DNA from: Halohasta litchfieldiae | Lineage (GTDB): Archaea; Halobacteriota; Halobacteria; Halobacteriales; Haloferacaceae | Assembly: GCF_002788215.1 (NCBI RefSeq) | Contig: NZ_CP024845.1 | Coordinates: forward strand, 1,178,001 to 1,242,000 | Reading direction: 5' to 3' | DNA: 64,000 bases | Translations under genes and position numbers: made by a program | The notes under the pieces: generated by a model | What the model saw: only the letters and a program-made list of their open reading frames with translations | What the model was told of the DNA's origin: nothing | The model's database searches: none | Part shown: one piece after another, positions 1-64,000 of the stretch | Layout: every line of letters begins with the position of its first letter | Position numbering within the stretch: the stretch's first letter is position 1

Positions 1-228
1 GATTGCTTCCCTGAGGTCCTCGATGAGTTCGGGGAGTCGCTCGATAGCATCTTCCTTGATGGCGCGGGCCTCGGATTTGAGCTGATCGTAGTCCTCGAGT
101 TTGGCGACCGAGTCGTAGCGACCCTGATTGAACCCCTGTGTGTTTGCGGCGACTGCCTCACCCTCTGTTTCGAGGATATGCTTGATGTGCGCTGCCTTAG
201 TCGATGTCGGAGAGGAGTTCGTCGTCAT
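1..228 (-). CDS. lutB: LutB-type lactate-utilisation iron-sulfur protein (partial)
   Basis: N-terminal 76 codons of a gene that leaves the window on the left. The reading (GFNQGRYDSVAKLEDY, then a helical Arg/Lys/Glu-rich stretch with KEDAIERLPELI) matches the start of LutB/LldF-type proteins, which carry a LUD domain followed by ferredoxin-like Fe-S clusters and help oxidise lactate to pyruvate in the cytosol. The Fe-S part lies outside the window, so the call rests on the N-terminus and on position. Its ATG overlaps the TGA of the LutC-like gene (ATGA), implying translational coupling as the last visible gene of the lactate cluster. Confidence 0.75.
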   Translation of the reverse strand, partial: MTTNSSPTSTKAAHIKHILETEGEAVAANTQGFNQGRYDSVAKLEDYDQLKSEARAIKEDAIERLPELIEDLREAI

Positions 229-740
229 TGTTGTACGATGATTACGTGGACGGTCTTCGGTCCGTGTGCGCCTTTCACCAGTGCACCCATGTCGGCGGTC
301 GCACTGGGACCAGTCGCGATGATCCCGCTCCAGTCGTCGTCGCGGAACGAATCTCCGAGTTCGATCAGCGCGTCACCCATCCCCGGGACGATGTCCGCCT
401 CTCGGAGGACAGCGACGTGCTGGTCGGCGAACAGGCTAACCGGTTCGACACCCGACTCGGTCGTCGAGACCACGATACTCCCGTAGTCGGCGACGCCGAG
501 GACTGCCTCCGTCACACCGGTGGCAGCCGCCTCGACCGCCGCAGGTGATACTTCCCGGTCGACCGACTCCGGCAGCGAGACCCCGTCGATCGACGGGTCG
601 ACGCCGACGGTGGGCGTCGAGGCGACCGCCTCGATCTCCGTTTCGACCTCCTCGGGGTCCGTCATAGTAGACGAGACGCCGAAGTCGTCGAGTCGGTTGA
701 CGAACTGCTCGGTTATCGACGCTGTGCTGGATTCTGTCAT
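225..740 (-). CDS. lutC: LutC-type LUD-domain protein
   Basis: A 171-residue acidic protein with the LUD fold seen in LutC/YkgG proteins: a variable helical N-terminus, then GVTEAVLGVADYGSIVV, the LFADQHVAVLRE segment and a C-terminal GPSATADMGALVKGAHGP glycine-rich stretch typical of the family. LutC works with LutB (and usually LutA) in non-flavin lactate oxidation. It overlaps the LutB start by 4 bp and lies 69 bp downstream of the chemoreceptor gene, all on the minus strand. No LutA-like CCG protein is seen in the window; the large dehydrogenase upstream carries its own CCG domains and may fill that role (inference). Confidence 0.82.
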   Translation of the reverse strand: MTESSTASITEQFVNRLDDFGVSSTMTDPEEVETEIEAVASTPTVGVDPSIDGVSLPESVDREVSPAAVEAAATGVTEAVLGVADYGSIVVSTTESGVEPVSLFADQHVAVLREADIVPGMGDALIELGDSFRDDDWSGIIATGPSATADMGALVKGAHGPKTVHVIIVQQ

Positions 741-809
741 ATTGGGTTTGTTATGTGCATGGGATTGTAAATCACGGGCTTATCGTCGTTAGTGCTTCGA
801 GTGACACGG

Positions 810-2141
810 TTATGTATCGAGTTCGACCATCGTCGCTTCCAGTTCCGAGACGGTCTCGTCGATCTCGTCGACGAGATCGCGCTGGTCAGCAGTAGTTTCG
901 GTGATCGATTCGACCGCGACAGCAAGCTCGTCGGCACGGTCTGCGGCTTCGTCGACGGTCGTTGCGACCTGTTCGGTCGCGACAGCCTGCTCGTCTGTCG
1001 CTTGAGCGATGTCCTGAATGGCCGCCGTCGTCTGTGAGACGACCGAGACGACTTCCGAGAGCGTCCGTTCGAGTTGCTCGGTCCGTTCGGTGCCGGCGGT
1101 TACTTCATCTATCATCTCGTCGATACTCTCGACGGTCTGGTCGGCGTCCGTCTGAATCTCGGTGATCGTCTGTTCGATCCGTGTAGCCTGTTGTTGTGAC
1201 TCGTTGGCGAGAGTTTTAATCTCGTCGGCGACGACTGCGAACCCGTCGCCGGATTCGCCCGACCGCGCGGCCTCGATGTTCGCGTTCAACGCGAGCAGAT
1301 TGGTCTGTTCGGCGACGTCGTCGATTATGTCGACGATCTCGTCGATCTCTTTGATCCGGCGTTGCAAATCGGTCACGTCGCTCTCGACGGTGCTCGCCGC
1401 GTCGGCGACGACACTCATCATTTCGTGGGTCTCGTCGACTGCCTCCTGACCATCTCTGACCAGTTCGGCTGCCCGTTCGCTTGCTGTCTCGGTTTCGTCG
1501 GCCGACGACGCGATCTGCTCAACCGATGCCGACAGGTCCGCTATCGCGTCCGCGACACGGTCCATTTCGTCACGCTCTGCCGCCGTAAGGTTAGCAATAT
1601 CGACCGTGCTGTCGGTGATCTCTGCCGCCTTGTTCCGGAGCGTCTCGACGGCAGTCGCAACGTCTTGGGTGACAGTCTCTTGGGCTCGGGACATTCTGTT
1701 CCGTTCTTTGACGATATCTGTGACGATGGGGGTCGTCTCGACCGCACCGACCGTTTCTCCGTCGAAATCGGTCAGCGGAACTGCCATCGATCGGTTCCAC
1801 AGATGGCCGTCCGGCGTCGGGACCTTCCGGAAATCCGATTCACGGACCGTCTCACCGGTCCTGGCGACAGTTTCGGCCAAGATTTCCGAGTTGCCCTCGG
1901 TCTCGAAAAATTCGTAGCCGAGCGTCCCGAGTGCGTTGGCTCGCGACCGTCCGTAGGCTGCTTCGGCTGCATCGTTGAAATGGACGAGTCGACGCTCGTC
2001 GTCGACGGCAAATGTCGGCTCCGGGAACTGCTCGATCAACTGTGTGAACAGCTCTCGCCACTGATCCCGCTCAACTCGGAGCTGGTCACGACTTTTCTCA
2101 TCGGTCGGTACGTCGTCCTCTACCTTGCTTTTGAATGTCAT
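810..2141 (-). CDS. Soluble PAS-domain methyl-accepting chemotaxis transducer
   Basis: A 443-residue protein without membrane segments. Residues about 25-145 form a PAS sensor domain ([21 protein letters not shown] and a [10 protein letters not shown] segment), followed by a long coiled-coil MCP signalling domain. The conserved hairpin tip near residues 270-315 ([19 protein letters not shown], then [13 protein letters not shown]) is intact, so it should bind CheA/CheW. Gln/Glu-rich heptads on both sides could be methylation sites. It sits inside the lactate gene cluster, 77 bp after the dehydrogenase and 69 bp before lutC, same strand. The placement suggests chemotaxis tuned to lactate or to the redox state caused by lactate oxidation (inference). 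Cytoplasmic PAS transducers are common in haloarchaea. Confidence 0.92.
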
Positions 2142-2218
2142 AATATATCAGTTCCTGTGGGTTCTGTGTTCGATCATACAATACCTACCTGAAAAATGAG
2201 ACACACCCGTTGTCGGCA

Positions 2219-5200
2219 CTATCTGTCCGGAAGCGCGCTGGCTAGTGCCTCGACCGGGTGTGGTGGTTCGTCACCGTCGTCACGGTCCCCGAGTTGCGTC
2301 CGGCAGGATGCACCCGGGGCGACAACCTGTTCGGCCGGGCTGTCGTCGACCTGCTTGAACAGGATTTCGCCGATGGCCTGGCTCATCGAGTAGTGTTCGG
2401 CCTCGTAGCCGAAACTGCCAGCCATGCCACAGCAGCCCGAGTCCAGCGGGTCGGCCGCGTAGCCCGCGCGCCGGAGCACACCGACGGCGTGGTGGTCTTT
2501 CTTGGTCGCTTTCTGGTGGCAATGGCCGTGGTAGGCGAGTGAGCCGTCGGCGTCCCAGTCGATCTCACGGTCGAGACCGTGGACGTCGAGATACTCACAG
2601 ATGCCGTACGTGTTGGCGGCGACTGTCGCTGCCCGGTCATCGTCTTGCCCAAGCAGATCCAGATAATCCGATTGGACCATTACCGCATCGGACGGTTCGA
2701 CGAACACGACGTCTCGGCCGGTCTCGACGTGTCGATGGAGTGTGGTGACATTGTCGCGGGCGGTAGCCCGCGCGTCGTCGAGCAGCCCCTTCGAAAAGGC
2801 TGGTCGGCCGCTATCCGTCCGATCATCCAATACGGAGACGTGTACTCCGGCAGCTTCGAGCACGCGGACCGCGGCCTTGCCAACCTCGGGATGGACGTGG
2901 TTGGTGTAGGCGTCCGGGAAGACGACGACACGTCTGGTCGCATCCGCTGCCGAGACGGTCGTCCCACGGGCTTCGAACCAGTCGACGAACGTCTCGGCCT
3001 GTAGCGTCGGCGGGTCGCGTTCGCGCGCGATCCCGACAGTCTTCTCCAGTAGGATGCCACTCCCCGGTAGCGACGAGAGTGTGTTCGCCAGCGGTGCCAG
3101 CCGACTGCCGAGTGCGAACAGGCTATCGACGTTCGCAAACAGCTTGTCGCGGATGCTCTCGCCGTGTTCCTGATGGTGGGCGTGGGTCACTTCTGCTTTG
3201 AGTTTCGCCATGTCGACGCCACTCGGGCAGTCGTGCTTACAGCCCTTACAGCCGATACAGAGATCCAACACCTCGGTGACGAACTCCTCGTCAGTGGGAT
3301 CATCGGGGAGGTCGCCGCTCATCGCCTGTCGAAGCATGTTTGCCCGCCCGCGCGTGGCGGTCACTTCCTCGTCGGCGGCACGATAGGTAGGACACATCAC
3401 ACCACCAGTCGTCTCTTGTGGTCCGCGGCAGCCGCCACAGCCGTGACAGAGTTCTACCATCCCCTGCATCCCGTTTTCGTTGTCCCACTCTAGGGTCGGG
3501 GTCAGCGTTGAGTCGAACTCGTAGTCCGGATCAGCGCGGAGCTGTGTGGCCATCTCGACAGTCTGTGCCCGAGGTGGTGCCTCTCCTGTCGAGACCGCCG
3601 CTTCGTCGACGCCGACGACTTGGCCGGGGTTGAACAGCCAGTCGGGGTCGAACGTCGTTTTGAGATCGCGAAACGCGTCCCAGATATCGGTGCCGTAGAG
3701 CTTTTCGTTCCAACAGGTTCGAGCCCGTCCATCACCGTGTTCACCGGATACTGACCCGCCATACTCGACCACTAAATCGGTTACGTCGTCGGCGATCGAG
3801 ACCATCGTCTCGACGCCGTCGACCGTTTTCGTGTCGATCAGCGGTCGGATGTGGAGGACGCCGGGCCCGGCATGGGCGTAAAACGACGCGAACGTGTCGT
3901 GATCGTCAAGTACGTCCCGGAAGTCGGCGACGTACTCGGGCAGGTTTTCCGGCGGGATGCCGGTATCCTCGATGAACGCGACGTGTTTGGCGTCGCTGGT
4001 CCGCGACAGCAGGATCGGAAGCCCGGATTTCCGGAGCTTCCAGAACTGCTCGCGTTTGTCGGCTGCGTGAGCTTCGAGCCCGTCGGTGGCCGTGATCGAT
4101 GGCTCCGATACCGACGCCTCGTCGGTGACCCGGTCGGCAATAAGCCGGTCGACCAGTTGCCGAGCCTCCGCATCATCCTCGGCGTAGAACTCGACCAACA
4201 GCGTTGCTCGCGTTCCGTCCGGCAGGATGCCAGCCACGTCGGCGAACTCGGCCGTCTCGCGGGCGAGGTCGAGCATCACGTCATCGATGATCTCGACGGC
4301 TGCCGGATCGTGCTCGAGGATCGGTGCGACGTCCGCCATCGCCTCGATGAGGTCGTCGTACGTCAGCAGTGCCATCCCCTTCGTCTCGGGGATCGGTTCG
4401 AGCGAGACTGTCGCCTCCGTGACGACTGCGAGTGTTCCTTCGCTTCCGGCGAGCAGTCGCGCGAGATTGATCGTGCCAGCCTGCCCGAACTCGCCGGTGG
4501 CCTCGGCGACGAGCCGATCAAGGTTGTAGCCGGAGACGTTCCGCTTCAGATCCGGGTAAGCCCTGTCGATCTCGTCGCCGTACTCGTCGAGGAGATCAGC
4601 AACGCCACTGTAGATCTGTCCCTCAAGCCCGTCGGCCTCGGCGCGGTCCCGCAGGTCGTCGACCGCGACCTCGCCGAACTCCGTGACGGTACCGTCTGCG
4701 AGGACGACTTCACACGATTCGATGTAGTGATCGGTCTTGCCGTACTGCAGCGAGTGTGCGCCAGTCGAATTGTTACCGATCGCACCGCCGAGGGCGGACT
4801 TGTCACCCCATGCTGGATCGGGCGCGAACTTCAGATCGTGATCGGCCAGCCTCGCGTTCAGGCCACCGAGTGTTGTCCCGACCTGAGCAGTGGCTCGCTG
4901 TTCACCGGGGTCGACGGTGCGAACGTCGTCCATGTACCGCGTGAAATCCAGCACGACAGCTTTGTTGACCGTCTGACCGGCGAGACTAGTTCCCCCGCCA
5001 CGAGGGAGGAGCGGCACATCAACCGCGGCACAGTAGGAGACCACGGCCGACACGTCGGCTGTCGACCGCGGAAAGACGACGCCGATCGGCGTCACCTCGT
5101 AGATGCTCGCGTCGGTGGCGTAGAGCTGACGTGAGTAGTCGTCGAACCGGACCTCACCGTCGATCCGGTCGCGAAGTGCGTCGACGAGCTCCGGTTGCCC

Positions 5201-5284
5201 GGTCGTCTCGTTGGTGTGGGTATAGGCTGCTCGCGGCTCGTCGGCCGGAGACGCCGAGCGGGCCTGAGGGTGGTTCTGGGCCAT
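2219..5284 (-). CDS. FAD-linked D-lactate/glycolate dehydrogenase fused to Fe-S and CCG domains
   Basis: A 1021-residue fusion. The N-terminal half is a GlcD/Dld-type flavoprotein: the PCMH-type FAD domain has LLPRGGGTSLAGQTV near residue 95, and the C-terminal oxidase part has SGEHGDGRART near 510. The second half is GlcF-like: a cysteine cluster CHGCGGCRGP near 610, CIGCKGCKHDCPSGVD near 680, and two CCG-type motifs, YHGHCHQKAT near 913 and SGCCGMAGSFGYE near 945. Such fusions oxidise D-2-hydroxy acids (D-lactate, glycolate) and feed electrons to the membrane. It is 7 bp downstream of the lactate permease and surely co-transcribed, which favours lactate as substrate. Glycolate cannot be excluded from sequence. 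Confidence 0.9.
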   Translation of the reverse strand: MAQNHPQARSASPADEPRAAYTHTNETTGQPELVDALRDRIDGEVRFDDYSRQLYATDASIYEVTPIGVVFPRSTADVSAVVSYCAAVDVPLLPRGGGTSLAGQTVNKAVVLDFTRYMDDVRTVDPGEQRATAQVGTTLGGLNARLADHDLKFAPDPAWGDKSALGGAIGNNSTGAHSLQYGKTDHYIESCEVVLADGTVTEFGEVAVDDLRDRAEADGLEGQIYSGVADLLDEYGDEIDRAYPDLKRNVSGYNLDRLVAEATGEFGQAGTINLARLLAGSEGTLAVVTEATVSLEPIPETKGMALLTYDDLIEAMADVAPILEHDPAAVEIIDDVMLDLARETAEFADVAGILPDGTRATLLVEFYAEDDAEARQLVDRLIADRVTDEASVSEPSITATDGLEAHAADKREQFWKLRKSGLPILLSRTSDAKHVAFIEDTGIPPENLPEYVADFRDVLDDHDTFASFYAHAGPGVLHIRPLIDTKTVDGVETMVSIADDVTDLVVEYGGSVSGEHGDGRARTCWNEKLYGTDIWDAFRDLKTTFDPDWLFNPGQVVGVDEAAVSTGEAPPRAQTVEMATQLRADPDYEFDSTLTPTLEWDNENGMQGMVELCHGCGGCRGPQETTGGVMCPTYRAADEEVTATRGRANMLRQAMSGDLPDDPTDEEFVTEVLDLCIGCKGCKHDCPSGVDMAKLKAEVTHAHHQEHGESIRDKLFANVDSLFALGSRLAPLANTLSSLPGSGILLEKTVGIARERDPPTLQAETFVDWFEARGTTVSAADATRRVVVFPDAYTNHVHPEVGKAAVRVLEAAGVHVSVLDDRTDSGRPAFSKGLLDDARATARDNVTTLHRHVETGRDVVFVEPSDAVMVQSDYLDLLGQDDDRAATVAANTYGICEYLDVHGLDREIDWDADGSLAYHGHCHQKATKKDHHAVGVLRRAGYAADPLDSGCCGMAGSFGYEAEHYSMSQAIGEILFKQVDDSPAEQVVAPGASCRTQLGDRDDGDEPPHPVEALASALPDR

Positions 5285-5291
5285 CGGCTGG

Positions 5292-7016
5292 TCAGAACAC
5301 CCCCGGCGAGATCACGTAGACGAACAGCAGCGTCAGGATACCGGTCATCGTTGCGTAGTACGCCAGCGGAATCAATTCGAGACGGATGACCCGCCCTTCC
5401 TCACCGACAAGGCCGACGACGGCAAGCGCGGCGACGACGTTGTGGACTGCAACGAGGTTTCCAATGGCACCGCCGACCGCCTGTGCACCGACGACGATGG
5501 TCCGCGAGACTCCCAGATCGGTCGCGATGTTGTACTGGAAGGTCCCGAAGAGGATGTCGCTGACCGTGTTCGAGCCAGCGAGGAACGCACCGAACGCACC
5601 CACCAGCGCTGCGAAGAACGGGTAGATGCTCCCGGCGGCGTTGGCCGTCGCCTCCGAGAGAACGACGAGCATACTGTCAATGTTGGCGCTTTGGCCGGAC
5701 TGGATCATGATCTGCACGGTTGCGACGGCGAACACAAGTGCGATCACTGCCGGCATCACCTTCTCGGCAGACTCCATCCATGCGTCTTTGATTTCCGTCG
5801 TATTCATTCCGTGGAGCGGGATCGTCAGCAAGTGGACGAACACGAAGATCGCACCGGGAAGGTACAGCAGTGCGAAGTCGTTGCTCATACCGGTGCCGAG
5901 GATGTCTGCCCACTCGAATACGAGCGTCGAGGTGAGGAAGCCCGTCAGTGGATCGATTACGCGCGTCAGCACGAGCAGCCCAGCGAGGATGAGGTACGGT
6001 GCCCAGGCACGTGGGAGCGACATCTGCTTCGAGCCGACCGTCACGGTACCGCCGTCAGTCGCCACGGCTGTACCACGGTTGGTCGACTCACCGGGCTGGA
6101 TGTCACCGATCCAGTGATCTGGCCATTGAGCTTCCGGACCGAAGTCCCACGTTTCGTCGGGTTCGAAGTATCCCGCACGAAGCGCGGTCACGGTCACTGC
6201 CATTCCAATCATCGATCCGAACAGCCCGGGGAAGGTCGGTCCGAGGTAGTATGCCGTTACCCAGTAGGGAACGGCGAACGAAGCCCACGCGAACAGTGTC
6301 AGCGGCAGGACTTCCAGCGCCGGTTTGATCGATCGTTCTTCGCCGAAAAAGCGCGTCATCATCGCGACGCCGATAAAGGGCAATACCATGCCGACGATAA
6401 CGTGGTGTGTGGCCGCCCACACGCCGATCTCGGCGACCCACTGTTCGACATTCATCCCCTGTCCGGCAACAGCTGACGAAATCGGATCCGACGATTCGAA
6501 GATGTCCTGAAGGCCGATGATGAGTGGTGTCCCGACGGCACCGAACGTGATTGCCATCAGGTTCCCCGTCAGTGCGACCACGACCGCCACGAGTGGCGGG
6601 AATCCCAGCCCGACGAGCAACGGGCCGACAATCGCCGCTGGTGTCCCGAATCCGGCTGCGGACTCGACGAACGACCCCATCAGGAACACGAGCAGAACGA
6701 CCTGCACGCGCCGGTCGTCGCTGATCGAGGTGAAGCCAGCGTTGATCACGTCGAAAGCCCCTGTCTCTTTGAGCGTATACAACAGCAGTATCGCGCCAAA
6801 TACGATCCAGAGGATGTTGGTCGCGGTGATCGCCCCATTGATCGACGCTGCAGCGATCCAGCGTGGGGTCATCTGCCAACCGAAGTAGCCGACTGCAGCA
6901 GCCACCACCCACGCGATAGGCATGGCACGGGTTGCCGACCAGTAGCGACCGATCATCAAAAACGAAATGACGGCCAGTGGCAACAGGCCCAGCATGATCT
7001 GGGTCGGCGTCGCCAT
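5292..7016 (-). CDS. lctP: L-lactate permease family transporter
   Basis: About 574 residues with roughly 12-14 hydrophobic membrane segments and the LctP family signature: a conserved FVESAAGFGTPAAIVGPLLVGLGFPPL region, a GNLMAITFGAVGTP turn, and the C-terminal FLAGSNTVSDILFGTFQYN and GGAIGNLVAVHNVVAALAVVG stretches. It imports lactate and related 2-hydroxy acids with a cation. A GTG nine bases further upstream extends the frame to 7025, but the ATG at 7016 is preferred because the GGGGGTGG ribosome-binding-like stretch lies just upstream of it. First gene of the lactate cluster, followed after 7 bp by the dehydrogenase. Confidence 0.93.
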   Translation of the reverse strand: MATPTQIMLGLLPLAVISFLMIGRYWSATRAMPIAWVVAAAVGYFGWQMTPRWIAAASINGAITATNILWIVFGAILLLYTLKETGAFDVINAGFTSISDDRRVQVVLLVFLMGSFVESAAGFGTPAAIVGPLLVGLGFPPLVAVVVALTGNLMAITFGAVGTPLIIGLQDIFESSDPISSAVAGQGMNVEQWVAEIGVWAATHHVIVGMVLPFIGVAMMTRFFGEERSIKPALEVLPLTLFAWASFAVPYWVTAYYLGPTFPGLFGSMIGMAVTVTALRAGYFEPDETWDFGPEAQWPDHWIGDIQPGESTNRGTAVATDGGTVTVGSKQMSLPRAWAPYLILAGLLVLTRVIDPLTGFLTSTLVFEWADILGTGMSNDFALLYLPGAIFVFVHLLTIPLHGMNTTEIKDAWMESAEKVMPAVIALVFAVATVQIMIQSGQSANIDSMLVVLSEATANAAGSIYPFFAALVGAFGAFLAGSNTVSDILFGTFQYNIATDLGVSRTIVVGAQAVGGAIGNLVAVHNVVAALAVVGLVGEEGRVIRLELIPLAYYATMTGILTLLFVYVISPGVF

Positions 7017-7113
7017 CACAGCCACCCCCTTGGTTCCGGTTTATGATTACCTAATTGCCAATGCGACTCTGTGCATGCCAGTAGTTGTGGCATATCGATC
7101 CCTATCTATTGTA

Positions 7114-7338
7114 CATTATTTATACCCACCTTATTGTTCAACCCCCCGGTGACCAGTACACTCGTGTACAACTGCCGAAATCAACCGTCTGAGGGTGTGC
7201 AATGGAATATAGGTCTCAAACTATTGTGATAGATACACTAGATCGTATGCCATTATTACTGCTGATACACACGTATACACCCTCGTTAAAGTAGTGTATA
7301 TTATATTTACACATGTGTGTACCTCGGTAATAGTGTAC
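7114..7338 (-). promoter_or_regulatory. lctP promoter and GTGTAC operator cluster
   Basis: On the minus strand a good archaeal TATA box (TATAAATA, 7117-7124, preceded by GGG) predicts a transcription start near 7090 and a leader of about 75 nt. Upstream of the box lie several GTGTAC/GTACAC hexamers: a perfect inverted repeat GTACAC-TC-GTGTAC at 7156-7169, ACACATGTGT at 7309-7318, and a further GTGTAC at 7333-7338, with weaker relatives near 7264-7280. The layout suggests sites for an activator or lactate-responsive regulator. No regulator gene is adjacent. The DNA around them (7040-7400) is AT-rich and carries no convincing gene. Confidence 0.6.
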
Positions 7339-7540
7339 AAAAATAGACATTGAAGTACGATTATATCCATTTCATATCAAATGAAGACATTGGAGGTTAC
7401 AGTTTGATCTTGTGTTGTGCGGACCAGCTTATCGCACTCGCTTACGGATTAGGCTGACGCATGATAGCCTCTGTCAGCTTTGACTTTCAGTCATCCATCG
7501 CACGCTTCGTACACTGCCAATACCTGCCGAATGTGACGAG

Positions 7541-7744
7541 ATGGCCGACAACGAGCAGCAGGTCCACAAGTACGATGATGCACGCGTCGGTACCGGGTTG
7601 GAGAAAGAGAAACGAAAACGCAAGTGTGACCACGTCTTCACTGTCGGGTCCTTCCGGTCGACTACCGGGAACGCCGTCTTCGGCGACTTCTCACAGCGAG
7701 TCATCCTCAACGTCGACGGCTACACGACGTTCGTCACCGAGTAA
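7541..7744 (+). CDS. Possible small hypothetical protein
   Basis: A 67-codon frame starting ATG GCC GAC, with a lysine/arginine-rich middle (KEKRKRKCDHVF) and an ordered C-terminal half. No clear promoter or ribosome-binding site, and no recognised domain. Composition is compatible with a haloarchaeal protein but it could equally be a remnant; the surrounding 7400-8000 region shows other broken reading frames and leads into an IS graveyard. Listed only because it is the best candidate in a 900-bp gene-free stretch. Confidence 0.25.
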   Translation: MADNEQQVHKYDDARVGTGLEKEKRKRKCDHVFTVGSFRSTTGNAVFGDFSQRVILNVDGYTTFVTE

Positions 7745-8001
7745 TCGAGTCCCAATCGGACACACGAAGAGCCCGCAGTCGGTGAGTTGGACGACCGACG
7801 GCATCAATGAATTCATTTACTACGCCGGACCATGACGCATATATGGTTGTCATAGTAAGACCCCATTTCATCGGAATCATTTTTACAGAAATAGTCTCAG
7901 ATCAATTCTTTGATTAGTGAAAGACAGCCGTCAACAGATTCTCAATCACTAAGCTGCCAGTTCTGGCCACCAACCACTGCCTCGCTGTCGATGCCGCCGT
8001 A

Positions 8002-8345
8002 CTACTCGACCTCCTTTACAGCTTCGTTTGGCTCCAGGCCTTGGCGATGGGCGTACTCGGTCGATAACTCCCACGCCCAGTCAGCAATATAATTATCGAC
8101 GCCTTTGAATTTGTACGAGAGATTCGCCAGTGCGACCAATACCAGGAGGTCGTCTTTGGCTTCGGAGAGCATACCGGCTGTGCTGTCGGTTTCCTACAAA
8201 AGCCTATGGCAACTTCATTTTCGAACAACCGATGTGCGCGATCCGTCAGTCGGTAGGCCGTGGACGGCCCATCGCCCGTCCGAACCACGAGATCGTAGCC
8301 ACTCCCACCACAGATTTTGTTTAACAAGCGATTGTGTTTTCTATC
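8002..8345 (-). pseudogene. Broken winged-helix-like protein gene next to an IS6 remnant
   Basis: Minus-strand remnant. One frame reads LNKICGGSGYDLVVRTGDGPST then AYRLTDRAHRLFENEVAIGF, a winged-helix style stretch. A stop and frame change near 8180-8200 follow, and a second frame continues with ETDSTAGMLSEAKDDLLVL and ends with EPNEAVKEVE and TAG at 8002-8004. The two frames look like halves of one protein. The upstream (N-terminal) end is cut where the IS6 transposase sequence begins near 8345. Whether the second half is now a separate 57-residue gene cannot be decided. Confidence 0.5.
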
Positions 8346-8984
8346 GGACATCGAGCGAGAGCGGACGGCCACGCCCGTTAGGGCGTTGGCCGTCCGGCTC
8401 CACGCGACCGGCTGTTCGCTTAGAGAGACACAAGCAATTCTCCGACTATTCGGCGTACAACGCTCTCATCAGGCGATCTTTCAGTGGGTACATCGAGTAG
8501 CTGACAGCGTTCCTGACCCGCCTGAGGCGCAACCGAAGCGGGTCGTGGTAGATGAAACTGCTGTCAAAATTAATGGCGAGTGGTCTTGGTTGTATGCTGC
8601 AATAGACCTCGACACCAAGTTGATATTGAGTGTCGATCTGTTCGGATCTCACGGAACTGATCCAGCTGCTGCGTTTCTGCATAGACTCTCCGAGAAACAC
8701 GACCTCTCCGAGGCCGTGTTTCTCGTCGATGGCTTCGGCTACCAGACTGCCCTTGCTCGATTAGGTCTCAGTGGTCGGCGCGATTATACCGACCGAAACC
8801 TGATCGAAAAATGGTTTCAGACACTCAAAATGAGGATCGACCGCTTCCATAATTCGTGGGTGGGCAGTCGGTCGAGCGTTCGTCGCTGGTATTCACAGTT
8901 TGCACATTATTATAATCGCCAGAGACCGCATCAATCTCTAGATGATCGAACGCCAGATGAGGTGGTTGCTAACTAGACAGTGCC
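8317..8984 (+). pseudogene. IS6-family insertion sequence, left end missing (transposase to 8976)
   Basis: The frame from 8317 to 8976 encodes an IS6-family DDE transposase: DETAVK (first Asp), FLVDGFGY (second Asp), DRNLIEKWFQ (Glu) and the C-terminal YYNRQRPHQSLDDRTP. From ERERTATPVRALAVRLHATG onward it follows the haloarchaeal family, but the first residues (from a TTG at 8317) do not, because they come from the neighbouring gene. The right terminal repeat is present (AACTAGACAGTGCC, 8971-8984, inverse of GGCACTGTCTAGTT). No matching left repeat is found near 8280-8350. The element is therefore truncated on the left and cannot transpose by itself; residual transposase could act in trans if expressed. 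Confidence 0.8.
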
Positions 8985-9258
8985 TTTGAGTTGAATCCTT
9001 GATTGAGAACGCATGTCATAGTAAATTGGTCTAGCAGCCACAGCCGGTTCCAATCTATTGAGTGAGTCATCTACTTGCACGGCATCTTCTACTGACCGAT
9101 GATCCAGGTCCTAATCACAGTGAAAATAAGGTACGCATCAAAAACGATCCTCCGAGGTTGTGAGTTGATGGAGGTAGCAGTGACAGAGATTTGTTCGCCA
9201 CCTCGTTTGGAGATCGTTTCACCGAAGGCTTATGACATAACCAGCAGAGTAATTCAGT
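8985..9258. other. Intergenic spacer between IS remnants
   Basis: No convincing gene. GTCATAGTA near 9013 repeats a string seen at 7850, on the other side of the IS6 remnant, but the shared stretch is too short to be called a duplication. The last 40 bp probably hold the promoter of the following small membrane protein gene. Confidence 0.4.
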
Positions 9259-9448
9259 ATGGTTTCGGTCATTCTCCTGAGTGGCCTGTTTATCGGGGTG
9301 ATAGCGACTGGACTGGTGTTTGCAGACATGAACCGGCGAAATATACGATCTCAGATACGGTATCTCTGGACTGGTTTCGTCGGCGTCCTCAGCCTCGGAG
9401 GGTTCTTGGCGGTGTACGTACTTCAGGATGTGCTATATCAGTTCTATC
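9259..9448 (+). pseudogene. Small membrane protein truncated by an IS
   Basis: Begins ATGGTTTCGGTC and reads VILLSGLFIGVIATGLVFAD, a short basic loop (MNRRNIRSQIRYLW), then a second hydrophobic segment GFVGVLSLGGFLAVYVLQ. This is a two-helix membrane protein. The frame runs into the left end of the IS5-type element (from 9449) and stops after three foreign codons. After the right end of that element the text CTLNWLFWIGIL in one frame could be the continuation of its hydrophobic C-terminus, itself cut by the next IS at 10680 (inference). Not functional in its original form. Confidence 0.55.
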
Positions 9449-9500
9449 GGCTCTGTTGAAATCCTTGAAGATTTACATGTTTGTCGTGTAATTCCATGAG

Positions 9501-10322
9501 ATGAAGACCCTCCCGAAGTCGCAGATTCTCCGTTTTACTGAGAAGGCGATCCACCTAGCACGCCGAGCAGTCTCTCGATACTCCTCGAAGTTTTCTAAAC
9601 ACCGCTATACACTCCCGCAGCACGTTGTTCTACTGTGTCTCAAAGTTCGGAAGAACACGACCTATCGTGGTCTGCTTGACGAACTGATCGAGATGCCACG
9701 CATTCGTCAAGCTCTTGGATTAACTGAACTACCTACGCCATCAACGCTCTGTAAGGCGTTCAATCGGCTTGATATGGCTGTATGGCGTGTTGTATTGACT
9801 CTCTCAGCGACGCTACTTCCGACGAGTGGAATCGTTGGAGTTGATGCGTCAGGGTTCGACCGCAGTCACGCCTCAAAACATTACACGAAACGGGCTGAAC
9901 TCACGATTCAGCAGCTCAAAGTGACGCTGTTGGTAGATACGAAAGTGAACGCAATTCTCGATCTGCACGTGACGACGACACGAAAACACGATAGTCAGAT
10001 CGCTCCATCGTTGATCAAACGCAACCCCGAGACCATCGACATTCTGCTCGGTGACAAAGGCTACGACGACCAGAAGATCAGACGACTTGCCCGTCACCAC
10101 GAGGTTCGGCCACTGATTAAGCATCGTGAGTTCACATCTCTCCACAAGGCATGGAACGCACGCTTAGACGCTGATCTCTACGGACAGAGAAGTCAATCAG
10201 AGACGGTCAACTCAACGCTCAAACGAAAGTACGGTGCCTTCGTTCGCTCCCGACAATGGTGGAAACAGTTCCGTGAACTCGTTCTTAGATGTCTTGTCCA
10301 CAATATCGACCGAGCCCTCTAA
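9501..10322 (+). CDS. IS5-type DDE transposase
   Basis: A 273-residue transposase, apparently full length. It has GIVGVDASGFDRSHASKHY (first Asp region), the YTKRAELTIQQLKVTLLVDT block, ILLGDKGYDDQKIRR (second Asp) and a C-terminal SQSETVNSTLKRKYG (Glu), the DDE layout of IS5-group enzymes common in haloarchaea. The basic N-terminus (HLARRAVSRYSSKFSKHRY) probably binds the terminal repeats. It starts 36 bp inside the left repeat. It may be active, as no frame damage is visible. Confidence 0.88.
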   Translation: MKTLPKSQILRFTEKAIHLARRAVSRYSSKFSKHRYTLPQHVVLLCLKVRKNTTYRGLLDELIEMPRIRQALGLTELPTPSTLCKAFNRLDMAVWRVVLTLSATLLPTSGIVGVDASGFDRSHASKHYTKRAELTIQQLKVTLLVDTKVNAILDLHVTTTRKHDSQIAPSLIKRNPETIDILLGDKGYDDQKIRRLARHHEVRPLIKHREFTSLHKAWNARLDADLYGQRSQSETVNSTLKRKYGAFVRSRQWWKQFRELVLRCLVHNIDRAL

Positions 10323-10381
10323 GATCAGTACAGAGCAAAGGTCCCACAATCGTTATCTCATCAGGCATTAACCCATTATGT

Positions 10382-10555
10382 ATGTCAAAAGTAATTTGGA
10401 CACTTGCTGTAGCATATGGTCTCGTTGGACTCGGTCTATTCTACAGTTTAGCAGTAGATTCTAGTGAGCTATTTTTAGCCATGACTACCGTCATCTATGT
10501 TCTAATGCTTCCATTAGCATATCTAGTCTATAAAAAACGGGTTGTAAGTGAGTAA
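10382..10555 (+). CDS. Small two-helix membrane protein carried by the IS
   Basis: A 57-residue protein with two hydrophobic segments (IWTLAVAYGLVGLGLFYSLA and FLAMTTVIYVLMLPLAYLVY) joined by a short acidic turn and ending in a basic KKRVVSE tail. It lies between the transposase stop and the right terminal repeat, so it is inside the element if the outer repeat pair is correct. No family recognised. Possible roles are none (a trapped host fragment) or a passenger function; sequence does not decide. Confidence 0.5.
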   Translation: MSKVIWTLAVAYGLVGLGLFYSLAVDSSELFLAMTTVIYVLMLPLAYLVYKKRVVSE

Positions 10556-10679
10556 TCGCTCAAGAAACAGCCAATTCCCACATCTACGTAGCAGCTGTGT
10601 CACTGCTAAAAGTGTTAGTTCAATAGGATTTCAACAAAGCCTATGTACCTTAAACTGGCTATTTTGGATTGGTATACTA

Positions 10680-11748
10680 GAGGGTGTCATAGAAAGCGTC
10701 ACACACGAAGACGCAGGATGTTGGAACTGTGTCTACGAGCGCCAGCATCCTGCAAGAGGAGACTTCTATCGACGAGTTCTTCAATGTAATGGCGACCGAG
10801 ACGCTCGCGTTGTTCGAGCATCTTGAGTTCGACTTTCTCGAAGAATTCGATGTGTTCGCCCCCGCTCGCCGGGGGCGAACACGAGATCATCACCCACCAG
10901 CACTCTTCCGAGCGTTCCTGCACTGCTACTACAAGAACGTCTACGGCATCCGTCCAGTCACGCGAGAACTCCAGAACACGGTCGTCTGGCTCAGCTGTGG
11001 CTTCGATCGACCGCCGTCGAGAGACGCGGTCGATCGCTTCCTCACCGACCTCGAACACGTCGTCGACGAGGTCTTCGACCGCCTCGTCGAGCAGGCCGCC
11101 TGCCGCGGCCTGCTCGACTTGACCTACTCCATCGATTCCACCGACGTGAGGACGATGCCCGCCGACCAAGACGCGTCGAAAGGCTACGATCCAACCGCCG
11201 AAGAGTACTACCACGGCTACGGCTGTACGATCGTCTCGACCGGGCAAAAGATCCCGATTGCCGCGGAGTTCACCGAGAGCAAGCAAGCGCCAGAGGAGAC
11301 GGCGATGCGCGTCACGTGTGACGCGCTCGCCGTCGAGAAACCGATCTGGATGCTTGGAGACAGCGCCTACGACACGCTCGGCTGGCACGACCACCTGCTG
11401 GCCGCAGGGGTCGTGCCAGTCGCTCCGTACAACGCACGAAACACCGACGATCCGAAAGACATCGAGTACAGGGTCGAAGCCCGCATCGACGAACACAGCG
11501 AGGACGTTCAGCTGAAGCAATCGACGCTAGACGAGACGTACAACCGCCGGAGTGGAGTCGAACGAACCAACGACGCCGTCAAGGACTGCGGCCTCGGGCA
11601 CGTTCGCGCCCGAGGCCGCGTCCACGCACGAGCACAAGTGTTCCTCGCGCTGTGCCTTCGTCTCGTTATTGCGATCACCAACGACGAACGCGGAGACAAT
11701 CCAGGAAGCACCGTCATCACGCTATGAGAACTATTCTATGACACCCTC
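10680..11748 (+). mobile_element. 1.07-kb DDE insertion sequence
   Basis: Perfect 15-bp terminal inverted repeats, GAGGGTGTCATAGAA at 10680-10694 and its inverse at 11734-11748, enclose 1069 bp with a single transposase gene. The right end sits within the luciferase-like gene, replacing its C-terminal half. The left end lies only 38 bp from the IS5-type element. Flanking sequences differ, so the rest of the target gene was lost by deletion or rearrangement. Confidence 0.85.
10729..11727 (+). CDS. DDE transposase (IS4/IS5-like) of the 1.07-kb IS
   Basis: A 332-residue transposase beginning at GTG; an ATG at 10789 is an alternative. Key features: YKNVYGIRPVTRELQ in the N-terminal domain, LTYSIDSTDVRTMP (first Asp region), WMLGDSAYDTLGWHD (second Asp) and NRRSGVERTNDAVKDCGL (Glu) near the C-terminus, as in DDE_Tnp_1 enzymes. 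It fills the element and ends just before the right repeat. The exact IS family is not certain. It looks intact. Confidence 0.85.
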   Translation: MSTSASILQEETSIDEFFNVMATETLALFEHLEFDFLEEFDVFAPARRGRTRDHHPPALFRAFLHCYYKNVYGIRPVTRELQNTVVWLSCGFDRPPSRDAVDRFLTDLEHVVDEVFDRLVEQAACRGLLDLTYSIDSTDVRTMPADQDASKGYDPTAEEYYHGYGCTIVSTGQKIPIAAEFTESKQAPEETAMRVTCDALAVEKPIWMLGDSAYDTLGWHDHLLAAGVVPVAPYNARNTDDPKDIEYRVEARIDEHSEDVQLKQSTLDETYNRRSGVERTNDAVKDCGLGHVRARGRVHARAQVFLALCLRLVIAITNDERGDNPGSTVITL

Positions 11749-12165
11749 GACCGCGGTAATCTTTTCGGCGTGGTCCTTGTCTGGATTCTCGACGCGGCGG
11801 TCCGTTCCCAGAGCACGGTCGACGGCTGGTGATCCGTTCGCCCGACCCAGTCCAGCGTCGATACGACCCGGTGCGAGTCCATCTAACGTTCCGAAGAGCT
11901 CTGCGACTTTGAATGGACTGTAGTGGTTGAGTAGGACGGCCCCAGATCCCAGTCGAATCGAGTCCGTTTCAGCAGCGAGGTGACCGAGGAGTACCTCAGG
12001 AGTCGTCCCTGCAAGAGAGTGTGCCATCCCGTGGTGTTCAGCAACCCAGAATCGGGAGTATCCAAGCCTTTCGGCCTGCTGAGCAGCTGTGGCCGTGTTC
12101 GAGTAGGCCTCAGTCGCAGTCCCACCGTCGGGAACTGGAGAGAGATCTACAATAGAAAGTTCCAT
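11749..12165 (-). pseudogene. LLM-class flavin-dependent oxidoreductase, truncated
   Basis: N-terminal 139 codons of a luciferase-like monooxygenase: MELSIVDLSPVPDGGTATEA, the ERLGYSRFWVAEHHGMAHSL motif, and GSGAVLLNHYSPFKVAE before DGLAPGRIDAGLGRA. These form the first third of the TIM barrel and the flavin region. The family is usually about 330-350 residues. Here the frame enters the IS terminal repeat at 11748 and stops after EGVIE, so the enzyme is non-functional. Confidence 0.85.
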
Positions 12166-12267
12166 ATCTCATTTCAATAGATGGAAGCCATTACAGTTTG
12201 TGTGACCGGATCTGATTAGGCACTTTGATATCCGTTCAAGTATTCCCTCAGTAGCACTTATTCACCG
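12166..12267. other. Spacer between the truncated oxidoreductase and the phnE fragment
   Basis: About 100 bp without a coding frame. It lies upstream of the minus-strand oxidoreductase start and downstream of the phnE stop, so the two genes may once have shared an operon. Confidence 0.4.
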
Positions 12268-12453
12268 TTATTTGAGGAGTGAGTTGGACATCCGTTTTGG
12301 GAAGCCGACAATTCGCTGATAGAGGCTCAGTTGTTCCTCATTGTCTCCTTCACGAAGATACGACCGTGTTCGCTGGCTGATAATCTCGACTGACAAGACT
12401 AGCAACACAATGAACAGGATCGTCGACATCATATTGGTAAACTGGAAGGTTTG
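12268..12453 (-). pseudogene. phnE: phnE fragment, C-terminal part
   Basis: Minus-strand frame reading QTFQFTNMMSTILFIVLLVL then SVEIISQRTRSYLREGDN and ending RMSNSLLK with TAA at 12268-12270. It is the last transmembrane segment and cytoplasmic tail of a phosphonate/phosphate-ester ABC transporter permease of the PhnE type. The matching upstream part of the same protein is found 1.5 kb away at 13992-14163, on the other side of the TnpB element, so the gene was split by that insertion. Confidence 0.75.
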
Positions 12454-12454
12454 C

Positions 12455-12600
12455 TGCTCGGTGACATCCTCCTCGCCGTAAACGGCGAGGCTTCCCTGCC
12501 GCAGTTGGGATATTTATCGTTTGCAGATGCTCGCCTGTTGAGCGAACGTCCCCTGTCCACAGCTGGGGTCGTGTTCTCCACGACGGAACAGGTTGACTAC
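12455..12600 (-). ncRNA. Candidate TnpB guide (omega) RNA region
   Basis: In tnpB-bearing elements the 3' end of the gene and the right end of the element encode a structured RNA whose 3' tail, beyond the element, guides TnpB. Here the tnpB stop (12514) is followed by about 60 bp to the element end, containing an 8-bp GC stem with a four-base loop (12471-12490). The RNA scaffold would overlap the tnpB C-terminal codons. Its guide would be read from the phnE sequence starting near 12453 (AAACCTTCCAG on the minus strand). Boundaries are inferred. Confidence 0.4.
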
Positions 12601-13818
12601 TGGACGTGCCACACGCCCGCTACACCTATCCCCGGATGATCGGGGACTCGGAGTTACCTTTTGTGCTTGGTCTAACCGACGCCGAATGTTCTCTGCACCA
12701 TTCGAGTCGGCGTTCATCACGGCTTCACACCCACGACAGACGTACAAGCCGCGCTCTACACGGTTTGCGTCTCGTTTCTGTCCACAACACGAACACGTCT
12801 TCGACGTGTCTCGTTCGCTCACTACGACCACTGCGATCCCTTCGGCTTTCGCCTTGTAGGTGAGTAAAGTCGTGAAGCGGTCGAACGCCCATCCGTGCAA
12901 GCCTTTGTTTCCACGGTCGCCCCAGTTCCGAGGCTCACCAGTCTCGTCGTCTTTACGTATGCCTCCGAGGTTGCCGACAGCAATTGTTCCGATACCTCGT
13001 TCAACACACTCTGTAACGATGTGTTTCGTGACAGCGTGTAAGTAGTGCGACCGACGCTCGGAACGCTTCTGCCGGAGTCGGAGTGCCTTGTTTGACCGGG
13101 AGGAGTTGCACTTCGCTATCTCCTTGGCGAAGTACCGTTCGTCAGTCTTGAGAACGTTCCCCGGATACAACTCATGGTCGCCTGTGGAATACGAGACGGC
13201 GGCGAAGTTCGAGATACCGAGGTCGATCCCGGCAGTTTCGTCGCCGGGAGACTCAGCCTCGATCTCATGTTTACAGACGATATGAAGTTCCCATTCGTCT
13301 CCATTCCAGACTGCTTTTATCTGACGAACATTCTCGACAGCAACATCTGGCCGGGTTTCGATCTCGCAGAGAATGAAATCTGACCAGTGTTCTTTGAGGT
13401 TGCGGCCTTTCGAGAGGCGTATCCGGTTGTTCTTGCTGTCGTGTTTGAAGCCGTCTTCTTTGAACGTAACCGTCGACCGTGGATGATTGTCGCCGTTCTT
13501 GCGATACTTCGGTGGGTTTGCGCGGTCGTCCCCGTTTCGGCGTTTGGCATACCACCCGTGGAACGCTTCAGCGAGTTCTTCAATGACTCGCTGACTCGAC
13601 TGTGAATTGAGGTCGGCGTAGCGTTCGTGGTTCTTTAGATATGCCTTGAGTGGGCCATCCTCGGGGATTGTCCCTGTCTCGCTCCAGATACGGTTGCACG
13701 TCCAGCGTGCGATGTTCCAGAGTTTCGAGGCGGCAAACCCAAGCGAGTCCAGATCACCCTTGACCTGTTGCTGATTCCGTATGGTAGCAACGTAGGTTCG
13801 AGTGACCTGAATCGCCAT
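12514..13818 (-). CDS. tnpB: TnpB-type RNA-guided nuclease of an IS605-group element
   Basis: A 434-residue TnpB. The N-terminal helical domain is followed by RuvC-I GIDLGISNFAAV near residue 195, RuvC-II region IGTIAVGNLGGIRKDDE near 278, a zinc ribbon (CSCCGQ ... YVCRGCEA) near 345-370, and RuvC-III NADSNGAENIRR near 375. The canonical TnpB RuvC-II motif is V-E-D-L; here it reads V-G-N-L, so the usual catalytic Glu is absent and an acid in the nearby KDDE might substitute. The gene is uninterrupted. Known roles of TnpB are element retention by cutting empty donor sites, and possible adaptation to regulation. Confidence 0.88.
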   Translation of the reverse strand: MAIQVTRTYVATIRNQQQVKGDLDSLGFAASKLWNIARWTCNRIWSETGTIPEDGPLKAYLKNHERYADLNSQSSQRVIEELAEAFHGWYAKRRNGDDRANPPKYRKNGDNHPRSTVTFKEDGFKHDSKNNRIRLSKGRNLKEHWSDFILCEIETRPDVAVENVRQIKAVWNGDEWELHIVCKHEIEAESPGDETAGIDLGISNFAAVSYSTGDHELYPGNVLKTDERYFAKEIAKCNSSRSNKALRLRQKRSERRSHYLHAVTKHIVTECVERGIGTIAVGNLGGIRKDDETGEPRNWGDRGNKGLHGWAFDRFTTLLTYKAKAEGIAVVVVSERDTSKTCSCCGQKRDANRVERGLYVCRGCEAVMNADSNGAENIRRRLDQAQKVTPSPRSSGDRCSGRVARPVVNLFRRGEHDPSCGQGTFAQQASICKR

Positions 13819-13911
13819 ACATAGACTATGTAAATAAACCTACTTAATGATGTGGGTTAACATTGAATATCCAGCCTGCTATCCACAGTGGGTTGTGCTG
13901 GGGTTGTCGGA

Positions 13912-13980
13912 TTCACGCCCGGTCGCCAGACTGCGTCTGGCGGGCAATCAGAAATCAAAGATTTCTGATAACGGCGTGAA
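13912..13980. repeat. Junction-forming palindrome at the 5' end of the TnpB element
   Basis: An outer 8-bp stem TTCACGCC (13912-13919) pairs with GGCGTGAA (13973-13980). Inside are two perfect hairpins: CGCCAGAC/GTCTGGCG (13924-13942, loop TGC) and ATCAGAAATC/GATTTCTGAT (13947-13969, loop AAA). The result is a three-way junction in single-stranded DNA or RNA. It lies in the left end of the element, where IS605-type subterminal hairpins occur, but is larger than a simple hairpin. It might instead be a second, older element end. Confidence 0.65.
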
Positions 13981-13991
13981 CGCCGGGATTC

Positions 13992-14163
13992 TCTCCTTGA
14001 AAAAGATAGACAACGTCACACCCAAACCGCCAGCACCGATGATGCCGAGACTGACTGCGGAACGGACGTTGTTTTCTAAAATAAACATCGACCAAGCAAT
14101 AAATGGCCGAACGATTTGGGTAATCATTCCGAAGGTAATTGTTTGGTCGCGTCTCAGAACCGT
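13992..14163 (-). pseudogene. phnE: phnE fragment, middle part
   Basis: Minus-strand frame reading LRRDQTITFGMITQIVRPFI, then AWSMFILENNVRSAVSLGII and GAGGLGVTLSIFFK, characteristic of phosphonate ABC transporter permeases (the ENNVRSA...GIIGAGGLG block is the EAA-like coupling loop). It joins the C-terminal fragment at 12268-12453 once the TnpB element is removed. On its other side it is cut at 14163 by an ISH6-like transposase remnant, so the N-terminal half is missing. Confidence 0.75.
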
Positions 14164-14545
14164 TTAGACTTCACCTCCAGTAGCCTCAACCGAGGCGGTG
14201 CAGTGAATCTTCTCGTGGATTGATTCACACAGAACCTCATTGAAAAACTGGTTGTAGCGATCTGGGTCTTGGTATTTCACCAGTCGGAGCTGAAGCACTG
14301 CATTCAACCCGGCCCGGCTCCACTGCATCCAGTCTCGCTTGCACCGTTTAGCGACTTCTCCCATTGCCCGTTCGACGGGATTTGAGGTCCACCGCACCTC
14401 AATCCCGTCGAGTGCTTTCTCTGCAAACCTCTGCATCGATGGTAATCCCTGCCGCAAGTACGCTGCTGCTTTCTCTGAGCCGAACTGGCTCAATTGCCAA
14501 ATTGTCTTCTCTATCCGTTCGCCACGATTCGGTGATCATGTCTCT
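14164..14545 (-). pseudogene. ISH6-like transposase, C-terminal remnant
   Basis: Minus-strand frame with IEKTIWQLSQFGSEKAAAYL, then GIEVRWTSNPVERAMGEVAK and RCKRDWMQWSRAGLNAVLQL, ending at TAA 14164-14166. The RWTSNPVERAMGEVAKRCK block is typical of the C-terminus of ISH6-group transposases of haloarchaea. The frame meets a stop upstream near 14545, where the sequence changes to the promoter region of the SDR gene. Only about 125 residues of a protein of roughly 400-450 remain. Confidence 0.65.
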
Positions 14546-14590
14546 ATCAGCAAACCAGCACTTATGTTGTGTCCGGCAGACCTACCATCC

Positions 14591-15343
14591 GTGAGCGATA
14601 CACACCAACTCGACGGCGAGGTAGCTCTTGTGACCGGCGCGTCATCCGGTATTGGGCGTGCCGTAGCCACGACACTTGCAGCCGACGGCGCGGCCGTCGC
14701 CGTTGCCGCCCGGCGTGAAGAGCGTCTGGAAGATCTAGTCGACGAGATCGAAACCGACGGCGGGACCGCTCTGGCAGTGCCGACAGACGTGACCGACACT
14801 GACGCAGTCCATGAGATGATCGCGACCACTCGTGCGGAACTCGGCGGCCTGGATATATTGATCAACAATGCGGGCGTTATGCTGCTCGCACCGGTTATTC
14901 GTGCCGAACACGACGACCTCCAGCAGATGCTCGATGTGAACCTCAAAGGGTTGATGGCTGCAACACGAGAAGCACTTCCTGGACTACTCGATCAGAACAG
15001 CGGACATATTGTCAATATCTCCTCGGTTGCGGGCCAGACAGCAAACGAGACCAGCGGTGGCTATTCCGCGACGAAGTTCGGTGTCAACGCCTTTTCAGAG
15101 TCACTGCGGAAAGAGATCGCCGACAGTGACGTTCGAGTGACTGTCGTCTCCCCTGGGGCCGTCGAGACGGAACTTGGCGACCACATCCCCGATGAACAAA
15201 CGAAAGAACGAATGGCCGATCTGACTGACGATTTGATCCCGCTCCACCCAGACGACATTGCCAATGGCATTGCGTATGCACTCACTCAACCACCACGTGT
15301 GAGCGTGAACGAACTCGTGATCCGACCCACAAATCAACGGTAA
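14591..15343 (+). CDS. Short-chain dehydrogenase/reductase (SDR)
   Basis: A 250-residue classical SDR when started at the GTG at 14591 (VSDTHQLDGEVALVTG); an in-frame ATG at 14564 adds nine residues and lacks family support. Rossmann glycine motif TGASSGIG, NNAG motif (ILINNAGVM), catalytic Ser in VNISSVAG, YSATK with Tyr and Lys, and the C-terminal SPGAVETEL are all present. ARREE after the second strand suggests NADP preference. The substrate cannot be told. It is isolated, next to transposon remnants that end just upstream of its start. Confidence 0.9.
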   Translation: MSDTHQLDGEVALVTGASSGIGRAVATTLAADGAAVAVAARREERLEDLVDEIETDGGTALAVPTDVTDTDAVHEMIATTRAELGGLDILINNAGVMLLAPVIRAEHDDLQQMLDVNLKGLMAATREALPGLLDQNSGHIVNISSVAGQTANETSGGYSATKFGVNAFSESLRKEIADSDVRVTVVSPGAVETELGDHIPDEQTKERMADLTDDLIPLHPDDIANGIAYALTQPPRVSVNELVIRPTNQR

Positions 15344-15680
15344 TCGCTGTCTGCTTGCCGTTTGCTGACGATCGAGTCCACAGCAGCCCAGATATGAAAG
15401 AACCCAGTGGTCTCTACTAGGGGGTTGGATGCCTCCGGTGAGCCAATAGGGAGTGGTTGCAAGGTGATACTCGTGGCTCGGAGGGATGGTGTTCCAGCAT
15501 AGTAATCGATACCGTCGACATACGAAGGAAGCAATGCTCTACTCAGAGTATGAGTGCAGCATGGTGGCCTGTTTTATTCTGAGTCCACTGAAACATTCGA
15601 TCAAATGCCTACGTACTGTGTTGTCTGCGAGTGGTTTTTTCAGCCAGTATTTTATTAAGTTAGCTCAAATAACATAATGT

Positions 15681-15785
15681 ATGGTCGGCACGGGCACACT
15701 CATTATCGGAGTTTCGTTAACTGTCGTGATGGTTTTGACTCTGGGGCTGTTGTTACGGTTGTTCAAAGACGCTGATGGACTCTAA
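15681..15785 (+). CDS. Possible 34-residue single-helix membrane peptide
   Basis: ATG at 15681 opens a frame reading MVGTGTLIIGVSLTVVMVLT then LGLLLRLFKDADGL, one strongly hydrophobic helix with a basic/acidic tail. An AT-rich stretch (TATTTTATTAAG) about 30 bp upstream could be its promoter. No homologue is recognised. The hydrophobic run without interruption is the only coding evidence. Confidence 0.35.
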   Translation: MVGTGTLIIGVSLTVVMVLTLGLLLRLFKDADGL

Positions 15786-15847
15786 TCAGCGTAGAGCACA
15801 TTTGGTTCATGCTGCATTCGCACTCGCAGTATAGCAATGAGTAGACC

Positions 15848-15886
15848 TAACCAACAAAAGAGGCAGAGAAGTCCTTCTGTTGGTTA
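15848..15886. repeat. TAACCAACA inverted repeat, copy 1
   Basis: TAACCAACA (15848-15856) and TGTTGGTTA (15878-15886) face each other with 21 bp between, so half-sites repeat every 30 bp. Same family as the copies at 26273, 29121, 29394, 55681 and 56408. Confidence 0.75.
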
Positions 15887-16038
15887 AGCTTGTGAAGACT
15901 CTGGAATAGATTCTGGAAACGCTCTATTAACAAAAGAAAACCCACCGAAGAAACCGAGTTCGCCACTACCCAATACCACTCCTGAAACATGGAAATCACA
16001 CACTTCGGATTATGTTGTTCTTCGTCGACTAACGAAGT

Positions 16039-16995
16039 ATGTTTGAGAAATCAGGGTCGACGTCACCATCGTCGTCCAGACCGCTCGCAGTGAGTCGACC
16101 AACTCGGGGATCAGAACGAAACCAAGACCTCGTCAACAAAGCTAACCCATCAAGTGATGACCTCCTACTCCCGTCGCTCAATAACGGTATCACGCTCCTG
16201 GATGTCGACGGCAGTCGGGGGGTTCCAGTGCTCCAATCGCTTGTCCTCGATCACCTACTACTCCACAACGGACCCGCTTTCTGGGTCGACGCAAATGGCC
16301 ACGCGACGACGACCACACTCGCCCAGATCGCGCCCAGTCATCGGCTTCTCAATCGCATCCATGTCGCACGCGGCTTCACTGCTTACCAGCACTACGGCGC
16401 GGTCTGTGACCTCCCGACGGCAGTGAATCAATCCATCCAAGAATCGACCGACAATACCGGACCGCGAGGTCGACAGCCTACGGATTCTGACAACGACTCC
16501 TCCCTGCACACCCCATCGCTCATCGTCGCCCCCGCTGTCGACGCCCAGTACCGCACTGATGACACCCTCAACGAGGGACACGCAAAAACCCTCCAAGCGC
16601 GAACACTCGCCCGCTTGGCGACCTACGCTGACGGCTACGATGTCCCCGTTCTTGCCACCCGTAGTAAGCGCGACACGTTCGCGGAGCCGGTCAAAACGGC
16701 CGCCGACCACCATCTGGAGTGTGAGCAAACCCGAATGGGCCCGCGGATTGTCGGTGACGACTTCGAGACCCTCATCTATCCCGTCGACGACGGCGCATAC
16801 TATCAGACGACGTTTGCCTACTGGCGACAGTTGCTCGAAGCACGCGCTGCGCAGGTCGGTATCGAACCAACGACCACCTCGCCGTCGACTCCCGACAGTG
16901 TGGGTACTGGCCTCACCACGACCGGCGAGACGACCTCGATGGCGGCGAATCCTCTGCTCGATGCATGGACTGCTGGTGGTCCTGGAGGGCGATAG
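16039..16995 (+). CDS. RecA/RadA-superfamily-like protein of haloarchaeal accessory DNA
   Basis: A 318-residue protein. After a Ser-rich N-terminus, residues about 50-120 (GITLLDVDGSRGVPVLQSLV, then HNGPAFWVDANGHATTTTL) resemble the RecA-like core in which a strand-loop-helix is followed by a Walker B-like hydrophobic strand, but a canonical GxxGxGK P-loop is not visible. SLIVAPAVDAQYR and LATYADGYDVPVLATRSKRD resemble later strands. The C-terminal 60 residues are Thr/Ser-rich. It is followed after 2 bp by a small coiled-coil protein, with which it probably forms one unit. ATP-dependent recombination or partition is possible; activity is uncertain. Confidence 0.6.
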   Translation: MFEKSGSTSPSSSRPLAVSRPTRGSERNQDLVNKANPSSDDLLLPSLNNGITLLDVDGSRGVPVLQSLVLDHLLLHNGPAFWVDANGHATTTTLAQIAPSHRLLNRIHVARGFTAYQHYGAVCDLPTAVNQSIQESTDNTGPRGRQPTDSDNDSSLHTPSLIVAPAVDAQYRTDDTLNEGHAKTLQARTLARLATYADGYDVPVLATRSKRDTFAEPVKTAADHHLECEQTRMGPRIVGDDFETLIYPVDDGAYYQTTFAYWRQLLEARAAQVGIEPTTTSPSTPDSVGTGLTTTGETTSMAANPLLDAWTAGGPGGR

Positions 16996-16997
16996 CG

Positions 16998-17276
16998 ATG
17001 GGACGAACGAATCCAACCTATCGGGACGCACTCCGAGCTATCGAAGACCGCTGGCAGGACTTTCGTCGAGCCCTCCGTCGACGCGATCAACCCCGCTTCG
17101 ATCAGTTGTTCGCCTACGTACGGGAACACGCCGATGCCAGCGGGCTGTTGAACCATCAGAATCCACTGTTGCCCGCACTGCTCAGTATCGATCTCGAACA
17201 GGAGCGTCGACTCGATGAACACGAAGAACGGCTTGAGGAACTCGAAGAAGAGATTGAAGCAGAGGAAAACAAATAG
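16998..17276 (+). CDS. Small charged coiled-coil protein paired with the RecA-like gene
   Basis: 92 residues starting MGRTNPTYRDALRAIEDRWQ and ending with a heptad-rich acidic tail (ERRLDEHEERLEELEEEIEA). Conserved in style with small haloarchaeal proteins found next to RecA-like genes, but the function is unknown. It starts 2 bp after the previous stop and should be translationally coupled. The C-terminal coiled coil suggests dimerisation or binding to its partner. Confidence 0.7.
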   Translation: MGRTNPTYRDALRAIEDRWQDFRRALRRRDQPRFDQLFAYVREHADASGLLNHQNPLLPALLSIDLEQERRLDEHEERLEELEEEIEAEENK

Positions 17277-17289
17277 TACGAATATAGCC

Positions 17290-17310
17290 GTAATACTCAT
17301 TACGTATTAC
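17290..17310 (+). promoter_or_regulatory. Inverted repeat ahead of the AbrB/PIN operon
   Basis: GTAATAC (17290-17296) and GTATTAC (17304-17310) are perfect inverted arms separated by 7 bp, 22 bp before the AbrB start. AbrB-type antitoxins usually repress their own operon through such sites, so this is a plausible autoregulatory operator overlapping the promoter. Confidence 0.5.
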
Positions 17311-17331
17311 TTCATATCTCCAAGTAGAGAC

Positions 17332-17613
17332 ATGCCACGCATCACCACAAAAGGTCAAGTCACTATCCCGAAGGAAATTCGAGAGACGCTCGGAATTGAG
17401 CCCGGTGACGAGATCGCCTTCGAAGAGGTTAGTTCTGGATACAAGATTCAAAAGAAAGAACCGACTACCGCAGACGGAAACGATCCTTTTGCTAAATACC
17501 GCGGCAGTGCCGAAAGCGACGAGACCATGCCCGAACGCATGCGTCGACTTCGTAGGGAGTACCCCCGAGACGTAGGAGACGATTGCGACGATGAGTCGGA
17601 GGCAGAGGCGTGA
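17332..17613 (+). CDS. AbrB/SpoVT-family antitoxin-like DNA-binding protein
   Basis: 93 residues. The N-terminal 45 are a swapped-hairpin AbrB domain: RITTKGQVTIPKEIRETLGI then PGDEIAFEEV. The C-terminal half is acidic and disordered (DDCDDESEAEA) with a PERMRRLRREYPRD helix that probably wraps the toxin. The stop codon overlaps the PIN gene start (GTGA). It pairs with that toxin-like nuclease as a VapBC-type module. The dyad at 17290-17310 fits self-repression. Confidence 0.88.
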   Translation: MPRITTKGQVTIPKEIRETLGIEPGDEIAFEEVSSGYKIQKKEPTTADGNDPFAKYRGSAESDETMPERMRRLRREYPRDVGDDCDDESEAEA

Positions 17614-18101
17614 TCACGTCGGTCGATACGAACGCCCTTCTCGCGCTGTTATACGATGATGATTATACAGACAAGAGTGAAACGGAGCTTCGACGTGCCT
17701 ACCGAGATGGTCGAGTCGTCATCACGTCAATTGTGTACGCTGAACTTTCAGCAGATGGTCACTTCGATTCGACATCCGAATTAGACCAATTCCTCGAAGA
17801 TTTCAGTATTCAGGTTACTGAGCCATCGCAAGAAGCACTTTTCCAAGCTGGCGAAGGATTTCAGCGATATTCTACCCGCCGACCAGATGGGCTTCAGTGT
17901 CCATCTTGCGGGGCAAAGCAGACTGTTCAGTGTGAAGAGTGTAGTGAAGATCTTGCACCACGTCAGCATATTGCTGCAGACTTCATTATTGGTGGGCACG
18001 CAACTGTCGATTGTGATGCGTTGGTTAGCTTTGATACAGCTTTCTATGAGACATATTTCCCGTCATTGACCATATATCCGGAATCATCGGCCCACGACTG
18101 A
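17610..18101 (+). CDS. PIN-domain toxin with an internal zinc-ribbon-like insert
   Basis: 163 residues beginning at GTG. PIN acidic residues: Asp in SVDTNALLAL, Glu in SIVYAELSAD, Asp in IAADFIIGGHA and Asp in LVSFDTAF. Between the third helix and the ADFIIG segment a Cys4 insert (CPSCGAKQTVQCEEC, residues about 98-112) is present, which simple VapC toxins lack. Mg-dependent RNA cleavage, for example of tRNA or rRNA, is the usual role. Partner antitoxin is the overlapping AbrB gene. The Cys4 insert may confer target specificity or metal-controlled stability (inference). Confidence 0.85.
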   Translation: MITSVDTNALLALLYDDDYTDKSETELRRAYRDGRVVITSIVYAELSADGHFDSTSELDQFLEDFSIQVTEPSQEALFQAGEGFQRYSTRRPDGLQCPSCGAKQTVQCEECSEDLAPRQHIAADFIIGGHATVDCDALVSFDTAFYETYFPSLTIYPESSAHD

Positions 18102-18269
18102 GCAGCTGTTTCGGACGCACTTGAGTTCAAGAGACCCAGTCTTGACGCCGTTGATATCTACACAACCCAGTAGCTCGTCATCTAGACGAGACAACTCAGA
18201 TGGCTGGATCCAATTCGTATTTGGGCGAAACGCATTTGCACGCACCATTCAAATAATGAAATAACGAGT
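18102..18269. other. Short intergenic region with a small hairpin
   Basis: CTCGTC/GACGAG (18174-18190, 5-base loop) could act as a terminator or spacer hairpin after the PIN gene. The 40 bp before the next start are AT-rich and likely contain its promoter. Confidence 0.35.
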
Positions 18270-18674
18270 ATGTCCGATCACCCGGCACATGAGATCGAAT
18301 CCGTCCGGAATCGGCTTAATGTCGTTACCCAGGAGACACGATTCGCGCTTCTCCAAGATATTCTTGGACATCCCTCGGAATTGCCGACGTTGAAAGAACT
18401 CGATTACGTCAATCCAAGCAAGAGTCAGACGACGATCCGGCAACATCTTGAGCAGCTGGTTGATGCGGATATCGTTGAACAGGTTACCTTGCCGAAAGAC
18501 CGACGCCAAAACGATCTTCCGTACACATTCTACGGGATCAGCGATAGTGGTCGACAATTCCTCAAAGAACACAAGCTACTCCGCGCACAGGATACGCTCC
18601 GAGAAATCTACGATCGGATAGAGAAGACAGATGACATCATCCGATACGAGACTGCCCCGCGACCTGAAAACTGA
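18270..18674 (+). CDS. Winged-helix transcriptional regulator
   Basis: 134 residues. The region NRLNVVTQETRFALLQDILG then SQTTIRQHLEQLVDADIVEQ is a winged helix-turn-helix, followed by the wing (LPYTFYGISDSGRQFL) and a C-terminal dimerisation helix ending IIRYETAPRPEN. It resembles ArsR/PadR-size haloarchaeal regulators. No ligand-binding cysteines are seen. It converges with the membrane nuclease gene (stop to stop 40 bp), so its target is not suggested by context. Confidence 0.8.
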   Translation: MSDHPAHEIESVRNRLNVVTQETRFALLQDILGHPSELPTLKELDYVNPSKSQTTIRQHLEQLVDADIVEQVTLPKDRRQNDLPYTFYGISDSGRQFLKEHKLLRAQDTLREIYDRIEKTDDIIRYETAPRPEN

Positions 18675-18714
18675 CCGTAATGGATCTGGTCAGAGGGTCG
18701 AGTGACCCTACCGT

Positions 18715-20079
18715 TTAAATGATGCCGCCGATGATGAGCAGACCAACGACAATCAAGAGCGTCATGATCACACTTCCTCCGGCCAGCAGCGTGTTCTCCA
18801 TAGCCTGCTTGTAAAACGGCATTTCAGCGTATTCAGTACGGAAGGATTCGAGATTCTCCTCGTCGTAGAAGTACTTCGTCTTGAGCGCGAACCGGTCGGT
18901 GACCGCACAACCCGTACAGACAGGCTCACCGGTCAGCCGTTCAGTTTCGATGTGACTCCCACACGCAACAGCGCCACAGTTCGCGCAATAGGTGTAGGTT
19001 TCGTCGACGCCGTGTGTCTCACAGTGGACGCAGCGATGGATACCGTCCTCAATCGTAACCCGAGAGGGGCCTGCGGCGTAGTACTCGTAGGGATGGCTGT
19101 AATCCTTCAGATGCGTCGTCTGTCGAACCTCCGGGAGGAACACTGGGTCAATAGACTGCACTGAGATATCCGAAAGGTTCGGCTCACAGGTCTTGTTGTA
19201 GGTCACGTTGTTGCCACCGGTGTAAGTCACCGTCGTCGTGTGGAACTCCTGGAGCCGGTCGACTGCCCACTCTTTGTATTCGGTTTCGGTCTGGCCGAAC
19301 CGGTGATCACTGACCTCGTCGAAGACCTCCTGAAACCGCTCAATATCGAGGTCGACCGTCGTGTGACGATTCTCCGCGACCAAGGTTGCAACGGCATCAT
19401 CGGCTACCGACGGATGACCGCGACCGGCGTGGACAACAAAGTTGGTTCGCTCATTAATTCGGTGGATAACCCCTACAGAAGTCTCGAATACCGCATTCGT
19501 GTCAGCAGTGACCGAGACAATTGGATTGAACGTGACCTGTGTGTGCGGCTCCGGAATTTCTGTGCTGTCGATGTTTTCGATATCACGGAAGGCCTCTTTG
19601 ATTGGTACTTCGATGGACGCTGCCGGATCGTATGGCCGGAGCGTCTCGTCACAGAGAATCTCGATGCGACCATTATAGAGATCGAGGCCGATCTCGTCGG
19701 CGATCCGCCGGAGGTCCTGGCCATCGGTGAGTTCGATCTGATACGGATCGTCATTCTGTTTCAGCCTGTCGGCGTACTCCTGTGCTGGCCCGGTGAACCG
19801 ACCAGTCGTCACGACCATACCGCGTTTCGGACCGTCGAACTCGAACGTCGCAATCGCGGAATGGAGTTTCTGGACGACCGGTCGACCAACTGAATCGGTG
19901 TGCTTGCACTCGACGACGACAGCCCGGCGGATTCCGTCGACGACTTCCTCCATCAAGATATCCCGTCCCTCATCAGCCGTTTTCGTCGCTTGCCGCACGT
20001 TTTCGTATCCGAGATTCCGGAAGACGTCCTCGATCACATCCTCGAATTCGAAGCCGGAGAGATCGTCCAGGACAGCCAT
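18715..20079 (-). CDS. Membrane-anchored Mrr-type restriction endonuclease-like protein
   Basis: 454 residues. N-terminal Mrr-cat domain: GFEFEDVIEDVFRNLGYENV, DEGRDILM (catalytic Asp), AVVVECKHTD (Glu-x-Lys) and a QKLHSAIATFEFDGPKRGMV helix-strand with a conserved Gln. Residues 150-330 form an uncharacterised middle domain rich in beta strands. Then comes a zinc finger with CVHC, CANC and CTGC pairs (about 345-385), and a single strongly hydrophobic C-terminal helix (LAGGSVIMTLLIVVGLLIIG). It may cleave methylated or foreign DNA at the membrane. A palindromic TATA region GCAGTATATACAGT about 30 bp upstream suggests a leaderless transcript. Confidence 0.82.
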   Translation of the reverse strand: MAVLDDLSGFEFEDVIEDVFRNLGYENVRQATKTADEGRDILMEEVVDGIRRAVVVECKHTDSVGRPVVQKLHSAIATFEFDGPKRGMVVTTGRFTGPAQEYADRLKQNDDPYQIELTDGQDLRRIADEIGLDLYNGRIEILCDETLRPYDPAASIEVPIKEAFRDIENIDSTEIPEPHTQVTFNPIVSVTADTNAVFETSVGVIHRINERTNFVVHAGRGHPSVADDAVATLVAENRHTTVDLDIERFQEVFDEVSDHRFGQTETEYKEWAVDRLQEFHTTTVTYTGGNNVTYNKTCEPNLSDISVQSIDPVFLPEVRQTTHLKDYSHPYEYYAAGPSRVTIEDGIHRCVHCETHGVDETYTYCANCGAVACGSHIETERLTGEPVCTGCAVTDRFALKTKYFYDEENLESFRTEYAEMPFYKQAMENTLLAGGSVIMTLLIVVGLLIIGGII

Positions 20080-20235
20080 ACTGATACTACCAACACTATT
20101 CTGTTAGCAGTATATACAGTATTTGAAACCGACAGTCGCAGATTTAGACGGTGAGAAGTCGGTTAGTTATCTCCGCTGTACGGCGGTTTGACAGTGTCGA
20201 CGACCCGTACGTCGAAATTCAGATTTGGCCGAAGA
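20080..20235. other. Promoter of the Mrr-like gene and downstream hairpin of the TumE-like gene
   Basis: Minus-strand TATA-like GTATATAC near 20110 serves the nuclease gene. CCGC...GGCGG arms near 20172-20186 may terminate minus-strand transcription from the TumE-like gene. No gene seen. Confidence 0.45.
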
Positions 20236-20721
20236 TTATGGCGGATTTTCACCGGTGTTGAGGTGTTTGAATGACTCCCTGTGATATGCCACTCGCCACA
20301 GTTTCAACACAGCCCGTGTCACGAGCCGGACGTCGACCTGTTTGATACACGAATCCTCGACATCAGCGGGATCTGACGATGCATCTGGCGGTGGATGGAA
20401 GTGACCAAGATCGCTTACGTGTGGGAAGTCGTCACCAGTTGGGTGTCTTCCCCACCGAAAATTCTGGTTCAGGGAGTCTGTATAGTGAAATTTATAGTCA
20501 CCTTGGGTTGTCCACTGAACATCAATCCGGGCAGATTCTGCATCACACAGTCCATCAGCCAATTCGATTGTGAGATGATTCGGTGACAAGTAATCATCCA
20601 CCGTTGCTGTAGCTAGCGGTTCTTCTTGATCACAAACATCCCGAATTGTGAGGAGTGCTTTTCGATCAATCGCACCACGCAAGGTGTGAGATTCTTCTGA
20701 GAGATACTCGCGATCAGACAT
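20236..20721 (-). CDS. TumE-like toxin candidate
   Basis: 161 residues. The core LTIELADGLCDAESARIDVQ then WTTQGDYKFHYTDSLNQNFR and the His/Pro-rich FPHVSDLGHFHPPPDA fit TumE/DUF6516-type proteins: a short beta-rich toxin with a Y-x-F/Y-H-Y/W-x-D stretch and a C-terminal P-H-x-H region. It starts 5 bp after the stop of a winged-helix gene and should be coupled to it. A truncated homologue with the same neighbour is present at 44047. The TA role is inferred from size, pairing and resemblance. Confidence 0.65.
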   Translation of the reverse strand: MSDREYLSEESHTLRGAIDRKALLTIRDVCDQEEPLATATVDDYLSPNHLTIELADGLCDAESARIDVQWTTQGDYKFHYTDSLNQNFRWGRHPTGDDFPHVSDLGHFHPPPDASSDPADVEDSCIKQVDVRLVTRAVLKLWRVAYHRESFKHLNTGENPP

Positions 20722-20726
20722 CGAAT

Positions 20727-21317
20727 CTATGGAGATGCGCTCGTTTTGGAGTTCGGCACGTTCTCGTCGTTGATGAATCGCTGGGCGCTCGAAATCGAAA
20801 GCGCAGCGTTTGCGAACGCGAGATTACGACGGGTTGTTTTCCATTCCAGGAGATCAGCGTCGACTTGGTCGTGATCAACGCTCTGTGTTGTGAGAGTCTC
20901 ATCGGCAGCTTTGACCGACAACTCTTCGGGTGACTCAGCGTCGTACTTCTCTTGGAAATCTCGGATGGTCGACCGGAGTTCCGAAACACGCTCACGCAGT
21001 TCTGCTACGGACAGCTCCTCAAGGATATCGGTCGCCTGCTCAACGACAAGCGATTCTGAAGATCGAGAGTACAGCGTCGCCCCATGGTCACCGGGTTGTG
21101 TTGAGACAAATCCGTCGTCTGAGAGCGTATTGAGATGCTTTCTGGCAGTCTTTTCTGAAACGTGTGCTCGCTCAGCGATAGCAGCGACGGGTTCTGGGGA
21201 GTATGCGTGGCTAATGATTTCTCTGACGCGAGTATACGGACTCATCTCCTGCTTCCATTCTTCAACGACTTCCTCATTGACATCATCAAACGGTTCTGGA
21301 GGGGGTGTATCAGGCAT
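20727..21317 (-). CDS. Winged-helix antitoxin-like regulator paired with the TumE-like gene
   Basis: 196 residues from the ATG at 21317 (MPDTPPPEPFDDV); a frame extension to 21344 is less likely because the paralogue at 43496 starts at the equivalent place. The N-terminal wHTH (TRVREIISHAYSPEPVAAIA, ERAHVSEKTARKHLNTLSDD) is followed by a helical region ending in EWKTTRRNLAFANAALSISS, a motif also present in the paralogue. It probably represses its own operon and neutralises the following protein. The upstream region has a minus-strand TATA-like run near 21355-21366. Confidence 0.78.
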   Translation of the reverse strand: MPDTPPPEPFDDVNEEVVEEWKQEMSPYTRVREIISHAYSPEPVAAIAERAHVSEKTARKHLNTLSDDGFVSTQPGDHGATLYSRSSESLVVEQATDILEELSVAELRERVSELRSTIRDFQEKYDAESPEELSVKAADETLTTQSVDHDQVDADLLEWKTTRRNLAFANAALSISSAQRFINDENVPNSKTSASP

Positions 21318-21394
21318 GGGTACACATACAATGTGAAGTATCATAGCTATTTTGGTGTAGTACTATATTACTTCAGAGCAGATTGAGTTCATCA

Positions 21395-22584
21395 GGCTCT
21401 GTTGAAACCCTTGGTAGTTGATACAAACAGTGTGCTGCATACAAGGCGCGTATCTCGCACAGAAGTTCTTCGAAAACCAGCTGGTCGGATCGGTCAAGAC
21501 ACAGCATTCATCGACCGGCCGTTTCATTCGATATTACGTCTGAAGAACAGATTCAACAGAACCGAGTATCACGCACCTCCCGTTAAAACGACGATGTAGT
21601 CAGACAGATCGGCTCAGAACGAATCGGTTACACTCATATCGTACTGTCTTTGCGTAAGTATTAGTTTGACGCGTCAGAGACGACCACTATGGAACACCCG
21701 AGTGTTCTCGTGTTCGTCGAATTCCCTGATCCGAAGTTCCCGACCAGTGGGTTCTTGAATGGTCTCGCGTACCCGGACGCGGAACTCATCGGCTTCTACC
21801 AGGTTGACGAAGACGAGTCCGTTGAGGAAGCGCGGGCCGAACATGACGAAGAATTCAGAGCGGAACTAGCGAGACACGCTGAACAGTTTGAGGAACGAGG
21901 AGTACGGACCGAGTTCGACCTCACGTTCGACGACGATCCGGTTGAAACACGCGAAAAGGTCGCCAAGAAAGATGGCGTTGATGCGATTCTCACGTCTGGA
22001 GGAGCAAATACACTTGGAAGAGTGTTGATCGCTTCCCGTCACACGAAGAATGCGGAGGCGAAGGTGAATACGCTCCTCAATATAGTTGACCGTGACGAGC
22101 TTCTCTCAGTGGACCTCATACACGTAGCGGATCCAGATGACCCGGAGGGAGAAGCTGAGGGTGAAAGCGTCTTAAAATCGATGAGTTCGATCCTCACCGA
22201 CCAAGGGATCCCGTCGATTCGAATCAATCAAGAGGTACGGAAAGGGTCGGACGTATCGTTCGAACTGAGACAAGCAGCTCGCAACTACGACCTGTTCGTA
22301 ATGGGTGCAACCGAACAGGATGTCGGAGATGAAGTATTTGGCCCAGTTGGTGATTATATCGTTCACGAACAGGATGTTGCTGTTTTGACTCTTCGGTAAT
22401 CTTCGCCTCGTCGGGAGGCTGTTCCCGATGGTCAGCAGATGAAGTCGTATTGAACCCACACATTCACCGACTGGGTAATCCATTCGACTTGAGGCGAAGT
22501 AATCGAAGCCGTCGTGCTGACTTCATCCTCTATATTCAGCACGACCGTCAAAATATATCACTAATTGAGGATTTCAACAAGGCC
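21395..22584. mobile_element. Segment bracketed by IS5-type terminal repeats, carrying a stress protein gene
   Basis: GGCTCTGTTGAAACCC (21395-21410) matches the left repeat of the IS5-type element at 9449 in 15 of 16 positions. GGATTTCAACAAGGCC (22569-22584) matches its right repeat in 15 of 16. They enclose 1190 bp, almost the size of that IS (1193 bp), but contain a Usp-like gene instead of a transposase. Flanks CATCA and AATCA could be a decayed target duplication. A third inverse copy, GATTCAACAGAACC (21550-21563), makes a nested 169-bp MITE-like unit. Confidence 0.5.
21689..22399 (+). CDS. Universal stress protein-like, two-domain
   Basis: 236 residues, with two Usp-like alpha/beta halves. 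The first reads SVLVFVEFPDPKFPTSGFLN with KKDGVDAILTSGGANTLGRV. The second ends ARNYDLFVMGATEQDVGDEV then FGPVGDYIVHEQDVAVLTLR. The ATP-loop pattern G-2x-G-9x-G-S/T of nucleotide-binding Usp proteins is only partly kept (GATEQDVGDEVFGPVGD), so ATP binding is doubtful. The role would be stress tolerance by unknown means. The gene lies between IS5-type terminal repeats (21395 and 22584), which may have moved it. Confidence 0.78.
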   Translation: MEHPSVLVFVEFPDPKFPTSGFLNGLAYPDAELIGFYQVDEDESVEEARAEHDEEFRAELARHAEQFEERGVRTEFDLTFDDDPVETREKVAKKDGVDAILTSGGANTLGRVLIASRHTKNAEAKVNTLLNIVDRDELLSVDLIHVADPDDPEGEAEGESVLKSMSSILTDQGIPSIRINQEVRKGSDVSFELRQAARNYDLFVMGATEQDVGDEVFGPVGDYIVHEQDVAVLTLR

Positions 22585-22645
22585 AATCAAACCGTAATCG
22601 ACAACAGTCGTCAGAGGATGGAACTGCAGACAAGCTTTGATAGCA
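22400..22645. other. Spacer with hairpin and IS-type end
   Basis: GGGA...TCCC arms just after the Usp stop may end its transcript. GGATTTCAACAAGGCC at 22569 is an IS5-type terminal repeat in inverse orientation. No gene seen. Confidence 0.45.
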
Positions 22646-23155
22646 CTACCGGTCGTCTGGGAGCAAATCCTCGATGAACTGGAAGCCGTTAATAAAGGTG
22701 ATTGAGTCGCCATATCCTTCAGTCGCCAGTACAGTTTCAGCACCCTCACCCGCAGCAATATCAGTCGTGTAAATGTACACACTCGTGGCTGTGCCCGCAC
22801 TGAGGTGTTGAGCTGCTAATGCAGCAAGGGCGGCATCGGCCCGTTCGACCTCATCCGCTGGGCGGTCATCAGCGTTCGCGATGTATCGTTGGACACCATC
22901 CATCGCACGTGAAACGCTTGGTTGTGAGAACTCAAGTGGGGGAGCGACTGCCGTCCAGCCCTCCTCAATCGCTTTGTCGACTGGCAACTGCTGGCTGTCA
23001 GAGTTGTCCATGGTGAGTTCATTGTACACCCGCTCTGGAAGCACAAAGGTGAGATCGTTGCGGCGGGCGAACTGGCGAACGACTTTATATCGTTTATTCG
23101 ATGGCTTTCCCATCGCAACGAACAGGCCGGTATCGCCAATATGCAGTGAACTCAC
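22646..23155 (-). CDS. PIN-like domain protein (toxin candidate)
   Basis: 169 residues. Candidate PIN acidic residues: Asp in LHIGDTGLFVAM, Glu in VLPERVYNELT, Asp in EVERADAALAALAA and Asp in IYTTDIAAGEGAE, in the expected order. It ends FQFIEDLLPDDR. The start overlaps the stop of the upstream wHTH gene by 4 bp, so the two form a coupled pair of the TA type. RNA cleavage is the expected activity if the PIN assignment holds. The overlap and size are typical, though sequence similarity to VapC is weak. Confidence 0.7.
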   Translation of the reverse strand: MSSLHIGDTGLFVAMGKPSNKRYKVVRQFARRNDLTFVLPERVYNELTMDNSDSQQLPVDKAIEEGWTAVAPPLEFSQPSVSRAMDGVQRYIANADDRPADEVERADAALAALAAQHLSAGTATSVYIYTTDIAAGEGAETVLATEGYGDSITFINGFQFIEDLLPDDR

Positions 23156-23736
23156 GTGTCGAATTGGTCGACATCAATCGCGTCGAGTGAGGCTCCTGAG
23201 GATTCGATCTCGTAGTATTCGTCGACGACAGGACCGAGTGCCTGAAGAATGATTTCGGCGGCCAGCGGTGAGATGTCGAGGTCCTGAGCCATCAATCGGT
23301 GAGTCATCTCGCCCCGTTCGCGTGCGACGGCGTAGGTGAGCGCCGTTGCGAGACCAGCAACCCCGTGACGGTCGATGTACGTATCGATATCGTCGTTTGT
23401 CTCGCGACGGCCGACTGCATCAATCAATGCTGGCGTAATCGTGTACTGGCGATCTTTGCTGGCCGTTACGGTCAAGTCAATCTCATTGGCGGCATACTGA
23501 CGAGGTTGCTCAGTTTGGGTTACCTCGACAACGCCAGTATCGACGAGTCGGTTTACATAGCTGTAGGCGGTTCCCTGAGCGAGCCCAAGATCATCTATCA
23601 CATCTTGAACAGTGGCCTTGCCTTCATGAGCGAGATACGTGTACAACTGAGCCAGCTGTGGCTCTTCGAGAAGGTCCGCAACCGAAAGGAAATCACGGAC
23701 GATGTTCCCGGTGGCCTGTTTCGAGGTGCGTGGCAT
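23152..23736 (-). CDS. TrmB-like winged-helix regulator paired with the PIN-like gene
   Basis: 194 residues. The wHTH lies at about 25-85 (EPQLAQLYTYLAHEGKATVQ, LAQGTAYSYVNRLVDTGVVE), followed by a beta/alpha domain with RQYTITPALIDAVGRRETND and a helical C-terminus. It looks like the antitoxin/repressor partner of the downstream PIN-like protein, with which it shares a 4-bp overlap. No operator dyad is obvious in the 60 bp upstream. Confidence 0.78.
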   Translation of the reverse strand: MPRTSKQATGNIVRDFLSVADLLEEPQLAQLYTYLAHEGKATVQDVIDDLGLAQGTAYSYVNRLVDTGVVEVTQTEQPRQYAANEIDLTVTASKDRQYTITPALIDAVGRRETNDDIDTYIDRHGVAGLATALTYAVARERGEMTHRLMAQDLDISPLAAEIILQALGPVVDEYYEIESSGASLDAIDVDQFDT

Positions 23737-24113
23737 AGGTTTGTTCTCACTTACAGATTACAGCGAATCCGTAAAGAGTGTTTGGATCATTTTTCCGGAG
23801 TTTCTTAACCTACAAAACAGAGACAGCCAGCATTTGGTCTTTCCAGGACGCAATGCGACAGGCATTGGCAGCTTGACCAACACCCAATCGGAGAGACCCT
23901 GATGATGAGTCGACTATTGCATTACGAGTGGAAAGAGCAAATATTGTTGGTTAATCTTTGATCAGATCACAAGACACAGTAGACCGTCTCGGGGTCAAGC
24001 CTGAGGCACTCGGCGCGCTCGGAGTATAAATCCAAGAAACCTGGAAGCTACACGCCATTGGTTATGTGAAAATCTGGAGTCAAAGATAGCATGTCAGGAG
24101 TATCAAAGAGACG
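23737..24113. other. Spacer between divergent TA-like and polB genes
   Basis: No gene. It contains single TTAACCTACAA (23805-23815) and TTGTTGGTTAA (23944-23954) half-sites of the dispersed repeat family, too far apart (139 bp) to form a standard pair, and AT-rich DNA likely holding the polB promoter. Confidence 0.45.
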
Positions 24114-26276
24114 ATGCCGTTCACGATAGATATCCTCGATGATGGAAGTATTCTCGAATGGGAATCGACAGCCGACGGCACAGTCGTAACCGAGCACGAC
24201 GACTATACGCCACGTTTCTACGTCGGCCCGCGCTCACCCGACGGCGATATCGACCTCACGAGGCTTCGGAGGATCTACGAGAATCATCCTGATGTCGTCA
24301 CAACCGAGATTGTCTCTCGGCGGCCAGGATTCCGTCGCGATGGCGAGGAGGTTCTCGGCGTCGACGTTACTCACGTCAACCGGGTCACCCCACTTGCTCG
24401 TCAAGCACGGCAGCTGTCGGAGTACCCAATTGGAGATCTTGCCTGCTTCAACGTCGACTTTTCGCGGGAGTTCCGCTACTGTCTGGAGAACGATATCGAT
24501 CCGACGCCAGCGAGTGAGTTGTCGACACTCCGGCTTAGCGTCCCCGTAACGGAGATGACAGGAGATGCCTACACAGAGCTGTCCGTCGACGGTGAGACGA
24601 TTACAGGGTCGACAGAAGACGTTCTGACAGCTGTACAGGCTGCGGTCGACGAGCGCGATCCGGACATTCTGGTCTGCTCGACGAGCCAAATCGTTCCCAC
24701 ACTGCACGAGATGGCCACAAATGTGGGCGTCGACAACTTCACACTGAGTCGATGGCCAGATGTCGACTACCAGCAGCTCGCCAGCCAGTCGACGTATTCG
24801 AGTTACGGCCGCGTCGGTCACTCACCGGCCCGATACAACGTTCCCGGTCGAGCGATCATTGATGAATCAAACACGTTCTTCTACGGCGAAACGAACCTCG
24901 ACGGCGTCTTGGATCTCGTCTCTCGGTCGAAAAAGCCCATTCAGGAACTCGCGTGGGCCTCGATCGGGAACGTCCTGACAGCGATCCAGATCTGTGAAGC
25001 CCATGACCGCGGCGTATTGGTCCCATGGAACTCCTGGAGACACGAGTTCTACAAACCGATGGGAACACTCCACGATGCCGACCGTGGTGGGTTCATTTTC
25101 GCACCAGAGGTCGGCTTGCATGAGGATGTTCACGAACTCGATTTTTCGAGTCTGTATCCAAACATCATCTGCACGCACAACGTCTCACCTGACGTGATTC
25201 GGTGTGAGTGCCATCGTGATCGCGATGATGTTCCTGGACTCGACTATTCGATCTGTGACGAACAGGGATACCTTGTCGACGTCCTCCAGCCGATCATCGA
25301 TGCTCGTGATGAGATCAAGGCTACAATCCGTCAGGAACAGCAGCAAGACGAGGTCGACCAAGAGCGACTCGCAGAACTCGAAGGTCGGTCAGGTGCCCTG
25401 AAGTGGATTCTCGTCGCCTGCTTCGGCTACCAGGGGTTCTCTAACGCGAAGTTCGGTCGGATAGAATGCCACGAGGCAATCAATGCGTTTGCTTGCGAGA
25501 TTTTACTGACGGCGAAACAAGGACTGGAGGATGGTGGGTGGCGTGTGGTCCACGGGATTGTCGACTCGATTTGGGTGACTCCCGATCCAGACGTCGACGA
25601 TAGCCAACGAGTGGATCTTGATGTACTTGCTAATGAGATCACTGAGTCAGTCGAAATCAGACTCGAACACGAGGCCCACTACGACTGGGTCGCATTCGTC
25701 CCACAGAGGGAGAGTACCGCTGGCGCGTTGACGAAGTATTTCGGAAAGGTCGCTGCTGAAGACGAGTTCAAAATCAGGGGAATAGAAGCTCGACAACGGT
25801 CGACGCCGTCGTTTGTCGAAGACGTCCAGCGAAAGTGTCTCGACCGCCTCGACGAAACACGATCTCCGGAAGCAGTTCTCGGGTATCTTGAGCGAGCTAT
25901 TGCGGAACTCCATGCTGGTGACGTGGCTGTCGACCAGCTTGTCGAACAGAACCGTGTCTCGAAGCCGTTGGAGGGATACACGCAGAACACCCAGAACGTT
26001 GCCGCACTCAAACGAGCTCGTGATCACGACCTCAGTGTTCATCCAGGACAGGATATCGAATACGTGGTTGTCGACGACGAGAAATCCTCGCGAGATCGCG
26101 TTGCTCTTGTTCACGAGAAGATCGAATCGTACGATCCGTCGTACTACGAGACACAGCTCGTGCGAGCCGTCGAAAGTGTCCTGTCGCCGTTGGAGTGGGA
26201 CCGCTCGAAGATCCGTCGGGAACTCGCGGAGACACAGGTGCCGGAGTTGTCGGTGTTCGCGGATTCTGAGTATTAA
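24114..26276 (+). CDS. Family B DNA polymerase of the replicon, derived active sites
   Basis: 720 residues, shorter than chromosomal PolB. Palm/finger motifs: A, ELDFSSLYPNIICTH near 340; B, ALKWILVACFGYQGFSNAKF near 430; C region, VHGIVDSIWV near 478, where the usual D-T-D-S is I-V-D-S, so the first Asp is missing. The N-terminal exonuclease domain is degenerate: the expected F-D-I-E strand reads STLRLSVPVTEMTG and no other Exo motif is clear, so proofreading is probably lost. It lies just upstream of the ORB/Orc1 origin and is probably its replicative or accessory polymerase. Its TAA stop falls within a TTAACCAA repeat. Confidence 0.85.
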   Translation: MPFTIDILDDGSILEWESTADGTVVTEHDDYTPRFYVGPRSPDGDIDLTRLRRIYENHPDVVTTEIVSRRPGFRRDGEEVLGVDVTHVNRVTPLARQARQLSEYPIGDLACFNVDFSREFRYCLENDIDPTPASELSTLRLSVPVTEMTGDAYTELSVDGETITGSTEDVLTAVQAAVDERDPDILVCSTSQIVPTLHEMATNVGVDNFTLSRWPDVDYQQLASQSTYSSYGRVGHSPARYNVPGRAIIDESNTFFYGETNLDGVLDLVSRSKKPIQELAWASIGNVLTAIQICEAHDRGVLVPWNSWRHEFYKPMGTLHDADRGGFIFAPEVGLHEDVHELDFSSLYPNIICTHNVSPDVIRCECHRDRDDVPGLDYSICDEQGYLVDVLQPIIDARDEIKATIRQEQQQDEVDQERLAELEGRSGALKWILVACFGYQGFSNAKFGRIECHEAINAFACEILLTAKQGLEDGGWRVVHGIVDSIWVTPDPDVDDSQRVDLDVLANEITESVEIRLEHEAHYDWVAFVPQRESTAGALTKYFGKVAAEDEFKIRGIEARQRSTPSFVEDVQRKCLDRLDETRSPEAVLGYLERAIAELHAGDVAVDQLVEQNRVSKPLEGYTQNTQNVAALKRARDHDLSVHPGQDIEYVVVDDEKSSRDRVALVHEKIESYDPSYYETQLVRAVESVLSPLEWDRSKIRRELAETQVPELSVFADSEY

Positions 26277-26313
26277 CCAATGCCACCGCATGAGTTAGTG
26301 ATTTGTTGGTTAA
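26273..26313. repeat. TTAACCAA inverted repeat, copy 2, at the polB stop codon
   Basis: TTAACCAA (26273-26280) overlaps the polB stop and faces TTGGTTAA (26306-26313). Spacing is 33 bp start to start, 3 bp longer than in the other copies. It lies between polB and the origin. Confidence 0.65.
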
Positions 26314-26510
26314 CGCTCAACGCTCCTATGTAGAAACGTGGAAGGTTGATCTGCCGCTCGTCGAGACGGCCAACAGTATCTATCTCAGCCACAGCACGAC
26401 AGTCACGGCGAGACTCCTATTGGCGGTCCTCTGTGACTGACGAAATAAGGTCTAATTAGCTAATACAGTGTCCAAAGGTGAGCGGGAAACCAGTGCCGAT
26501 GTAACCAACG

Positions 26511-27143
26511 CCCCACCCCCCTCATTCAAAGTGAGTTCTACCAAAACTCCAACACACTCCAACCACACCACGTGATTAATTAGCTCCAGAGACTATCACG
26601 TTTATTACACTGTACATCATTTGCTACCGTAGTAGAGTTTCGGCAGACCGAACCGCCGATGTGGTTTCGGCGGTGAGGAACCGAACTGCTGGCTGGTGAA
26701 TCTGTTGTTTCATCGTCTCTTGTAGCTGTTTCCCGGCAGCTCGACCGTTTCGACCCCTGTTTCGAGTGACTCAGAACTCCCGCATTTGTGTTGTCGATCT
26801 CACTTTGAACGAGGGGGGTGGGGGTTGGGGATCACCTCGACACGACGCCAGCGACGGGCTGGTCGACACTTAGCCAAACGATCATACCGACTGACCTATC
26901 GGCAAACTCACTTTGAACGAGGGGAGGGGTCGAACCGTCTCACCAGAGTCTGTCAGTACGCCTGTAGAACTCACTTTGAATGAGGGGGGTGTCCCGAATA
27001 GCTCACTTTGAATGAGGGGTGGGGTCGCCGTCAGTTCACTCGAAAGCTGGTTGACCGAACAGCCGTCACAATTGGCCCGAAACTAACCGAAACCGGGTCT
27101 CTTGAACTCTTACACCCACGAATCTCACTTTGAACGGGGTGGG
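26511..27143. other. Replication origin with ORB-like repeats
   Basis: Six repeats with the core TCACTTTGAAYGAGGGG plus a G-run: one inverted at 26511-26535, then direct copies at 26799-26825, 26908-26929, 26971-26991, 27003-27024 and a shorter one at 27125-27143. Opposed orientation of the first versus the rest, a G-string after the core, and an AT-rich stretch between (26440-26640, with TTAATTAGC and TTTATTACACTGTACATC) are the known layout of haloarchaeal origins next to Orc1/Cdc6 genes. No protein gene is present from 26277 to 27178. Confidence 0.85.
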
Positions 27144-27178
27144 ATAGATATTTGTACCGTGGCTGATTGTATAGCTGT

Positions 27179-28471
27179 ATGACCGACGAGTCGACGGGGT
27201 CGAACAGGTCGGATGCAGCTCGCAACACCGACGAGATGTTTGTCGCCGAGTCCGACTCACCGCGACTCATCAAACGACTCGATTTGCTCGAAGTTGGGGC
27301 GGTCCCCGAGGGTGACCGGATCGTCGGTCGCAACAACGAGATCGAAGCCTTGGTCTCGAACCTCCGGCCAATCGTTCGGGGCGAGCCACCGACACCGGTG
27401 TTGATCTCTGGCAAAACCGGCACTGGAAAATCGCTTGTCGCTCGGCACGTCGCCGAGACCGCAACCAACGTCGCCGAACGCGAAGGTCTCGATGTCGCCG
27501 ATATCTACGTCGACTGTTCGCAACACTCCACCGAAACGCGGGCCGTTTGTGCCACCGCACGGGCGATCAACAAAGTCGCGGGATCGCCGCGAGACATCCC
27601 TTTGACCGGGCTTGGGGCGTCTCAATACTATACCTACATCTGGGAGCTCTTAGAGGACTTCGACGCCGCGGTGGTCATGCTGGATGAAATCGACCGGATT
27701 CAGCCGGATAACGACGGCAATCAAGATAACATTCTGATGCAACTCTCGCGAGCCCGTGAGGCCCAAAAGACCGACACGAACATCGGGATTATCGCTATTT
27801 CGAACAAACTCGATTATCCCGAGGAAATGAACCAGCGAGTACGGTCGTCGTTCGGCGATGCTGAGTTACTCTTTCCGCCGTATGACGCCAACCAGCTCAA
27901 AGACATCATGCGAGCCCGCGAAGATGCGTTCTACGATGATGCCCTCGAATCGGGTGTGATTCCGAAAGCAGCGGCGCTGGCGGCCCGCGAACACGGCGAC
28001 GCCCGAAAGGCGATTCGGATTTTGAAAAACGCCGGCCAGATCGCCGAGGAAATGCAAGATACGGTCGTTCGCGAAGCCCACCTCGATGAGGCCAAACAGC
28101 GGGCCGAAGCCGACCGCGTGGCCGAACACGTTTCGACACAGACACCTCACGCCCGGCATATCCTGCTGGCGCTGGCGTTGCTGACAAAAAACGCCGAGGC
28201 CGACGACGGCGAGGACGGCTATCGGACGACCGCAGTGTACGATGCCTACAAAATCGTCTGTGAGCAAGAAGGGACTGATCCGCTGAAAATCGACCGCGTG
28301 CGACAGTTGTTGGACGAACAGGCGTTTTTGGATATCATCGAGTGCCGACGGACTGGCGGCGGCCACCAGAAAGGCACCTTTACCGCCCACCGTCTGCTGA
28401 AAGACCCTGACGTAGTGGTCGAAGGTGTGGGCCACGACCCGGCGTTAGTGGCATCGGATATCGGAATCTGA
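27179..28471 (+). CDS. Orc1/Cdc6 replication initiator
   Basis: 430 residues from the ATG at 27179; the frame could open at 27167 but the shorter form matches the leaderless pattern, with a TATA-like GATAGATATT about 35 bp upstream. AAA+ motifs: Walker A VLISGKTGTGKSLVARH near 76, Walker B AAVVMLDEIDRIQ near 164, sensor 1 IIAISNKLDYPEEM and arginine-containing sensor 2 EHGDARKAIRILKNAG. The C-terminal winged helix (about 340-420) includes TAVYDAYKIVCEQEG and LDEQAFLDIIECRRTGGGHQ. It binds the flanking ORB repeats and loads the helicase. Confidence 0.96.
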   Translation: MTDESTGSNRSDAARNTDEMFVAESDSPRLIKRLDLLEVGAVPEGDRIVGRNNEIEALVSNLRPIVRGEPPTPVLISGKTGTGKSLVARHVAETATNVAEREGLDVADIYVDCSQHSTETRAVCATARAINKVAGSPRDIPLTGLGASQYYTYIWELLEDFDAAVVMLDEIDRIQPDNDGNQDNILMQLSRAREAQKTDTNIGIIAISNKLDYPEEMNQRVRSSFGDAELLFPPYDANQLKDIMRAREDAFYDDALESGVIPKAAALAAREHGDARKAIRILKNAGQIAEEMQDTVVREAHLDEAKQRAEADRVAEHVSTQTPHARHILLALALLTKNAEADDGEDGYRTTAVYDAYKIVCEQEGTDPLKIDRVRQLLDEQAFLDIIECRRTGGGHQKGTFTAHRLLKDPDVVVEGVGHDPALVASDIGI

Positions 28472-28514
28472 ATTCCGGGTGTCGACTGTTGTGCCGCTCG
28501 AAACCGAGCGTATA

Positions 28515-28640
28515 TCACTTTGAACGAGGGGGGTGGTTGTCTGTGGATGACCCATGAAGACTGGTGTGGTGGATCGACCGTAGCAGGCTGCTATCGCCCA
28601 TCAACAGCAGGATTACACTTTGCATGTGGGGTGTCGATAG
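28515..28640. other. ORB-like repeats downstream of orc1
   Basis: TCACTTTGAACGAGGGGGGTGG (28515-28535) is a full copy of the origin repeat. ACACTTTGCATGTGGGGTGT (28615-28634) is a degenerate one. They place ORB sites on both sides of the initiator gene. The rest of 28472-28783 shows no gene. Confidence 0.7.
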
Positions 28641-28783
28641 CTCGGGAAATAGTGGAGTATTGTTAGGTCGGTTTATTTGAATAGGTGGAGTAGCCTGCGA
28701 GCCAAAACACACGAAACATACTCTTTGACAGTCACAGATTTTGACAATGAGTAGAGTGGTAGTATACTATAGCGGGTATCTAC

Positions 28784-29107
28784 CTACTCATCGGGGTTGA
28801 CTGGCGATTTATATTTTGACTTGACCTTCTCTCCCTCTCGCCACTGCCAGTAGTAATACCGGTTGTCGTTGATTTCCTTGATGGTAATCGTGGCTTTTGT
28901 CGGAACATCGTCGGGGAGGTCGTCCGGCCTCTCCTTGATCCCGTCGCTCTTCGTATCTTCTTCGAGGCCGGCTTCCCGGGCTTTGTGTTCAGCCAGTGCC
29001 TCGGCGTAGCGGGCAACGTCCCGGAGCTGGTCTGGTGAGTATCCGTTGATTGTGTTGACGATATCTGTCGGAAGTTCCGCTGGTGGCGTCGGTGGCTCGT
29101 AGGACAT
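28784..29107 (-). CDS. Conserved small haloarchaeal protein with a YYYWQWREGEKVKSKY motif
   Basis: 107 residues from MSYEPPTPPAELP (29107); a frame extension to 29146 runs through the TTAACCAACA repeat and is rejected. It has a helical N-terminal part (GYSPDQLRDVARYAEALAEH), an acidic linker, and a C-terminal strand pair ITIKEINDNRYYYWQWREGE then KVKSKYKSPVNP. The aromatic-rich end resembles DUF6788-type proteins of archaeal accessory DNA. No function known. The inverted repeat at 29121-29161 covers its promoter. Confidence 0.65.
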   Translation of the reverse strand: MSYEPPTPPAELPTDIVNTINGYSPDQLRDVARYAEALAEHKAREAGLEEDTKSDGIKERPDDLPDDVPTKATITIKEINDNRYYYWQWREGEKVKSKYKSPVNPDE

Positions 29108-29120
29108 AGCTCCAGCCGTA

Positions 29121-29161
29121 TTAACCAACAATATCCCCAGAATCATAGCTTTGTTGGTTAA
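29121..29161. repeat. TTAACCAACAA inverted repeat, copy 3
   Basis: Perfect 11-bp arms TTAACCAACAA (29121-29131) and TTGTTGGTTAA (29151-29161), 30 bp start to start. Best-preserved copy of the family; sits on the promoter of the 28784-29107 gene. Confidence 0.85.
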
Positions 29162-29367
29162 GATGGTGTCGTCACGCCCAATCAGCTAGATCTACTGAAA
29201 TGACCGTTCTAGTTAGCAAACCCTGACTAACTTCGTGAACCCCTTCTTGCCGCTGTATTCGTGTATTGACTGCGGTCTCAGACTCGTAGTCGACCATTTG
29301 GATTTGTATGGGCAGTCGAGAGGAGAGCTGGATGGTAACTTACGTGGGACATCTCGCCTACGAGATG

Positions 29368-29433
29368 TTGTTGGTTAGGTGTAGTCGACTACGTTAACCA
29401 ACAAGGCTGTTGTTGCCCTATTCTGTTGGTTAA
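29368..29433. repeat. TTAACCAACAA repeat array, copy 4 (three half-sites)
   Basis: TTGTTGGTTA (29368-29377), then TTAACCAACAA (29394-29404), then TGTTGGTTAA (29424-29433). The last two form the standard 30-bp pair. Between the first two lies a perfect 12-bp palindrome GTAGTCGACTAC (29381-29392). No gene from 29162 to 29505; a binding region for a dimeric protein, or a partition-type site, is likely. Confidence 0.75.
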
Positions 29434-29505
29434 GGCTATGCTCCCCCCTTGCAGCGACCGTCTAACTATCTACGAGAACATCAGCGACTTTTGAACCGTC
29501 TGCTG

Positions 29506-29766
29506 TCAATCGAGATCGAGGCTTTCGAGATCAGTATCGTCATCGAGCGCTCGATGACCTAACTCAGTAATTCGATAGGCTGGTTCGTCTGGATGTCTCT
29601 CAGCGAGGTTGTGCTCAACATAGACTGGACAGCGTTGTGAGGCCCACTGTCGACTGAATTTAGTGTTTATCTCTAGATTTTTTGCCGTGTGCCACCCCTC
29701 GTATTTGCTTAGCTCTTCGAGAATATACGGATCTGCGGGTACGGCCCAATCAACCTCTCGATACAT
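29506..29766 (-). CDS. Small winged-helix protein, possible repressor of the T4SS operon
   Basis: 86 residues reading ADPYILEELSKYEGWHTAKN, then a recognition-helix-like KFSRQWASQRCPVYVEHNLA and a wing AYRITELGHRALDD. This is the pattern of small phage- or plasmid-type wHTH repressors of haloarchaea. A minus-strand TATA (GTATATAC near 29796-29803) gives a nearly leaderless mRNA. It is divergent from the secretion operon, so regulation of that operon is plausible. Confidence 0.75.
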   Translation of the reverse strand: MYREVDWAVPADPYILEELSKYEGWHTAKNLEINTKFSRQWASQRCPVYVEHNLAERHPDEPAYRITELGHRALDDDTDLESLDLD

Positions 29767-29986
29767 ATGACTTAGTGCTTGATTATTGTCTGGGAGGTAT
29801 ATACTCGCCGAAAGGATTCTCTACGCTATTACCAGATAGTTACCAATTCAATCGGTATTTATACTATACGTACGAATGTCCAAGTTTATATACCGGTTGC
29901 TCAGTAGTATCTCTCAGAGCCAATTCCATGCTACCACGAATCTCCGACATTCCGGGCGGTAGCGGATTGGCCACTAATCACCACAT
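29767..29986 (+). promoter_or_regulatory. Divergent promoter region of the secretion operon
   Basis: Two plus-strand TATA-like boxes (TTTATAC near 29858 and TTTATATACC near 29885-29894) precede the pilin-like gene, and one minus-strand box serves the wHTH gene. The 70-100 nt between the second box and the ATG at 29987 would form a leader. No gene of its own is convincing. Confidence 0.5.
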
Positions 29987-30415
29987 ATGTCACAGACTGA
30001 CGATTCCTCCTTGCAGGAACATACGAACGCTCGTCCCCGTCGACCTCCTGGACTCACCTTCGGGCTCACAGCTCTGACGGCGATCCTGCTGTCGGCGGTC
30101 GCGGTCGACCCAGTTGTTGCTCAACAGCCGCTGCAGAGCTCTGTGTGCGATGCCGAGAATCTCCCGGGCATGATTGAGGGATTCTTCCAGATTACGACAG
30201 CTCTCGGTATTATGGGTCTTGTAGTGGTCTGGCAGGCCGATTCCCTCGTCGATATGTTCACGCTCGATCCCGAACAGAAGAGAGGGATCAAACAGCACAA
30301 ACGATCAGCGATGAAGTCGGCTGTCATCCTCGTGATCCTCGGTCCACTGTACACGGTTGCCGGATCGATCATGGGCCTTCCACTGGCAGAGTGCGTTAAT
30401 CTCTCGCCTTGGTGA
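29987..30415 (+). CDS. VirB2/TrbC-like pilin candidate of the conjugation system
   Basis: 142 residues. A cytoplasmic N-terminus (30 residues), a signal-like hydrophobic segment (FGLTALTAILLSAVAVDPVV) with AQQ cleavage-like site, a second helix (FFQITTALGIMGLVVVWQAD), a basic cytoplasmic loop (DPEQKRGIKQHKRSAMK) and a third helix (SAVILVILGPLYTVAGSIMG). Signal peptide plus two helices around a short basic loop is the VirB2/TrbC topology. It is first in the T4SS-like operon and overlaps the next gene by 4 bp. The assignment rests on topology and place. Confidence 0.6.
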   Translation: MSQTDDSSLQEHTNARPRRPPGLTFGLTALTAILLSAVAVDPVVAQQPLQSSVCDAENLPGMIEGFFQITTALGIMGLVVVWQADSLVDMFTLDPEQKRGIKQHKRSAMKSAVILVILGPLYTVAGSIMGLPLAECVNLSPW

Positions 30416-32166
30416 GCTGGGGGCTGCTCTCAACAGACCACATGCAGGGGCACCTCTCGGTACTACTGGGCGTTCTCTTGGTGGGTTGTGTAGCCACAGG
30501 TGTCGTCACAGCAAGTCCGCCACTTCCTGGAACAGCAGAAAACGGTCTCTCTGCGAATGAGACGGCCACACTCTGGTCAGGTGACTCTGATAACTATATC
30601 AGCCAAGAGGAGTACTACCAGCGCTACGGCCACGAACGGTCGACCGCAGCTCAGGTTGCGAATGGGACCGACATCACGTTCAAGCGACCACCTGCGACCG
30701 CTGAGACGTGGACACGCAACGACTTCGAGGACCTCGAAGCAGGTGGTTCGGATCTTTCCGTTCATCCACCCCACGCATCACTCGACAGTGGGACATACAT
30801 CAAGGATGCCCATGCGACCGTCTTCGCCGTCCAGCCGTCGACGCGAGGTCACCTCGATTCCGATGAAACCCCACTCTATATCGCCCCAGAGGGAACGATG
30901 CGTGGATTCATCGACTACCGGGTAAGAGTTCCAGAGGATGACTCGTCGGGGAGTACAACGGTCGACTGGTCGCTTACTGATCACGCGATCCAGGAAGTAC
31001 GATTGAAGAAAGACGGAGAGACAATTGCACGGACTGATGGGTCACACACGCCTGTCCTCGACTATCAATTCAAGGGGGGACGGAGTACACGTCTTACACT
31101 AGAAGCAGACATCCATACCCGGCTGAAGAAAACAACGCGAATTGATCGGGGGAACTACACCGACGTCTCTGTCGACTACCCGACTGAGAGACGAACGGTT
31201 TCTGATTCGATCGATGTCGAGATCTACGATCTCATTGCGACCACATCCTACGCTGAATATCCGAATGGTGATACTGGGGTTGTAATCTTCCAGTACCGAC
31301 CGTGGCAGGGGTATACGCTAACAGCAGATACCGACGCAAAAGTACGGGGTGTCTGGCGGTTCTACACCACTCGCGATTCTAACTGGGACAGGCTCGTCGA
31401 ATCAGATCACTATGGTAGCGATACAGTCGACTCCGAGGCGATTCCGGTCTACGTTCATGCGTATCCCTCTCGGATTGGTCCACGTGCTGAACCCGAACGA
31501 GACGGCCCGATAATCACCGACACATGGGGGACTGAACGACAGTCACCAGTCGACACAATCGGTGAGAACGTCAATATCGAGATCGTAGATCAATCCTACA
31601 CGCCGACCTACGGTGTCGCTGTTCGAGCCGAAACAGTAGATCGAGACGCACTTCGTGTCGATGGAATCGTTCGGGGAGTGAGCGCATCACTCATTGAGTA
31701 TGCGTCTGGCTCCGAGCGACAACTTCGACGGAGTAATCTCTCTATTGCAGTTGTCGACCAGAACTCCTCACACGCTACATTGCGTGTCGAGCTTCGTGAC
31801 AACCAGACTGGTGAGCCGATCGTCCTCGATACCGACGGTCGACTGGCTCCCCTTGGTGGGGATATTCGGAATGGCTATATCACCGTCGACGATCAGCGCC
31901 TCGTGACCAACGAGTCTGGAGTCGCACTGCTCACAGTCGACTCTCCTGGACTCTACACAGCAACCTACCATCCCGGGTCGTGGCTCAGCCACAACCCAGC
32001 GTACGTTCGTGACACAGCGACTACTCGCTGGCATCCACTCGGGACGCTCGATAGCTGGTTTGAATTGATTTTCAACGCAGGTTGGCAGCTCATCCCGTTC
32101 TTTGTGATGTTCTATGCGGGCCATCGATTGCTCCGGATGCTTGGCCCGGAGGACTTCTTCGAATAA
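30412..32166 (+). CDS. Large surface-exposed membrane protein of the conjugation operon
   Basis: About 584 residues from the GTG at 30412, which overlaps the preceding TGA (GTGA); an earlier TTG adds one residue. Signal peptide LSVLLGVLLVGCVATGVVTA, a long extracellular part with many beta strands and N-glycosylation sequons (NGTD, NYTD, NSSH, NESG), and a C-terminal anchor (LIPFFVMFYAGHRLLRMLG). The region near residue 470-540 (TLRVELRDNQTGEPIVLDTD, GVALLTVDSPGLYTATYHPG) looks Ig-like. Likely an adhesin or exposed channel part for mating-pair contact. No bacterial T4SS homologue recognised. Confidence 0.65.
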   Translation: MSWGLLSTDHMQGHLSVLLGVLLVGCVATGVVTASPPLPGTAENGLSANETATLWSGDSDNYISQEEYYQRYGHERSTAAQVANGTDITFKRPPATAETWTRNDFEDLEAGGSDLSVHPPHASLDSGTYIKDAHATVFAVQPSTRGHLDSDETPLYIAPEGTMRGFIDYRVRVPEDDSSGSTTVDWSLTDHAIQEVRLKKDGETIARTDGSHTPVLDYQFKGGRSTRLTLEADIHTRLKKTTRIDRGNYTDVSVDYPTERRTVSDSIDVEIYDLIATTSYAEYPNGDTGVVIFQYRPWQGYTLTADTDAKVRGVWRFYTTRDSNWDRLVESDHYGSDTVDSEAIPVYVHAYPSRIGPRAEPERDGPIITDTWGTERQSPVDTIGENVNIEIVDQSYTPTYGVAVRAETVDRDALRVDGIVRGVSASLIEYASGSERQLRRSNLSIAVVDQNSSHATLRVELRDNQTGEPIVLDTDGRLAPLGGDIRNGYITVDDQRLVTNESGVALLTVDSPGLYTATYHPGSWLSHNPAYVRDTATTRWHPLGTLDSWFELIFNAGWQLIPFFVMFYAGHRLLRMLGPEDFFE

Positions 32167-32171
32167 GAATC

Positions 32172-33026
32172 ATGACTACACCAAATTCACACATTAGCAG
32201 ACGCACCGTCTTTCGAACCGTTGCAGGTACGGTACTGGCAGGCCTCGCTGGTTGTCTTGGCGATAATGACTCTGGAACTCCCGATGACGGAACTGACCCA
32301 TTAGCGGGTCAGGACCAGATCGAGCGTGTCGCCGTCGAGGGGACGACCCTCGTTGTCGAACTCACCACAGGAGCCGAGGTCGACCAGATCAACCTAATCG
32401 AACCGAACGGCGAGTTCTTCGGCCAACGTAAGGTGGCCACCGGTGCCCAACAGGTCTCGTTCGACCTCAGAACCAGTTATGTGCCCGGCGAGTACCGTAT
32501 CGTTGCGCTGAATGGGGGAGAAACAGAGGCTGAGGTTTCGTACCCTATTCAGCCGGATCTTCGAATAGTGGAGATGGGAATTGGAAGGAACCAACCCGAA
32601 CAGATGTGGGATGGATCGGGCAGAGCAATCGCTAAAGAGGCTTTTGTATCTGTTGAGAACCGAGGTAGCGGACCTGATGCAATCACAAAACTACTCTTCA
32701 CAGGTGATGTTCCGTATCCTTCTGATGAAGAGGGGACGAATTATGCAGACCATGCTGGTGTAAGTGGCATATACGATCCTAATGCAGATGTAGAAACAGA
32801 GGAGGTCATAATAGGTCCTAAGGAGCAACTCACCCTCTACAGCTACCGCTCACCATTTACTTTCATTCGTGGAGAAGGTACATCTTGTACAGCCGAAGAG
32901 CAAACTGGTGAATTTGACCTCTCTTTAGAAACACGAGTGGGGAATGATATATCGAGCACTTACACTATTCGCTACTCTGATTCAGACGAGTACGATAATT
33001 GTAATATTACAATTAGTGAGGTGTAG
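32172..33026 (+). CDS. Tat-exported lipoprotein of the conjugation operon
   Basis: 284 residues. N-terminus SRRTVFRTVAGTVLAGLAGC is a Tat signal with a lipobox (LAGC), followed by an acidic linker (DNDSGTPDDGTD). The mature part is beta-rich with a possible C-terminal Cys pair (GTSCTAEEQ, DNCNITISEV). Base composition drops from about residue 130 onwards: codons are AT-richer than in neighbouring genes (for example GATGAAGAGGGGACGAATTAT), suggesting a patchwork origin. It overlaps the next gene's possible GTG start and probably sits on the outer face of the membrane near the channel. Confidence 0.75.
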   Translation: MTTPNSHISRRTVFRTVAGTVLAGLAGCLGDNDSGTPDDGTDPLAGQDQIERVAVEGTTLVVELTTGAEVDQINLIEPNGEFFGQRKVATGAQQVSFDLRTSYVPGEYRIVALNGGETEAEVSYPIQPDLRIVEMGIGRNQPEQMWDGSGRAIAKEAFVSVENRGSGPDAITKLLFTGDVPYPSDEEGTNYADHAGVSGIYDPNADVETEEVIIGPKEQLTLYSYRSPFTFIRGEGTSCTAEEQTGEFDLSLETRVGNDISSTYTIRYSDSDEYDNCNITISEV

Positions 33027-33028
33027 TG

Positions 33029-34117
33029 ATGGTTGATTTGATTGATGTCGTCTTAGAGGGATTCAAAGACGTTGTCGACTGGGTTATTGGTCTCTTCATG
33101 GAGGGATTGACTACCGGATATGAAACTCTCACTGAGGAAATGTTCGGCACACCGATCCCCCAAACGGATGGAGCATTTGTCTTTGGAACACCGATAAACG
33201 GTCCTTGGCCAGTAATAAGAGATTCTTTGGTAGGTGGTGAGATTATGGTCATCTCACTACTCCTTCTCGTAATCTGTGTTCAAGGTCGACATACGATTCG
33301 AATATTCAACATCGGGAGTGCATACGAAGATAGAAGAACAAAAAAGACCGCTTGGGTTGGTGCTTTCTTAATTATCACTTGGTATTGGATGGGTGTTCTA
33401 GGACTCTATCTAGTAGATGGCTTCACAATCGCCCTGATGCCCAGTCTAAATACGCTAGGCAGTGTGATGATCGACTTTCTTAGAGAGTCATTGACCAATC
33501 CTGGTCTCTCTTTTCTGTTTGCTTTTATTGGAGGTGTTTCTATGTGGGCACTCCAAGCGCTCTACTACATTCGAGAGATTCTCCTCTATGTTTACGTCTA
33601 TACGATGCCGATAGCATTTGCATTCGGCTACGGTAATATACCAATTCTGTCTGAAATCGCAACGGGATTTATCAAGCGTTTTGTCCCGCTCGCAGTTCTT
33701 CCCCTCCCAGCAGCAGTAGTGTTCAAAGGCTACGATCTGCTTTACTCCCAGAATGGCCTCACTCCGGATGGTTCATTTTTGAAGTACTTAGTTGCAGCAT
33801 CGCTACCCTTGATTGCTCTCTACCTCACCTGGAAGACGTTCAAATACGCGACACCGCTGACTGCCAAGGTCATCGGTGGGACGACCAAAAGCGCGGCTCT
33901 CATCGGTGGAGTCGCTGCTGGCGCGTATGTCGGCGGTGCTGGGGTTGCGACGACTGCTGCACAGTGGGGCCCGAGAGCTGCCGCTGGGCAGGCAGTCGCC
34001 CAGAAGGTCGCTGGGCGGAATGGCAGCTCAGACACGGATTCGACTGACGAGAACAGTGCTGAATCGAACAACGCACCATCCTACCGGCGTACCGAGTACG
34101 ACCGCGGAATCTACTGA
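33029..34117 (+). CDS. VirB6/TrbL-like polytopic channel protein
   Basis: 362 residues from the ATG at 33029 (GTG at 33026 also possible). At least six hydrophobic segments: VISLLLLVICVQG, KKTAWVGAFLIITWYWMGVL, LSFLFAFIGGVSMWALQALY, ILLYVYVYTMPIAFAFGYGN, RFVPLAVLPLPAAVVFKGYD and VAASLPLIALYLTW, then a Gly/Ala-rich segment (IGGTTKSAALIGGVAAGAYV) and a disordered Ser/Asp-rich tail. A five-to-seven-helix protein placed before VirB4 is typical of the VirB6/TrbL position. First two-thirds are AT-richer than the tail. Confidence 0.7.
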   Translation: MVDLIDVVLEGFKDVVDWVIGLFMEGLTTGYETLTEEMFGTPIPQTDGAFVFGTPINGPWPVIRDSLVGGEIMVISLLLLVICVQGRHTIRIFNIGSAYEDRRTKKTAWVGAFLIITWYWMGVLGLYLVDGFTIALMPSLNTLGSVMIDFLRESLTNPGLSFLFAFIGGVSMWALQALYYIREILLYVYVYTMPIAFAFGYGNIPILSEIATGFIKRFVPLAVLPLPAAVVFKGYDLLYSQNGLTPDGSFLKYLVAASLPLIALYLTWKTFKYATPLTAKVIGGTTKSAALIGGVAAGAYVGGAGVATTAAQWGPRAAAGQAVAQKVAGRNGSSDTDSTDENSAESNNAPSYRRTEYDRGIY

Positions 34118-34129
34118 AAATTCGAACTA

Positions 34130-35245
34130 ATGGATCAAGACGCAGCAGCACGACGGATCATGGATCAGTTCGGCGAAGAAAGCCGTATTCCTTACCTCAA
34201 CATCGAGGAGGGCGACGTTGGAGTACTCATCTCCTTTCCGATCATCGGACTTCTCATCGCTGGCCTCACCGGAGTCGACTCACTTGCCCTTCCATTCGTA
34301 GTGGGCGGTCTCGGATTTGGCTTCGCAGTCATCTACGTCTCTCCCGATCACGTGAACGCGTGGACGTGGACGAAAGATGTCTACCGGTACGTCAAACGGC
34401 CGCAGGTTACGTTCAACGCACCAGCCGAGGCCGACAGCGAAACGAACGAGACCGTCCGCAATGAGGGCGGCCTCGCTAACTACACACCGTTCAAGCCTGA
34501 TGAGCGAACGCAGGACCTCACGAACGTAGAGCGAGCATGGCCGGGTGCCGGAGCGATCCAGCGTACCGACGGCACCATGGAAGCGTTCATCGAGATCTCC
34601 CCGGGAAACATGGATTTCGCAATGTCGACTGACTGGGCACAGCTCCAGGAGGCAGGCGAAGAATTCGCCAACAAAGAACTCGATTCTAAGCTTAAGCTAC
34701 ACGCGACAACCCGTGCATTTCCGGTCGAACAAATCACCGAGACAATCGAAGAGCGACTCAGTGATGAGGACGTCACGCAGAATACGATCTTCCGTGAACT
34801 CCTCGAAGAATACCAAGAGACACGACCCAGAGAAATGCGCGAGCGGGGTACCCAACAGATGCGGTACTACATCGGCGTCGAGGTCACTCCGCTGGAAGTC
34901 TATGATCGCTTCCGGGACGAAGGTACGCCTGCTGAGAAGCTAACTCAGTTCCCCGTTATCGGGTTTCTGTTCAACCCATTTGTGACTCGGCGAGAAGATT
35001 TCACCGACGTTGAACGCCGCGTCAAGATGTTCGAGAAGCTCGATAGCCGAGTCAACGACATCCAGACGGAGTTCATTCAGCAAGCCTCTGGCTGGTCGGC
35101 GCGGCGTCTCAGCACCGTCGAGCTGTTCGTACTGAATATGGACTTCTGGAACGGTCGCGAGCACGATCAGGACGAGGCAGCACACGTTGTTCGCAAGCAA
35201 CCGATCATCGGCCACTCATACCGGGAGGATGAGACCGATGAGTAG
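34130..35245 (+). CDS. PrgI/VirB3-like protein with an N-terminal VirB4-type domain
   Basis: 371 residues. Two hydrophobic segments near residues 30-70 (VGVLISFPIIGLLIAGLTGV, LPFVVGGLGFGFAVIYVSPD) match the PrgI/VirB3 topology. The rest (WPGAGAIQRTDGTMEAFIEI, SPGNMDFAMSTDWAQLQEAG, MRYYIGVEVTPLEVYDRF) resembles the N-terminal, non-ATPase region of VirB4/TraC/TrbE ATPases. Thus VirB4 seems split over two genes, with this one anchoring it at the membrane. Overlaps the ATPase gene start by 8 bp (ATGAGTAG). Confidence 0.72.
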   Translation: MDQDAAARRIMDQFGEESRIPYLNIEEGDVGVLISFPIIGLLIAGLTGVDSLALPFVVGGLGFGFAVIYVSPDHVNAWTWTKDVYRYVKRPQVTFNAPAEADSETNETVRNEGGLANYTPFKPDERTQDLTNVERAWPGAGAIQRTDGTMEAFIEISPGNMDFAMSTDWAQLQEAGEEFANKELDSKLKLHATTRAFPVEQITETIEERLSDEDVTQNTIFRELLEEYQETRPREMRERGTQQMRYYIGVEVTPLEVYDRFRDEGTPAEKLTQFPVIGFLFNPFVTRREDFTDVERRVKMFEKLDSRVNDIQTEFIQQASGWSARRLSTVELFVLNMDFWNGREHDQDEAAHVVRKQPIIGHSYREDETDE

Positions 35246-37436
35246 TGTTTTGCAGTCGAGTGGAGTTCTCGCCCAGCTTAGTGAGTATCTCCTGAATCCA
35301 ACGTCGACTGAGGGTGCTGCCATCTACCTTGTGTTGATCGTCGGTATCGGCGTCGCCGGGAAAATTCTCTGGGAGAGGCGCAATACGGACGACGAACCGG
35401 AGGTCGACTTCACAGACCTCCTCGACGAGGAGACGCTTGAACAGGGTCAGGCCGAGGGCCAGCTGCTCGATGATATCTCTGAGTCCCACAAAACGGTGAC
35501 CGCACCCGCAGCCATCGAATGGGACACACGAGCCGCTCACGTCGGTGAGCAGTGGACGTCGACACTCTACATCGCTGACTACCCTGATTATCCGAGCGAC
35601 GGATATCTCAGTGATCTCTTCGAGCTAACTGACGTCGAATTCGATCTGACGACCCATATCACGCCGAAGAATCAACAACGAGCTCGGAACGAACTCCAAG
35701 ATTTGGCTGACGATCTTCAAGTCGACGCCGATCTTGAACAGAGTATCCGTAGTTCCTACCTTCAGGAACGCGCCAACGAAGCCGCACTGACCTACAAAGC
35801 CGTCGAGAATGGGGCGAACGTCTTTGGGCAGGCACTCTTTGTCACCGTTCGAGCAGACGACAAGGACGACCTGCAGGACGCAGTCCAGAAGGTCAAGAGC
35901 GCACTCCGTGATGAGCCTGCGAACCTTATGCCAAAGACTGCGATATGTCGACAGGACCTCGCCTTGCAGTCTGCGGCCCCAATCGGGGGCAACGTCTTCG
36001 GTCGTGAATCAATCGCGCTCGGTGGGGCAGTTGGCGCATTACTCGCCTCACCGCACAACGCAACTATCCTGGAAGAAGGGGGAGTCGAGTTCGGGATTCA
36101 CAAAGACAACCAGAGCCCTGTCGTGATCGATCCGTTTGACCGTGACAATGGGTATGCGATGTTCACCGTGGGCGATACCGGCTCTGGCAAGTCGTTTGGC
36201 TCGAAACAGAACTTCATCCGCTCTATCGAGCAGAGCAAGGACCGAATCGGGATCATCCTCGAACCGCTGAACAACTGGGCAGGCGTCTCCGAGGCCCTCG
36301 ATGCGAAGCGAATTACCGTCGGTGGGACACTCGGTCTCAATCCTCTGGAGATTCGCCGTACGCCCGACCACGTCCAACGAGCGATGGGCGAGGATGCGAG
36401 CCCGTTCAACGAGAAGCTTGACGACGCCATGAGCTTCCTGACGAACTTCTTTGCCCTTCGTGGTATCTCGTTGGGAGACCGCCGAACAACACTTGAGTTG
36501 GGCCTCAAGCGCGCCTACAGACGCAACGAGATCTCCGACGACATCTCAACCCACGGCAATCCCAGTCCGACGATCCGCACGATGATGGACCTCTTCGAGG
36601 AGATGGTCGACAATCCAGAGGAGTTTGTCGTCCGATCGGACGAAGAAGCAGGGAAGATCCGCGAAGATGCGACGTGGCTCCTCGATCAGCTTCGACCCTT
36701 CGAAGAGGATGGTCGACACGCGAACCTCGGGAAGAATTCGGAGTTCGACATCCGCGACGAGAAGGTAATCTACCTCGATCTCGCCCAGCAGGAAGGCAGC
36801 GTCGACAGTAGCACGGCGCTCACAATGCAGTTGCTAATCTCGCTTGTCTACGAGCGAGCAAAAGAGACAGACAAGGAGGTCGTCTTCGTCATCGACGAGG
36901 CTCGCTACATCATGCAGGACGCGGCGAGTCTCTCATTCTTAGAGACGGTGTTCCGGCATCACCGACACCACGACCTCTCGATTCGACTGGTGACTCAGAC
37001 TGTCGATGAGTTCTTCCAGCATACCGAATCCGAGGCGATCCTCGATCAGTGTGCGGTCAAACAGTTCCATCGCCTCGACGGAATGGACGACCAGTGGGCG
37101 AAGGAATTTGGGCTGAACTACGCCCAGATGCGCTACGTACAGGATGCGGTTCCCGGCAACGAGGAGGCTGGCTTTTCTGAGGCACTCGTCGGCGTCGACG
37201 GAGAGTGGCGCGGGATTCGGGTCGAAGCAATGGCCAAGGAGAAGCAGGTGATCGACTTCGATCCGAGCAAGGGACGGTCGACACTCCCCGGTGCTGGCGA
37301 GACAGCTATAGAGGGGGATACTGAGCGGTTCCGAGAGCAGCTAGAAAAGCAGTCGACCAATGGAGATGATCGACAATCAGACGCCGTCTCTCCGAAGCCC
37401 GACGGCGGTCTACTGGAGGGTGAGGACAATGCGTGA
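35238..37436 (+). CDS. VirB4/TraC-type secretion ATPase
   Basis: 732 residues from ATG at 35238, with GGAGG 10 bp upstream. One N-terminal membrane segment (AIYLVLIVGIGVAGKILWER), a VirB4-like middle (TSTLYIADYPDYPSDGYLSD), and the HerA/VirB4 ATPase: Walker A FTVGDTGSGKSFGSKQ near 310, Walker B KEVVFVIDEARYIMQ near 548, and the arginine-finger/Gln region LSIRLVTQTVDEFFQ. It powers assembly or substrate transfer in the conjugation apparatus. Overlaps VirD4-like gene start by 8 bp (ATGCGTGA). Confidence 0.92.
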   Translation: MSSVLQSSGVLAQLSEYLLNPTSTEGAAIYLVLIVGIGVAGKILWERRNTDDEPEVDFTDLLDEETLEQGQAEGQLLDDISESHKTVTAPAAIEWDTRAAHVGEQWTSTLYIADYPDYPSDGYLSDLFELTDVEFDLTTHITPKNQQRARNELQDLADDLQVDADLEQSIRSSYLQERANEAALTYKAVENGANVFGQALFVTVRADDKDDLQDAVQKVKSALRDEPANLMPKTAICRQDLALQSAAPIGGNVFGRESIALGGAVGALLASPHNATILEEGGVEFGIHKDNQSPVVIDPFDRDNGYAMFTVGDTGSGKSFGSKQNFIRSIEQSKDRIGIILEPLNNWAGVSEALDAKRITVGGTLGLNPLEIRRTPDHVQRAMGEDASPFNEKLDDAMSFLTNFFALRGISLGDRRTTLELGLKRAYRRNEISDDISTHGNPSPTIRTMMDLFEEMVDNPEEFVVRSDEEAGKIREDATWLLDQLRPFEEDGRHANLGKNSEFDIRDEKVIYLDLAQQEGSVDSSTALTMQLLISLVYERAKETDKEVVFVIDEARYIMQDAASLSFLETVFRHHRHHDLSIRLVTQTVDEFFQHTESEAILDQCAVKQFHRLDGMDDQWAKEFGLNYAQMRYVQDAVPGNEEAGFSEALVGVDGEWRGIRVEAMAKEKQVIDFDPSKGRSTLPGAGETAIEGDTERFREQLEKQSTNGDDRQSDAVSPKPDGGLLEGEDNA

Positions 37437-40400
37437 GTACCTCCGGGTTACACCCACATCTGAAGAAGTCACAGCCAGTGAGATTCCTACTGTTCTCACG
37501 AGCCTGCACAAACTGGCCAGTGAAGGGTCGGGTGGTCTACTGAACGCGTTGAATCCGCTGCACAGCAGCCACCCACCTCGGTTTGAATTTCTCGCACTCA
37601 GTGAGGGCAAAGACGAGCCAGTTGAGTTCTACTATGGTGTCGACGAACATTTTGACACACTGGAGACTCGTCTACGGTCTATCTACCCCACGACGTTCGA
37701 TATCGAACGCGTCGAGGTCGACCTCGAAACAAAGCTTGTCCCGGCTGTTGAGTTCTCTCGTGAAGAGTTTGCAGAGGCAGTGAACGGTGGTGATTTACTG
37801 TATGAGTATGCTGACGAGGAGACGAGAACGGTAGCCAGCGATAGTCCCGAACATAGTGATGCAGACAAGGCAGCTTCGAGTACAGAACCGCCTGTGGAAG
37901 ATGGTGGTATCGTAGCCGACGAAGACAGCGAGACGTGGATCGAGATCGGAGACAACGCTGTCGTGGTCGGCTCCTCGAATGCCCGCTCTCCTGATGACAG
38001 CCAACTCCCGAGTGACAAACCGACGTTGACGGATCGAGATACCATTCTCGCTCGTCCAGCCATAGATTCACTGCATCCCCGAGGAGTCCGCTGGTGTGGG
38101 ACCGCCATTCGGAAGAAAGACTGGATGACGACGTTGACGCCCTTTACAGAGTCTCTGAACGGGACGTCGACCAGATCGATTACTTCCCCACTGGTGACAC
38201 TCATCGACCAGTTGAGCGATATCGAACTCCCGATTGCATTTCAAGTCGTTTTCGAGCGCCGCGACAGCTGGAAGGCCGACGGAGACCTTCGGAAGGAGGA
38301 TCTTGCGGATGGTCGTGATACACTCTCTCAAGAAATACTTGGGCCACTTCTGGAGTTCGATGATCAGTCGACGAGTACAACCGAACGGAAGCTGAGCGAG
38401 ACAGTCCAAGAACGAATTGATCGGATCACGGCTAAAAATTCCAGTCGGACGTTCACAGCTAATTTGCGTGCTGTTGTAGTGCCACCTGAGAACGGTGAGC
38501 TACTCGACTCGCAGATTGCTTCCCTTCGACCTGTTTTTGATCCACTTGATGGCCCATTCTATGGAATAGAGGGCCAAGCAGTAGGAGATCGCGGATGGCG
38601 AGAAGCAACGAAGAAAAAGAAAGGCCGGACACTGCTCAAGCGTGTTCTCAATCGGGAGCTCACGACTGGCCGCGGAAAGACACGTCCCGATCTGGTACTG
38701 AGTGGCGACGAACTCGCCAACTTCATTCTCGTGCCTTCGGCTGACCAACTCAGCGTCGAGGGTACGAGAGGCACACGTGCAGAACAGCAGAGTCGAAATC
38801 CGCTGCCCCGTCCTCATCAGGATCTCATGCGTGAGTTCACTGATGGAATGGCCATCGGGTATGCACTCAGCGAGAATGGGGAGGCCGAAGACGTTCCGAC
38901 ACACATCCCGCCGGGCTTGCTACCAACGCACTACGGCCGATTCGGGACTACCGGTTCAGGAAAATCGAAGGCGCTGATCAACGACATCCTCTCACTGTAC
39001 GAAAACACAGAGGGGCCGGTCATCCTCATCGATCCGAAAGGCGACGGGATGACCCAGAACTATATGCGGGCTCATGCTCGCAAGTTTGGAACCACCGACC
39101 TCGAAGAGAACGTGATCCACTTCCCGGTTCCTGATATCCTTCCCGGCTTTTCGTTCTTCGATCTCGAACCGTCGATGGAACGCGGTCGACGGCGTGTGGA
39201 TGCTGTCCAGAGGAAGGCAGACCACAACGAAGAGATCCTGAAACTCGTGATGGGCGAGAATCGATACGAGCGGGCTACGGTTGCCCCCACGTTGATTAAG
39301 ACTCTTATCAAGACCCTCTTCGATGAGGAGTATGGTCGGGAAAATGGGCTCTACCGTGAGTCGACCGACTATTTTGCTCACCGCCAGCTCGAATATGCTG
39401 TCGACAAGCTCTGGGAGGCTGGCCCACCACAACCGAATCCCGATGAAGCTCCTCAATCAGACGACGAGGAAGTCATTCGAGTGATTCGCCGGCAACTCCA
39501 ACTCGACTCAAAGACGTTCGGGAACGTGATGGGCGGTGTGGGGAACCGTCTGGCATACATTTCGCAGGATACCCACCTGCGACGCATCTTCAACAACACC
39601 GAAAACCGGTTCGATTTCCGTGATCTCATCGACGAGAACACGGTCATCCTGTTCGACCTCGGCGATCTTCGCGAGGAGGCAGCCCGCATCATGACGGGTG
39701 TGATTCTGACCAATCTCGATGATGCGCTCAAAGAGCGAAAACGCGACCTCGCACAGTACCCAGAGGACTACGTTGTGAACCTGATCGTCGACGAGGCCGC
39801 ATCGGTCGTGGTCTCGGGCATCATGAACGATCTCCTTGAAAAGGGTCGAGGCTTCCGCCTCTCGGTGGGCTTGTCGATGCAGTTTCCCGAACAGATGGAG
39901 GTCGAAGGCGGTCGGAAAGTCTACCTCAACGCCTTGAACAACATCGGGAGCTCGCTCATTGGGAAGATCAATGTCGACCGAGAGTTGGCCCGAGCAATGG
40001 CCCACGAGGAAATGGACCCCGTCGACTTCGCAAACCGGATTCGATCACTGCCTCGGGGGGAATGGATTGCCAGCCTGCCGAGTCCAACATTTGGAGAGAC
40101 AGGACCGTATCCATTCAGTATCAAACCACTTCCAATTCCAGCAGGCCATCCCGAGAGCGACTACCCACTCACGCCTCGTGAAGAAGCTCAATTCGATGAA
40201 AAACTCTCGGCGATACATAGCCGAGCAACCAACACATTCGGAGTGCCGGAATCAGCAGCTCCTACCACACAAACACCAGCAGCGCTCCGTGAGGTTCTCA
40301 GCGTCACTGACGACAAACTGGATGTCGCCCTCGCAAAGGTAGTACGGAGTTTGCAGCTTCGAGATGGAGTCCGTGATGAAAATGGGGAGGTAGCAGTCGA

Positions 40401-41793
40401 GCAGGTCGATCAAGAACTCCGTCGACTGTTCGAAGACGTTGAGGTTGACCCGCCATCATACAATGAATTGGCAGACATCCGCCAACGCACCCGGTTCCTA
40501 GAGACGAGCGTCGATCTTGATGTCGACGAGGTCGTTGTTCGGCTCACTGCAGCGGGCGAAGACGTAGCTGCCCCCGACACAGGTGGGGTACAAGCTGCTG
40601 GTGGTAGTGGCCACGATGATGCACTCCTCCAGATCGAGGAGGAGCTCACTACGCTCGGATTTACCGTCTCGATTCTCTCACAGGATGGAAGTGAGAAGCC
40701 CGATGGACGGGCCACCCATCCCGAACTGGACGAAACGTTCGCTATTGAGGTCGAAACGACCACCCCAGAGAACCCAGCGAAGGTGCTCACTAACCTTCGG
40801 AAAGCTCAGCAAGCAGGAGAGATACCCCTCTTCGTCGTTCGCCCGGGAAATTCAGAGCTAGATTGGGCCAAGCGTGTCGAAGGAATCCTTTCGCCGCCTG
40901 TTCGAGAGCTTCAGAGCGGCGAGATACGATTCTACACCGACGACTCGCCAATCACATTCAATGGAGGTGCAACCGAAGAGGGCGGAGTCACTGCTATTCG
41001 CCCCGTTACAGGAAGTGACGACAACCGTCGAAGCATCTGGGTGCGAGAAGACGATTCGATTGTTCTCTACGATGGAACTCGAACAGAGTACGTACGATTG
41101 GGATCGCTTTCAGCAGTGACGAAAGACCGCGTTCCCGCAATATACAGCTATGATCACACCGCGAACGAGTATCTGGTTTACGAGCCCGGTGAAACTCATA
41201 CTTACGAGTCGAAAACAGCGTTTGAGAAAGAGTGGGTTCCGATCAAAATCCCGTTTGTCCCAGAAGATTGTCTCCAAGAGCCTGCCTTTGGGAGCGATTC
41301 TTATTGCATCGTCATCCTCCCCGTCGACGGTGAACCAATGGCCTACTCTGACGGAGTCACGAGCCCACTCCATACGCTCTTAGAGACTTCATTCACCACT
41401 GTTCAACCTGAGTCGACGGGTGATGGGACTCATTCCTCAGATGGGGAACAAGGTTCTGGGTCGACAACCTCTGAGGAAAATTCCCACGGTGAGCAGCCAA
41501 CAACTCCCTCTCAAGAATCAAGTTGGAAGGACGATCCAGATGCTGCAATCGGACAGTTTGCATCGCAGTGGATCGTCGAAGATGAGGACGGAGTGGCAAC
41601 TTCAGTCGAGGTCTATGAGGTGTATCAGTCGTGGGCTGAAAAGCAGGATATAGAGCCGGACTCAAAGAGCTGGTTCGGTCGGCGTCTCAACAATCAAATC
41701 TCGTTTGAACGAACGACTGAACGACAGGATGGCGTTCCTATACGATGCTACAAGGGCATCAGACTCAGACATGGCGAGGTTGGAGATGAATAA
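37429..41793 (+). CDS. Giant VirD4/TraG-like coupling ATPase with nuclease-like and D5-type domains
   Basis: 1454 residues. Residues 1-500 form a large haloarchaeal N-terminal region. The ATPase core has Walker A YGRFGTTGSGKSKALIND near 506, VILIDPKGDGM, Walker B VVNLIVDEAASVV near 783 and GLSMQFPEQME. Residues about 1060-1145 (EEELTTLGFTVSILSQDGSE, KPDGRATHPELDETFAIEVE, TTTPENPAKVLTNLRKAQQA) fit a PD-(D/E)XK nuclease-like fold with Asp in PDG and Glu in EVE, but the usual Lys is absent. Residues 1364-1450 (SVEVYEVYQSWAEKQDIEPD, SWFGRRLNNQISFERTTERQ, CYKGIRLR) match the winged helix found at the C-terminus of D5/P4-type viral primases. It likely recruits and pumps DNA. Confidence 0.88.
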   Translation: MREYLRVTPTSEEVTASEIPTVLTSLHKLASEGSGGLLNALNPLHSSHPPRFEFLALSEGKDEPVEFYYGVDEHFDTLETRLRSIYPTTFDIERVEVDLETKLVPAVEFSREEFAEAVNGGDLLYEYADEETRTVASDSPEHSDADKAASSTEPPVEDGGIVADEDSETWIEIGDNAVVVGSSNARSPDDSQLPSDKPTLTDRDTILARPAIDSLHPRGVRWCGTAIRKKDWMTTLTPFTESLNGTSTRSITSPLVTLIDQLSDIELPIAFQVVFERRDSWKADGDLRKEDLADGRDTLSQEILGPLLEFDDQSTSTTERKLSETVQERIDRITAKNSSRTFTANLRAVVVPPENGELLDSQIASLRPVFDPLDGPFYGIEGQAVGDRGWREATKKKKGRTLLKRVLNRELTTGRGKTRPDLVLSGDELANFILVPSADQLSVEGTRGTRAEQQSRNPLPRPHQDLMREFTDGMAIGYALSENGEAEDVPTHIPPGLLPTHYGRFGTTGSGKSKALINDILSLYENTEGPVILIDPKGDGMTQNYMRAHARKFGTTDLEENVIHFPVPDILPGFSFFDLEPSMERGRRRVDAVQRKADHNEEILKLVMGENRYERATVAPTLIKTLIKTLFDEEYGRENGLYRESTDYFAHRQLEYAVDKLWEAGPPQPNPDEAPQSDDEEVIRVIRRQLQLDSKTFGNVMGGVGNRLAYISQDTHLRRIFNNTENRFDFRDLIDENTVILFDLGDLREEAARIMTGVILTNLDDALKERKRDLAQYPEDYVVNLIVDEAASVVVSGIMNDLLEKGRGFRLSVGLSMQFPEQMEVEGGRKVYLNALNNIGSSLIGKINVDRELARAMAHEEMDPVDFANRIRSLPRGEWIASLPSPTFGETGPYPFSIKPLPIPAGHPESDYPLTPREEAQFDEKLSAIHSRATNTFGVPESAAPTTQTPAALREVLSVTDDKLDVALAKVVRSLQLRDGVRDENGEVAVEQVDQELRRLFEDVEVDPPSYNELADIRQRTRFLETSVDLDVDEVVVRLTAAGEDVAAPDTGGVQAAGGSGHDDALLQIEEELTTLGFTVSILSQDGSEKPDGRATHPELDETFAIEVETTTPENPAKVLTNLRKAQQAGEIPLFVVRPGNSELDWAKRVEGILSPPVRELQSGEIRFYTDDSPITFNGGATEEGGVTAIRPVTGSDDNRRSIWVREDDSIVLYDGTRTEYVRLGSLSAVTKDRVPAIYSYDHTANEYLVYEPGETHTYESKTAFEKEWVPIKIPFVPEDCLQEPAFGSDSYCIVILPVDGEPMAYSDGVTSPLHTLLETSFTTVQPESTGDGTHSSDGEQGSGSTTSEENSHGEQPTTPSQESSWKDDPDAAIGQFASQWIVEDEDGVATSVEVYEVYQSWAEKQDIEPDSKSWFGRRLNNQISFERTTERQDGVPIRCYKGIRLRHGEVGDE

Positions 41794-42141
41794 CAGATTT
41801 AGATGTTTCAGCCGCTCTGGGGCGGGTGAACAGCATTTCGTGTTACTCCGATACTGTTCGACTACTATTGCCCGACGAAAAACGCAAAAACGCAAGACGG
41901 AGTGCTGTTACAGCAAATTCAAGCTTGGCGTAACACAGCGGTGTCTTAACGATTATGCCGTACATGCTGTTCAGGCTAATCTCACGGGATTTCCTGCTCA
42001 AATTGGAAATCCGTTACGGCAAAAACCAACTAGTATAGGACGGGGGGTCCCCGTTGGGACCAAGGGATTGGATCGGAATTCGGCACGGCGTGAATTTTGT
42101 CGACGCTCGATGGCGATGAGAGCGATGGATGGAGAGAAAAA
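41794..42141. promoter_or_regulatory. 348-bp spacer with alternative hairpins before the primase-like gene
   Basis: AT-richer than its neighbours. CGGGG-GGT-CCCCG (42041-42053) and GGTCCC-CGTT-GGGACC (42046-42061) are perfect, mutually exclusive hairpins about 80 nt before the ATG at 42142, a layout suited to a transcriptional or single-strand-origin signal. A long open frame through the region is basic, cysteine-rich and unlike haloarchaeal proteins and is not counted as a gene. Confidence 0.45.
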
Positions 42142-43416
42142 ATGAGCAACAGAGTACTGGCAGATAAGACAACTATTCCGGAGACAATCTGCGAACGTGA
42201 ACAGTGGGTCTGCTGGAAGAAAACTCAACGAGATGGCAACACAACAAAAATACCGGTAACTCCTGGAGGTGGTGGGTTCGCATCGTCGACTGACCCCGAG
42301 ACATGGGCTGGTTTCGAAATCGCCCTCGAATACGCCCGAACAGGGAAGGCCGATGGCGTGGGATTCGTCTTTACTGACGACGATCCGATTGTCGGCGTCG
42401 ACCTCGATGACTGTCGCGATCCCGAGACTGGTGAGGTCGACTCTGAGGCCCAGGACATCATCGAACGGCTCGACTCCTATACAGAAATCTCGCCGTCTGG
42501 AACCGGCTATCATGTGCTCATCGAAGGCGAACTCCCCGAAGGCCGAAACCGACGGGGACACATTGAACTGTACGACAGGGCTCGGTTTTTCACCGTCACC
42601 GGAGAGCACATCCAGGAGACTCCGACCCACATAGCGCGTCGACAAGACGCACTCGTGGCTATCCATCGTGAATACGTCCAAAGGTCCAGCAGTGATGAGA
42701 AGTCCAACTCACCGAATCGTGGGGGATCTGAGGACCAGTCAGACACCATTGATAGTACTGACGCTACGGTCGACAACGCGAACGCTGATCTCGATGATGA
42801 GAAACTCTTGGAGAAAGCTCGGCGTGCTTCAAACGGACCGAAGTTCGAGCGACTCTGGGGAGGGAACACTGGTGGATATGAAAGCAACTCTGAGGCCGAT
42901 ATGGCCTTGTGTTGTTTACTGGCTTTCTGGAGTGGCGGTAACCAGAGACAAATGGATCGGTTGTTCCGTCAGTCGGGCTTGCTGCGTGAGAAATGGGATG
43001 AGGTCCACTTTGCCGATGGGTCGACCTACGGTGAGAAGACTATCGAGAGAGCGATTTCGAACACCTCGGAGTTCTACGATCCTGGTCGTGGGAACCAATC
43101 CAAGCAATCTCAAATCACGAGTGAACCATCGGGTGAGGCTACCACTGATGTTGGCGTTGTCGTAGAGGAATCAACACGTAGTCAGGCGTATCTCACCGAG
43201 AAAAATCGACTCTTGGCCGAGCGTGTCGACGAACTCGAAGCCACGCTTGAACAGAAAAACGAGCGTGTCGATGCACTCGAAACTGAAAATCAACGACTCA
43301 AAGATGAGCTGACCAGTCGTGATCAGGAGACACAACCAGTTCTCCAGGAAGACGTAGAGGAGTCTAGCACAGACTCTATGTGGAAACGGACTAAGCAGCG
43401 GTTCTCACGTAGATAA
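42142..43416 (+). CDS. Primase-polymerase-like protein (NrS-1-type N-terminal domain) with coiled coil
   Basis: 424 residues. Residues 10-170 (QWVCWKKTQRDGNTTKIPVT, KADGVGFVFTDDDPIVGVDL, DDCRDPETG, YTEISPSGTGYHVLIEGELP, IELYDRARFFTVTGEHI) match the prim-pol domain found in NrS-1 phage polymerase and in plasmid/virus replication proteins, with catalytic-like Asp residues in VGVDLDD and the SPSGxGxH motif. A middle helical domain follows (SEADMALCCLLAFWSGGNQR), then a coiled coil (about 350-405). No helicase domain. It follows the coupling ATPase; a role in priming the transferred strand or replicon is likely. Confidence 0.82.
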   Translation: MSNRVLADKTTIPETICEREQWVCWKKTQRDGNTTKIPVTPGGGGFASSTDPETWAGFEIALEYARTGKADGVGFVFTDDDPIVGVDLDDCRDPETGEVDSEAQDIIERLDSYTEISPSGTGYHVLIEGELPEGRNRRGHIELYDRARFFTVTGEHIQETPTHIARRQDALVAIHREYVQRSSSDEKSNSPNRGGSEDQSDTIDSTDATVDNANADLDDEKLLEKARRASNGPKFERLWGGNTGGYESNSEADMALCCLLAFWSGGNQRQMDRLFRQSGLLREKWDEVHFADGSTYGEKTIERAISNTSEFYDPGRGNQSKQSQITSEPSGEATTDVGVVVEESTRSQAYLTEKNRLLAERVDELEATLEQKNERVDALETENQRLKDELTSRDQETQPVLQEDVEESSTDSMWKRTKQRFSRR

Positions 43417-43495
43417 GACGAGTCGACTCGCCAATATTGAATAATATATGCGACCCTAGGAAAGATATTTTTGCTATGGGGGCGAATTAGTAGCA

Positions 43496-43999
43496 ATGAC
43501 CGATATCAACGAACGGATGGTCGACGAGTGGGTGGAGTCGACTACGGCCCGAGAGCGCATCAAAGAGATACTCGAGGAGACAACCACCTATTCGAAAGTA
43601 AGCGCCATTGCAGACCGCGCTCGCGTGAGCGAACCGACTACCAGAAAGTACCTCAATGAACTCGTCGAGGAGGGGATCGGCACCACCGAACAGGACGGCC
43701 GTACTACCCTGTACAAACGCAATCAAGGTCGACTCGTCGATAGACGGATCGAAGAACTGCGCACGACGTGTTCACACCAAGAACTGGTCGAGGCCGTCCA
43801 GGAGATGAAAGAATCAATCGCGGAGTTCCGTGAGACCTACGGCGTTGAGAGTCCCGAGGATCTCGTGATCGAACTCGAACCCGGCGACGAGGGATGGAGT
43901 GATATCGGACAGTGGCAGTCGACACGTCGCAACCTTGCGATTGCGAAGGCTGCTATCCAGGTTGACGAAGCACACCGACTGGCCGAGGCCGAAGTGTGA
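43496..43999 (+). CDS. Winged-helix regulator, paralogue of the 20727 antitoxin-like gene
   Basis: 167 residues. The wHTH (ARERIKEILEETTTYSKVSA, VSEPTTRKYLNELVEEGIGT) and C-terminal motif QWQSTRRNLAIAKAAIQVDE parallel the protein at 20727-21317 throughout. It is followed 47 bp later by a broken homologue of the TumE-like toxin. This suggests an antitoxin whose toxin has been lost, possibly retained as regulator or as protection against the other copy. Confidence 0.8.
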   Translation: MTDINERMVDEWVESTTARERIKEILEETTTYSKVSAIADRARVSEPTTRKYLNELVEEGIGTTEQDGRTTLYKRNQGRLVDRRIEELRTTCSHQELVEAVQEMKESIAEFRETYGVESPEDLVIELEPGDEGWSDIGQWQSTRRNLAIAKAAIQVDEAHRLAEAEV

Positions 44000-44046
44000 C
44001 AGACGACTGAGATCGAGTCGACACGGGTGGCCCTGATTCAGATCTA

Positions 44047-44301
44047 ATGGTACGGGTTCGGACGATCGCCGAGGACTACGAACCACTGGTCACCTCTACT
44101 GAATTCGACGATCTACTCAATCCAGGAGCAGTTCATCTCTATCTCGGCGATGGTATTGAGGCCGAATCCGGTCGATTCGACGTTACCTGGACGACTAAGA
44201 GATATTATTCTATGATTACAGTGCTCTATTATTTGATCGTGGTCTGTTACAGTGTGAATCTATATCGACCAGATACGCAGAGTAGTGTGTTGGCACACTA
44301 G
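44047..44301 (+). pseudogene. TumE-like toxin gene, truncated
   Basis: The first 58 codons (VRVRTIAEDYEPLVTSTEFD, DLLNPGAVHLYLGDGIEAES, GRFDVTWTTKRYYS) align with the intact TumE-like protein at 20236 from its IRDVCDQEEPLATATVDDYL to WTTQGDYK. After YYS the frame turns into unrelated hydrophobic text and ends at 44301. The conserved FHYTD and FPH...HFHP part is missing, so the protein should be inactive as a toxin. Confidence 0.7.
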
Positions 44302-44313
44302 TATTTAAATAAG
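44283..44313 (+). promoter_or_regulatory. Operator and TATA box of the AbrB/VapC operon
   Basis: Perfect 7-bp arms TAGTGTG and CACACTA (44283-44300, 4-bp spacer) abut a TATA box (TATTTAAATAAG, 44302-44313). The ATG at 44333 lies 25-30 bp downstream, so the mRNA is leaderless and the dyad is placed to control TBP/TFB access. Autorepression by the AbrB protein is the simplest reading. Confidence 0.6.
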
Positions 44314-44332
44314 CGGACCATCTTAATTGTGT

Positions 44333-44584
44333 ATGAGCAGTGAACACGTCGACTCCGAGAGCAAGGTGTCGGGGAATCAGGCAAATATCCCCGCTCGTAT
44401 CCGTCGAGAGCTCGATATAGACGACGGTGACAAACTCCGCTGGCAGATCGAAGATGACGGGACACTTCGTGTCCAGATCGTCCAACAGCACACTGGGACA
44501 TTCAGCGAGTTCGAGGGCTACGACGGCGACGAACAAACCGACGTCACCAACGACCATGACGCGTGGGGCGTCGACACCGAATAA
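44333..44584 (+). CDS. AbrB-family antitoxin
   Basis: 83 residues starting MSSEHVDSESKVSGNQANIP. An AbrB swapped-hairpin motif (NIPARIRRELDIDDGDKLRW then DDGTLRVQIVQQ) occupies residues 15-55; the acidic C-terminal tail (GYDGDEQTDVTNDHDAWGVD) likely covers the toxin. The stop codon touches the VapC start (TAAATG). The upstream dyad and TATA fit autoregulation. Confidence 0.88.
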   Translation: MSSEHVDSESKVSGNQANIPARIRRELDIDDGDKLRWQIEDDGTLRVQIVQQHTGTFSEFEGYDGDEQTDVTNDHDAWGVDTE

Positions 44585-45019
44585 ATGCCACGTGCACTCG
44601 TCGACACGACTGTCCTCTTTGCAGCAGCCTACTCCCGCGACGGAGCCCACGACGATGGCCTCGAAATCCTCCACGGAATCGATACCGCTGGGCTCCCCGA
44701 GGCGGTTGTCCTCGATTATGTGCTTGCAGAGACGCTGAACGGACTGACGACACACGCGGGCCACGAGTCAGCTGTCGACTTCCTTGACCGACTCGAAGAA
44801 AACACTCGCTTCCATATTGACTCACTGACTGCCGACACACTGGCAACGGCCAAGGCACTCTTTCGACAGTATGAACGGTTCTCCTTCGTCGACGCCTGCA
44901 TTGTCGCCTATATGCAAACCGAAGGACTGGGCTATCTGTATGCGTTCGACGATGATTTCGATGCAGCCGAAGATGTCTACCGTCTCGACACTGCCACAAA
45001 TCCGTATCAACCCGATTGA
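44585..45019 (+). CDS. VapC-type PIN-domain toxin
   Basis: 144 residues. PIN residues: Asp in PRALVDTTVLFAAAY, Glu in VVLDYVLAETLNGL, Asp in FSFVDACIVAYM and Asp in LYAFDDDFD. This is the full complement of a compact VapC ribonuclease. It directly follows its AbrB antitoxin. Differs from the PIN toxin at 17610 in having no zinc insert. Confidence 0.92.
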   Translation: MPRALVDTTVLFAAAYSRDGAHDDGLEILHGIDTAGLPEAVVLDYVLAETLNGLTTHAGHESAVDFLDRLEENTRFHIDSLTADTLATAKALFRQYERFSFVDACIVAYMQTEGLGYLYAFDDDFDAAEDVYRLDTATNPYQPD

Positions 45020-45153
45020 CACTCGCTGTCTTCCAACTGTGGCGCGATACAGTTGAGACCGGTGACCTTCGATTACTCCAACAGCCGAATCCGCCGTAGG
45101 AACTTCGGTCGGCATACGGAGCTCTCCGTGTTTGTGTTCGTTACGACTCCGCA

Positions 45154-45182
45154 TTTTATCGCCCCCTGAGGGGTGAGGGCGC
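45154..45182 (+). promoter_or_regulatory. Structured leader element, copy A
   Basis: T-rich ATTTTAT, then stem CGCCC (45160-45164)/GGGCG (45177-45181) around the loop CCTGAGGGGTGA. It lies 54 nt (T-tract to ATG) before the gene at 45208. Member of a seven-copy family with paired but different stems and a shared AGGGGTG-like loop. Confidence 0.75.
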
Positions 45183-45207
45183 ACAAAAGACGCCTTCTGT
45201 ACTACCT

Positions 45208-45642
45208 ATGTCGACTGAATACAACCCACAACAGTACCAACTGAATCCAAACCAGACCGACTATACGACCGATCCACCGTGGGCAGATCTCGAACTCACC
45301 GTGCCCAACGATCGGAGCCCGATCTCCATTGTTTCCTTCGTCGAGTGTGTCCTCGTCGAGCTCACCCACGAACCGGTGGCTGCCGAGTACGTTTCATCGG
45401 AGATCTGGGGCGAGAAGCGAACACGATTTTTCGCCGTCGACGATACGGGCGAGCGGTTCCAAAAGCAGTATTCTGATGACCGACTGGGCGAGCATAATAC
45501 GCTGCTCAGTCGTCGACGTGTTCGAAACGCGCTGATCAACCGACTGTCGCGTGAAACTGTGGGAACGAAGCGAGGTATCCAGGAGTCGGTCGAGGAGCCA
45601 GATACCTTCCGTGTGAGGCCGCTTCGGGAGTTGGAACTCTAA
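45208..45642 (+). CDS. Hypothetical protein, first of a three-gene unit
   Basis: 144 residues, acidic and Tyr/Gln-rich N-terminus (EYNPQQYQLNPNQTDYTTDP), then a compact domain (SPISIVSFVECVLVELTHEP and KRTRFFAVDDTGERFQKQYS) ending RVRPLRELEL. No family recognised. It carries the structured leader element and overlaps the next start (TAATG), so it heads a tight operon of three small plasmid-type genes. Confidence 0.72.
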   Translation: MSTEYNPQQYQLNPNQTDYTTDPPWADLELTVPNDRSPISIVSFVECVLVELTHEPVAAEYVSSEIWGEKRTRFFAVDDTGERFQKQYSDDRLGEHNTLLSRRRVRNALINRLSRETVGTKRGIQESVEEPDTFRVRPLRELEL

Positions 45643-45857
45643 TGTTCCGAGAATACGACCACGTTGAGGGCGGCACGCTGGTCTACGATGTTCGAACTGA
45701 ACACCGTGTTCACCTTACTCGTGAAGTCACGATCGGCCGCCAGCTGCTCGGCTTTACGAACGTCAGTGACTGGGACAAGATCCGCTCGGAACTCACCCGC
45801 CGCGGCCATGGTGTCGGCGCAATACACCAGCTTCCCGTCTTCAAGGGTGGTCTGTAA
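45642..45857 (+). CDS. Hypothetical small protein
   Basis: 71 residues, mostly beta strands by eye (GGTLVYDVRTEHRVHLTREV TI, then LLGFTNVSDWDKIRSELTRR). Start and stop both overlap neighbours through TAATG junctions, implying translational coupling with the genes at 45208 and 45857. Function unknown. Confidence 0.65.
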   Translation: MFREYDHVEGGTLVYDVRTEHRVHLTREVTIGRQLLGFTNVSDWDKIRSELTRRGHGVGAIHQLPVFKGGL

Positions 45858-46126
45858 TGGGGCCATTCGATCTCACTGACCGACGAGCGTGTGGTCACCC
45901 GAACGGTCACTGTCCCGAGTGCGGGCAACCGACGCCGTCACTGCGTGCCGAGTACTGCTCGATTGCCTGCCGATATGATTCCCAGGAGGCCCAGAGGTGG
46001 AAGCAGTATGAGCCCCCGAGCCGAGAGTCTACACGGCGGCCGACTGACGCAGAACTCGCCGAGCGAGAACCCGAGCGGCCAGCCCATCCAGAACAAGGAT
46101 ACCGTCGACGGGGACGCCGGGACTAG
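45857..46126 (+). CDS. Small zinc-finger protein
   Basis: 89 residues. The N-terminal Cys/His cluster CGHPNGHCPECGQPTPSLRA then EYCSIACRY gives two Cys pairs plus His typical of a zinc ribbon; the C-terminal half is Arg/Glu/Pro-rich and likely disordered. Last gene of the three-gene unit begun at 45208. Possibly a DNA- or RNA-binding adaptor. Confidence 0.7.
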   Translation: MGPFDLTDRRACGHPNGHCPECGQPTPSLRAEYCSIACRYDSQEAQRWKQYEPPSRESTRRPTDAELAEREPERPAHPEQGYRRRGRRD

Positions 46127-46367
46127 CGAAGAAATCCGTCGACGGAAGCCTCGGTCGCTGTGGTGATATTCTTGTGAGTATGCTTCTGCAAGACTTAGTC
46201 TCTAAGTATAGCAAAAGTGCATTGCTTGACTTCATGTAGAACGTTCTAATTGTGATATCCCAAGGCCCTGTACCTCTCATGAAGACACAATGAGGAGCCG
46301 TCGACATGAAAAGTCAATTGGATAGTATTTCTACGGGTTATATATAGGGTCAAAGTTAGGACATGAT
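46127..46367 (+). promoter_or_regulatory. Intergenic region with a TATA box for the 46368 gene
   Basis: TTATATATAGGG (46337-46348) lies about 25 bp upstream of the ATG, giving a nearly leaderless transcript. CTCAT...ATGAG short arms near 46276-46294 are of unknown meaning. No gene seen. Confidence 0.45.
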
Positions 46368-47162
46368 ATGGCTACGCTGAACTCCCTTCGGCCTGCGATT
46401 AGTGGTCTCATCCGTAATCCAATCCTCTTGGTTATCACAGGGTTATATACACTCTTACAAATTCCTCAACTGGTTCTTCAATCACAGTCTCCATTGATTT
46501 CTGCACTGGTTTCGTTACTGATGACTGGTGTCTTACTCGTCTTGCTTCCGTTCTACCAAGGTGGTCTCATTGGAATGGCTAATGAAGCACTGGCTGGCCA
46601 CACACAAATTAGGTCTTTCATTCAGGCAGGAAAATCAAATTATATTTCACTGTTATTATCATATCTCGTCATACTAGCAGTAAATATTCTGTTTGGAATT
46701 GCCGGATTTGTTTTATTCTTTGCTGGTGGTCTAGGCTTTGTTATTGGGAATGGACAGCCGAGTACTGCAGTAATAGCGATTATCGGTATTCTTGGGCTTC
46801 TCATTGTTGTCGCCTATCTTCTAATCGTCATTAGTATCCAGTTCTACGCCCATGCCATTGTTCTCAGTGATACCAAGATTATTGAGGGATTCAAGTATAG
46901 TGTCAAGCTTGTCCGTCAGAATCTCTTCAGTGTTGCTGGGTATTCTGTTATTATGTTCTTTGGAGGTGCTCTTATTGGCCTCCTAGGTGGGGTGTCGTCA
47001 ATCCTATTTTCACCACAACCCGCGTTAGGCACTGCTCTACCGGATATTTCGTTGCCACTGGTTATTCTTATATTAGCAATCTCTCTGATTTTGACTGCAA
47101 TTTTTGGTGCATTCTACGGTGTATACTCAGTTGCATTCTACCAAAAAATTAACCCAGATTAA
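46368..47162 (+). CDS. Polytopic membrane protein of unknown function
   Basis: 264 residues with about six hydrophobic segments (ILLVITGLYTLLQIPQLVLQ, LLMTGVLLVLLPFYQGGLIG, LVILAVNILFGIAGFVLFFA, IAIIGILGLLIVVAYLLIVI, VAGYSVIMFFGGALIGLLGG, LPLVILILAISLILTAIFGA). The layout, with an amphipathic GGLIGMANEALAGHTQIRSF loop, resembles haloarchaeal DUF7847-type membrane proteins. Codon usage is markedly AT-rich compared with its surroundings, suggesting separate acquisition. Strong TATA box upstream. Confidence 0.75.
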   Translation: MATLNSLRPAISGLIRNPILLVITGLYTLLQIPQLVLQSQSPLISALVSLLMTGVLLVLLPFYQGGLIGMANEALAGHTQIRSFIQAGKSNYISLLLSYLVILAVNILFGIAGFVLFFAGGLGFVIGNGQPSTAVIAIIGILGLLIVVAYLLIVISIQFYAHAIVLSDTKIIEGFKYSVKLVRQNLFSVAGYSVIMFFGGALIGLLGGVSSILFSPQPALGTALPDISLPLVILILAISLILTAIFGAFYGVYSVAFYQKINPD

Positions 47163-47246
47163 AACAGACACCAAATGAAACAACGTGATATGATGGATAG
47201 ATAACTACATCGAATCATTTTCCTTCTTATTGTCTTACAAACACAT

Positions 47247-48272
47247 ATGTCCCTACTACGGTCACATCCGTATGCCGCCACGCTCGTCCTTCTCGTCTTT
47301 GGAGTCGTACTTATCCTCTCGTTTGTCGCCCTCGGGGCGACGGTTTCGGACCCAACGTACTCGATGGAGCCGTTCGATCCAAACAATAACGTAGAGCCAC
47401 TTCGGTACACTCCTGAAGTTCGGCAGTTCAACGCCGATACGCAGCCAACAGCACATGCTGATGCAGTCAATACTGCAATCGAGACTGGTGGGTTCACAGG
47501 CCAACTTGACGGCGATCTCAGCCACATTGATGGAGAAGGATTCTCGTACCTCATCGTCGACCAGGCGGTCTATGAGTATCACTCCGAATCCACCGGCGAT
47601 GAAGTGACGATCACGATGAACCCTATCGATGCTGAAACTGTCGCACACGAAGTTGCAACACCGTACGAAGACGCCTCCACAACGACACGGGAGGCGATCG
47701 ACACCGGCGAACCCGTGACTGGTAAGATAGAATCAGGCTGGATTGTTATCGATGACGGCACCTACTACAGTGCCGAGTTTGTTGAATCAGGAGTGATTGT
47801 CAGCCAGTTCATTGTTAGACCAGTGGGAGCACTGTTGATCTCCGTCGGGGGTGCGTTTACCGCTGCTGGTCTCTGGTTGCTTCAGTCGTTTATTCGTGGA
47901 GAGACCCGCCCACTCAGCGAAAAGAGTGCGGCTGGTGTGGCGCTTGCATCAGGTGGGGTCACGCTAGGTGCAATAACACTGTTCCGATCCGGAACGAGCG
48001 TTCTGATAACCCCCAATAGCATCGTACTTGCCATCGCGACAGGAGTACTGCCACTGATTGGTGTTCTTCTGGCGCGTGAACGGTACCTCAGAATCGGAGT
48101 TATACTCGTCGCAATCCCTATTTTCCTTACACTCTGGACGATTCCGACATTTCTGACATCGGGTGTCAATTCTGGCATCTTATCAGCTGGATTTGCCTTG
48201 TTTGGGCTCTTACTCGTCGGTGTTATCGGATCACCACTCATCGTGTATGGTTATCGGTTTACACCTTCCTAA
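47247..48272 (+). CDS. Membrane protein with an extracytoplasmic domain
   Basis: 341 residues. One N-terminal membrane segment (ATLVLLVFGVVLILSFVALG), an acidic outside domain of about 150 residues, and five to six C-terminal hydrophobic segments from GALLISVGGAFTAAGLWLLQ to LFGLLLVGVIGSPLIVYGY. No family recognised. It follows the polytopic protein by 84 bp on the same strand; the two may form a unit. Confidence 0.72.
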   Translation: MSLLRSHPYAATLVLLVFGVVLILSFVALGATVSDPTYSMEPFDPNNNVEPLRYTPEVRQFNADTQPTAHADAVNTAIETGGFTGQLDGDLSHIDGEGFSYLIVDQAVYEYHSESTGDEVTITMNPIDAETVAHEVATPYEDASTTTREAIDTGEPVTGKIESGWIVIDDGTYYSAEFVESGVIVSQFIVRPVGALLISVGGAFTAAGLWLLQSFIRGETRPLSEKSAAGVALASGGVTLGAITLFRSGTSVLITPNSIVLAIATGVLPLIGVLLARERYLRIGVILVAIPIFLTLWTIPTFLTSGVNSGILSAGFALFGLLLVGVIGSPLIVYGYRFTPS

Positions 48273-49174
48273 GGTATCTTTTCGTGTTCCACTTTCAGGA
48301 TTAGCGATATCCGCACAGATGCGCATACGGTACAATTAATTTTCATATGTGTTGACTGCGCGATCTGAGCGCAACCTGATCCTCTGAACTACGATTATTC
48401 CAACTGTGACAGGTATGGCTTGTCGACATTCTTGCGGTACTCACCCAGTTCAGTCTCAACAATGTGTGCTACTCTTTGACTATGAGTTCAGCAACCAATC
48501 CTCGTTCCACAGAACTGTCATCTCTATCGCGGTTCTGTTCATGTTAATCGGCGGGAAACAGGACAGCCCGACTTCGCCGCTGGGTTCTCATTCAGACCGA
48601 GGAATATGACTTTCTAACTCTGCTCTCTGCTGTACAAGCGCTCGCAGTCTTGCATATCTGTTGTATTGATGATCTAACTGTCGACTGTTGAGACGAGTTG
48701 TATGGCTGGCCTTCTGGTGATCGTGGTCTGGTCTGTATTTGTTGACGGCCCGTCCCGCTCGCTGTCTACCGCCTTCAGCGACGCTCGCGACAGACCATTC
48801 CGGGCTGCGGCGAGCAAGCTCGCCGTTCCGGGCTAAAGTGAATGTGGCTTCGACGCCAGCGGGTATCTCTCGGGGGTTGCGCTGTGCCGTGCTCACCCCG
48901 CGAGACATACTCCGCTGGACGCTTGCTTCAGGCAGACACCGGGTCACTCACTGCGTTCGTGCCCCGAGCCTCACCTCGCTGCGCTCGCTGAGACTGCGCG
49001 CGGTCCTGGATTAGTTTCCTGCTTCGGACACGCTCTCACTCGCGCCCAGCGGCGCTCGTGAAGGCGCGAGCGAGAGCGTGTGATGGTTGAGTTGGTTAAT
49101 CGAGAGAGCCACGGCTGGAGAGTCGTGGTGTCGGAAAAAGACGCCGAGTGAGCGCCTTCGGAGCATATACTCCA
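48273..49174. other. 900-bp gene-free, GC-rich, hairpin-rich region
   Basis: From about 48750 to 49100 the sequence is rich in short CG-containing palindromes (for example GCGAGCAAGCTCGC near 48808, GCTCGC repeats and GCGCGAGCGAGAGCG near 49070). CCACG/CGTGG arms flank GCTGGAGAGT near 49112-49131, just before the OB-fold gene. Reading frames here are arginine-rich shadows. The pattern is typical of untranslated upstream DNA of haloarchaeal OB-fold protein genes and may form an mRNA leader. Confidence 0.45.
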
Positions 49175-50071
49175 ATGAGAAATAGGAATCTAATCAGTAA
49201 TGAAGTTTCGGTCGATGAACAGGCGTTCGAAAATGCAGATGAAGTGACGGTCGACGAGGATGGCTTCGAGGTCGTCGATGAGACTCCTGAGTTCCGGCCG
49301 TCGGTGCAGATGGAAATCCAGGCGAAAGTCGATTCAAACCACCCAGATGCGCGTCTCGAAGCAGGCCCGGATCACATATACGGAAAGACCCTCGTTCAGG
49401 AAGAGCGTATCCAGGGGCGGGAAGCGGAGTTAGCATCGATTAGTGCGAAGGCGGTATTCGGAAGTCAGGAGGGACGAGAAGAGCGGACCCGAGAGATCGT
49501 GGTCAAAGAGACGACGGCGCGGCGTGTGGAGTTCCTGAAGCGGGCGGGCTGTGTGAATCCGATGGTTCATCCAGATCGGGCAGATCCTCGTGAGATGCTT
49601 CCTCCTGAGCAGTTGGGGGCGGTGAACAGAGAGGCGATGCGGTTGGCCGAGAAATTGAATGGCTGGTCGACGGCGGCGATTGGTCGACAGTTGGGTGAAG
49701 CCGTAGTCGGCGGCTTGGATCTGACGAGTGCGGTGGTTGGAACGTTCGAGAAATTACAGACGGCCCCCGGAGCGGTGGTTCCAATCGGGAAGTTGGAGGC
49801 GATCAATCGAGAAGAGGTGAGCATTGCGGGTCGAGTAGTCCAATTGTGGGATTCATCGAGTCCAGCGATTGCCCAGGTGGGACTCATAGAGGATGAGAGC
49901 GGGCGAACAAAATTCACGAGCTGGGTGAAGTCGGATGCGAAGTGGGTCCAGGAAGGCGAGCAGGTGTGCATACACGGAGCGGCTAAGAGCTGGTACCAAG
50001 GGCGCGTGTCGGTGGCTGTGACGGGGTGGTCGACCATTCACACTCCTGAGCGCGGTCGGTGGTGGGAGTAG
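49175..50071 (+). CDS. OB-fold single-stranded DNA-binding (RPA-like) protein
   Basis: 298 residues from the ATG at 49175; the frame is open to 49148. The acidic N-terminus with an imperfect VTVDEDGFEVVDETPEF repeat, the helical middle (AVNREAMRLAEKLNGWSTAA) and the C-terminal OB fold (SIAGRVVQLWDSSSPAIAQV, GLIEDESGRTKFTSWVKSDA, GAAKSWYQGRVSVAVTGWST) match the accessory RPA-like proteins of haloarchaeal plasmids. Expected to coat single-stranded DNA during replication or transfer. No zinc finger is visible, in contrast with chromosomal RPA3-type proteins. Confidence 0.85.
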   Translation: MRNRNLISNEVSVDEQAFENADEVTVDEDGFEVVDETPEFRPSVQMEIQAKVDSNHPDARLEAGPDHIYGKTLVQEERIQGREAELASISAKAVFGSQEGREERTREIVVKETTARRVEFLKRAGCVNPMVHPDRADPREMLPPEQLGAVNREAMRLAEKLNGWSTAAIGRQLGEAVVGGLDLTSAVVGTFEKLQTAPGAVVPIGKLEAINREEVSIAGRVVQLWDSSSPAIAQVGLIEDESGRTKFTSWVKSDAKWVQEGEQVCIHGAAKSWYQGRVSVAVTGWSTIHTPERGRWWE

Positions 50072-50153
50072 CCGGTCGAGGCGGTCTTCTTTTTTTGCTC
50101 TATGCCGGAGCCGACCCAAACCCCACCTCCCCACCCACCGCTCCGTGCTCGCT

Positions 50154-50207
50154 CGGTGAGACTAACCCGTTCGTCTCACCGGTTCTCATTCGCAGGCTCA
50201 CGAGAAC
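50154..50207. other. Tandem hairpins after the OB-fold gene
   Basis: CGGTGAGAC/GTCTCACCG (50154-50181, 10-base loop) is directly followed by GTTCTC/GAGAAC (50182-50207). They may form a terminator between the convergent OB-fold and HEPN genes, or a recombination site. Confidence 0.45.
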
Positions 50208-50252
50208 GCCGCTGTGCGCGCAGCCACGACCTTGACAGCAACGTTAGGTGGG

Positions 50253-50279
50253 AGAGAGTACATTTCGTCTGCTTCAGAT
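50253..50279 (+). repeat. Direct repeat flanking the HEPN/MNT module, left copy
   Basis: AGAGAGTACATTTCGTCTG here is identical to 51675-51693, followed in both by CTTCAGAT or TTCAGAT and then a less similar GTAGACGA/GTCGACGA stretch. The two copies bracket the HEPN/MNT genes at a distance of 1.42 kb. Confidence 0.7.
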
Positions 50280-50355
50280 CATCAGGTGGTAGACGACTCT
50301 CAAAGGTTGGGTAGCGTTAATTCGACGTCGACACTAACGTATTCTGGGCTGGCTG

Positions 50356-50853
50356 TCAGTCGCCAGATTCGCAGATACATTCATGACCTTGTCGAGATCG
50401 GCCTACGATAAACTCGTGAATCTCGCTGGCAAGCTCATACATTGCCTCTGCACGGTCAGCTGCTGCAAGACCATCTTGATAGTACGTCTTCGCCCGGTGT
50501 TCTCGCCACAGGTCAGCTAAATCCTCGGCGACCGATTCAGCGAAAAGCCCGATAGCGGCCGCTTCTCGATACACTCTTGCATGTGTGCCAGGAAGGTCGT
50601 TTGGATCCATTGTTCCTCGTTCGAGCAAGCGAAACTCGACTGTCCGTTCGATTGCGACAAACGAGGCCTCAATCACGAGTGTGTAGTATTCTGCATCCCG
50701 AAGTGTGTCGGCACCGGCGAGCAGTCGACATCCCTTTCGCAACTGGAGGAGTGCAGCATCCTCGACATCAAGGCCTGGTTCGATTTGTGTCGGTCGTCGG
50801 TCGAATGCTGCTTGGACCTCGTTGACTAATTGGTCGATTCGGGTACTACTCAT
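50356..50853 (-). CDS. HEPN-domain toxin candidate
   Basis: 165 residues, all helical. Segments such as AEYYTLVIEASFVAIERTVE and GLFAESVAEDLADLWREHRA then KTYYQDGLAAADRAEAMYEL fit a HEPN domain; a WREHRAKTYY stretch occupies the place of the R-x(4-6)-H RNase motif, though the fit is imperfect. It overlaps the MNT gene by 8 bp, the usual HEPN/MNT arrangement. If active, it would cleave RNA unless blocked or modified by its partner. Confidence 0.78.
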   Translation of the reverse strand: MSSTRIDQLVNEVQAAFDRRPTQIEPGLDVEDAALLQLRKGCRLLAGADTLRDAEYYTLVIEASFVAIERTVEFRLLERGTMDPNDLPGTHARVYREAAAIGLFAESVAEDLADLWREHRAKTYYQDGLAAADRAEAMYELASEIHEFIVGRSRQGHECICESGD

Positions 50854-51526
50854 CGGCCATTACCTCTTTGCGGACTGATTGCAGTTTCCCGTCTTCATAT
50901 ACTGTACTTCCCTCCAAGAAGATCTCACGAAGCTTTGATCCCGCTCTTTGGGCACTGTCTGCGGATTCGACGTATGGCTCAAACTCAAATCGATCCCCAT
51001 CGAATCGCTGGTCTTGGAGGTCGGCGGTGACATCGGTTACGACCCTCCGAGCAGGTGTTCGATCTCCGTCGACTACAACGAAGAGGTCAATATCGCTTTG
51101 TCGATCAGCTTCAGCGCGAGCGACGCTTCCGAAGACGACAATTCCAAGAAGTGAGTCGACATCATCTGTGTCAATGATTGCTTCCTGGATCTGGTCGACG
51201 AACGCTCGGATCGGCTTGTGGAACTCCGATTGTTCGATGGCCAGTATAGGGTCGTCTTTTTCGAGATTATTTGTGTTGATCGACACGTAGTTTCGTTGTG
51301 GCGTCTCTCGAATGTGGACCGCATCAATACTATCGAGTAAGTCGACAGCCCTCCATACCGTTGAGCGAGCGACGTCCGTGGCGTCGACGAGTTCAGGAAT
51401 GGTGAACTCTGTCTCGTGAGCATCGGCTAGAAGGCGGAGGATATCATCTGCTGCCTCAATGCGAAACACCCCCGCATCGGTATTTGGATCTGGATCAATA
51501 CAGATCCGCATCTCTTGTTTCGTCAT
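50846..51526 (-). CDS. MNT-type nucleotidyltransferase antitoxin with wHTH
   Basis: 226 residues from MTKQEMRICIDPDP (51526); an ATG nine bases upstream is possible. The N-terminal wHTH (TEFTIPELVDATDVARSTVW) is followed by a minimal nucleotidyltransferase: IVVFGSVARAEADRQSDIDL (G-S-x10-D-x-D) with the third acidic residue in FEFEPYVES. MNT partners neutralise HEPN toxins, in known cases by AMP transfer to the toxin. The wHTH allows autoregulation, and a dyad is present in the promoter. Confidence 0.88.
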   Translation of the reverse strand: MTKQEMRICIDPDPNTDAGVFRIEAADDILRLLADAHETEFTIPELVDATDVARSTVWRAVDLLDSIDAVHIRETPQRNYVSINTNNLEKDDPILAIEQSEFHKPIRAFVDQIQEAIIDTDDVDSLLGIVVFGSVARAEADRQSDIDLFVVVDGDRTPARRVVTDVTADLQDQRFDGDRFEFEPYVESADSAQRAGSKLREIFLEGSTVYEDGKLQSVRKEVMADE

Positions 51527-51543
51527 GTCGGACACTGTCTTAT

Positions 51544-51567
51544 CTTGTGCAACAAGGTATATATAAA
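51544..51567 (-). promoter_or_regulatory. HEPN/MNT promoter and dyad
   Basis: Minus-strand TATA (TTTATATATA, 51558-51567) about 25-30 bp before the start, directly followed by CTTGT-TGC-ACAAG (51544-51556), a palindrome between TATA and start codon where a repressor would block transcription. Confidence 0.55.
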
Positions 51568-51674
51568 CAACGGCGTTTCAGCATGGACTGGTCGACGAGG
51601 GCCTTGTGATATACAACATATCAGCCAACGAAGAGCAGATCACACAGTTGCTATGCTTCAGGACTTCTTGAGAA

Positions 51675-51700
51675 AGAGAGTACATTTCGTCTGTTCAGAT
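51675..51700 (+). repeat. Direct repeat flanking the HEPN/MNT module, right copy
   Basis: Second copy of the AGAGAGTACATTTCGTCTG repeat seen at 50253. It lies upstream of the HEPN/MNT promoter and just before the second ORB cluster. Confidence 0.7.
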
Positions 51701-51733
51701 GAGGTACGTCGACGAACAATCTAATTGGAGACT

Positions 51734-51860
51734 ACACACCACTTTTGCAAGTGAATACACGATGGCCACCCTCAACCGTTGCAAGTGAATTATGGGTTCA
51801 ACACACCACTGTTACAAGTGAATCAAATAAATGAGAGACACACCACCGTTTCAAGTGAAT
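51734..51860 (-). other. Second ORB-like repeat cluster (four copies)
   Basis: Four direct repeats at 51734-51756, 51768-51790, 51801-51823 and 51838-51860, spaced 33-37 bp. Read on the minus strand the core is ATTCACTTG-x-AAC-x-GTGGTGTGT. This resembles haloarchaeal ORB sites but differs from the family near orc1 (TCACTTTGAACGAGGGG). A fifth related site, TTTCACTTGCGATGTGGGGTGTGT, lies at 53121-53144. They adjoin a fragment of an Orc1/Cdc6 gene. Confidence 0.7.
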
Positions 51861-51888
51861 ATATACGCGAGACTGCCCAAACAGCCAG

Positions 51889-52165
51889 CTAAGCTACATT
51901 GTTTATCGAAGCTATTTTTCGAATAATCTTGACCTCGCTATTCAGTGTCGACACGTCTGCCATAGCATCGACGGCACTCGAAAACGGGACGTCCAGTTCG
52001 TAACTGTAGTAGTTGCCCGGCGATCCGCTTCGGTTTTCGTTCGCTGAGAGAATTCCGAGCATCCGCAGATCAGACAGGTGATTATGAACAGATCGCTGGG
52101 ACAGTGAGTCGACGTCGGCACTCTCACCTGTGGCTTTATTGACAAAAACACGTCCTCTCCCGCTA
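51889..52165 (-). pseudogene. Orc1/Cdc6 C-terminal fragment
   Basis: Minus-strand frame reading NKATGESADVDSLSQRSVHN, HLSDLRMLGILSANENRSGS, PGNYYSYELDVPFSSAVDAM, ending IRKIASINNVA and TAG at 51889-51891. LSQRSVHNHLSDLRMLGI and the YYSYELDV strand are the winged helix of Orc1/Cdc6 proteins. No AAA+ domain or start codon precedes it; a stop occurs in frame near 52165. It differs from the intact Orc1 at 27179 and must come from another initiator. With the ORB cluster it marks a decayed origin. Confidence 0.75.
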
Positions 52166-52246
52166 TCACAGCACTACGCTCTATCGCAGTAGAATCTCAC
52201 GAACACTGTGGTAATCTCTAACACAGTCGATATCGAATCAACCGCT

Positions 52247-53080
52247 ATGCCACGGAACGTATTGGTACCCACAGACGGCTCTCCACTCTCGATAGACGCA
52301 CTCGAACATGCTCTCGACACTTTCCCTGACGGGAACCTCACACTTCTGCACGTCATCGATCCTCGATACACCACGCCGGATGACGATGAGTTGAGGCCTG
52401 AACGGATATTTACCGATCTGCTTGATCTCGCCGAGGCCCACAATATCGAAGTCGACACCGAGATTCGCGTTGGCCACCCCGCCCGTGAGATTGTGACCTT
52501 CAGCGAGGAAACAGACGTCGACGAAATCATGATGGGAAGCCATGGCCGGGAGCGGGCATCACGAATCCTGTTTGGGAGCATCGCTGAGCGCGTCCTGCGA
52601 CGAGCCCCCGTCCCTGTCACGGTTGTCCGCTCCCACCAACGGATGGGCACAAAGCATCATCTCGTCCCGATCGACGGCTCGGAACAGTCGACAAAAGCAC
52701 TCGAATACGCCTTTTCGGTCTTCCCAGACATCGAAACAACCGTCCTCCATGCTATCGATCCGATGGAAACACACTACGGCGAGGGGCAATTGGTTCACTC
52801 CGAAGTGGAGTACGAACAAATACAGGAGGAAGCAGAGGAATTGCTGGCAGACGCAGAAGACCTAGCTCAAGAGTACGATGCCAACGTCACGACGACGACA
52901 GCTGTCGAATGGAGACCGAATCTGCCAGCGGATGCGATTCTCAACTACATCGACGACAACAACGTCGACCATGTGATCATGGGAAGCCACGGTCGCTCCG
53001 GCGCATCGAGGCTTCTCCTCGGCAGTGTTGCAGAAACCGTTGGGAGACGGTCGCCTGCACCTGTAACAATCGTCCGGTGA
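52247..53080 (+). CDS. Universal stress protein, tandem Usp domains
   Basis: 277 residues from ATG 52247 (MPRNVLVPTDGSPLSIDALE); the frame extends to 52208 without support. Two Usp domains, each with the nucleotide-binding signature: MMGSHGRERASRILFGSIAE (residues ~95-115) and VIMGSHGRSGASRLLLGSVA (~245-265), plus the final PVTVVR/PVTIVR strands. Unlike the Usp at 21689, both ATP loops are intact. A role in stress survival; situated within the decayed origin, between ORB-like sites. Confidence 0.9.
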   Translation: MPRNVLVPTDGSPLSIDALEHALDTFPDGNLTLLHVIDPRYTTPDDDELRPERIFTDLLDLAEAHNIEVDTEIRVGHPAREIVTFSEETDVDEIMMGSHGRERASRILFGSIAERVLRRAPVPVTVVRSHQRMGTKHHLVPIDGSEQSTKALEYAFSVFPDIETTVLHAIDPMETHYGEGQLVHSEVEYEQIQEEAEELLADAEDLAQEYDANVTTTTAVEWRPNLPADAILNYIDDNNVDHVIMGSHGRSGASRLLLGSVAETVGRRSPAPVTIVR

Positions 53081-53188
53081 CAATTAATCGTCCGGTGATA
53101 ATTCTATCAATTCCCAGGAGTTTCACTTGCGATGTGGGGTGTGTAAACGTCAATTACTGAACACGTCAGAAAACAATCGCCAGAGAAA

Positions 53189-53217
53189 TTTTTTCGTGCC
53201 CCAAGGGGTGTGGCACT
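53189..53217 (+). promoter_or_regulatory. Structured leader element, copy B
   Basis: T-tract ATTTTTTC, then stem GTGCC (53196-53200)/GGCAC (53212-53216) around CCAAGGGGTGT. T-tract to ATG is 52 nt. CCCC-AA-GGGG could form a competing hairpin. Confidence 0.8.
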
Positions 53218-53240
53218 CATCATGAGTGTCCCATCCCACA

Positions 53241-53666
53241 ATGACTCAATCACTACTTGAGAGACTCAGTCCGACGAATCGTGTTCTGAAACGAGCCCAG
53301 TACGAAGCCTTCGCGTTCTCGCTGTACGACGGTGATGTCCTCGTTCGAAATGAGAGCCATCTCCAACCTGGCGATCACGAATACCGTGTCACCATCGTCG
53401 ACGGGATACCAGAGAGCTGTGAGTGTCCTGCAGACAAGCGGTTTGAAGGCCCGTGCAAGCACCGAACAGCAATCGCGATCCGACCAACTATCCTGGATGT
53501 GGCTACCCAGATGCAGATGGTCGCAGACGGTGGGGTGACCACCGAGAAGGCACCAATAGACCCAGAAGACGACACTGAACTCCAGGAGTGCGACTGCCAG
53601 TATCTAAACGACGATTTTCCGTGCTGGGAGTGTGTGAAAACCGGTCGACGCGAACTTCCTGAGTAG
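53241..53666 (+). CDS. SWIM zinc-finger protein
   Basis: 141 residues from the ATG at 53241; a GTG 15 bases earlier is less likely. SWIM motif C-x-C-x(n)-C-x-H: SCECPADKRFEGPCKHRTAI near residue 57-76, preceded by the typical strands (EYRVTIVDGIPES). A second Cys-rich stretch (CDCQYLNDDFPCWECVK) near the end may bind another zinc. SWIM proteins bind DNA or protein partners and are common in haloarchaeal plasmids. Its leader has element copy B; the next gene's element C follows 13 bp after its stop. Confidence 0.85.
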   Translation: MTQSLLERLSPTNRVLKRAQYEAFAFSLYDGDVLVRNESHLQPGDHEYRVTIVDGIPESCECPADKRFEGPCKHRTAIAIRPTILDVATQMQMVADGGVTTEKAPIDPEDDTELQECDCQYLNDDFPCWECVKTGRRELPE

Positions 53667-53679
53667 ACCGCCCCGCGTA

Positions 53680-53709
53680 TTTTTTCACCCCCTGAGGTGT
53701 GCGGGGTGT
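53680..53709 (+). promoter_or_regulatory. Structured leader element, copy C
   Basis: T-tract ATTTTTTC, stem CACCCC (53686-53691)/GGGGTG (53703-53708), loop CTGAGGTGTGC. T-tract to the TFB ATG is 55 nt. Confidence 0.8.
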
Positions 53710-53734
53710 GCAGAAAGCACTTCGCGTGTTTAGG

Positions 53735-54664
53735 ATGGCTACCAGAGAAATCTACGGACAAACGTTCGATGAGGATGTATCGAGTGATCAATCTGCTACC
53801 TGTGTTGAATGCGGTGGTCAGATACGCACAAACAGCATTGAAACGGCCTGCGAGGACTGTGGTCTCATTATCGATGACCAGCGGATCGACCAAGGCCCAG
53901 ACTGGCGGAGCTACAAAGAGAAGACAGACTCACAAAGTCGAGTGGGGCCACCACGTACGGTGGCGCGTCACGATAACGGCTTGTCGACTGAGATTGGCCG
54001 ATGGCGAGATGGAAACGGCAACCAACTCGCTGGATCGAAGCGCAGTCGACTGTCCAGGATGCGCCGGGAGCACAGCCGTGGCCGATTCGGGTCGAAATCA
54101 GAACGGAACCTTGCACACGGGCTCGGTGAGGTCCGTCGAATCACGAGTGTCCTTGATCTCGCTGAGTCGATCCGTAACCAAGCCTGTCAGCTCTTCCGAA
54201 GTGCTCAAAACGAGGATCTCCTCCGTGGCCGTTCAATCGAGGCGATAGCCGCAGGAAGTGTGTATAGTGCTTGCCGGTGCAACGGGCTCGGACGAACAAT
54301 CGACGAGATCGCGGCGTTGGCCCGAGTGAATCAGCAGCGAGTGATGAACGCGTACAAAGTACTGAACCAGGAACTCGGACTGCCCACCCAACCCATTCGG
54401 CCAAGTGGGTTCGTCCCACGGCTTGCATCCGAACTCGGCGTTTCGGATCAGGTTCGACATCGAGCCCAGCGGTTGGCAGAACACTCGGAGACAGTCGACA
54501 AGACTGTGGGTGTCCGTCCTTCTGGGTTCGCAGCAGCGTGTCTCTACTGTGCTAGTCAGGAATACGGACATCCGCTCACACAACGGTCAGCCGCCGATGC
54601 TGCAAATGTGACGCCAACAACTGTCCGAGCACATCGAGATACGATTGAAGGACTGCCTCTCTGA
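53735..54664 (+). CDS. Transcription initiation factor TFB, accessory copy
   Basis: 309 residues from the ATG at 53735. Zinc ribbon CVECGGQIRT...CEDCGLII (residues ~22-45), the B-finger/linker region GPDWRSYKEKTDSQSRVGPP, and two cyclin-like repeats: SVYSACRCNGLGRTIDEIAA in the first and RPSGFAAACLYCASQEYGHP, LTQRSAADAANVTPTTVRAH in the second. It should bind BRE-TATA with TBP. Together with the TBP gene at 58717 the element carries its own basal factors, which could direct transcription to its promoters. Confidence 0.93.
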   Translation: MATREIYGQTFDEDVSSDQSATCVECGGQIRTNSIETACEDCGLIIDDQRIDQGPDWRSYKEKTDSQSRVGPPRTVARHDNGLSTEIGRWRDGNGNQLAGSKRSRLSRMRREHSRGRFGSKSERNLAHGLGEVRRITSVLDLAESIRNQACQLFRSAQNEDLLRGRSIEAIAAGSVYSACRCNGLGRTIDEIAALARVNQQRVMNAYKVLNQELGLPTQPIRPSGFVPRLASELGVSDQVRHRAQRLAEHSETVDKTVGVRPSGFAAACLYCASQEYGHPLTQRSAADAANVTPTTVRAHRDTIEGLPL

Positions 54665-54781
54665 ACAAGTTTCTGAGAATGCGTAAATGATTCACTTCTA
54701 TGCGATGTATTCGGCGACAATGAATGAGGTTTGAGTCTCAAGTATATACGCGAAGACGGACCAACCACTGTCAGACTACGT

Positions 54782-55255
54782 ATGAAGGATCATCAATCTG
54801 ATTTTGAGGAGCTCCGACCGCTTGGCGAATCGACGTCGACTCCTGATGCTGAACTGGCAGAGCGTGTCGACAATGAGGTCGACGATTCTACTACCGAATA
54901 CCCTCCAGGATACCCAGACGAGATCGCTCCAACCGAGTGTGAATGTGCTTCTTGTGGAACCTCGACCCCCGCTACGCAAACGAAGTGCGAATTCTGTCTC
55001 ACCTATCACCTCGATGGATCTGATGACGAGCAGAACCGCTCAACAGAAGAGTCGACACTCCTCCACGTGGTCCATCTGCTCGTCGAGGCCTCAACGTTCT
55101 ATGCTGCGGTGGCAAAGGGATCTGCAGCAGCAACGCTGCTTTCCAAGCCTGACAAAGACCCCGCAGTCGACGATTGCGAAATGATCTACGATCTCGATGA
55201 AGCACCTGCGGTACAGATAGCTGACCGCTGGCCCTCACTTCCCGAGGCAGTATGA
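54782..55255 (+). CDS. Zinc-finger-containing hypothetical protein
   Basis: 157 residues from ATG 54782; a TTG at 54731 would extend it through the probable TATA (AGTATATACGC) and is rejected. A Cys4 motif CECASCGTSTPATQTKCEFC sits near residue 60-80 between acidic linkers, followed by a helical C-terminal part (LLHVVHLLVEASTFYAAVAK). No structured leader element is seen here. No family recognised. Confidence 0.65.
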   Translation: MKDHQSDFEELRPLGESTSTPDAELAERVDNEVDDSTTEYPPGYPDEIAPTECECASCGTSTPATQTKCEFCLTYHLDGSDDEQNRSTEESTLLHVVHLLVEASTFYAAVAKGSAAATLLSKPDKDPAVDDCEMIYDLDEAPAVQIADRWPSLPEAV

Positions 55256-55306
55256 ATCACGTCTAAACAGGGCCAACAGTTGCTCGCTGCTGCTCGTGAT
55301 CGGACC

Positions 55307-55660
55307 ATGTGGACAAATGAACCACAGTCGCCTCGTGAGGACCGACATGGGACGTTTCTGTACGATGAGGCTGGATATGCGATCACCGAGACAAGCCAGC
55401 TCACGAGTAAGCTAGAGGATCCAGACGATCTTTGGTTAGTCCCCGCAATTGCCCTTCAGGACTCTGTCGACGACACTCACGCAGAGAGCCACCAACCGAG
55501 TGTCCCAACGAAACACCGTATGGAGTGCTGGGAGTGTGATCGAGTGACTGAACACCTCTTCAACGAGATCGAGTCCCTACCCTCTGAGGACTGGAGTGGC
55601 CAACCGATCTGGGAGTGTCGAGTATGTGGTAAACCTCGCTACGGACCACAGCCAGAATAG
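55307..55660 (+). CDS. Zinc-finger-containing hypothetical protein
   Basis: 117 residues from ATG 55307. The N-terminal part (REDRHGTFLYDEAGYAITET) is followed by a Cys pair CWECDRVTEHLFNEI and a second pair WECRVCGKPRYGP, a split zinc ribbon resembling those that bind nucleic acid. It lies 51 bp after the preceding gene on the same strand and is followed by a TTAACCTACAA repeat. Function unknown. Confidence 0.65.
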   Translation: MWTNEPQSPREDRHGTFLYDEAGYAITETSQLTSKLEDPDDLWLVPAIALQDSVDDTHAESHQPSVPTKHRMECWECDRVTEHLFNEIESLPSEDWSGQPIWECRVCGKPRYGPQPE

Positions 55661-55680
55661 AACACTCGACTGGCCCAATC

Positions 55681-55721
55681 TTAACCTACAATAGCCGTCT
55701 CTTCTCAACGTTGTTGGTTAA
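55681..55721. repeat. TTAACCAACAA-family inverted repeat, copy 5
   Basis: TTAACCTACAA (55681-55691) faces TTGTTGGTTAA (55711-55721), 30 bp start to start. It lies 45 bp upstream of leader element D. Confidence 0.8.
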
Positions 55722-55765
55722 GATAGTAGAACAACCACTGAGAGACTTACCGAGCCGCCTGCGAG

Positions 55766-55793
55766 TTTTATTACCCTCTGAGGGGTGCGAGGC
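55766..55793 (+). promoter_or_regulatory. Structured leader element, copy D
   Basis: GTTTTATTA, then stem CCTC (55775-55778)/GAGG (55789-55792) around TGAGGGGTGC. The weakest stem of the family, with the standard loop. T-tract to ATG is 54 nt. Confidence 0.65.
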
Positions 55794-55819
55794 CGATCAG
55801 AGAGCCTTGTATAAATTGT

Positions 55820-56098
55820 ATGTCCAACTCGCAACACTCGGAAACTGATTCCACAAAATCGTCGACGACCCAATCCCAGCCAGACCAAATAGAGCACGTC
55901 GAGCGGAGCGACGTCGGTGTCTCACTCACTGTGCAACTCACTCGTGGGACGGGGACACGGGATCAAGACAAAATAACAGCGAAGGTGAAAGCGAAAACCT
56001 TGGAGGAGGCTCGAACCGACATGGAGACTCTTCGAGCATATATTGACGACCTTGCTGAGTCGACACGCCAGATCCAACCAGCAGAGGTACCCAAGTAG
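55820..56098 (+). CDS. Small hypothetical protein
   Basis: 92 residues. Disordered Ser/Thr/Gln-rich N-terminus, then a compact domain: SDVGVSLTVQLTRGTGTRDQ, a KITAKVKAKTLEEARTDMET strand-helix and LRAYIDDLAESTRQIQ. Beta-beta-helix pattern common in small haloarchaeal plasmid proteins (DUF7389-like, uncertain). Leader element D precedes it and element E follows after 13 bp. Confidence 0.7.
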   Translation: MSNSQHSETDSTKSSTTQSQPDQIEHVERSDVGVSLTVQLTRGTGTRDQDKITAKVKAKTLEEARTDMETLRAYIDDLAESTRQIQPAEVPK

Positions 56099-56111
56099 CG
56101 AGTCGACCTGA

Positions 56112-56145
56112 TTTTTTCATCGCCTCACCAAGGGTAGAGGCGATT
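56112..56145 (+). promoter_or_regulatory. Structured leader element, copy E
   Basis: T-tract ATTTTTTC, then a perfect 8-bp stem ATCGCCTC (56119-56126)/GAGGCGAT (56137-56144) around ACCAAGGGTA. The stem ends only 4 nt before the TTG start of the next gene, closer than in other copies, so it could also hide the start site. Confidence 0.82.
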
Positions 56146-56148
56146 TAA

Positions 56149-56370
56149 TTGAGTAATTCAGCAGATCAGTCCACAGAATCGAGTGGCCTCACCCCACAAC
56201 AGCGTCTCGAATCGTCGAACACTCGGCTCGTCGACGCAGGCATTGCGACGATCAAGGATATGGAGACGCTGCGGGCGTGTGTCGCCTATGAAAATGCGAA
56301 CCAACGCCGGGTTCTGATTCTCCATCGTCTCAAGCGACGAGCTGACGAGATCCGGGCCGAAGTCGAATAG
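56149..56370 (+). CDS. Small helical hypothetical protein (TTG start)
   Basis: 73 residues beginning at TTG (MSNSADQSTESSG when read as Met). A helical region LTPQQRLESSNTRLVDAGIA, TIKDMETLRACVAYENANQR and a basic RRVLILHRLKRRADEIRAEV helix. No ATG or GTG is available in frame upstream of the helical part; the TTG follows the element-E hairpin by 4 nt. Function unknown. Confidence 0.65.
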   Translation: MSNSADQSTESSGLTPQQRLESSNTRLVDAGIATIKDMETLRACVAYENANQRRVLILHRLKRRADEIRAEVE

Positions 56371-56407
56371 AAGAGCACTCACTGACTCATTCTGGGCCCA
56401 CGCGATG

Positions 56408-56448
56408 TTAACCAACACTCAGCCGTAACGACGAATTTTGTTGGTTAA
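56408..56448. repeat. TTAACCAACA inverted repeat, copy 6
   Basis: TTAACCAACA (56408-56417) faces TGTTGGTTAA (56439-56448). It ends 18 bp before the T-tract of leader element F, as copy 5 precedes element D. Confidence 0.82.
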
Positions 56449-56465
56449 GACTGCTACTGATAACG

Positions 56466-56497
56466 ATTTTTTTCTCCCCGAGAGGTGTGCGGGGAGC
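56466..56497 (+). promoter_or_regulatory. Structured leader element, copy F
   Basis: T-tract ATTTTTTT, stem CTCCCC (56474-56479)/GGGGAG (56491-56496), loop GAGAGGTGTGC. T-tract to ATG is 53 nt. Confidence 0.82.
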
Positions 56498-56518
56498 GAG
56501 TTCTCGCAATGATTCAAA

Positions 56519-57520
56519 ATGGCATTATCAGCACGTTCGACCAGTAGCAAAGCCAGCGAGATTGTAGCAGCTCGAGAGACCGACTACGTCGCATTTCTCC
56601 ACCGCGTTCCCTTCGCGTTAGATGCCTTCAACCTCGGTTTTCTCACCGGCTTTCGAGAAGACTGTACTTACCAGCAAAACCAATACACGGATTTGGAGTT
56701 GCCAGTTGGAATGCTTGACAACGACTTCCGGAATCCCGATCTCACTCGATACGTGGAGCGGTTTTTTCGGTACGAACCACAGGTCGGCGTGATCGGTGAT
56801 GCCTACAGCGTCGACGAGGTCGAGGAATACGTAGCTGCTGCTCGCGATATCCAAGCAAGCTATCCAGAATCAGAGTTGGTGATCGTCCCGAAGTGCCGTG
56901 CAGCCATTCATGCAGTACCAGAGGACCTCATCGTGGGATACTCACGGGGATACGCTGACAAGCTAGCTCACGAGTTTTCGGAGCCGACTGATTGGCGTGG
57001 TCGACGTGTCCATATTCTCGGAGGGAGTCCATTGAAACAACTCAAGGTGATCCAGCAGCTCACCTGTCCAACGCTGACGGGTGATCCTCCTGCAGATATT
57101 GTCGGCCTTGACTGGAATGGCTTGCATCGAGGGGCTCAATTTGGTGAATTCTGGACCGATCGTGGCTGGGACGACAGTGGTCGTGATTCCGATCACGTGA
57201 CGGTTCGGAAGATCGTACGCTATAGCCTCGGGCAGGTTCGAGAGTTCTGGCAAGCACACGGCGTCTGGCCCGAGTCGACCCTCCAGGATGTCGGTGTCGA
57301 GTACGCGTATCGTGGGCCCTCACCGAGCGATATAGAGAGCCCAGCGTGTTCTGAGTGCAGTATGAACGTTTGGTCGACCGAACGTGGACCCTATGTGGCT
57401 GAGTACGATACCGGAGACCTCTGTGGGTACTGCAGCTACGACTGTTACTTTACACACCGACATCGGAACCAGCTCGAAGAGCTAGCTGGCGAACAGAGCG
57501 TCTACTTCCCACCAGCCTAA
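56519..57520 (+). CDS. TGT-superfamily-like protein (DUF6610/DpdA-like) with zinc site
   Basis: 333 residues. An N-terminal region with VAFLHRVPFALDAFNLGFLT, then a TIM-barrel-like stretch: VGVIGDAYSVDEVEEYVAAA, ELVIVPKCRAAIHAVPEDLI, VGYSRGYADKLAHEF, WRGRRVHILGGSPLKQLKVI and ADIVGLDWNGLHRGAQFGEF. The GR-VH-x-LGG-SP-xxQ and D-x-N segments recall tRNA-guanine transglycosylases and their DNA-acting DpdA relatives. The C-terminus has CSECSMN and CGYCSYDCYF, a zinc site. It might exchange guanine in the element's DNA; no preQ0 genes are in the window. Closest named family is DUF6610, from memory. Confidence 0.6.
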   Translation: MALSARSTSSKASEIVAARETDYVAFLHRVPFALDAFNLGFLTGFREDCTYQQNQYTDLELPVGMLDNDFRNPDLTRYVERFFRYEPQVGVIGDAYSVDEVEEYVAAARDIQASYPESELVIVPKCRAAIHAVPEDLIVGYSRGYADKLAHEFSEPTDWRGRRVHILGGSPLKQLKVIQQLTCPTLTGDPPADIVGLDWNGLHRGAQFGEFWTDRGWDDSGRDSDHVTVRKIVRYSLGQVREFWQAHGVWPESTLQDVGVEYAYRGPSPSDIESPACSECSMNVWSTERGPYVAEYDTGDLCGYCSYDCYFTHRHRNQLEELAGEQSVYFPPA

Positions 57521-57527
57521 CCGCAGT

Positions 57528-57558
57528 ATTTTTTCGCGCCCCAAGGGGTGCGGCGCGT
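57528..57558 (+). promoter_or_regulatory. Structured leader element, copy G
   Basis: T-tract ATTTTTTC, 6-bp stem CGCGCC (57535-57540)/GGCGCG (57552-57557), loop CCAAGGGGTGC. It begins 8 bp after the previous stop. T-tract to ATG is 63 nt. CCCC-AA-GGGG is again a competing hairpin. Confidence 0.82.
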
Positions 57559-57590
57559 TCTGAAGAAGCAGAACTCGTCGTGTGAAAATC

Positions 57591-58520
57591 ATGGCTACAA
57601 CGAGTGAGACATCGGTTTCCTTCGAGGAGAGCGATACCCGACACGATGAGATGCACAGTACGATCGAACAATGGGTTGATGAGCTCGTCGACCACGTCGA
57701 TGATGCACAGGAAAGCAAAGAGTTTCAGGAGTGGCTCGATGTCCAGAGTCGCTTCCATGACTACTCGCATCGAAATACCCTGCTCATCAAGCTCCAGTGT
57801 CCCGAGGCAACAAGGGTTGCAGGCTACCATACCTGGCGAACCGACTTCGACCGGCATGTCCAGAAGGGCGAGCAGGCAATCTGGATCTGGGCTCCGATCA
57901 TCGCCAAGCGCTGTCCCAAGTGCAAGAATGCACCCAGCTATCACGACCAAGTCGACTGTGAGTACGACGAGACACCTCCAAGAGAGTGGTCGAAAGGGCT
58001 AGTGGGGTTCAGACCTACAACCGTCTTCGATGTCTCTCAGACGGAGGGTGAGCTCCTTCCCGAGTTGGAGACTGCGGCCACTGGGAGTGCTGGTGATCTC
58101 GTGGTGAAGCTCACGGGGGTGGCTGAAGACCTCGGTGTGACCGTTCGCATTGTTGAGGGAGAGGAGTGGGAGTACGGAGAGGCGATGGGTGTCTGCAAGT
58201 ACCGATGTATCCATTCGTTTCACCCCGTTATTGAAGCAAAAGCTCGTGCGAATCAGGCCGATCTCGCCGTGACGTTGATTCATGAGTATGCCCATGCACT
58301 GTTGCACTTCGGTGTCGACAGTGAACCCGAGCGGGCAAAACGTGAGGTCGAAGCCGAGGCCGTTGCGTACATCGTCGGTCGATTTTTTGACTTGGATACG
58401 AGTGGGTCTGCGTTCTACTTAGCGGCGTGGGAAAACGAGGATTCGGAGGTGATCCAGGACCGTCTCGGTCGGATTAGTTCGACTGCTCAGAAGATCATCG
58501 AGGCAGTTTCAAAAATATAG
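57591..58520 (+). CDS. ArdC-like antirestriction protein with metallopeptidase domain
   Basis: 309 residues from ATG 57591 (GTG 9 bases upstream possible). The N-terminal ArdC-like single-stranded-DNA-binding domain (YSHRNTLLIKLQCPEATRVA, GYHTWRTDFDRHVQKGEQAI, WIWAPI) has a Cys-rich insert (CPKCKNAPSYHDQVDCEY). The C-terminal M78/ImmA-type zinc peptidase has TLIHEYAHALLHF near residue 231 and a third-ligand Glu in VEAEAVAYIVG. ArdC proteins on bacterial conjugative plasmids protect incoming DNA from restriction. Its presence supports conjugative entry for this element. Confidence 0.85.
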   Translation: MATTSETSVSFEESDTRHDEMHSTIEQWVDELVDHVDDAQESKEFQEWLDVQSRFHDYSHRNTLLIKLQCPEATRVAGYHTWRTDFDRHVQKGEQAIWIWAPIIAKRCPKCKNAPSYHDQVDCEYDETPPREWSKGLVGFRPTTVFDVSQTEGELLPELETAATGSAGDLVVKLTGVAEDLGVTVRIVEGEEWEYGEAMGVCKYRCIHSFHPVIEAKARANQADLAVTLIHEYAHALLHFGVDSEPERAKREVEAEAVAYIVGRFFDLDTSGSAFYLAAWENEDSEVIQDRLGRISSTAQKIIEAVSKI

Positions 58521-58716
58521 AACTACATATACTCAATTAGGTATCCTGCTTCAGTTCGTTAGAATATATTGTACGTCAACTGCAGCCATCAAATGTACCG
58601 CTAGTCGGCATTTCTAAAAATAACCCATCTAAGCCAATTTGAATTGTCACTAAATGTCGATCCCGCTATTCGCAAACGTACTAGAGCGAATCAGCTGCTA
58701 CGGCTAGCCCTGAAAC
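58521..58716. other. AT-rich spacer between convergent ArdC-like and TBP genes
   Basis: No gene or clear hairpin seen. Convergent stops on either side make this a shared termination region. Confidence 0.4.
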
Positions 58717-59277
58717 TTAGCCCAGTAGACCGAGATCATCGATTTTCTCAACAATATTCTCTACAGCAGCAGTCGCATCCTCAGCAAATTTACCACCCGT
58801 AATTACGATTTTACCGCTCCCAAAGAGGAGGATGACGACCCCTGGATCTTCCATTCGGTAGACGAGTCCAGGAAACTGTTCGGGTTCATACTCAACATCC
58901 TCCAACCCAAGCCCGATCGCGAGTGCATTCAAATTAAGATCATAACCGAGGTCTGCACTCGAAACAATGTTTTGGACGGTGATCTCTGGAGAGTCAGTGA
59001 CTGGGATACCTAACTCACGAAGCTTCTCAAAAATTATCTCGAGGGCCTCGTGGACATCATCAACACTTGCAGCGCCGGTACAGACGATTTTCCCGGAGCG
59101 AAAAATCAGTGCTGCAGCTTTTGGATCTTGTGTCCGATCAACGAGTCCAGGAAAGTTGTCTGGGTTGAATTCGGCACCGGGAATATCGTCGACAAGTGTT
59201 TCGAGATCAAGTTCCTGATCGATTCCAGTTGATGCAACAACGTTCTGAATTTCAATTGTCTCTGTAGGTGCGGTCAT
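58717..59277 (-). CDS. TATA-box-binding protein, accessory copy
   Basis: 186 residues, the standard TBP saddle with two repeats: IEIQNVVASTGIDQELDLET and NFPGLVDRTQDPKAAALIFR then SGKIVCTGAASVDDVHEALE; and ITVQNIVSSADLGYDLNLNA, QFPGLVYRMEDPGVVILLFG and SGKIVITGGKFAEDATAAVE. Intercalating residues are partly changed (for example ALIFRSG, ILLFGSG), so promoter preference may differ from the chromosomal TBP. With the TFB at 53735 it could make an element-specific initiation pair. Confidence 0.95.
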   Translation of the reverse strand: MTAPTETIEIQNVVASTGIDQELDLETLVDDIPGAEFNPDNFPGLVDRTQDPKAAALIFRSGKIVCTGAASVDDVHEALEIIFEKLRELGIPVTDSPEITVQNIVSSADLGYDLNLNALAIGLGLEDVEYEPEQFPGLVYRMEDPGVVILLFGSGKIVITGGKFAEDATAAVENIVEKIDDLGLLG

Positions 59278-59285
59278 AAATTAAT

Positions 59286-59317
59286 GTAACCTAGTTACGG
59301 ATATGGTATTATAAAGG
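59286..59317 (-). promoter_or_regulatory. TBP gene promoter with dyad
   Basis: Minus-strand TATA (TTTATAATA, plus strand 59308-59316) lies about 30-35 bp upstream of the start. GTAAC-CTA-GTTAC (59286-59298) is a dyad between the box and the ATG. Possible autoregulation. Confidence 0.5.
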
Positions 59318-59451
59318 GAGGACAAAATCAGTCGACCTCGGTTGGATTAATTGGATTCTCACTCTTAGGAAGTTAGCGTACCTTGATCTGGAGGAGGACA
59401 CTAATTTAGTCGTGATTAAGGAGTCTGTCGATATGCTTTGTATATTCGAGA

Positions 59452-60660
59452 TTATTTTTCGCCCAGCGCATACACATCACCAGCCTGGGTGGCAACGATC
59501 ACGATGCCATTAGTGATCGCTGGCGCTCTCTGGATGCCTCCGAGACCGAAGTCACTGAAAGATCGATTACGGGTCTCAAAGGACCACCACTCTGTGCCAT
59601 CAGTCAGAGAAAGTGCCCGCAATATCCGTCTATCGCCGAAATACACACCATCTCCAGCAATTACCGGTTCAGTAGCCCTTGTACTCGTGTCGACAGTCCA
59701 GTCTCTGTTTCCCGCAGTGTCGACCGCGATAAGTCCCTCAACGGTCGGGATGATAATACGATTTTCAGCGATAGCGACTGAACGACGGACAGAGCCCGGG
59801 AGATCGATACTCCACTCTTTAGATCCATCTTGTAGGTCCAGCGAGTACAGCGTTCCGGCCTGCGTACCGACCACAACACGATTGTCCGCAATAGTAGGTG
59901 CCGCTGTCGTCTCACCATCGGTATCGAACTGCCAGAGTCGTTCGCCCGAAACGGCGTCGTAGCTGACGACCTGAGGGGTTCCCGCTCCGTAGACGACTGT
60001 CTCACCGGTCACCGCTGGCGTCGAAGCGTACTCACCAAGGGTGTGACGCCATCGCTCAGTACCGTCGTGATCGAACGCCGCCACAGATGTGGTCCCGAGG
60101 CCCCCACCAACCAAGACACCGTCTTCGGTCACAGCTGGTGAGCTGTTTATGTCGGCATCTGTGAGGGCTCGCCATGTGATATCACCGCTGTCGGCGTCGA
60201 CTGCCGCCAGTCCCCGGTCTTCGTTCTCCCCGCCGTTCCAAACTGTGACGTAAACCGTCCCGTCGTACACTGCTGGTGTCGAAGAACCGTCGTGGCCGAC
60301 ATCAGTGATCCATTGGCGCTGCCCTGTCGCACGGTCAAGTTGGACGAGTTTTCCCCCGAAGGAGACATACACCCGGTCATCAACAACGACCGGTTGGGAG
60401 TGGTCGTATCGATGGGGTGTCCGACGCCAGTATGTCGTCACTCCATCCGTCGGCCCTGTTGCATCGAGATTTCCTGTATGTTCGGGAGAGCCCTGAAATT
60501 GCGGAATCACACCGCCAATATCGCCACCAATCGGAACCTCACGGTTCATGATCGGTGTCGTGGCGGGTTTGGCTCCGTCGTTTCCGCTGTCCCCGAGACA
60601 GCCCGCAATCCCAGTGAGGCTGGTGCTTGCGAGGACTCCAAGGACAGACCGTCTGTTCAT
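59452..60660 (-). CDS. Tat-exported lipoprotein with PQQ-type beta-propeller
   Basis: 402 residues. Signal NRRSVLGVLASTSLTGIAGC (twin Arg plus lipobox). The mature protein has seven to eight repeats of the PQQ-like blade, each ending near a W-x-x/G-D-I-T-W motif (TGQRQWITDVG, SGDITWRALTD, DGTERWRHTLG, SGERLWQFDTD, DGSKEWSIDLP, AGNRDWTVDTS, DGTEWWSFETR). Such propellers are surface scaffolds or bind partners; no catalytic PQQ residues are evident. One of several lipoproteins at this end of the window, and similar in fold to the one at 61826. Confidence 0.9.
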   Translation of the reverse strand: MNRRSVLGVLASTSLTGIAGCLGDSGNDGAKPATTPIMNREVPIGGDIGGVIPQFQGSPEHTGNLDATGPTDGVTTYWRRTPHRYDHSQPVVVDDRVYVSFGGKLVQLDRATGQRQWITDVGHDGSSTPAVYDGTVYVTVWNGGENEDRGLAAVDADSGDITWRALTDADINSSPAVTEDGVLVGGGLGTTSVAAFDHDGTERWRHTLGEYASTPAVTGETVVYGAGTPQVVSYDAVSGERLWQFDTDGETTAAPTIADNRVVVGTQAGTLYSLDLQDGSKEWSIDLPGSVRRSVAIAENRIIIPTVEGLIAVDTAGNRDWTVDTSTRATEPVIAGDGVYFGDRRILRALSLTDGTEWWSFETRNRSFSDFGLGGIQRAPAITNGIVIVATQAGDVYALGEK

Positions 60661-60716
60661 AGCTTCAGAAACTGTTGTACGTGGTAAATGTCTTCTGTAG
60701 GGTCATATCGCTCCAC

Positions 60717-61655
60717 TTAGTTGGTATTGATGTACAGGCCATACCGGTAGAATTCGTCGTTGTACCAGAGTTGTTTGCCATTCTCTGCTGTGTCGACCGC
60801 TCCAAGTCCGAGAAGATCAAGCAGCCTCTCAAATGCCTCAGTTATTGGAGCCTCTTCTGTGTAGGTCTCTTCGGCAATCGCCTGCTCGAGGATCTCTTGT
60901 GGTTCTGCTGGCAACGCATCTGGAGAGAGTTCCGTATCGATCCGAGAGCCGAAGACAACCTTGCGGAAGTCGCTCTGGGAGCTTGCCACCTCAACAGCAA
61001 AGGCGGTATGAGCGGTTTCTGTGAGTTGCTCCGTCGTGATGTCGACACGGTAGGCCCACGCCCCGCTATCGGTCATGGTCACGACTTGTTCATTTAATTC
61101 ACCGCTTGCGAGTCGACTCTCACGTTCGCTCGGCCACCGTAACACATACCCGTCGTCTCGAAGCAACTCTGCAGTGCCTGATTCTCCACCACTCACAGTA
61201 TATGAGTGCAGTATTTTTATGATTCGAGCACTCGGTCGGTCTAGCGTCTCAACCAGAATCGAATCATCAGGTACCTGCTCTTGTGGGACGGTCTCAACGC
61301 GAACTATCTGTCGCTCTATCTGCTGTCGACCAGTGACGACGTATTTGGTCTGATAATACGATCCCTCGTACTCTACGTAGGCGTCGGTCGGCAATGGTTC
61401 AAAGCCATACGTCGTGTGTCGTCCCTCTGGGAGAATATTCTCAAGGGCAGTTTGTGCAGGCCCGCCGAACAAGGAGCTATTATCTGGTTCGTAGAGGGCA
61501 TACTCGACAGGTGAGCTCTCAATCCGATCAATATCGAGGGTATACTCCTTAGTTGTGCCTTGAGATCCAAAATTGGTATCGTTCAGACAACCTGTGAGAG
61601 TCGTGAGAGCCACAGTCCCAGTTGCTTGGAGTGTACGTCGACGAGTGAGAGTCAT
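60717..61655 (-). CDS. Tat-exported lipoprotein of unknown function
   Basis: 312 residues from ATG 61655; the longer frame to 61784 is rejected because TRRRTLQATGTVALTTLTGC is a classical Tat lipoprotein signal that must be at the N-terminus. The mature part is beta-rich, with YVEYEGSYYQTKYVVTGRQQ and a C-terminal helical region ending QLWYNDEFYRYGLYINTN. The same kind of end (NGEWYRIQIGEWV, NNRTYIMTYG) occurs in the genes at 63225 and 63553, suggesting related domains. Confidence 0.78.
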   Translation of the reverse strand: MTLTRRRTLQATGTVALTTLTGCLNDTNFGSQGTTKEYTLDIDRIESSPVEYALYEPDNSSLFGGPAQTALENILPEGRHTTYGFEPLPTDAYVEYEGSYYQTKYVVTGRQQIERQIVRVETVPQEQVPDDSILVETLDRPSARIIKILHSYTVSGGESGTAELLRDDGYVLRWPSERESRLASGELNEQVVTMTDSGAWAYRVDITTEQLTETAHTAFAVEVASSQSDFRKVVFGSRIDTELSPDALPAEPQEILEQAIAEETYTEEAPITEAFERLLDLLGLGAVDTAENGKQLWYNDEFYRYGLYINTN

Positions 61656-61825
61656 ACCAAAACGAGCAGCGACTGCTATTTTGTTCTGTTGGAAATGTTG
61701 GGTTTTATTTTTAAAGTATGAGTCGACGTTGAAGCTGGGATATCGACCAGTCGACGCGGCGTTGAACCCGTGTTCTTGCTGCAATGTGATTGAGTACTTA
61801 CTTGTATGATGACTCGGGACAGTTT

Positions 61826-63103
61826 ATGATGAAACGGCGACAACTTTCGAAAATGGCAGCAGGGGCCACTGTCATCGGATCATCACTGCTGTCTGGATGC
61901 CTAGGTATGTTGCAGGGATCCGACGACGATTCCAACACAGACGCTCCTAGCCTATACCGAACCAAGTACGATTGGTGTGTTCCAGGAGATCTGGAAGTCG
62001 ACAGTGTGGTAGGGGATACAGTACTCGGTCGGAGAGATATTACCGAACGCAGATCGGAGACGAGGGAAGCTATCGCCCTGAGTGCTGAGACCGGATCGAT
62101 TACATGGAGCTATGAAACCGAACGAGACGTTGATCACTTTACTGCCGTCACAGTTGACGATGGAATATACCTCACCCGGAGTGGCCCCCAAGACGGCAAC
62201 GGAGTGGTTGCTCTCAATATGGACGGCACGAAGCGCTGGATCGTGAACACTGCAGTCGGTTACGAGCGTCCACGTGTAGCCAACGACACAGTCTACGTCG
62301 CCGACAGCCGGGTGTACGCATTTGATGTAGCTTCAGGAGATCTACGCTGGGAGTACAACCTACAGGGTAGTAGATTGTCGCCGACAATCGTCGACGTCAC
62401 CGACACTGTCGTTGTCGAAACGGGCTACACAGTCCTCGGACTCGATCCGACTGCGGGAACCGTGCGGTGGGAGTTCGAAACCGGCGATCAAGTGATAGGG
62501 GAAGTTCAGCTCTCGGACGGAATCAGTTACGTTATGACCAGTGATCGGATCGCTGCGAGTTCGGACGGTGCCGAGCAGTGGCGCACAGAATTCGACACTA
62601 CTACTGCACAAACAGGCGAGAGTATTGTCGGGACCACGTCTGATCGTGTGTTCGTCTTTACAAGCGGTGATGACGGAGACGCCCACCAACTCCAGGCTTT
62701 CGAGGTTGCAACCGGCGAGCGATCCTGGACCTCCGAGCCGATCCAACCGATTGTCCAACCAGATTTTGAATGGACTCCGAGGACAACTGTATACGGAGAC
62801 ATCGCCTATCTCGGTGGCGAGACGCTCCGTGCAATAGACGCGACAACTGGAGACGAACTCTGGCAGGCGTCAGTCGGCGATGGGCCGATCAAAACGCTGA
62901 CCGTCATCAATAACGGCGCTGAGGCCGATCACACCGTGTTCGTTCAAGGGGGCGAGACACAGCTCGCAACGTTCACCCCAGACGGCGAGCAGACGTGGAG
63001 CCACTCGGTCAACGCCCCTGATCGGGTCTCTGCGATAGGGGAGTACGTGTTCGTTGGGACGGACAACGAGATCTGCTCGCTGAATCGACTGGAAAAGTCG
63101 TAA
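61826..63103 (+). CDS. Tat-exported lipoprotein with PQQ-type beta-propeller
   Basis: 425 residues from MMKRRQLSKMAAG (61826 or 61829). Signal KRRQLSKMAAGATVIGSSLL then SGC lipobox. Propeller blades again carry the W-motifs: TGSITWSYETE, DGTKRWIVNTA, SGDLRWEYNLQ, AGTVRWEFETG, TGERSWTSEPI, TGDELWQASVG, DGEQTWSHSVN. It ends in NEICSLNRLEKS. It is divergent from the 60717 lipoprotein gene and distantly parallel to the one at 59452. Confidence 0.9.
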   Translation: MMKRRQLSKMAAGATVIGSSLLSGCLGMLQGSDDDSNTDAPSLYRTKYDWCVPGDLEVDSVVGDTVLGRRDITERRSETREAIALSAETGSITWSYETERDVDHFTAVTVDDGIYLTRSGPQDGNGVVALNMDGTKRWIVNTAVGYERPRVANDTVYVADSRVYAFDVASGDLRWEYNLQGSRLSPTIVDVTDTVVVETGYTVLGLDPTAGTVRWEFETGDQVIGEVQLSDGISYVMTSDRIAASSDGAEQWRTEFDTTTAQTGESIVGTTSDRVFVFTSGDDGDAHQLQAFEVATGERSWTSEPIQPIVQPDFEWTPRTTVYGDIAYLGGETLRAIDATTGDELWQASVGDGPIKTLTVINNGAEADHTVFVQGGETQLATFTPDGEQTWSHSVNAPDRVSAIGEYVFVGTDNEICSLNRLEKS

Positions 63104-63224
63104 TTCACTGTTGGTTAGGCACGGTTGTCTCTACCTTGTCGATATAATTACAGTGACTATCGCCACTTGAGTTCAGTTTAGAATTCTACTTACAGGATCT
63201 ACCCGAATGCCTCATCTGTGTTTT
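63104..63224. other. Spacer with a single TGTTGGTTA half-site
   Basis: TGTTGGTTA (63109-63117) is an isolated half-site of the TTAACCAACA family, just after a stop codon. Nothing else seen. Confidence 0.4.
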
Positions 63225-63428
63225 TCAGACGACCCATTCCCCAATCTGTATACGGTACCACTCACCATTGTACTGGACGTACTCTACTTGATCACTGGAG
63301 GTATTGGTCTCAAGCAAAGACAGTGTGGTTCTGAGTTCGTCGACTGCTGTGCGCTGGTGGGGTGGTGCAACGTTCTCATCTGAGCCACTCAGACAGATAT
63401 CTGTTTCACCACCGTTTGTTTTCGTCAT
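63225..63428 (-). CDS. Small hypothetical protein
   Basis: 67 residues. Disordered N-terminus (TKTNGGETDICLSGSDENVA), then a helix LRTTLSLLETNTSSDQVEYV and an end strand QYNGEWYRIQIGEWVV. That C-terminal aromatic motif resembles the ends of nearby lipoproteins, so it may be a soluble relative or a remnant of one. No signal peptide. Confidence 0.5.
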   Translation of the reverse strand: MTKTNGGETDICLSGSDENVAPPHQRTAVDELRTTLSLLETNTSSDQVEYVQYNGEWYRIQIGEWVV

Positions 63429-63552
63429 CTAAAGGAGTTTCGTGGCGTTCTCACTAAGTTCGGGGAGTCGAGCACCGTTCTCCTTGAGGATGTAGTCGAC
63501 AAAGTTCCAATCTTAGGAGAAAATATATACTCATAGAGATCAATTCATTTTC

Positions 63553-64000
63553 ATGAAGAGACGAACTCTCGTTGGTCTCACTGTTGGGGTCTCGACTGGA
63601 TTCAGTGGATGTCTGTCTCAGGTGCTTGGTGGCTGCCCTGGGGTCGGTGAGATTGAAGTATTTGTTGCAGGTGATGTGCCAAAAGGTGTAGACGTTCTCG
63701 ATGGAGCATCAGAGCAATTTGTTGATTCTAAATATCTTTCTCAAGCACTTTCAGAAGCCGAAGAAAATTATGAACCAGAAATGGCAGGTGTCAGTACTAG
63801 TATCAATACCTCAAATGAGACAAATCATAGCGAAGTTGATGACGGTCTTGATGATCAATCGTTTCGAGATCCTGATGCACGGGTAGCGAGAGTCTCAAGC
63901 CAAGAAATGTATTCGGACGGTACAGTGGAAGGAGTCATTGGGTTTAGGGAAGAGACGTATGTGAGATACAACAATCGCACCTACATAATGACGTATGGAG
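63553..64000 (+). CDS. Tat-type lipoprotein (partial, leaves the window)
   Basis: First 149 codons. The signal MKRRTLVGLTVGVSTGFSGC has twin Arg and a lipobox; the mature part begins with a Cys/Gly stretch and is acidic. EEYV-like strands (GFREETYVRYNNRTYIMTYG) occur at the window edge, similar to the final region of the 60717 and 63225 proteins. Codons are AT-rich relative to neighbours. The C-terminus is outside the window. Confidence 0.75.
   Translation, partial: MKRRTLVGLTVGVSTGFSGCLSQVLGGCPGVGEIEVFVAGDVPKGVDVLDGASEQFVDSKYLSQALSEAEENYEPEMAGVSTSINTSNETNHSEVDDGLDDQSFRDPDARVARVSSQEMYSDGTVEGVIGFREETYVRYNNRTYIMTYG

Follow-up and report, generated by a model that had tools for sequence, protein, structure and literature searches.

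In the haloarchaeon Halohasta litchfieldiae, the coupling ATPase of a conjugation operon carries a nuclease-like domain and a terminal winged helix, and its gene is followed by a non-coding gap with iteron-like repeats and a conserved core and by a dedicated primase gene. On balance, we lean towards reading this locus as the initiation module of relaxase-free haloarchaeal conjugation, made up of pump, nuclease, site-reading domain, primase and cis site. A bolder version, to which we give slightly less than even credence, is that the pump itself is the conjugation initiator and replaces the relaxase and relaxosome in much of the archaea, with an exchangeable winged helix, cognate repeats 3' of its gene, a nuclease and a primase. 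The computational results support the identity of the domains, the conservation of their motifs, the absence of four relaxase families, the pairing of tail and primase types, the co-swapping of winged helix and gap, and the presence of repeats and core; DNA binding, cutting, single-strand transfer and priming during transfer are inferred.

A transfer operon in a low-G+C region

The window analysed here is a stretch of 64,000 nucleotides (positions 1178001-1242000) of the 3.33-Mb single-contig genome. Its G+C content drops from 0.60-0.63 to 0.48-0.57 from approximately 7 kb onwards and stays low through to the window end, which is consistent with an integrated element extending past this end. 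The region contains the following transfer genes:

30409-43416: transfer operon, comprising two conserved proteins, VirB6/TrbL, a conserved protein, VirB4, the coupling ATPase, the gap and the primase
30409..32166, + strand: large conserved operon protein (matches in 26 fetched loci, best 70% identity)
32082..33026, + strand: conserved operon protein (matches in 25 loci)
33026..34117, + strand: VirB6/TrbL-like channel protein (Pfam TrbL_3, 3e-139)
34130..35245, + strand: conserved membrane-type operon protein (matches in 33 loci, best ~86% identity)
35187..37436, + strand: VirB4-type ATPase (Pfam CagE_TrbE_VirB, 5e-6)
37429..41793, + strand: coupling ATPase (the pump), 1454 aa, ATG start
41794..42141, no strand: non-coding gap that separates the pump from the primase gene, a candidate transfer origin with iterons and core
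42097..43416, + strand: NrS-1-type PrimPol with HBD and coiled-coil tail (PHROG 1829 DNA primase, 1e-93; Pfam NrS1-1_pol-like_HBD, 3e-31)
49148..50071, + strand: RPA-like single-stranded-DNA-binding protein (NCBIfam replication factor A, 4.8e-18, under cut-off)

The product of 30409..32166 is encoded upstream of VirB6 and VirB4, and the real start of the second gene probably lies near 32170, the listed one overlapping the preceding gene. The VirB4-type ATPase additionally has NCBIfam VirB4-like matches to 5e-37, under the family cut-offs; as its gene ends at 37436, it overlaps the pump gene by 8 nt. The RPA-like gene was found in 21 fetched loci and is conserved close to such operons.

Upstream of the operon, PolB (24114-26276) and Orc1/Cdc6 (27167-28471) are encoded, which suggests an element with its own replication machinery. 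Downstream genes include those for TFIIB (53699-54664) and an ArdC-type antirestriction protein (57582-58520), both usual cargo of conjugative elements. TFIIB has been noted in thaumarchaeal ICEs as well (PMC6563490). The low-G+C region also encodes a TnpB/IS605-type protein (12514-13818) and an Mrr-type restriction endonuclease (18715-20079). Elsewhere in the same genome (L002, C1:1398735-1400003), a truncated pump relative with an 808-aa frame, whose alignment stops within the ATPase, adjoins a protein identical to that encoded at window positions 10699-11520 and looks like a broken second element.

Architecture of the coupling ATPase

The original prediction had described the product of 37429-41793 as a VirD4/TraG-like protein of 1454 residues, about twice the usual length, and this observation is confirmed. 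DUF87/HerA matches residues 488-762 above the Pfam cut-off (1.6e-6), the Walker A motif GTTGSGKS lies at residue 506, and TrwB_AAD_bind scores slightly below its cut-off (18.6 versus 20.5 bits). The parts of the protein are:

38809..40218, + strand: residues 461-930, HerA/VirD4-type ATPase core (DUF87, TrwB_AAD_bind; 74-85% identity to homologues)
40321..40563, + strand: residues 965-1045, first winged-helix-like domain, in which helices precede two strands (AF2 secondary structure)
40600..40938, + strand: residues 1058-1170, PD...ExE nuclease-like domain (D1092, E1107 and E1109 invariant)
41284..41790, + strand: residues 1286-1454, the part exchanged among alleles of relatives, including the D5/RFX winged helix (~1368-1447)

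A beta-rich region separates the nuclease-like domain from the terminal winged helix, and the first winged-helix-like domain is 53-69% conserved, with an AF2 pLDDT of approximately 57-82 across most of it. With its FtsK/HerA-class core bearing Walker motifs and its linkage to VirB4 and VirB6 transfer genes, the pump resembles T4CPs. Many T4CPs, although not all, have an N-terminal membrane anchor. A crude hydropathy test of the pump found no strongly hydrophobic, transmembrane-like segment, the top 19-residue value of 1.56 falling at residue 781 within the ATPase core, and we therefore call the protein a T4CP-like coupling ATPase and not a classical VirD4.

Within the nuclease-like region, the predicted 'PDG...AIEVET' stretch is present and conserved well beyond chance. 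No exchange of H1062, D1063, E1070, P1091-D1092, E1107-x-E1109 or K1118 was seen in 21 homologues of 40-61% identity. When the comparison is deepened to cover further coupling ATPases, a part of them from non-haloarchaeal members of the phylum, PD and ExE are still kept and K1118 is not. Only one other part of the pump is better conserved than this region (73-80% identity versus 44-56% for the N-terminus), and the T4CP cut-offs of Pfam (TrwB_AAD_bind and T4SS-DNA_transf) are passed by other archaeal ATPases that carry similar nuclease domains. A PD-(D/E)XK-type fold, as had been proposed, is likely on the basis of the invariant motif and the predicted order alpha-beta-beta-beta-alpha; the AF2 model itself, however, has low confidence (pLDDT ~49), and scans against Pfam, NCBIfam and PHROG returned nothing above noise. 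Foldseek neighbours of this model were mostly Hjc resolvases, DdmD, VRR_NUC and a PD-(D/E)XK homing enzyme, none individually significant (E > 0.1). The structure models are weak because the alignment is shallow and drawn from the loci of one search. Processing of DNA by the pump, the second function assigned to it by the original prediction, is thus plausible as judged from the conserved acidic residues and the related domains on other archaeal pumps, with a fold that was not confidently modelled.

The suggestion of a D5/P4-type winged helix at the end of the pump fared better in both profile search and structure prediction. Pfam Pox_D5 matches residues 1374-1430 (4e-4, above the cut-off for the cropped module) and was found in 20 of the 21 pump homologues, and the domain is modelled with a pLDDT above 80 and resembles RFX DNA-binding domains with TM scores of 0.79-0.86. 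It also matches the extreme C-terminus of the viral primase families PHROG 6088 and 1829 and the C-terminus of a P4-type helicase (L138). With the profile of the C-terminal module, a PDB sequence search retrieved RFX-type winged helices and, apart from these, a single weak match to a chain named as a transposase.

The C-terminal region behaves as a module, since it is also fused to a second ATPase lineage in which the module is 46-52% identical and the ATPase only ~24%. Conversely, the same N-terminal 944 residues are followed in other loci by a second tail type, consisting of a winged helix and another acidic, nuclease-like block with the invariants D, GE-x-E, SNN and DYxK. The motifs of the window tail and of this 'VGE(V/A)E..SNN..DYxK' tail align in register; their common descent is not claimed, as profile-profile scores were lower than for unrelated windows. 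A second chromosomal HerA-like ATPase of the same genome (L003, C1:2297209-2298621) ends in this other nuclease-like tail (LDLVG...VEVE), without the lysine. Pump relatives were found at 23 loci in one scan; 125 of the 194 genomes of the class carry some relative at 1e-10, and none was found among viral contigs. Homologues also occur on 175 plasmids, 174 of which are typed as 'non-mobilizable'. Many of these plasmids bear VirB4 and VirB6 genes, and the typing tool probably misses archaeal conjugation.

Absence of four relaxase families

No relaxase was found among the scanned ORFs of the window, as had been noted from the sequence. Neither this genome nor 19 others contain MOBP, MOBQ or MOBF, and MOBH is likewise missing from this genome and 21 others, with positive controls detected in each case; the MOBV profile gave no match, and no control was detected with it either. 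A relation to Replic_Relax was considered and dropped, with no match over the cut-off and likewise no detected control. Absence of a relaxase is by itself already described for archaeal conjugation and hence not new: three publications state that archaeal conjugative elements have no recognisable relaxase (PMC9905601, PMC6563490, PMC12857230). NurA was present in all 22 genomes tested, which leaves room for the published idea that HerA-NurA supplies single-stranded DNA.

A swapped cassette joins the winged helix to the gap

The pump gene and the probable PrimPol start (ATG 42142) are separated by a gap, which had been missed by the original prediction together with the dedicated primase. Corresponding gaps in other loci measure approximately 270-500 bp. 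In the window, the gap contains:

41906..41917, + strand: iteron-like TGTTACAGCAAA
41924..41935, - strand: iteron-like TGTTACGCCAAG, inverted
42012..42023, + strand: iteron-like CGTTACGGCAAA, abutting the core
42024..42057, no strand: conserved core AACCAACTAGTATAGGACGGGGGGTCCCCGTTGG with the inverted repeat CCAAC/GTTGG (sole match in window and genome)

Three pairs of relatives (L004 and L005, L017 and L010, L023 and L015) encode pumps that are 88-99% identical up to residue 1285 and only 30-31% identical thereafter. On the DNA level, low identity extends from ~550 bp before the pump stop to ~300 bp past it, with both flanks of high identity, whereas loci of one allele group keep more than 85% identity across the cassette. 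The swapped cassette of ~850 bp has sharp edges and takes in the last winged helix together with the non-coding gap of some 345 bp. The two travel together, as would be expected of a DNA-binding domain with its own site. Pumps with more similar winged helices also share more repeat words (Mantel P 0.0005; 0.001 with nuclease divergence controlled), and by eye helices with WFxRRL mostly accompany GTTAC-type repeats and those with WFxRKL the GTTCC/GTCC types. The proposal that DNA recognition has moved onto the pump is therefore well supported by these sequence comparisons. In one locus (L146), a stand-alone 109-aa terminal winged helix is followed by a repeat-plus-core site and a PrimPol gene, with no pump.

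The left part of the gaps contains allele-specific repeats, often in both orientations: GTTACGGCA-like repeats in the window, L019, L039 and L048, GTTCCACCCA in L007/L005, GTCCAGGCA in L050-L054, GTTCAGGGCA in L056 and L065, CCCTGACC in L030, and further types in other loci. Repeated 8-mers reach a maximum of five copies versus ~1.5 in shuffles. The repeats of the window gap itself are degenerate, being enriched only in a relaxed search (exact 8-mer test, P 0.59). Three near-consensus 12-mers were counted there versus 0.005 expected, with a partly circular consensus derived from the relatives and the window's last copy; the shorter GTTACRGCAAA has only two exact matches in the window, both inside the gap.

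To the right of the repeats, a core with the consensus AACCRACTAGTATAG...CCGTYGG was present with at most one mismatch in 67 of 77 gaps, versus one match outside gaps in 1.17 Mb of loci, and was never found in 524 kb of loci with the other tail type. Across 188 genomes the exact pattern was matched 20 times, in 16 cases directly after a listed pump gene; its reversed control had no match. The other four are L146, a remnant (L143) and the solitary repeat-plus-core sites L144 and L145, which lie ~10 kb apart on one large contig and have different repeat types; no pump or primase match was found within ~12 kb of these two sites. Both may be remnants, or else serve in mobilisation. The two arms of the inverted repeat CCRAC/GTYGG covary (score 0.20 versus 0.07 in shuffled alignments, reached in 0/500 shuffles), mainly through one pair that changes from A-T to G-C in 8 of 26 sequences. 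Since folding of the core as DNA shows no unusual stability (z -0.16), the inverted repeat can equally well be read as a protein-bound palindrome or as a hairpin. We infer that the gap is an oriT and not an origin of another kind.

Primase types are paired with tail types

The PrimPol downstream of the gap contains the motifs GVDLDD, SGTGYH and IELYDRARFFTVTG. After dereplication, a PrimPol was found within 1 kb of 32 of 35 window-type tails and of 1 of 13 others (Fisher P ~8e-8). An initial idea that a primase accompanies the window tail type only was wrong, as loci with the second tail type encode a PriS-like primase of their own; its gene overlaps or adjoins the pump gene in most of them and is ~3.2 kb away, end to end, in L025, where DNA_primase_S scores slightly under its cut-off (1.6e-5). 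Tail type and primase type are hence paired in the sample, with the exceptions of L073 (PrimPol), L072 (neither found) and a pNG600-like clade, in which window-type pumps occur without PrimPol and without core. A 684-aa protein encoded in the pNG600-like loci has motifs that resemble those of primases on inspection by eye (GDIDLADD, SVGGAY, PPLSIH), and no profile match.

Proposed mechanism and alternative explanations

We hypothesize that the coupling ATPase, of the VirD4/HerA class and presumably hexameric, would recognise its own element through the last winged helix by binding the iterated repeats in the gap just downstream of its gene. The PD...ExE domain could then cut a single strand in the core next to the repeats or close to it, the ATPase would pump the cut strand through the VirB6/VirB4 channel, and the adjoining PrimPol might prime replacement or recipient-strand synthesis. 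Several findings count against this explanation: the poor AF2 model of the nuclease, the loss of the classical catalytic lysine in the deepest set, the possibility that host HerA-NurA makes the single-stranded DNA (with NurA in every tested genome), the window's degenerate repeats, a hairpin of no unusual stability with covariation mainly in one base pair, and the pNG600-like window-type pumps that lack PrimPol and core.

The main rival, which we regard as unlikely, is that winged helix, gap and PrimPol form a P4- or pRN1-like vegetative replication origin sited by chance in a transfer operon, the tail recruiting the motor or primase for plasmid copying. It draws on P4 alpha, a protein with TOPRIM primase, helicase and winged helix that binds origin iterons, and on pRN1, whose PrimPol-helicase-winged-helix protein has an essential stem-loop origin just 3' of its own gene (PMC4234260); the last winged helix of the pump matches such primases. 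Against it stand the motor, which belongs to the conjugation ATPases, has a nuclease-like domain and is encoded in a VirB6-VirB4 operon, the separate Orc1/Cdc6 gene and PolB of the window, and the other tail type, which is paired with a primase but lacks both core and D5 winged helix. The next rival, rated a little lower, treats the gap as the promoter or operator of the primase gene, with the second winged helix as autoregulator and the core as a BRE/TATA-like element. The core contains TAGTATA and, in every locus where it was found, precedes the start of the primase alignment by 107-141 bp, and the neighbouring repeats could be operators; conservation over more than 30 bp and a covarying inverted repeat speak against a promoter, as do the solitary sites L144 and L145, possibly remnants, with no primase match within ~12 kb.

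Two further explanations concern the cutting step, and we consider each of them improbable and slightly less favoured than an operator. The tail nuclease may be NurA/HerA- or terminase-like and trim or cut double-stranded ends during pumping, transfer then being double-stranded or starting from breaks made by other proteins. The coupling-ATPase relatives L127 and L130 match a terminase large-subunit family, and HerA-NurA, with its ubiquitous NurA in the tested genomes, has been proposed as the source of single-stranded DNA for Ced/Ted (PMC9905601); a dedicated primase and an RPA-like protein nevertheless point to single-stranded intermediates, and a start at a defined site is suggested by the recognition cassette. 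Alternatively, the nuclease-like domain may be inactive and serve binding only, with an unrecognised relaxase elsewhere on the elements. The catalytic lysine is not universal, the relaxase search covered MOBP, MOBQ, MOBF and MOBH with positive controls and MOBV with none, and several operon genes have no assigned function. The acidic triad, in contrast, is invariant across deep divergence and in several lineages, which makes nuclease activity of the pump domain plausible, and the four controlled relaxase families gave no matches in complete genomes. Recognition and cutting by the pump itself remain our preferred reading.

Comparison with known systems

Like the VirD4, TrwB and TraG T4CPs, the pump is an FtsK/HerA-class P-loop ATPase encoded beside VirB4 and VirB6 genes; unlike them, it is twice the usual length, has no obvious membrane helix and no relaxase partner that we could find, and bears a nuclease-like domain and two winged helices. 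The archaeal conjugation and Ced/Ted systems (pNOB8, pT33-3, thaumarchaeal ICEs) share VirB4, VirD4, VirB6 and the lack of a recognisable relaxase, whereas the parts of the reports available to us name no pump nuclease or cis site, for both of which candidates are given here (PMC9905601, PMC6563490, PMC12857230).

The nearest precedents for a site reader with an adjacent site are, by analogy, P4 alpha with its iterons and pRN1. P4 alpha and pRN1 ORF904 combine primase, SF3 helicase and a C-terminal winged helix; putative cognate iterons are shared with P4 alpha, and a related primase type and a candidate origin just 3' of the gene with pRN1 ORF904 (PMC4234260). Here, in contrast, two genes are involved, no SF3 helicase domain was found in the pump or the downstream primase, and a conjugation ATPase with a nuclease-like domain takes the corresponding place. 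In comparison to the NrS-1-type PrimPols of PHROG 1829, 42097-43416 covers the PrimPol-HBD half and the second winged helix of the pump the last 70 residues, while the helicase part is missing and the winged helix resides on the neighbouring pump. HerA-NurA likewise couples a HerA-class motor with a nuclease and is a proposed Ced/Ted source of single-stranded DNA (PMC9905601), but NurA is a separate protein of RNase H-fold, whereas the PD...ExE-type nuclease-like domain is covalently fused.

Implications for haloarchaeal conjugation

How DNA is prepared for relaxase-free conjugation in archaea is described as an open question in current reviews (PMC12857230, PMC9905601). With exact coordinates, the locus provides concrete candidates for four components of the start of archaeal conjugation, namely the domains for recognition and for cutting, the primase and the cis site, and the cassette exchange amounts to a swap experiment already made by evolution. 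On two haloarchaeal plasmids, the annotation places xseA and xseB, the genes for the subunits of Exonuclease VII, a few kb ahead of the transfer operon (L076:9956-11194, L142:841-2078). The substrate of Exonuclease VII is single-stranded DNA. Finally, our results suggest that relaxase-based typing overlooks the transfer systems of many haloarchaeal plasmids that it classifies as 'non-mobilizable' (174 of 175 here).

Follow-up and report, generated by a model that had tools for sequence, protein, structure and literature searches.

Covarying hairpins ahead of genes in haloarchaeal conjugative elements: putative promoter modules, possibly active on transferred single-stranded DNA

What are the seven short elements, each a T-tract followed by a stem of variable sequence and a near-constant loop, that lie 5' of mobile-element genes in the genome of Halohasta litchfieldiae? 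They fall within a stretch of 64,000 nucleotides (the window; positions 1,178,001 to 1,242,000 of NZ_CP024845.1, numbered below from its first letter), and an earlier note on this DNA took them for one family of structured elements. A scan of the 64-kb window with a pattern consisting of a T-run, a Watson-Crick stem of 4 bp or more and an AGG core recovered all seven copies on the + strand and 0 on the - strand, the chance rate of the pattern being 0.07 matches per 64 kb in 30 first-order Markov sequences. Since this pattern was fitted to the copies, the independent evidence comes from the covariance model R1. Trained on copies B, C, F and G, it recovers copy A in the window as well (E 6e-4) and weakly matches copies D (0.61) and E (0.88). 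Scan and model together confirm a single family with a near-constant loop; all seven stems are as first described, and the coordinates were right within 1 nt, the T-tract starting at 56467 in copy F and at 57529 in copy G. The copies and the genes that follow them are:

45154..45181, + strand: copy A; T-tract; stem CGCCC/GGGCG, loop CCTGAGGGGTGA; R1 E 6e-4, R2 E 1e-5
45208-45642, + strand: ORF after copy A
53189..53216, + strand: copy B; stem GTGCC/GGCAC, loop CCAAGGGGTGT; matched by R1 and R2
53226 (or 53241)-53666, + strand: SWIM zinc-finger gene after copy B
53680..53708, + strand: copy C; stem CACCCC/GGGGTG, loop CTGAGGTGTGC; matched by R1 and R2
53735-54664, + strand: TFB gene after copy C; Pfam TFIIB and Zn_Ribbon_TF; of the TFB lineage of the hairpin runs
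55766..55792, + strand: copy D; stem CCTC/GAGG, the weakest; loop TGAGGGGTGC; R2 E 0.03
55820-56098, + strand: DUF7389 gene after copy D
56112..56144, + strand: copy E; stem ATCGCCTC/GAGGCGAT, loop ACCAAGGGTA; R2 E 0.42; fold z -6.6
56149-56370, + strand: ORF with TTG start after copy E
56467..56496, + strand: copy F; stem CTCCCC/GGGGAG, loop GAGAGGTGTGC; matched by R1 and R2
56519-57520, + strand: DUF6610 gene after copy F
57529..57557, + strand: copy G; stem CGCGCC/GGCGCG, loop CCAAGGGGTGC; matched by R1 and R2
57591 (ATG)..58520, + strand: ArdC-like gene after copy G; ArdcN domain (Pfam)

Copies resembling copy E are present at loci L064, L065 and L029. The ArdC-like protein (57591..58520) has a weak M78 peptidase match, below the cut-off, and homologues of its gene are likewise preceded by hairpins.

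Spread of the family and covariation of its stems

The family is far wider than the seven copies. With the covariance model, the T-tract and hairpin were found in 20 of 40 relatives and in 126 of the 242 genomes of the class, and a phylum-wide draw gave only 2 single matches outside the order. Its carriers include Natrinema sp. J7-2 (pJ7-1), Haloferax mediterranei (pHME132), Halobacterium salinarum R1 (PHS2) and Halorubrum lacusprofundi (pHLAC01). No named class fits, as the earlier note had suspected: a search of window positions 44900-58000 against Rfam (E up to 5) returned nothing at the copies and one chance match elsewhere. No such hairpin family is described in the open-licence literature searched by title and start of abstract, so a description may exist elsewhere.

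The compensatory pairing claimed for the seven stems extends to new homologues, in the covariance test that had been proposed for them. In the A7 set (147 copies, none used in model building) there are 103 double-changed cells versus 42±6 after shuffling and at most 35 in slid controls, with a score of 0.394 versus 0.123±0.013; in the A6 set the corresponding counts are 124, 52±6 and at most 39. Further pair types do not rise above the shuffles (66/500 and 303/500 in A6 and A7). Folding of single copies is weak for most (z -0.3 to -6.6, DNA parameters), so that the argument for structure depends on covariation, which in both sets points to a secondary structure conserved on a single strand, as in Frpo-type promoters, and upholds the proposal of selection on a folded strand and not on a plain operator. 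Spacing from T-tract to stem and from T-tract to core, compared as a test of structure or fixed operator, varies equally. With DNA parameters the inner stem folds better than the outer in copies A and D, and copies B and G form the outer stem only; the rival CCCC-AA-GGGG hairpin once suggested for B and G, whose loop would be 2 nt, is not favoured.

A covarying stem with a near-constant loop, positioned 5' of ORFs (one of at least 50 aa starts within ~100 nt in 145/150 copies), also recalls the cis-regulatory RNA families of Rfam, and transcription might start upstream, making the T-tract and hairpin a regulatory 5' leader, whether riboswitch-like, protein-binding or a processing site. An SD-like GAGGTGA, read by eye, precedes some starts, so that some mRNA leaders exist, and this too suits an RNA element. 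We nevertheless regard such a leader or switch, which the earlier note had entertained, as improbable. Besides the lack of an Rfam match at the copies, G-U is depleted at stem positions 2-6 (6/724 versus 22.8 expected from column composition), the outermost pair carrying it at chance (25 versus 23.6 expected); the 160 nt preceding the T-tract show no promoter signal and no AT-rich segment; in 28 of 284 cases at most 8 nt separate the end of the hairpin from the start codon; and the genes behind hairpins, among them those for ArdC and for one particular lineage of TFBs, form about 19 families without a common ligand theme. Oligo-T is, moreover, itself an archaeal terminator.

A-C cells outnumber G-U cells in the stems (26 versus 6), for which composition predicts 46 and 23, so that A-C is depleted too. 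The excess of A-C over G-U, considered as a sign of template-strand folding, was dropped, not being borne out by this control, and both the single-stranded DNA reading and the overall explanation favoured below were marked down in consequence.

Strand, gene set and transfer module

Comparison among genomes shows the copies grouped in runs that adjoin a type IV transfer module. In the window, the surroundings of the run comprise:

33026..41793, + strand: transfer module ahead of the run (TrbL_3/VirB6, ORF, VirB4-type ORF, HerA/TraD-like ATPase)
42097..43416, + strand: ORF with an NrS-1 polymerase-like HBD domain, between the transfer module and the first hairpin
49148..50071, + strand: protein with a C-terminal region like OB-fold proteins (2kbn, E 3.5e-9; archaeal SSB 1o7i, E 0.05, weak)
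58717-59277: TBP gene

No hairpin was found inside the module at 33026..41793, in the transfer modules of three plasmids read whole, or before the gene at 49148..50071. A VirB4 match is present in 16/20 hairpin genomes versus 5/20 others (p 0.001), the exceptions being four hairpin genomes that have no such match and five genomes with VirB4 and no hairpins; on four contigs VirB4 lies on the opposite strand to the hairpins. Within each fetched stretch the strand is uniform (297/297 copies in 49 stretches), and in six mapped runs a hairpin stands at 76 of 184 same-strand genes and at 0 of the 41 on the opposite strand (p 6e-9). Whole large replicons can hold matches on both strands (G039:C7, G040:C2). 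The exclusivity is partly confounded, as opposite-strand genes may be later cargo.

The position beside VirB4/TrbL/TraD-like genes, on one strand, might be that of a leading region, though no oriT or relaxase was identified: Pfam or NCBIfam scans of a selection of ORFs gave no relaxase domain, and the oriT search gave a conserved non-coding block of ~130 bp, duplicated around a variable region, that could equally be an origin or a recombination site. Known archaeal conjugative plasmids are said, in the part of a published account concerned, to encode no recognisable relaxase (PMC9905601). Of 249 plasmid records that match TFB (at E <= 1e-30, so that many chromosomal-type TFBs are included), PLSDB types 248 as non-mobilizable; we take this as a failure of bacterial typing, given the VirB4/TrbL/TraD-like genes present.

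The Frpo/ssi promoters of F-like plasmids, as portrayed in sections of one study, are similarly hairpin-forming, beside transfer genes, on one strand and several per element, and precede antirestriction-type genes; unlike the present copies, where only a T-tract flanks the stem, they carry -35/-10 boxes in the folded DNA (PMC11541004). Compared by description and not by sequence, the haloarchaeal copies further differ in their short variable stem, near-constant G-rich loop, separate T-tract and host TBP/TFB.

One-strand runs, together with the primase-type genes that the elements contain, could also mean that the copies are priming or origin-like sites on single strands (ssi/sso type), which an element primase reads and which lie 5' of genes for some other reason; bacterial Frpo, to go by the title of Masai and Arai 1997, reportedly both transcribes and primes. 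The association with gene starts, seen in about 19 families, makes this very unlikely.

T-tract, TFB lineage and a putative promoter

From -160 on, the T-tract is the sole AT peak (0.92 versus 0.36-0.48; 150 copies), and 59 ordinary genes of these replicons have a modest AT peak of 0.56-0.64 between positions -36 and -27 relative to the ATG. In 247/297 copies the distance from T-tract start to stem end is 28.6±1.8 nt, about the archaeal TATA-to-start interval. Where an ORF of 50 aa or more follows (284 copies), its start, chosen mechanically, lies at least 1 nt after the hairpin, with a median of 27 and 90% within 52; the near-constant spacing from T-tract to start codon that was first noted thus holds locally and not across the family. 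Like haloarchaeal TATA/BRE promoters, which employ several TBP-TFB pairs, the copies have an AT-rich element ~28 nt before the likely start and are accompanied by a particular TFB; they differ in the hairpin between T-tract and likely start and in a T-tract nearly devoid of A. The A/(A+T) share is 0.045 in the T-tract (297 copies) versus 0.45 in AT-rich hexamers of 45 ordinary promoters, a low value that is partly selection, the model itself asking for T; with this reservation, the T-tract is not the mixed A/T TATA box of an ordinary haloarchaeal promoter.

A T-tract, and an upstream neighbour on the same strand in 70/85 copies, some just 2-30 nt off, are what terminators of the upstream gene would display. 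That the copies are terminators or another intergenic by-product is nonetheless scarcely credible: the upstream neighbour is on the opposite strand in 15/85 copies, the T-tract precedes the hairpin, and homologous genes keep the hairpin (27/28 ArdC rows).

A TFB lineage accompanies the element, as a duplex promoter with a dedicated TFB requires, and may recognise it. Of 28 TFB genes examined, at loci chosen for holding hairpins, 27 have a hairpin before them at E <=0.12 and the last at 0.69; 5/26 TFBs from the runs do not belong to the main clade. In the portion of one report that deals with the matter, expression of Halobacterium plasmid TFB genes is given as fold changes (PMC2121645). The presence of a TFB suits a double-stranded promoter equally well. 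The copies might form a class of double-stranded promoters served by one particular TFB, possibly together with a TBP from the plasmid. T-tract and core would then be read as duplex, the inverted repeat would be extruded or melted at opening, and single-stranded transfer would not be needed. The TFB genes behind hairpins, the T-tract near the TATA position and the TBP gene at 58717-59277 speak for this reading, the strongest of the competitors but still unlikely in our estimation, for alone it leaves unexplained the covarying stems, the one-strand use and the absence of hairpins before transfer genes.

We tentatively favour, at somewhat less than even chances, the view that each copy is a putative promoter module belonging to a haloarchaeal conjugative element and may act on DNA transferred as a single strand. 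Comparison establishes the family, its covariation, its use of one strand within runs, the gene set, the TFB lineage and the proximity to transfer genes; promoter activity, the start site, action on single-stranded DNA, the strand that folds and recognition by the TFB are inferred. The T-tract would occupy the TATA-box position and the hairpin the next 23-25 nt, transcription probably beginning at the hairpin foot or just past it. Short stem, constant loop and start beside the stem are reportedly also found in the early promoters of phage N4 virion RNA polymerase, whose inverted repeat is said to be extruded or melted; unlike the haloarchaeal module, those are read by a phage-encoded polymerase. 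The module would be used on one strand, in a region adjoining transfer genes and holding recipient-type genes (ArdC, SWIM proteins, the element's own TFB), and would act mainly when the element arrives as a single DNA strand in the recipient. The template strand would then fold, the hairpin offering host RNA polymerase a recognisable duplex next to an A-tract, and establishment genes could be expressed ahead of second-strand synthesis, as with Frpo in F-like plasmids; the element TFB, whose own gene follows a hairpin, may strengthen expression further. The gene set speaks for this view: besides the TFB lineage it includes ArdC, whose relative in R388 is required in the recipient and binds single-stranded DNA, according to part of the study concerned (PMC7213743), and, in sister plasmids, primase and primase-associated genes.

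More doubtful, though conceivable, is the broader proposition of archaeal single-stranded DNA promoters widespread in Halobacteriales, in which transferred DNA would fold and switch on establishment regions (ArdC, TFB, SWIM and many small proteins), with the element-borne TFB as initiation factor. Single-stranded DNA as the transferred form in archaea rests, in the sections of the account bearing on it, on pilus channel width (PMC9905601); one-strand hairpin promoters in an establishment region would, if real, be independent evidence for single-stranded entry and would reveal which strand enters. The hairpins mark a mostly uncharacterised gene set that probably encodes counter-defence and establishment proteins of archaeal plasmids, suggest a possible role for the plasmid-borne TFB lineage, and, through the covariance model, provide a means of finding such elements. 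The earlier note had not described the neighbouring transfer module, the confinement to one strand, the TFB lineage or the order-wide spread.

Hairpin copies in the window and in other genomes

The hairpin, a T-tract followed by a stem-loop 5' of genes, had been reported by the earlier note at seven places in the window (copies A to G), and these proved right to one base or less, all on the forward strand; a pattern scan of the window's reverse strand found no copy. The window is C1:1178001-1242000 of a single-contig, 3.33-Mb assembly (G000), in which R1, a covariance model trained on B, C, F and G, recovered another run, or cluster of copies, and scattered single matches:

G000:C1:1912311-1949991, reverse strand, second run, 18 matches at E ≤ 1
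G000:C1 at 1397961, 1168068 and 527737, same chromosome, scattered copies 5' of ArdC or copy-A-type genes

Plasmid pHLAC01 of Halorubrum lacusprofundi carries the same hairpins, and a transcription factor B (TFB) that it encodes shares 99% protein identity with that of the window. A second model (R2), built from 17 copies of the own genome and used in all later searches, gives rough E-values; it matched 20 of 40 relatives (E ≤ 0.1), 126 of 242 genomes of the class (E ≤ 0.001, stricter filters) and 32 of 294 genomes in a draw from the phylum (E ≤ 0.001), 30 of the 32 belonging to the window's own order and the other two having a single match each (E 2e-4 and 3e-4). Runs in six mapped elements comprise 7–18 copies across about 14–49 kb. 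The original observation is confirmed and extends beyond seven copies: the hairpins make up a structured, widely distributed family of cis-elements in conjugative elements of haloarchaea, and the literature and databases searched gave no description of it.

Anatomy and stem covariation

From the T-tract onwards, the element consists of 5–6 T-rich bases, mostly 0–5 further bases, a 5' stem of 4–9 bp, a loop with a core close to RAGGGGTGC (variants ATGGGTGC and AGGGGCGGA) and the 3' stem, with a total length of 28.6 ± 1.8 nt in 247 of 297 copies. The T-tract is nearly devoid of A (0.045 of A+T, versus 0.45 in AT-rich hexamers of 45 ordinary promoters), which partly reflects the model's own selection for T. 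Composition is flat 5' of the T-tract as far as −160 (150 copies); in 59 ordinary genes from these replicons, AT content peaks modestly at −36 to −27. With start codons picked mechanically for 284 copies, the median distance from hairpin to start codon is 27 nt, and 28 copies lie within 8 nt.

Two alignments of model matches were analyzed, both fitted to the model and hence biased towards the structure. In A6 (150 matches, 135 distinct, model-building rows included), 86.6% of cells are paired, both-sided changes occur at all six pairs, and double-changed cells number 124, versus 52 ± 6 after shuffling and at most 39 in slid structures. The corresponding values for A7 (147 matches from 23 loci, free of model-building rows, some being near-copies of A6 rows) are 87.2%, 103, 42 ± 6 and at most 35, with a score of 0.394 against 0.123 ± 0.013. 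Stems re-derived from sequence average 5.75 bp, compared with 4.34 ± 0.10 when arms are exchanged between copies.

Within gene families, taking the commonest pair as reference, distinct stems contain 60 compensatory changes and 86 changes without a Watson-Crick pair (13 G-U, 19 A-C, 26 other one-sided and 28 double). At stem positions 2–6, G-U occupies 6 of 724 cells where composition predicts 22.8, and A-C 26 where it predicts 45.9; the G-U count for the outermost pair matches chance (25 versus 23.6). G-U is thus not favoured in the way that RNA would permit, and the G-U and A-C counts do not indicate which strand folds. The RNA-leader interpretation has only partial support.

Genes, strand and the comparison with Frpo

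Genes behind hairpins form 19 single-linkage families of at least two members in the first set and 19 of at least three in the joined set, the largest probably a merger. Pfam names among them are ArdC (the gene behind copy G), SWIM, TFB, DUF6735, DUF6610 and DUF7389; the remaining hairpin genes scanned had no Pfam match. ArdC matches occur in 17 of the 18 hairpin-positive genomes searched (out of 20), and a listed hairpin lies directly 5' of 27 of 28 matches with identity ≥ 61% and a start within the first nine residues, the exception being G019:C1:2713867 (genome:contig:position). In pJ7-1 the run is adjoined by a DNA primase gene and a primase-associated gene, the latter of an NCBIfam family also present in G016:C2.

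The best 23 TFB rows (≥ 286 bits) fall on contigs with listed hairpins, except G017:C88; two more hairpin-led TFBs (G013:C1, G028:C1) score lower, among other TFBs. A 41-row tree places 21 of the 26 run TFBs in a single clade (99/91) and the other five elsewhere; on it the run label requires two changes, versus 12.4 in shuffles. Among 28 run TFB loci, selected because of their hairpins, 27 have one 5' of the gene at E ≤ 0.12 and the last at E 0.69. In some elements the TFB gene carries stop codons and still has its hairpin (G003:C9:16200-16856, G019:C1:2744933-2745853).

In the window, the run comes after genes for TrbL/VirB6, a VirB4-type ORF and a HerA/TraD-like ATPase that share its strand. 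In three plasmid contigs read whole, the run follows a homologous transfer block; no hairpin was found in that block, nor in the remainder at E ≤ 3. VirB4 matches occur in 16 of 20 hairpin-positive relatives versus 5 of 20 negative ones (p 0.001), and among contigs that have both, judged by eye from the listings, VirB4 is on the strand of the hairpins in at least 13 cases:

VirB4 on the hairpin strand: G000, G005, G009:C12, G010, G013:C2, G016, G019:C2, G022, G023:C5, G026, G028:C9, G034, G039:C7
VirB4 on the opposite strand (four contigs): G013:C1, G017:C103, G018:C1, G019:C1

The 85 hairpins of six elements use a single strand per element, and among script-called genes of the six runs a hairpin precedes 76 of 184 on the same strand and 0 of 41 on the opposite one. 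All 297 copies in 49 fetched stretches share the strand of their stretch; on large replicons, matches on both strands can occur.

The sole promoter-like signal is the T-tract, and the hairpin occupies the space up to the likely start. The gene set, single strand and neighbourhood match what is seen for genes of a leading region. Anti-defence families in the leading region of bacterial plasmids were confined to the transferred strand, and some of these genes are driven by Frpo, the hairpin promoter of F-like plasmids, which folds from single-stranded DNA (PMC11541004); R388 ArdC is required in the recipient and prefers single-stranded DNA (PMC7213743). For archaea, PMC9905601 and PMC3158045 report that relaxases are not recognised and that single-stranded transfer is not demonstrated. 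On these grounds the haloarchaeal hairpins appear to be the archaeal equivalent of Frpo, with putative promoter activity and putative action from single-stranded DNA. The main rival explanation makes them a class of double-stranded promoters belonging to the element's TFB.

Other features near the runs

Several further features were seen around the runs:

window 48746-48865; G016:C2 30396-30531 and 36642-36762; two copies each in G034:C3 and G023:C5; one in G019:C2: a ~130-bp non-coding block
window 49148-50071, forward strand: gene with an OB-fold-like C-terminal region, weakly like archaeal SSB
window 54731-55252, forward strand: match to NCBIfam MBSP1 'biosurfactant protein 1', below cut-off (215.7 bits versus 320)
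window ~55683-55732 and 56408-56449; also fetched loci L022 and L029: TTAACC-type inverted repeats
window 58717-59277, reverse strand: TATA-binding protein gene, just past the ArdC end of the run

The non-coding block, 77–92% identical between plasmids and flanking a variable region as two copies in three of them, is a candidate oriT, origin or recombination site. The inverted repeats (TTAACC.ACA...TGTTGGTTAA) were found by eye in intergenic DNA near hairpins. PHS2 and pJ7-1 have genes annotated as encoding a DNA-binding protein ahead of TFB, at a position similar to that of the gene at 49148-50071, and pHLAC01 likewise has an annotated TATA-binding protein gene.
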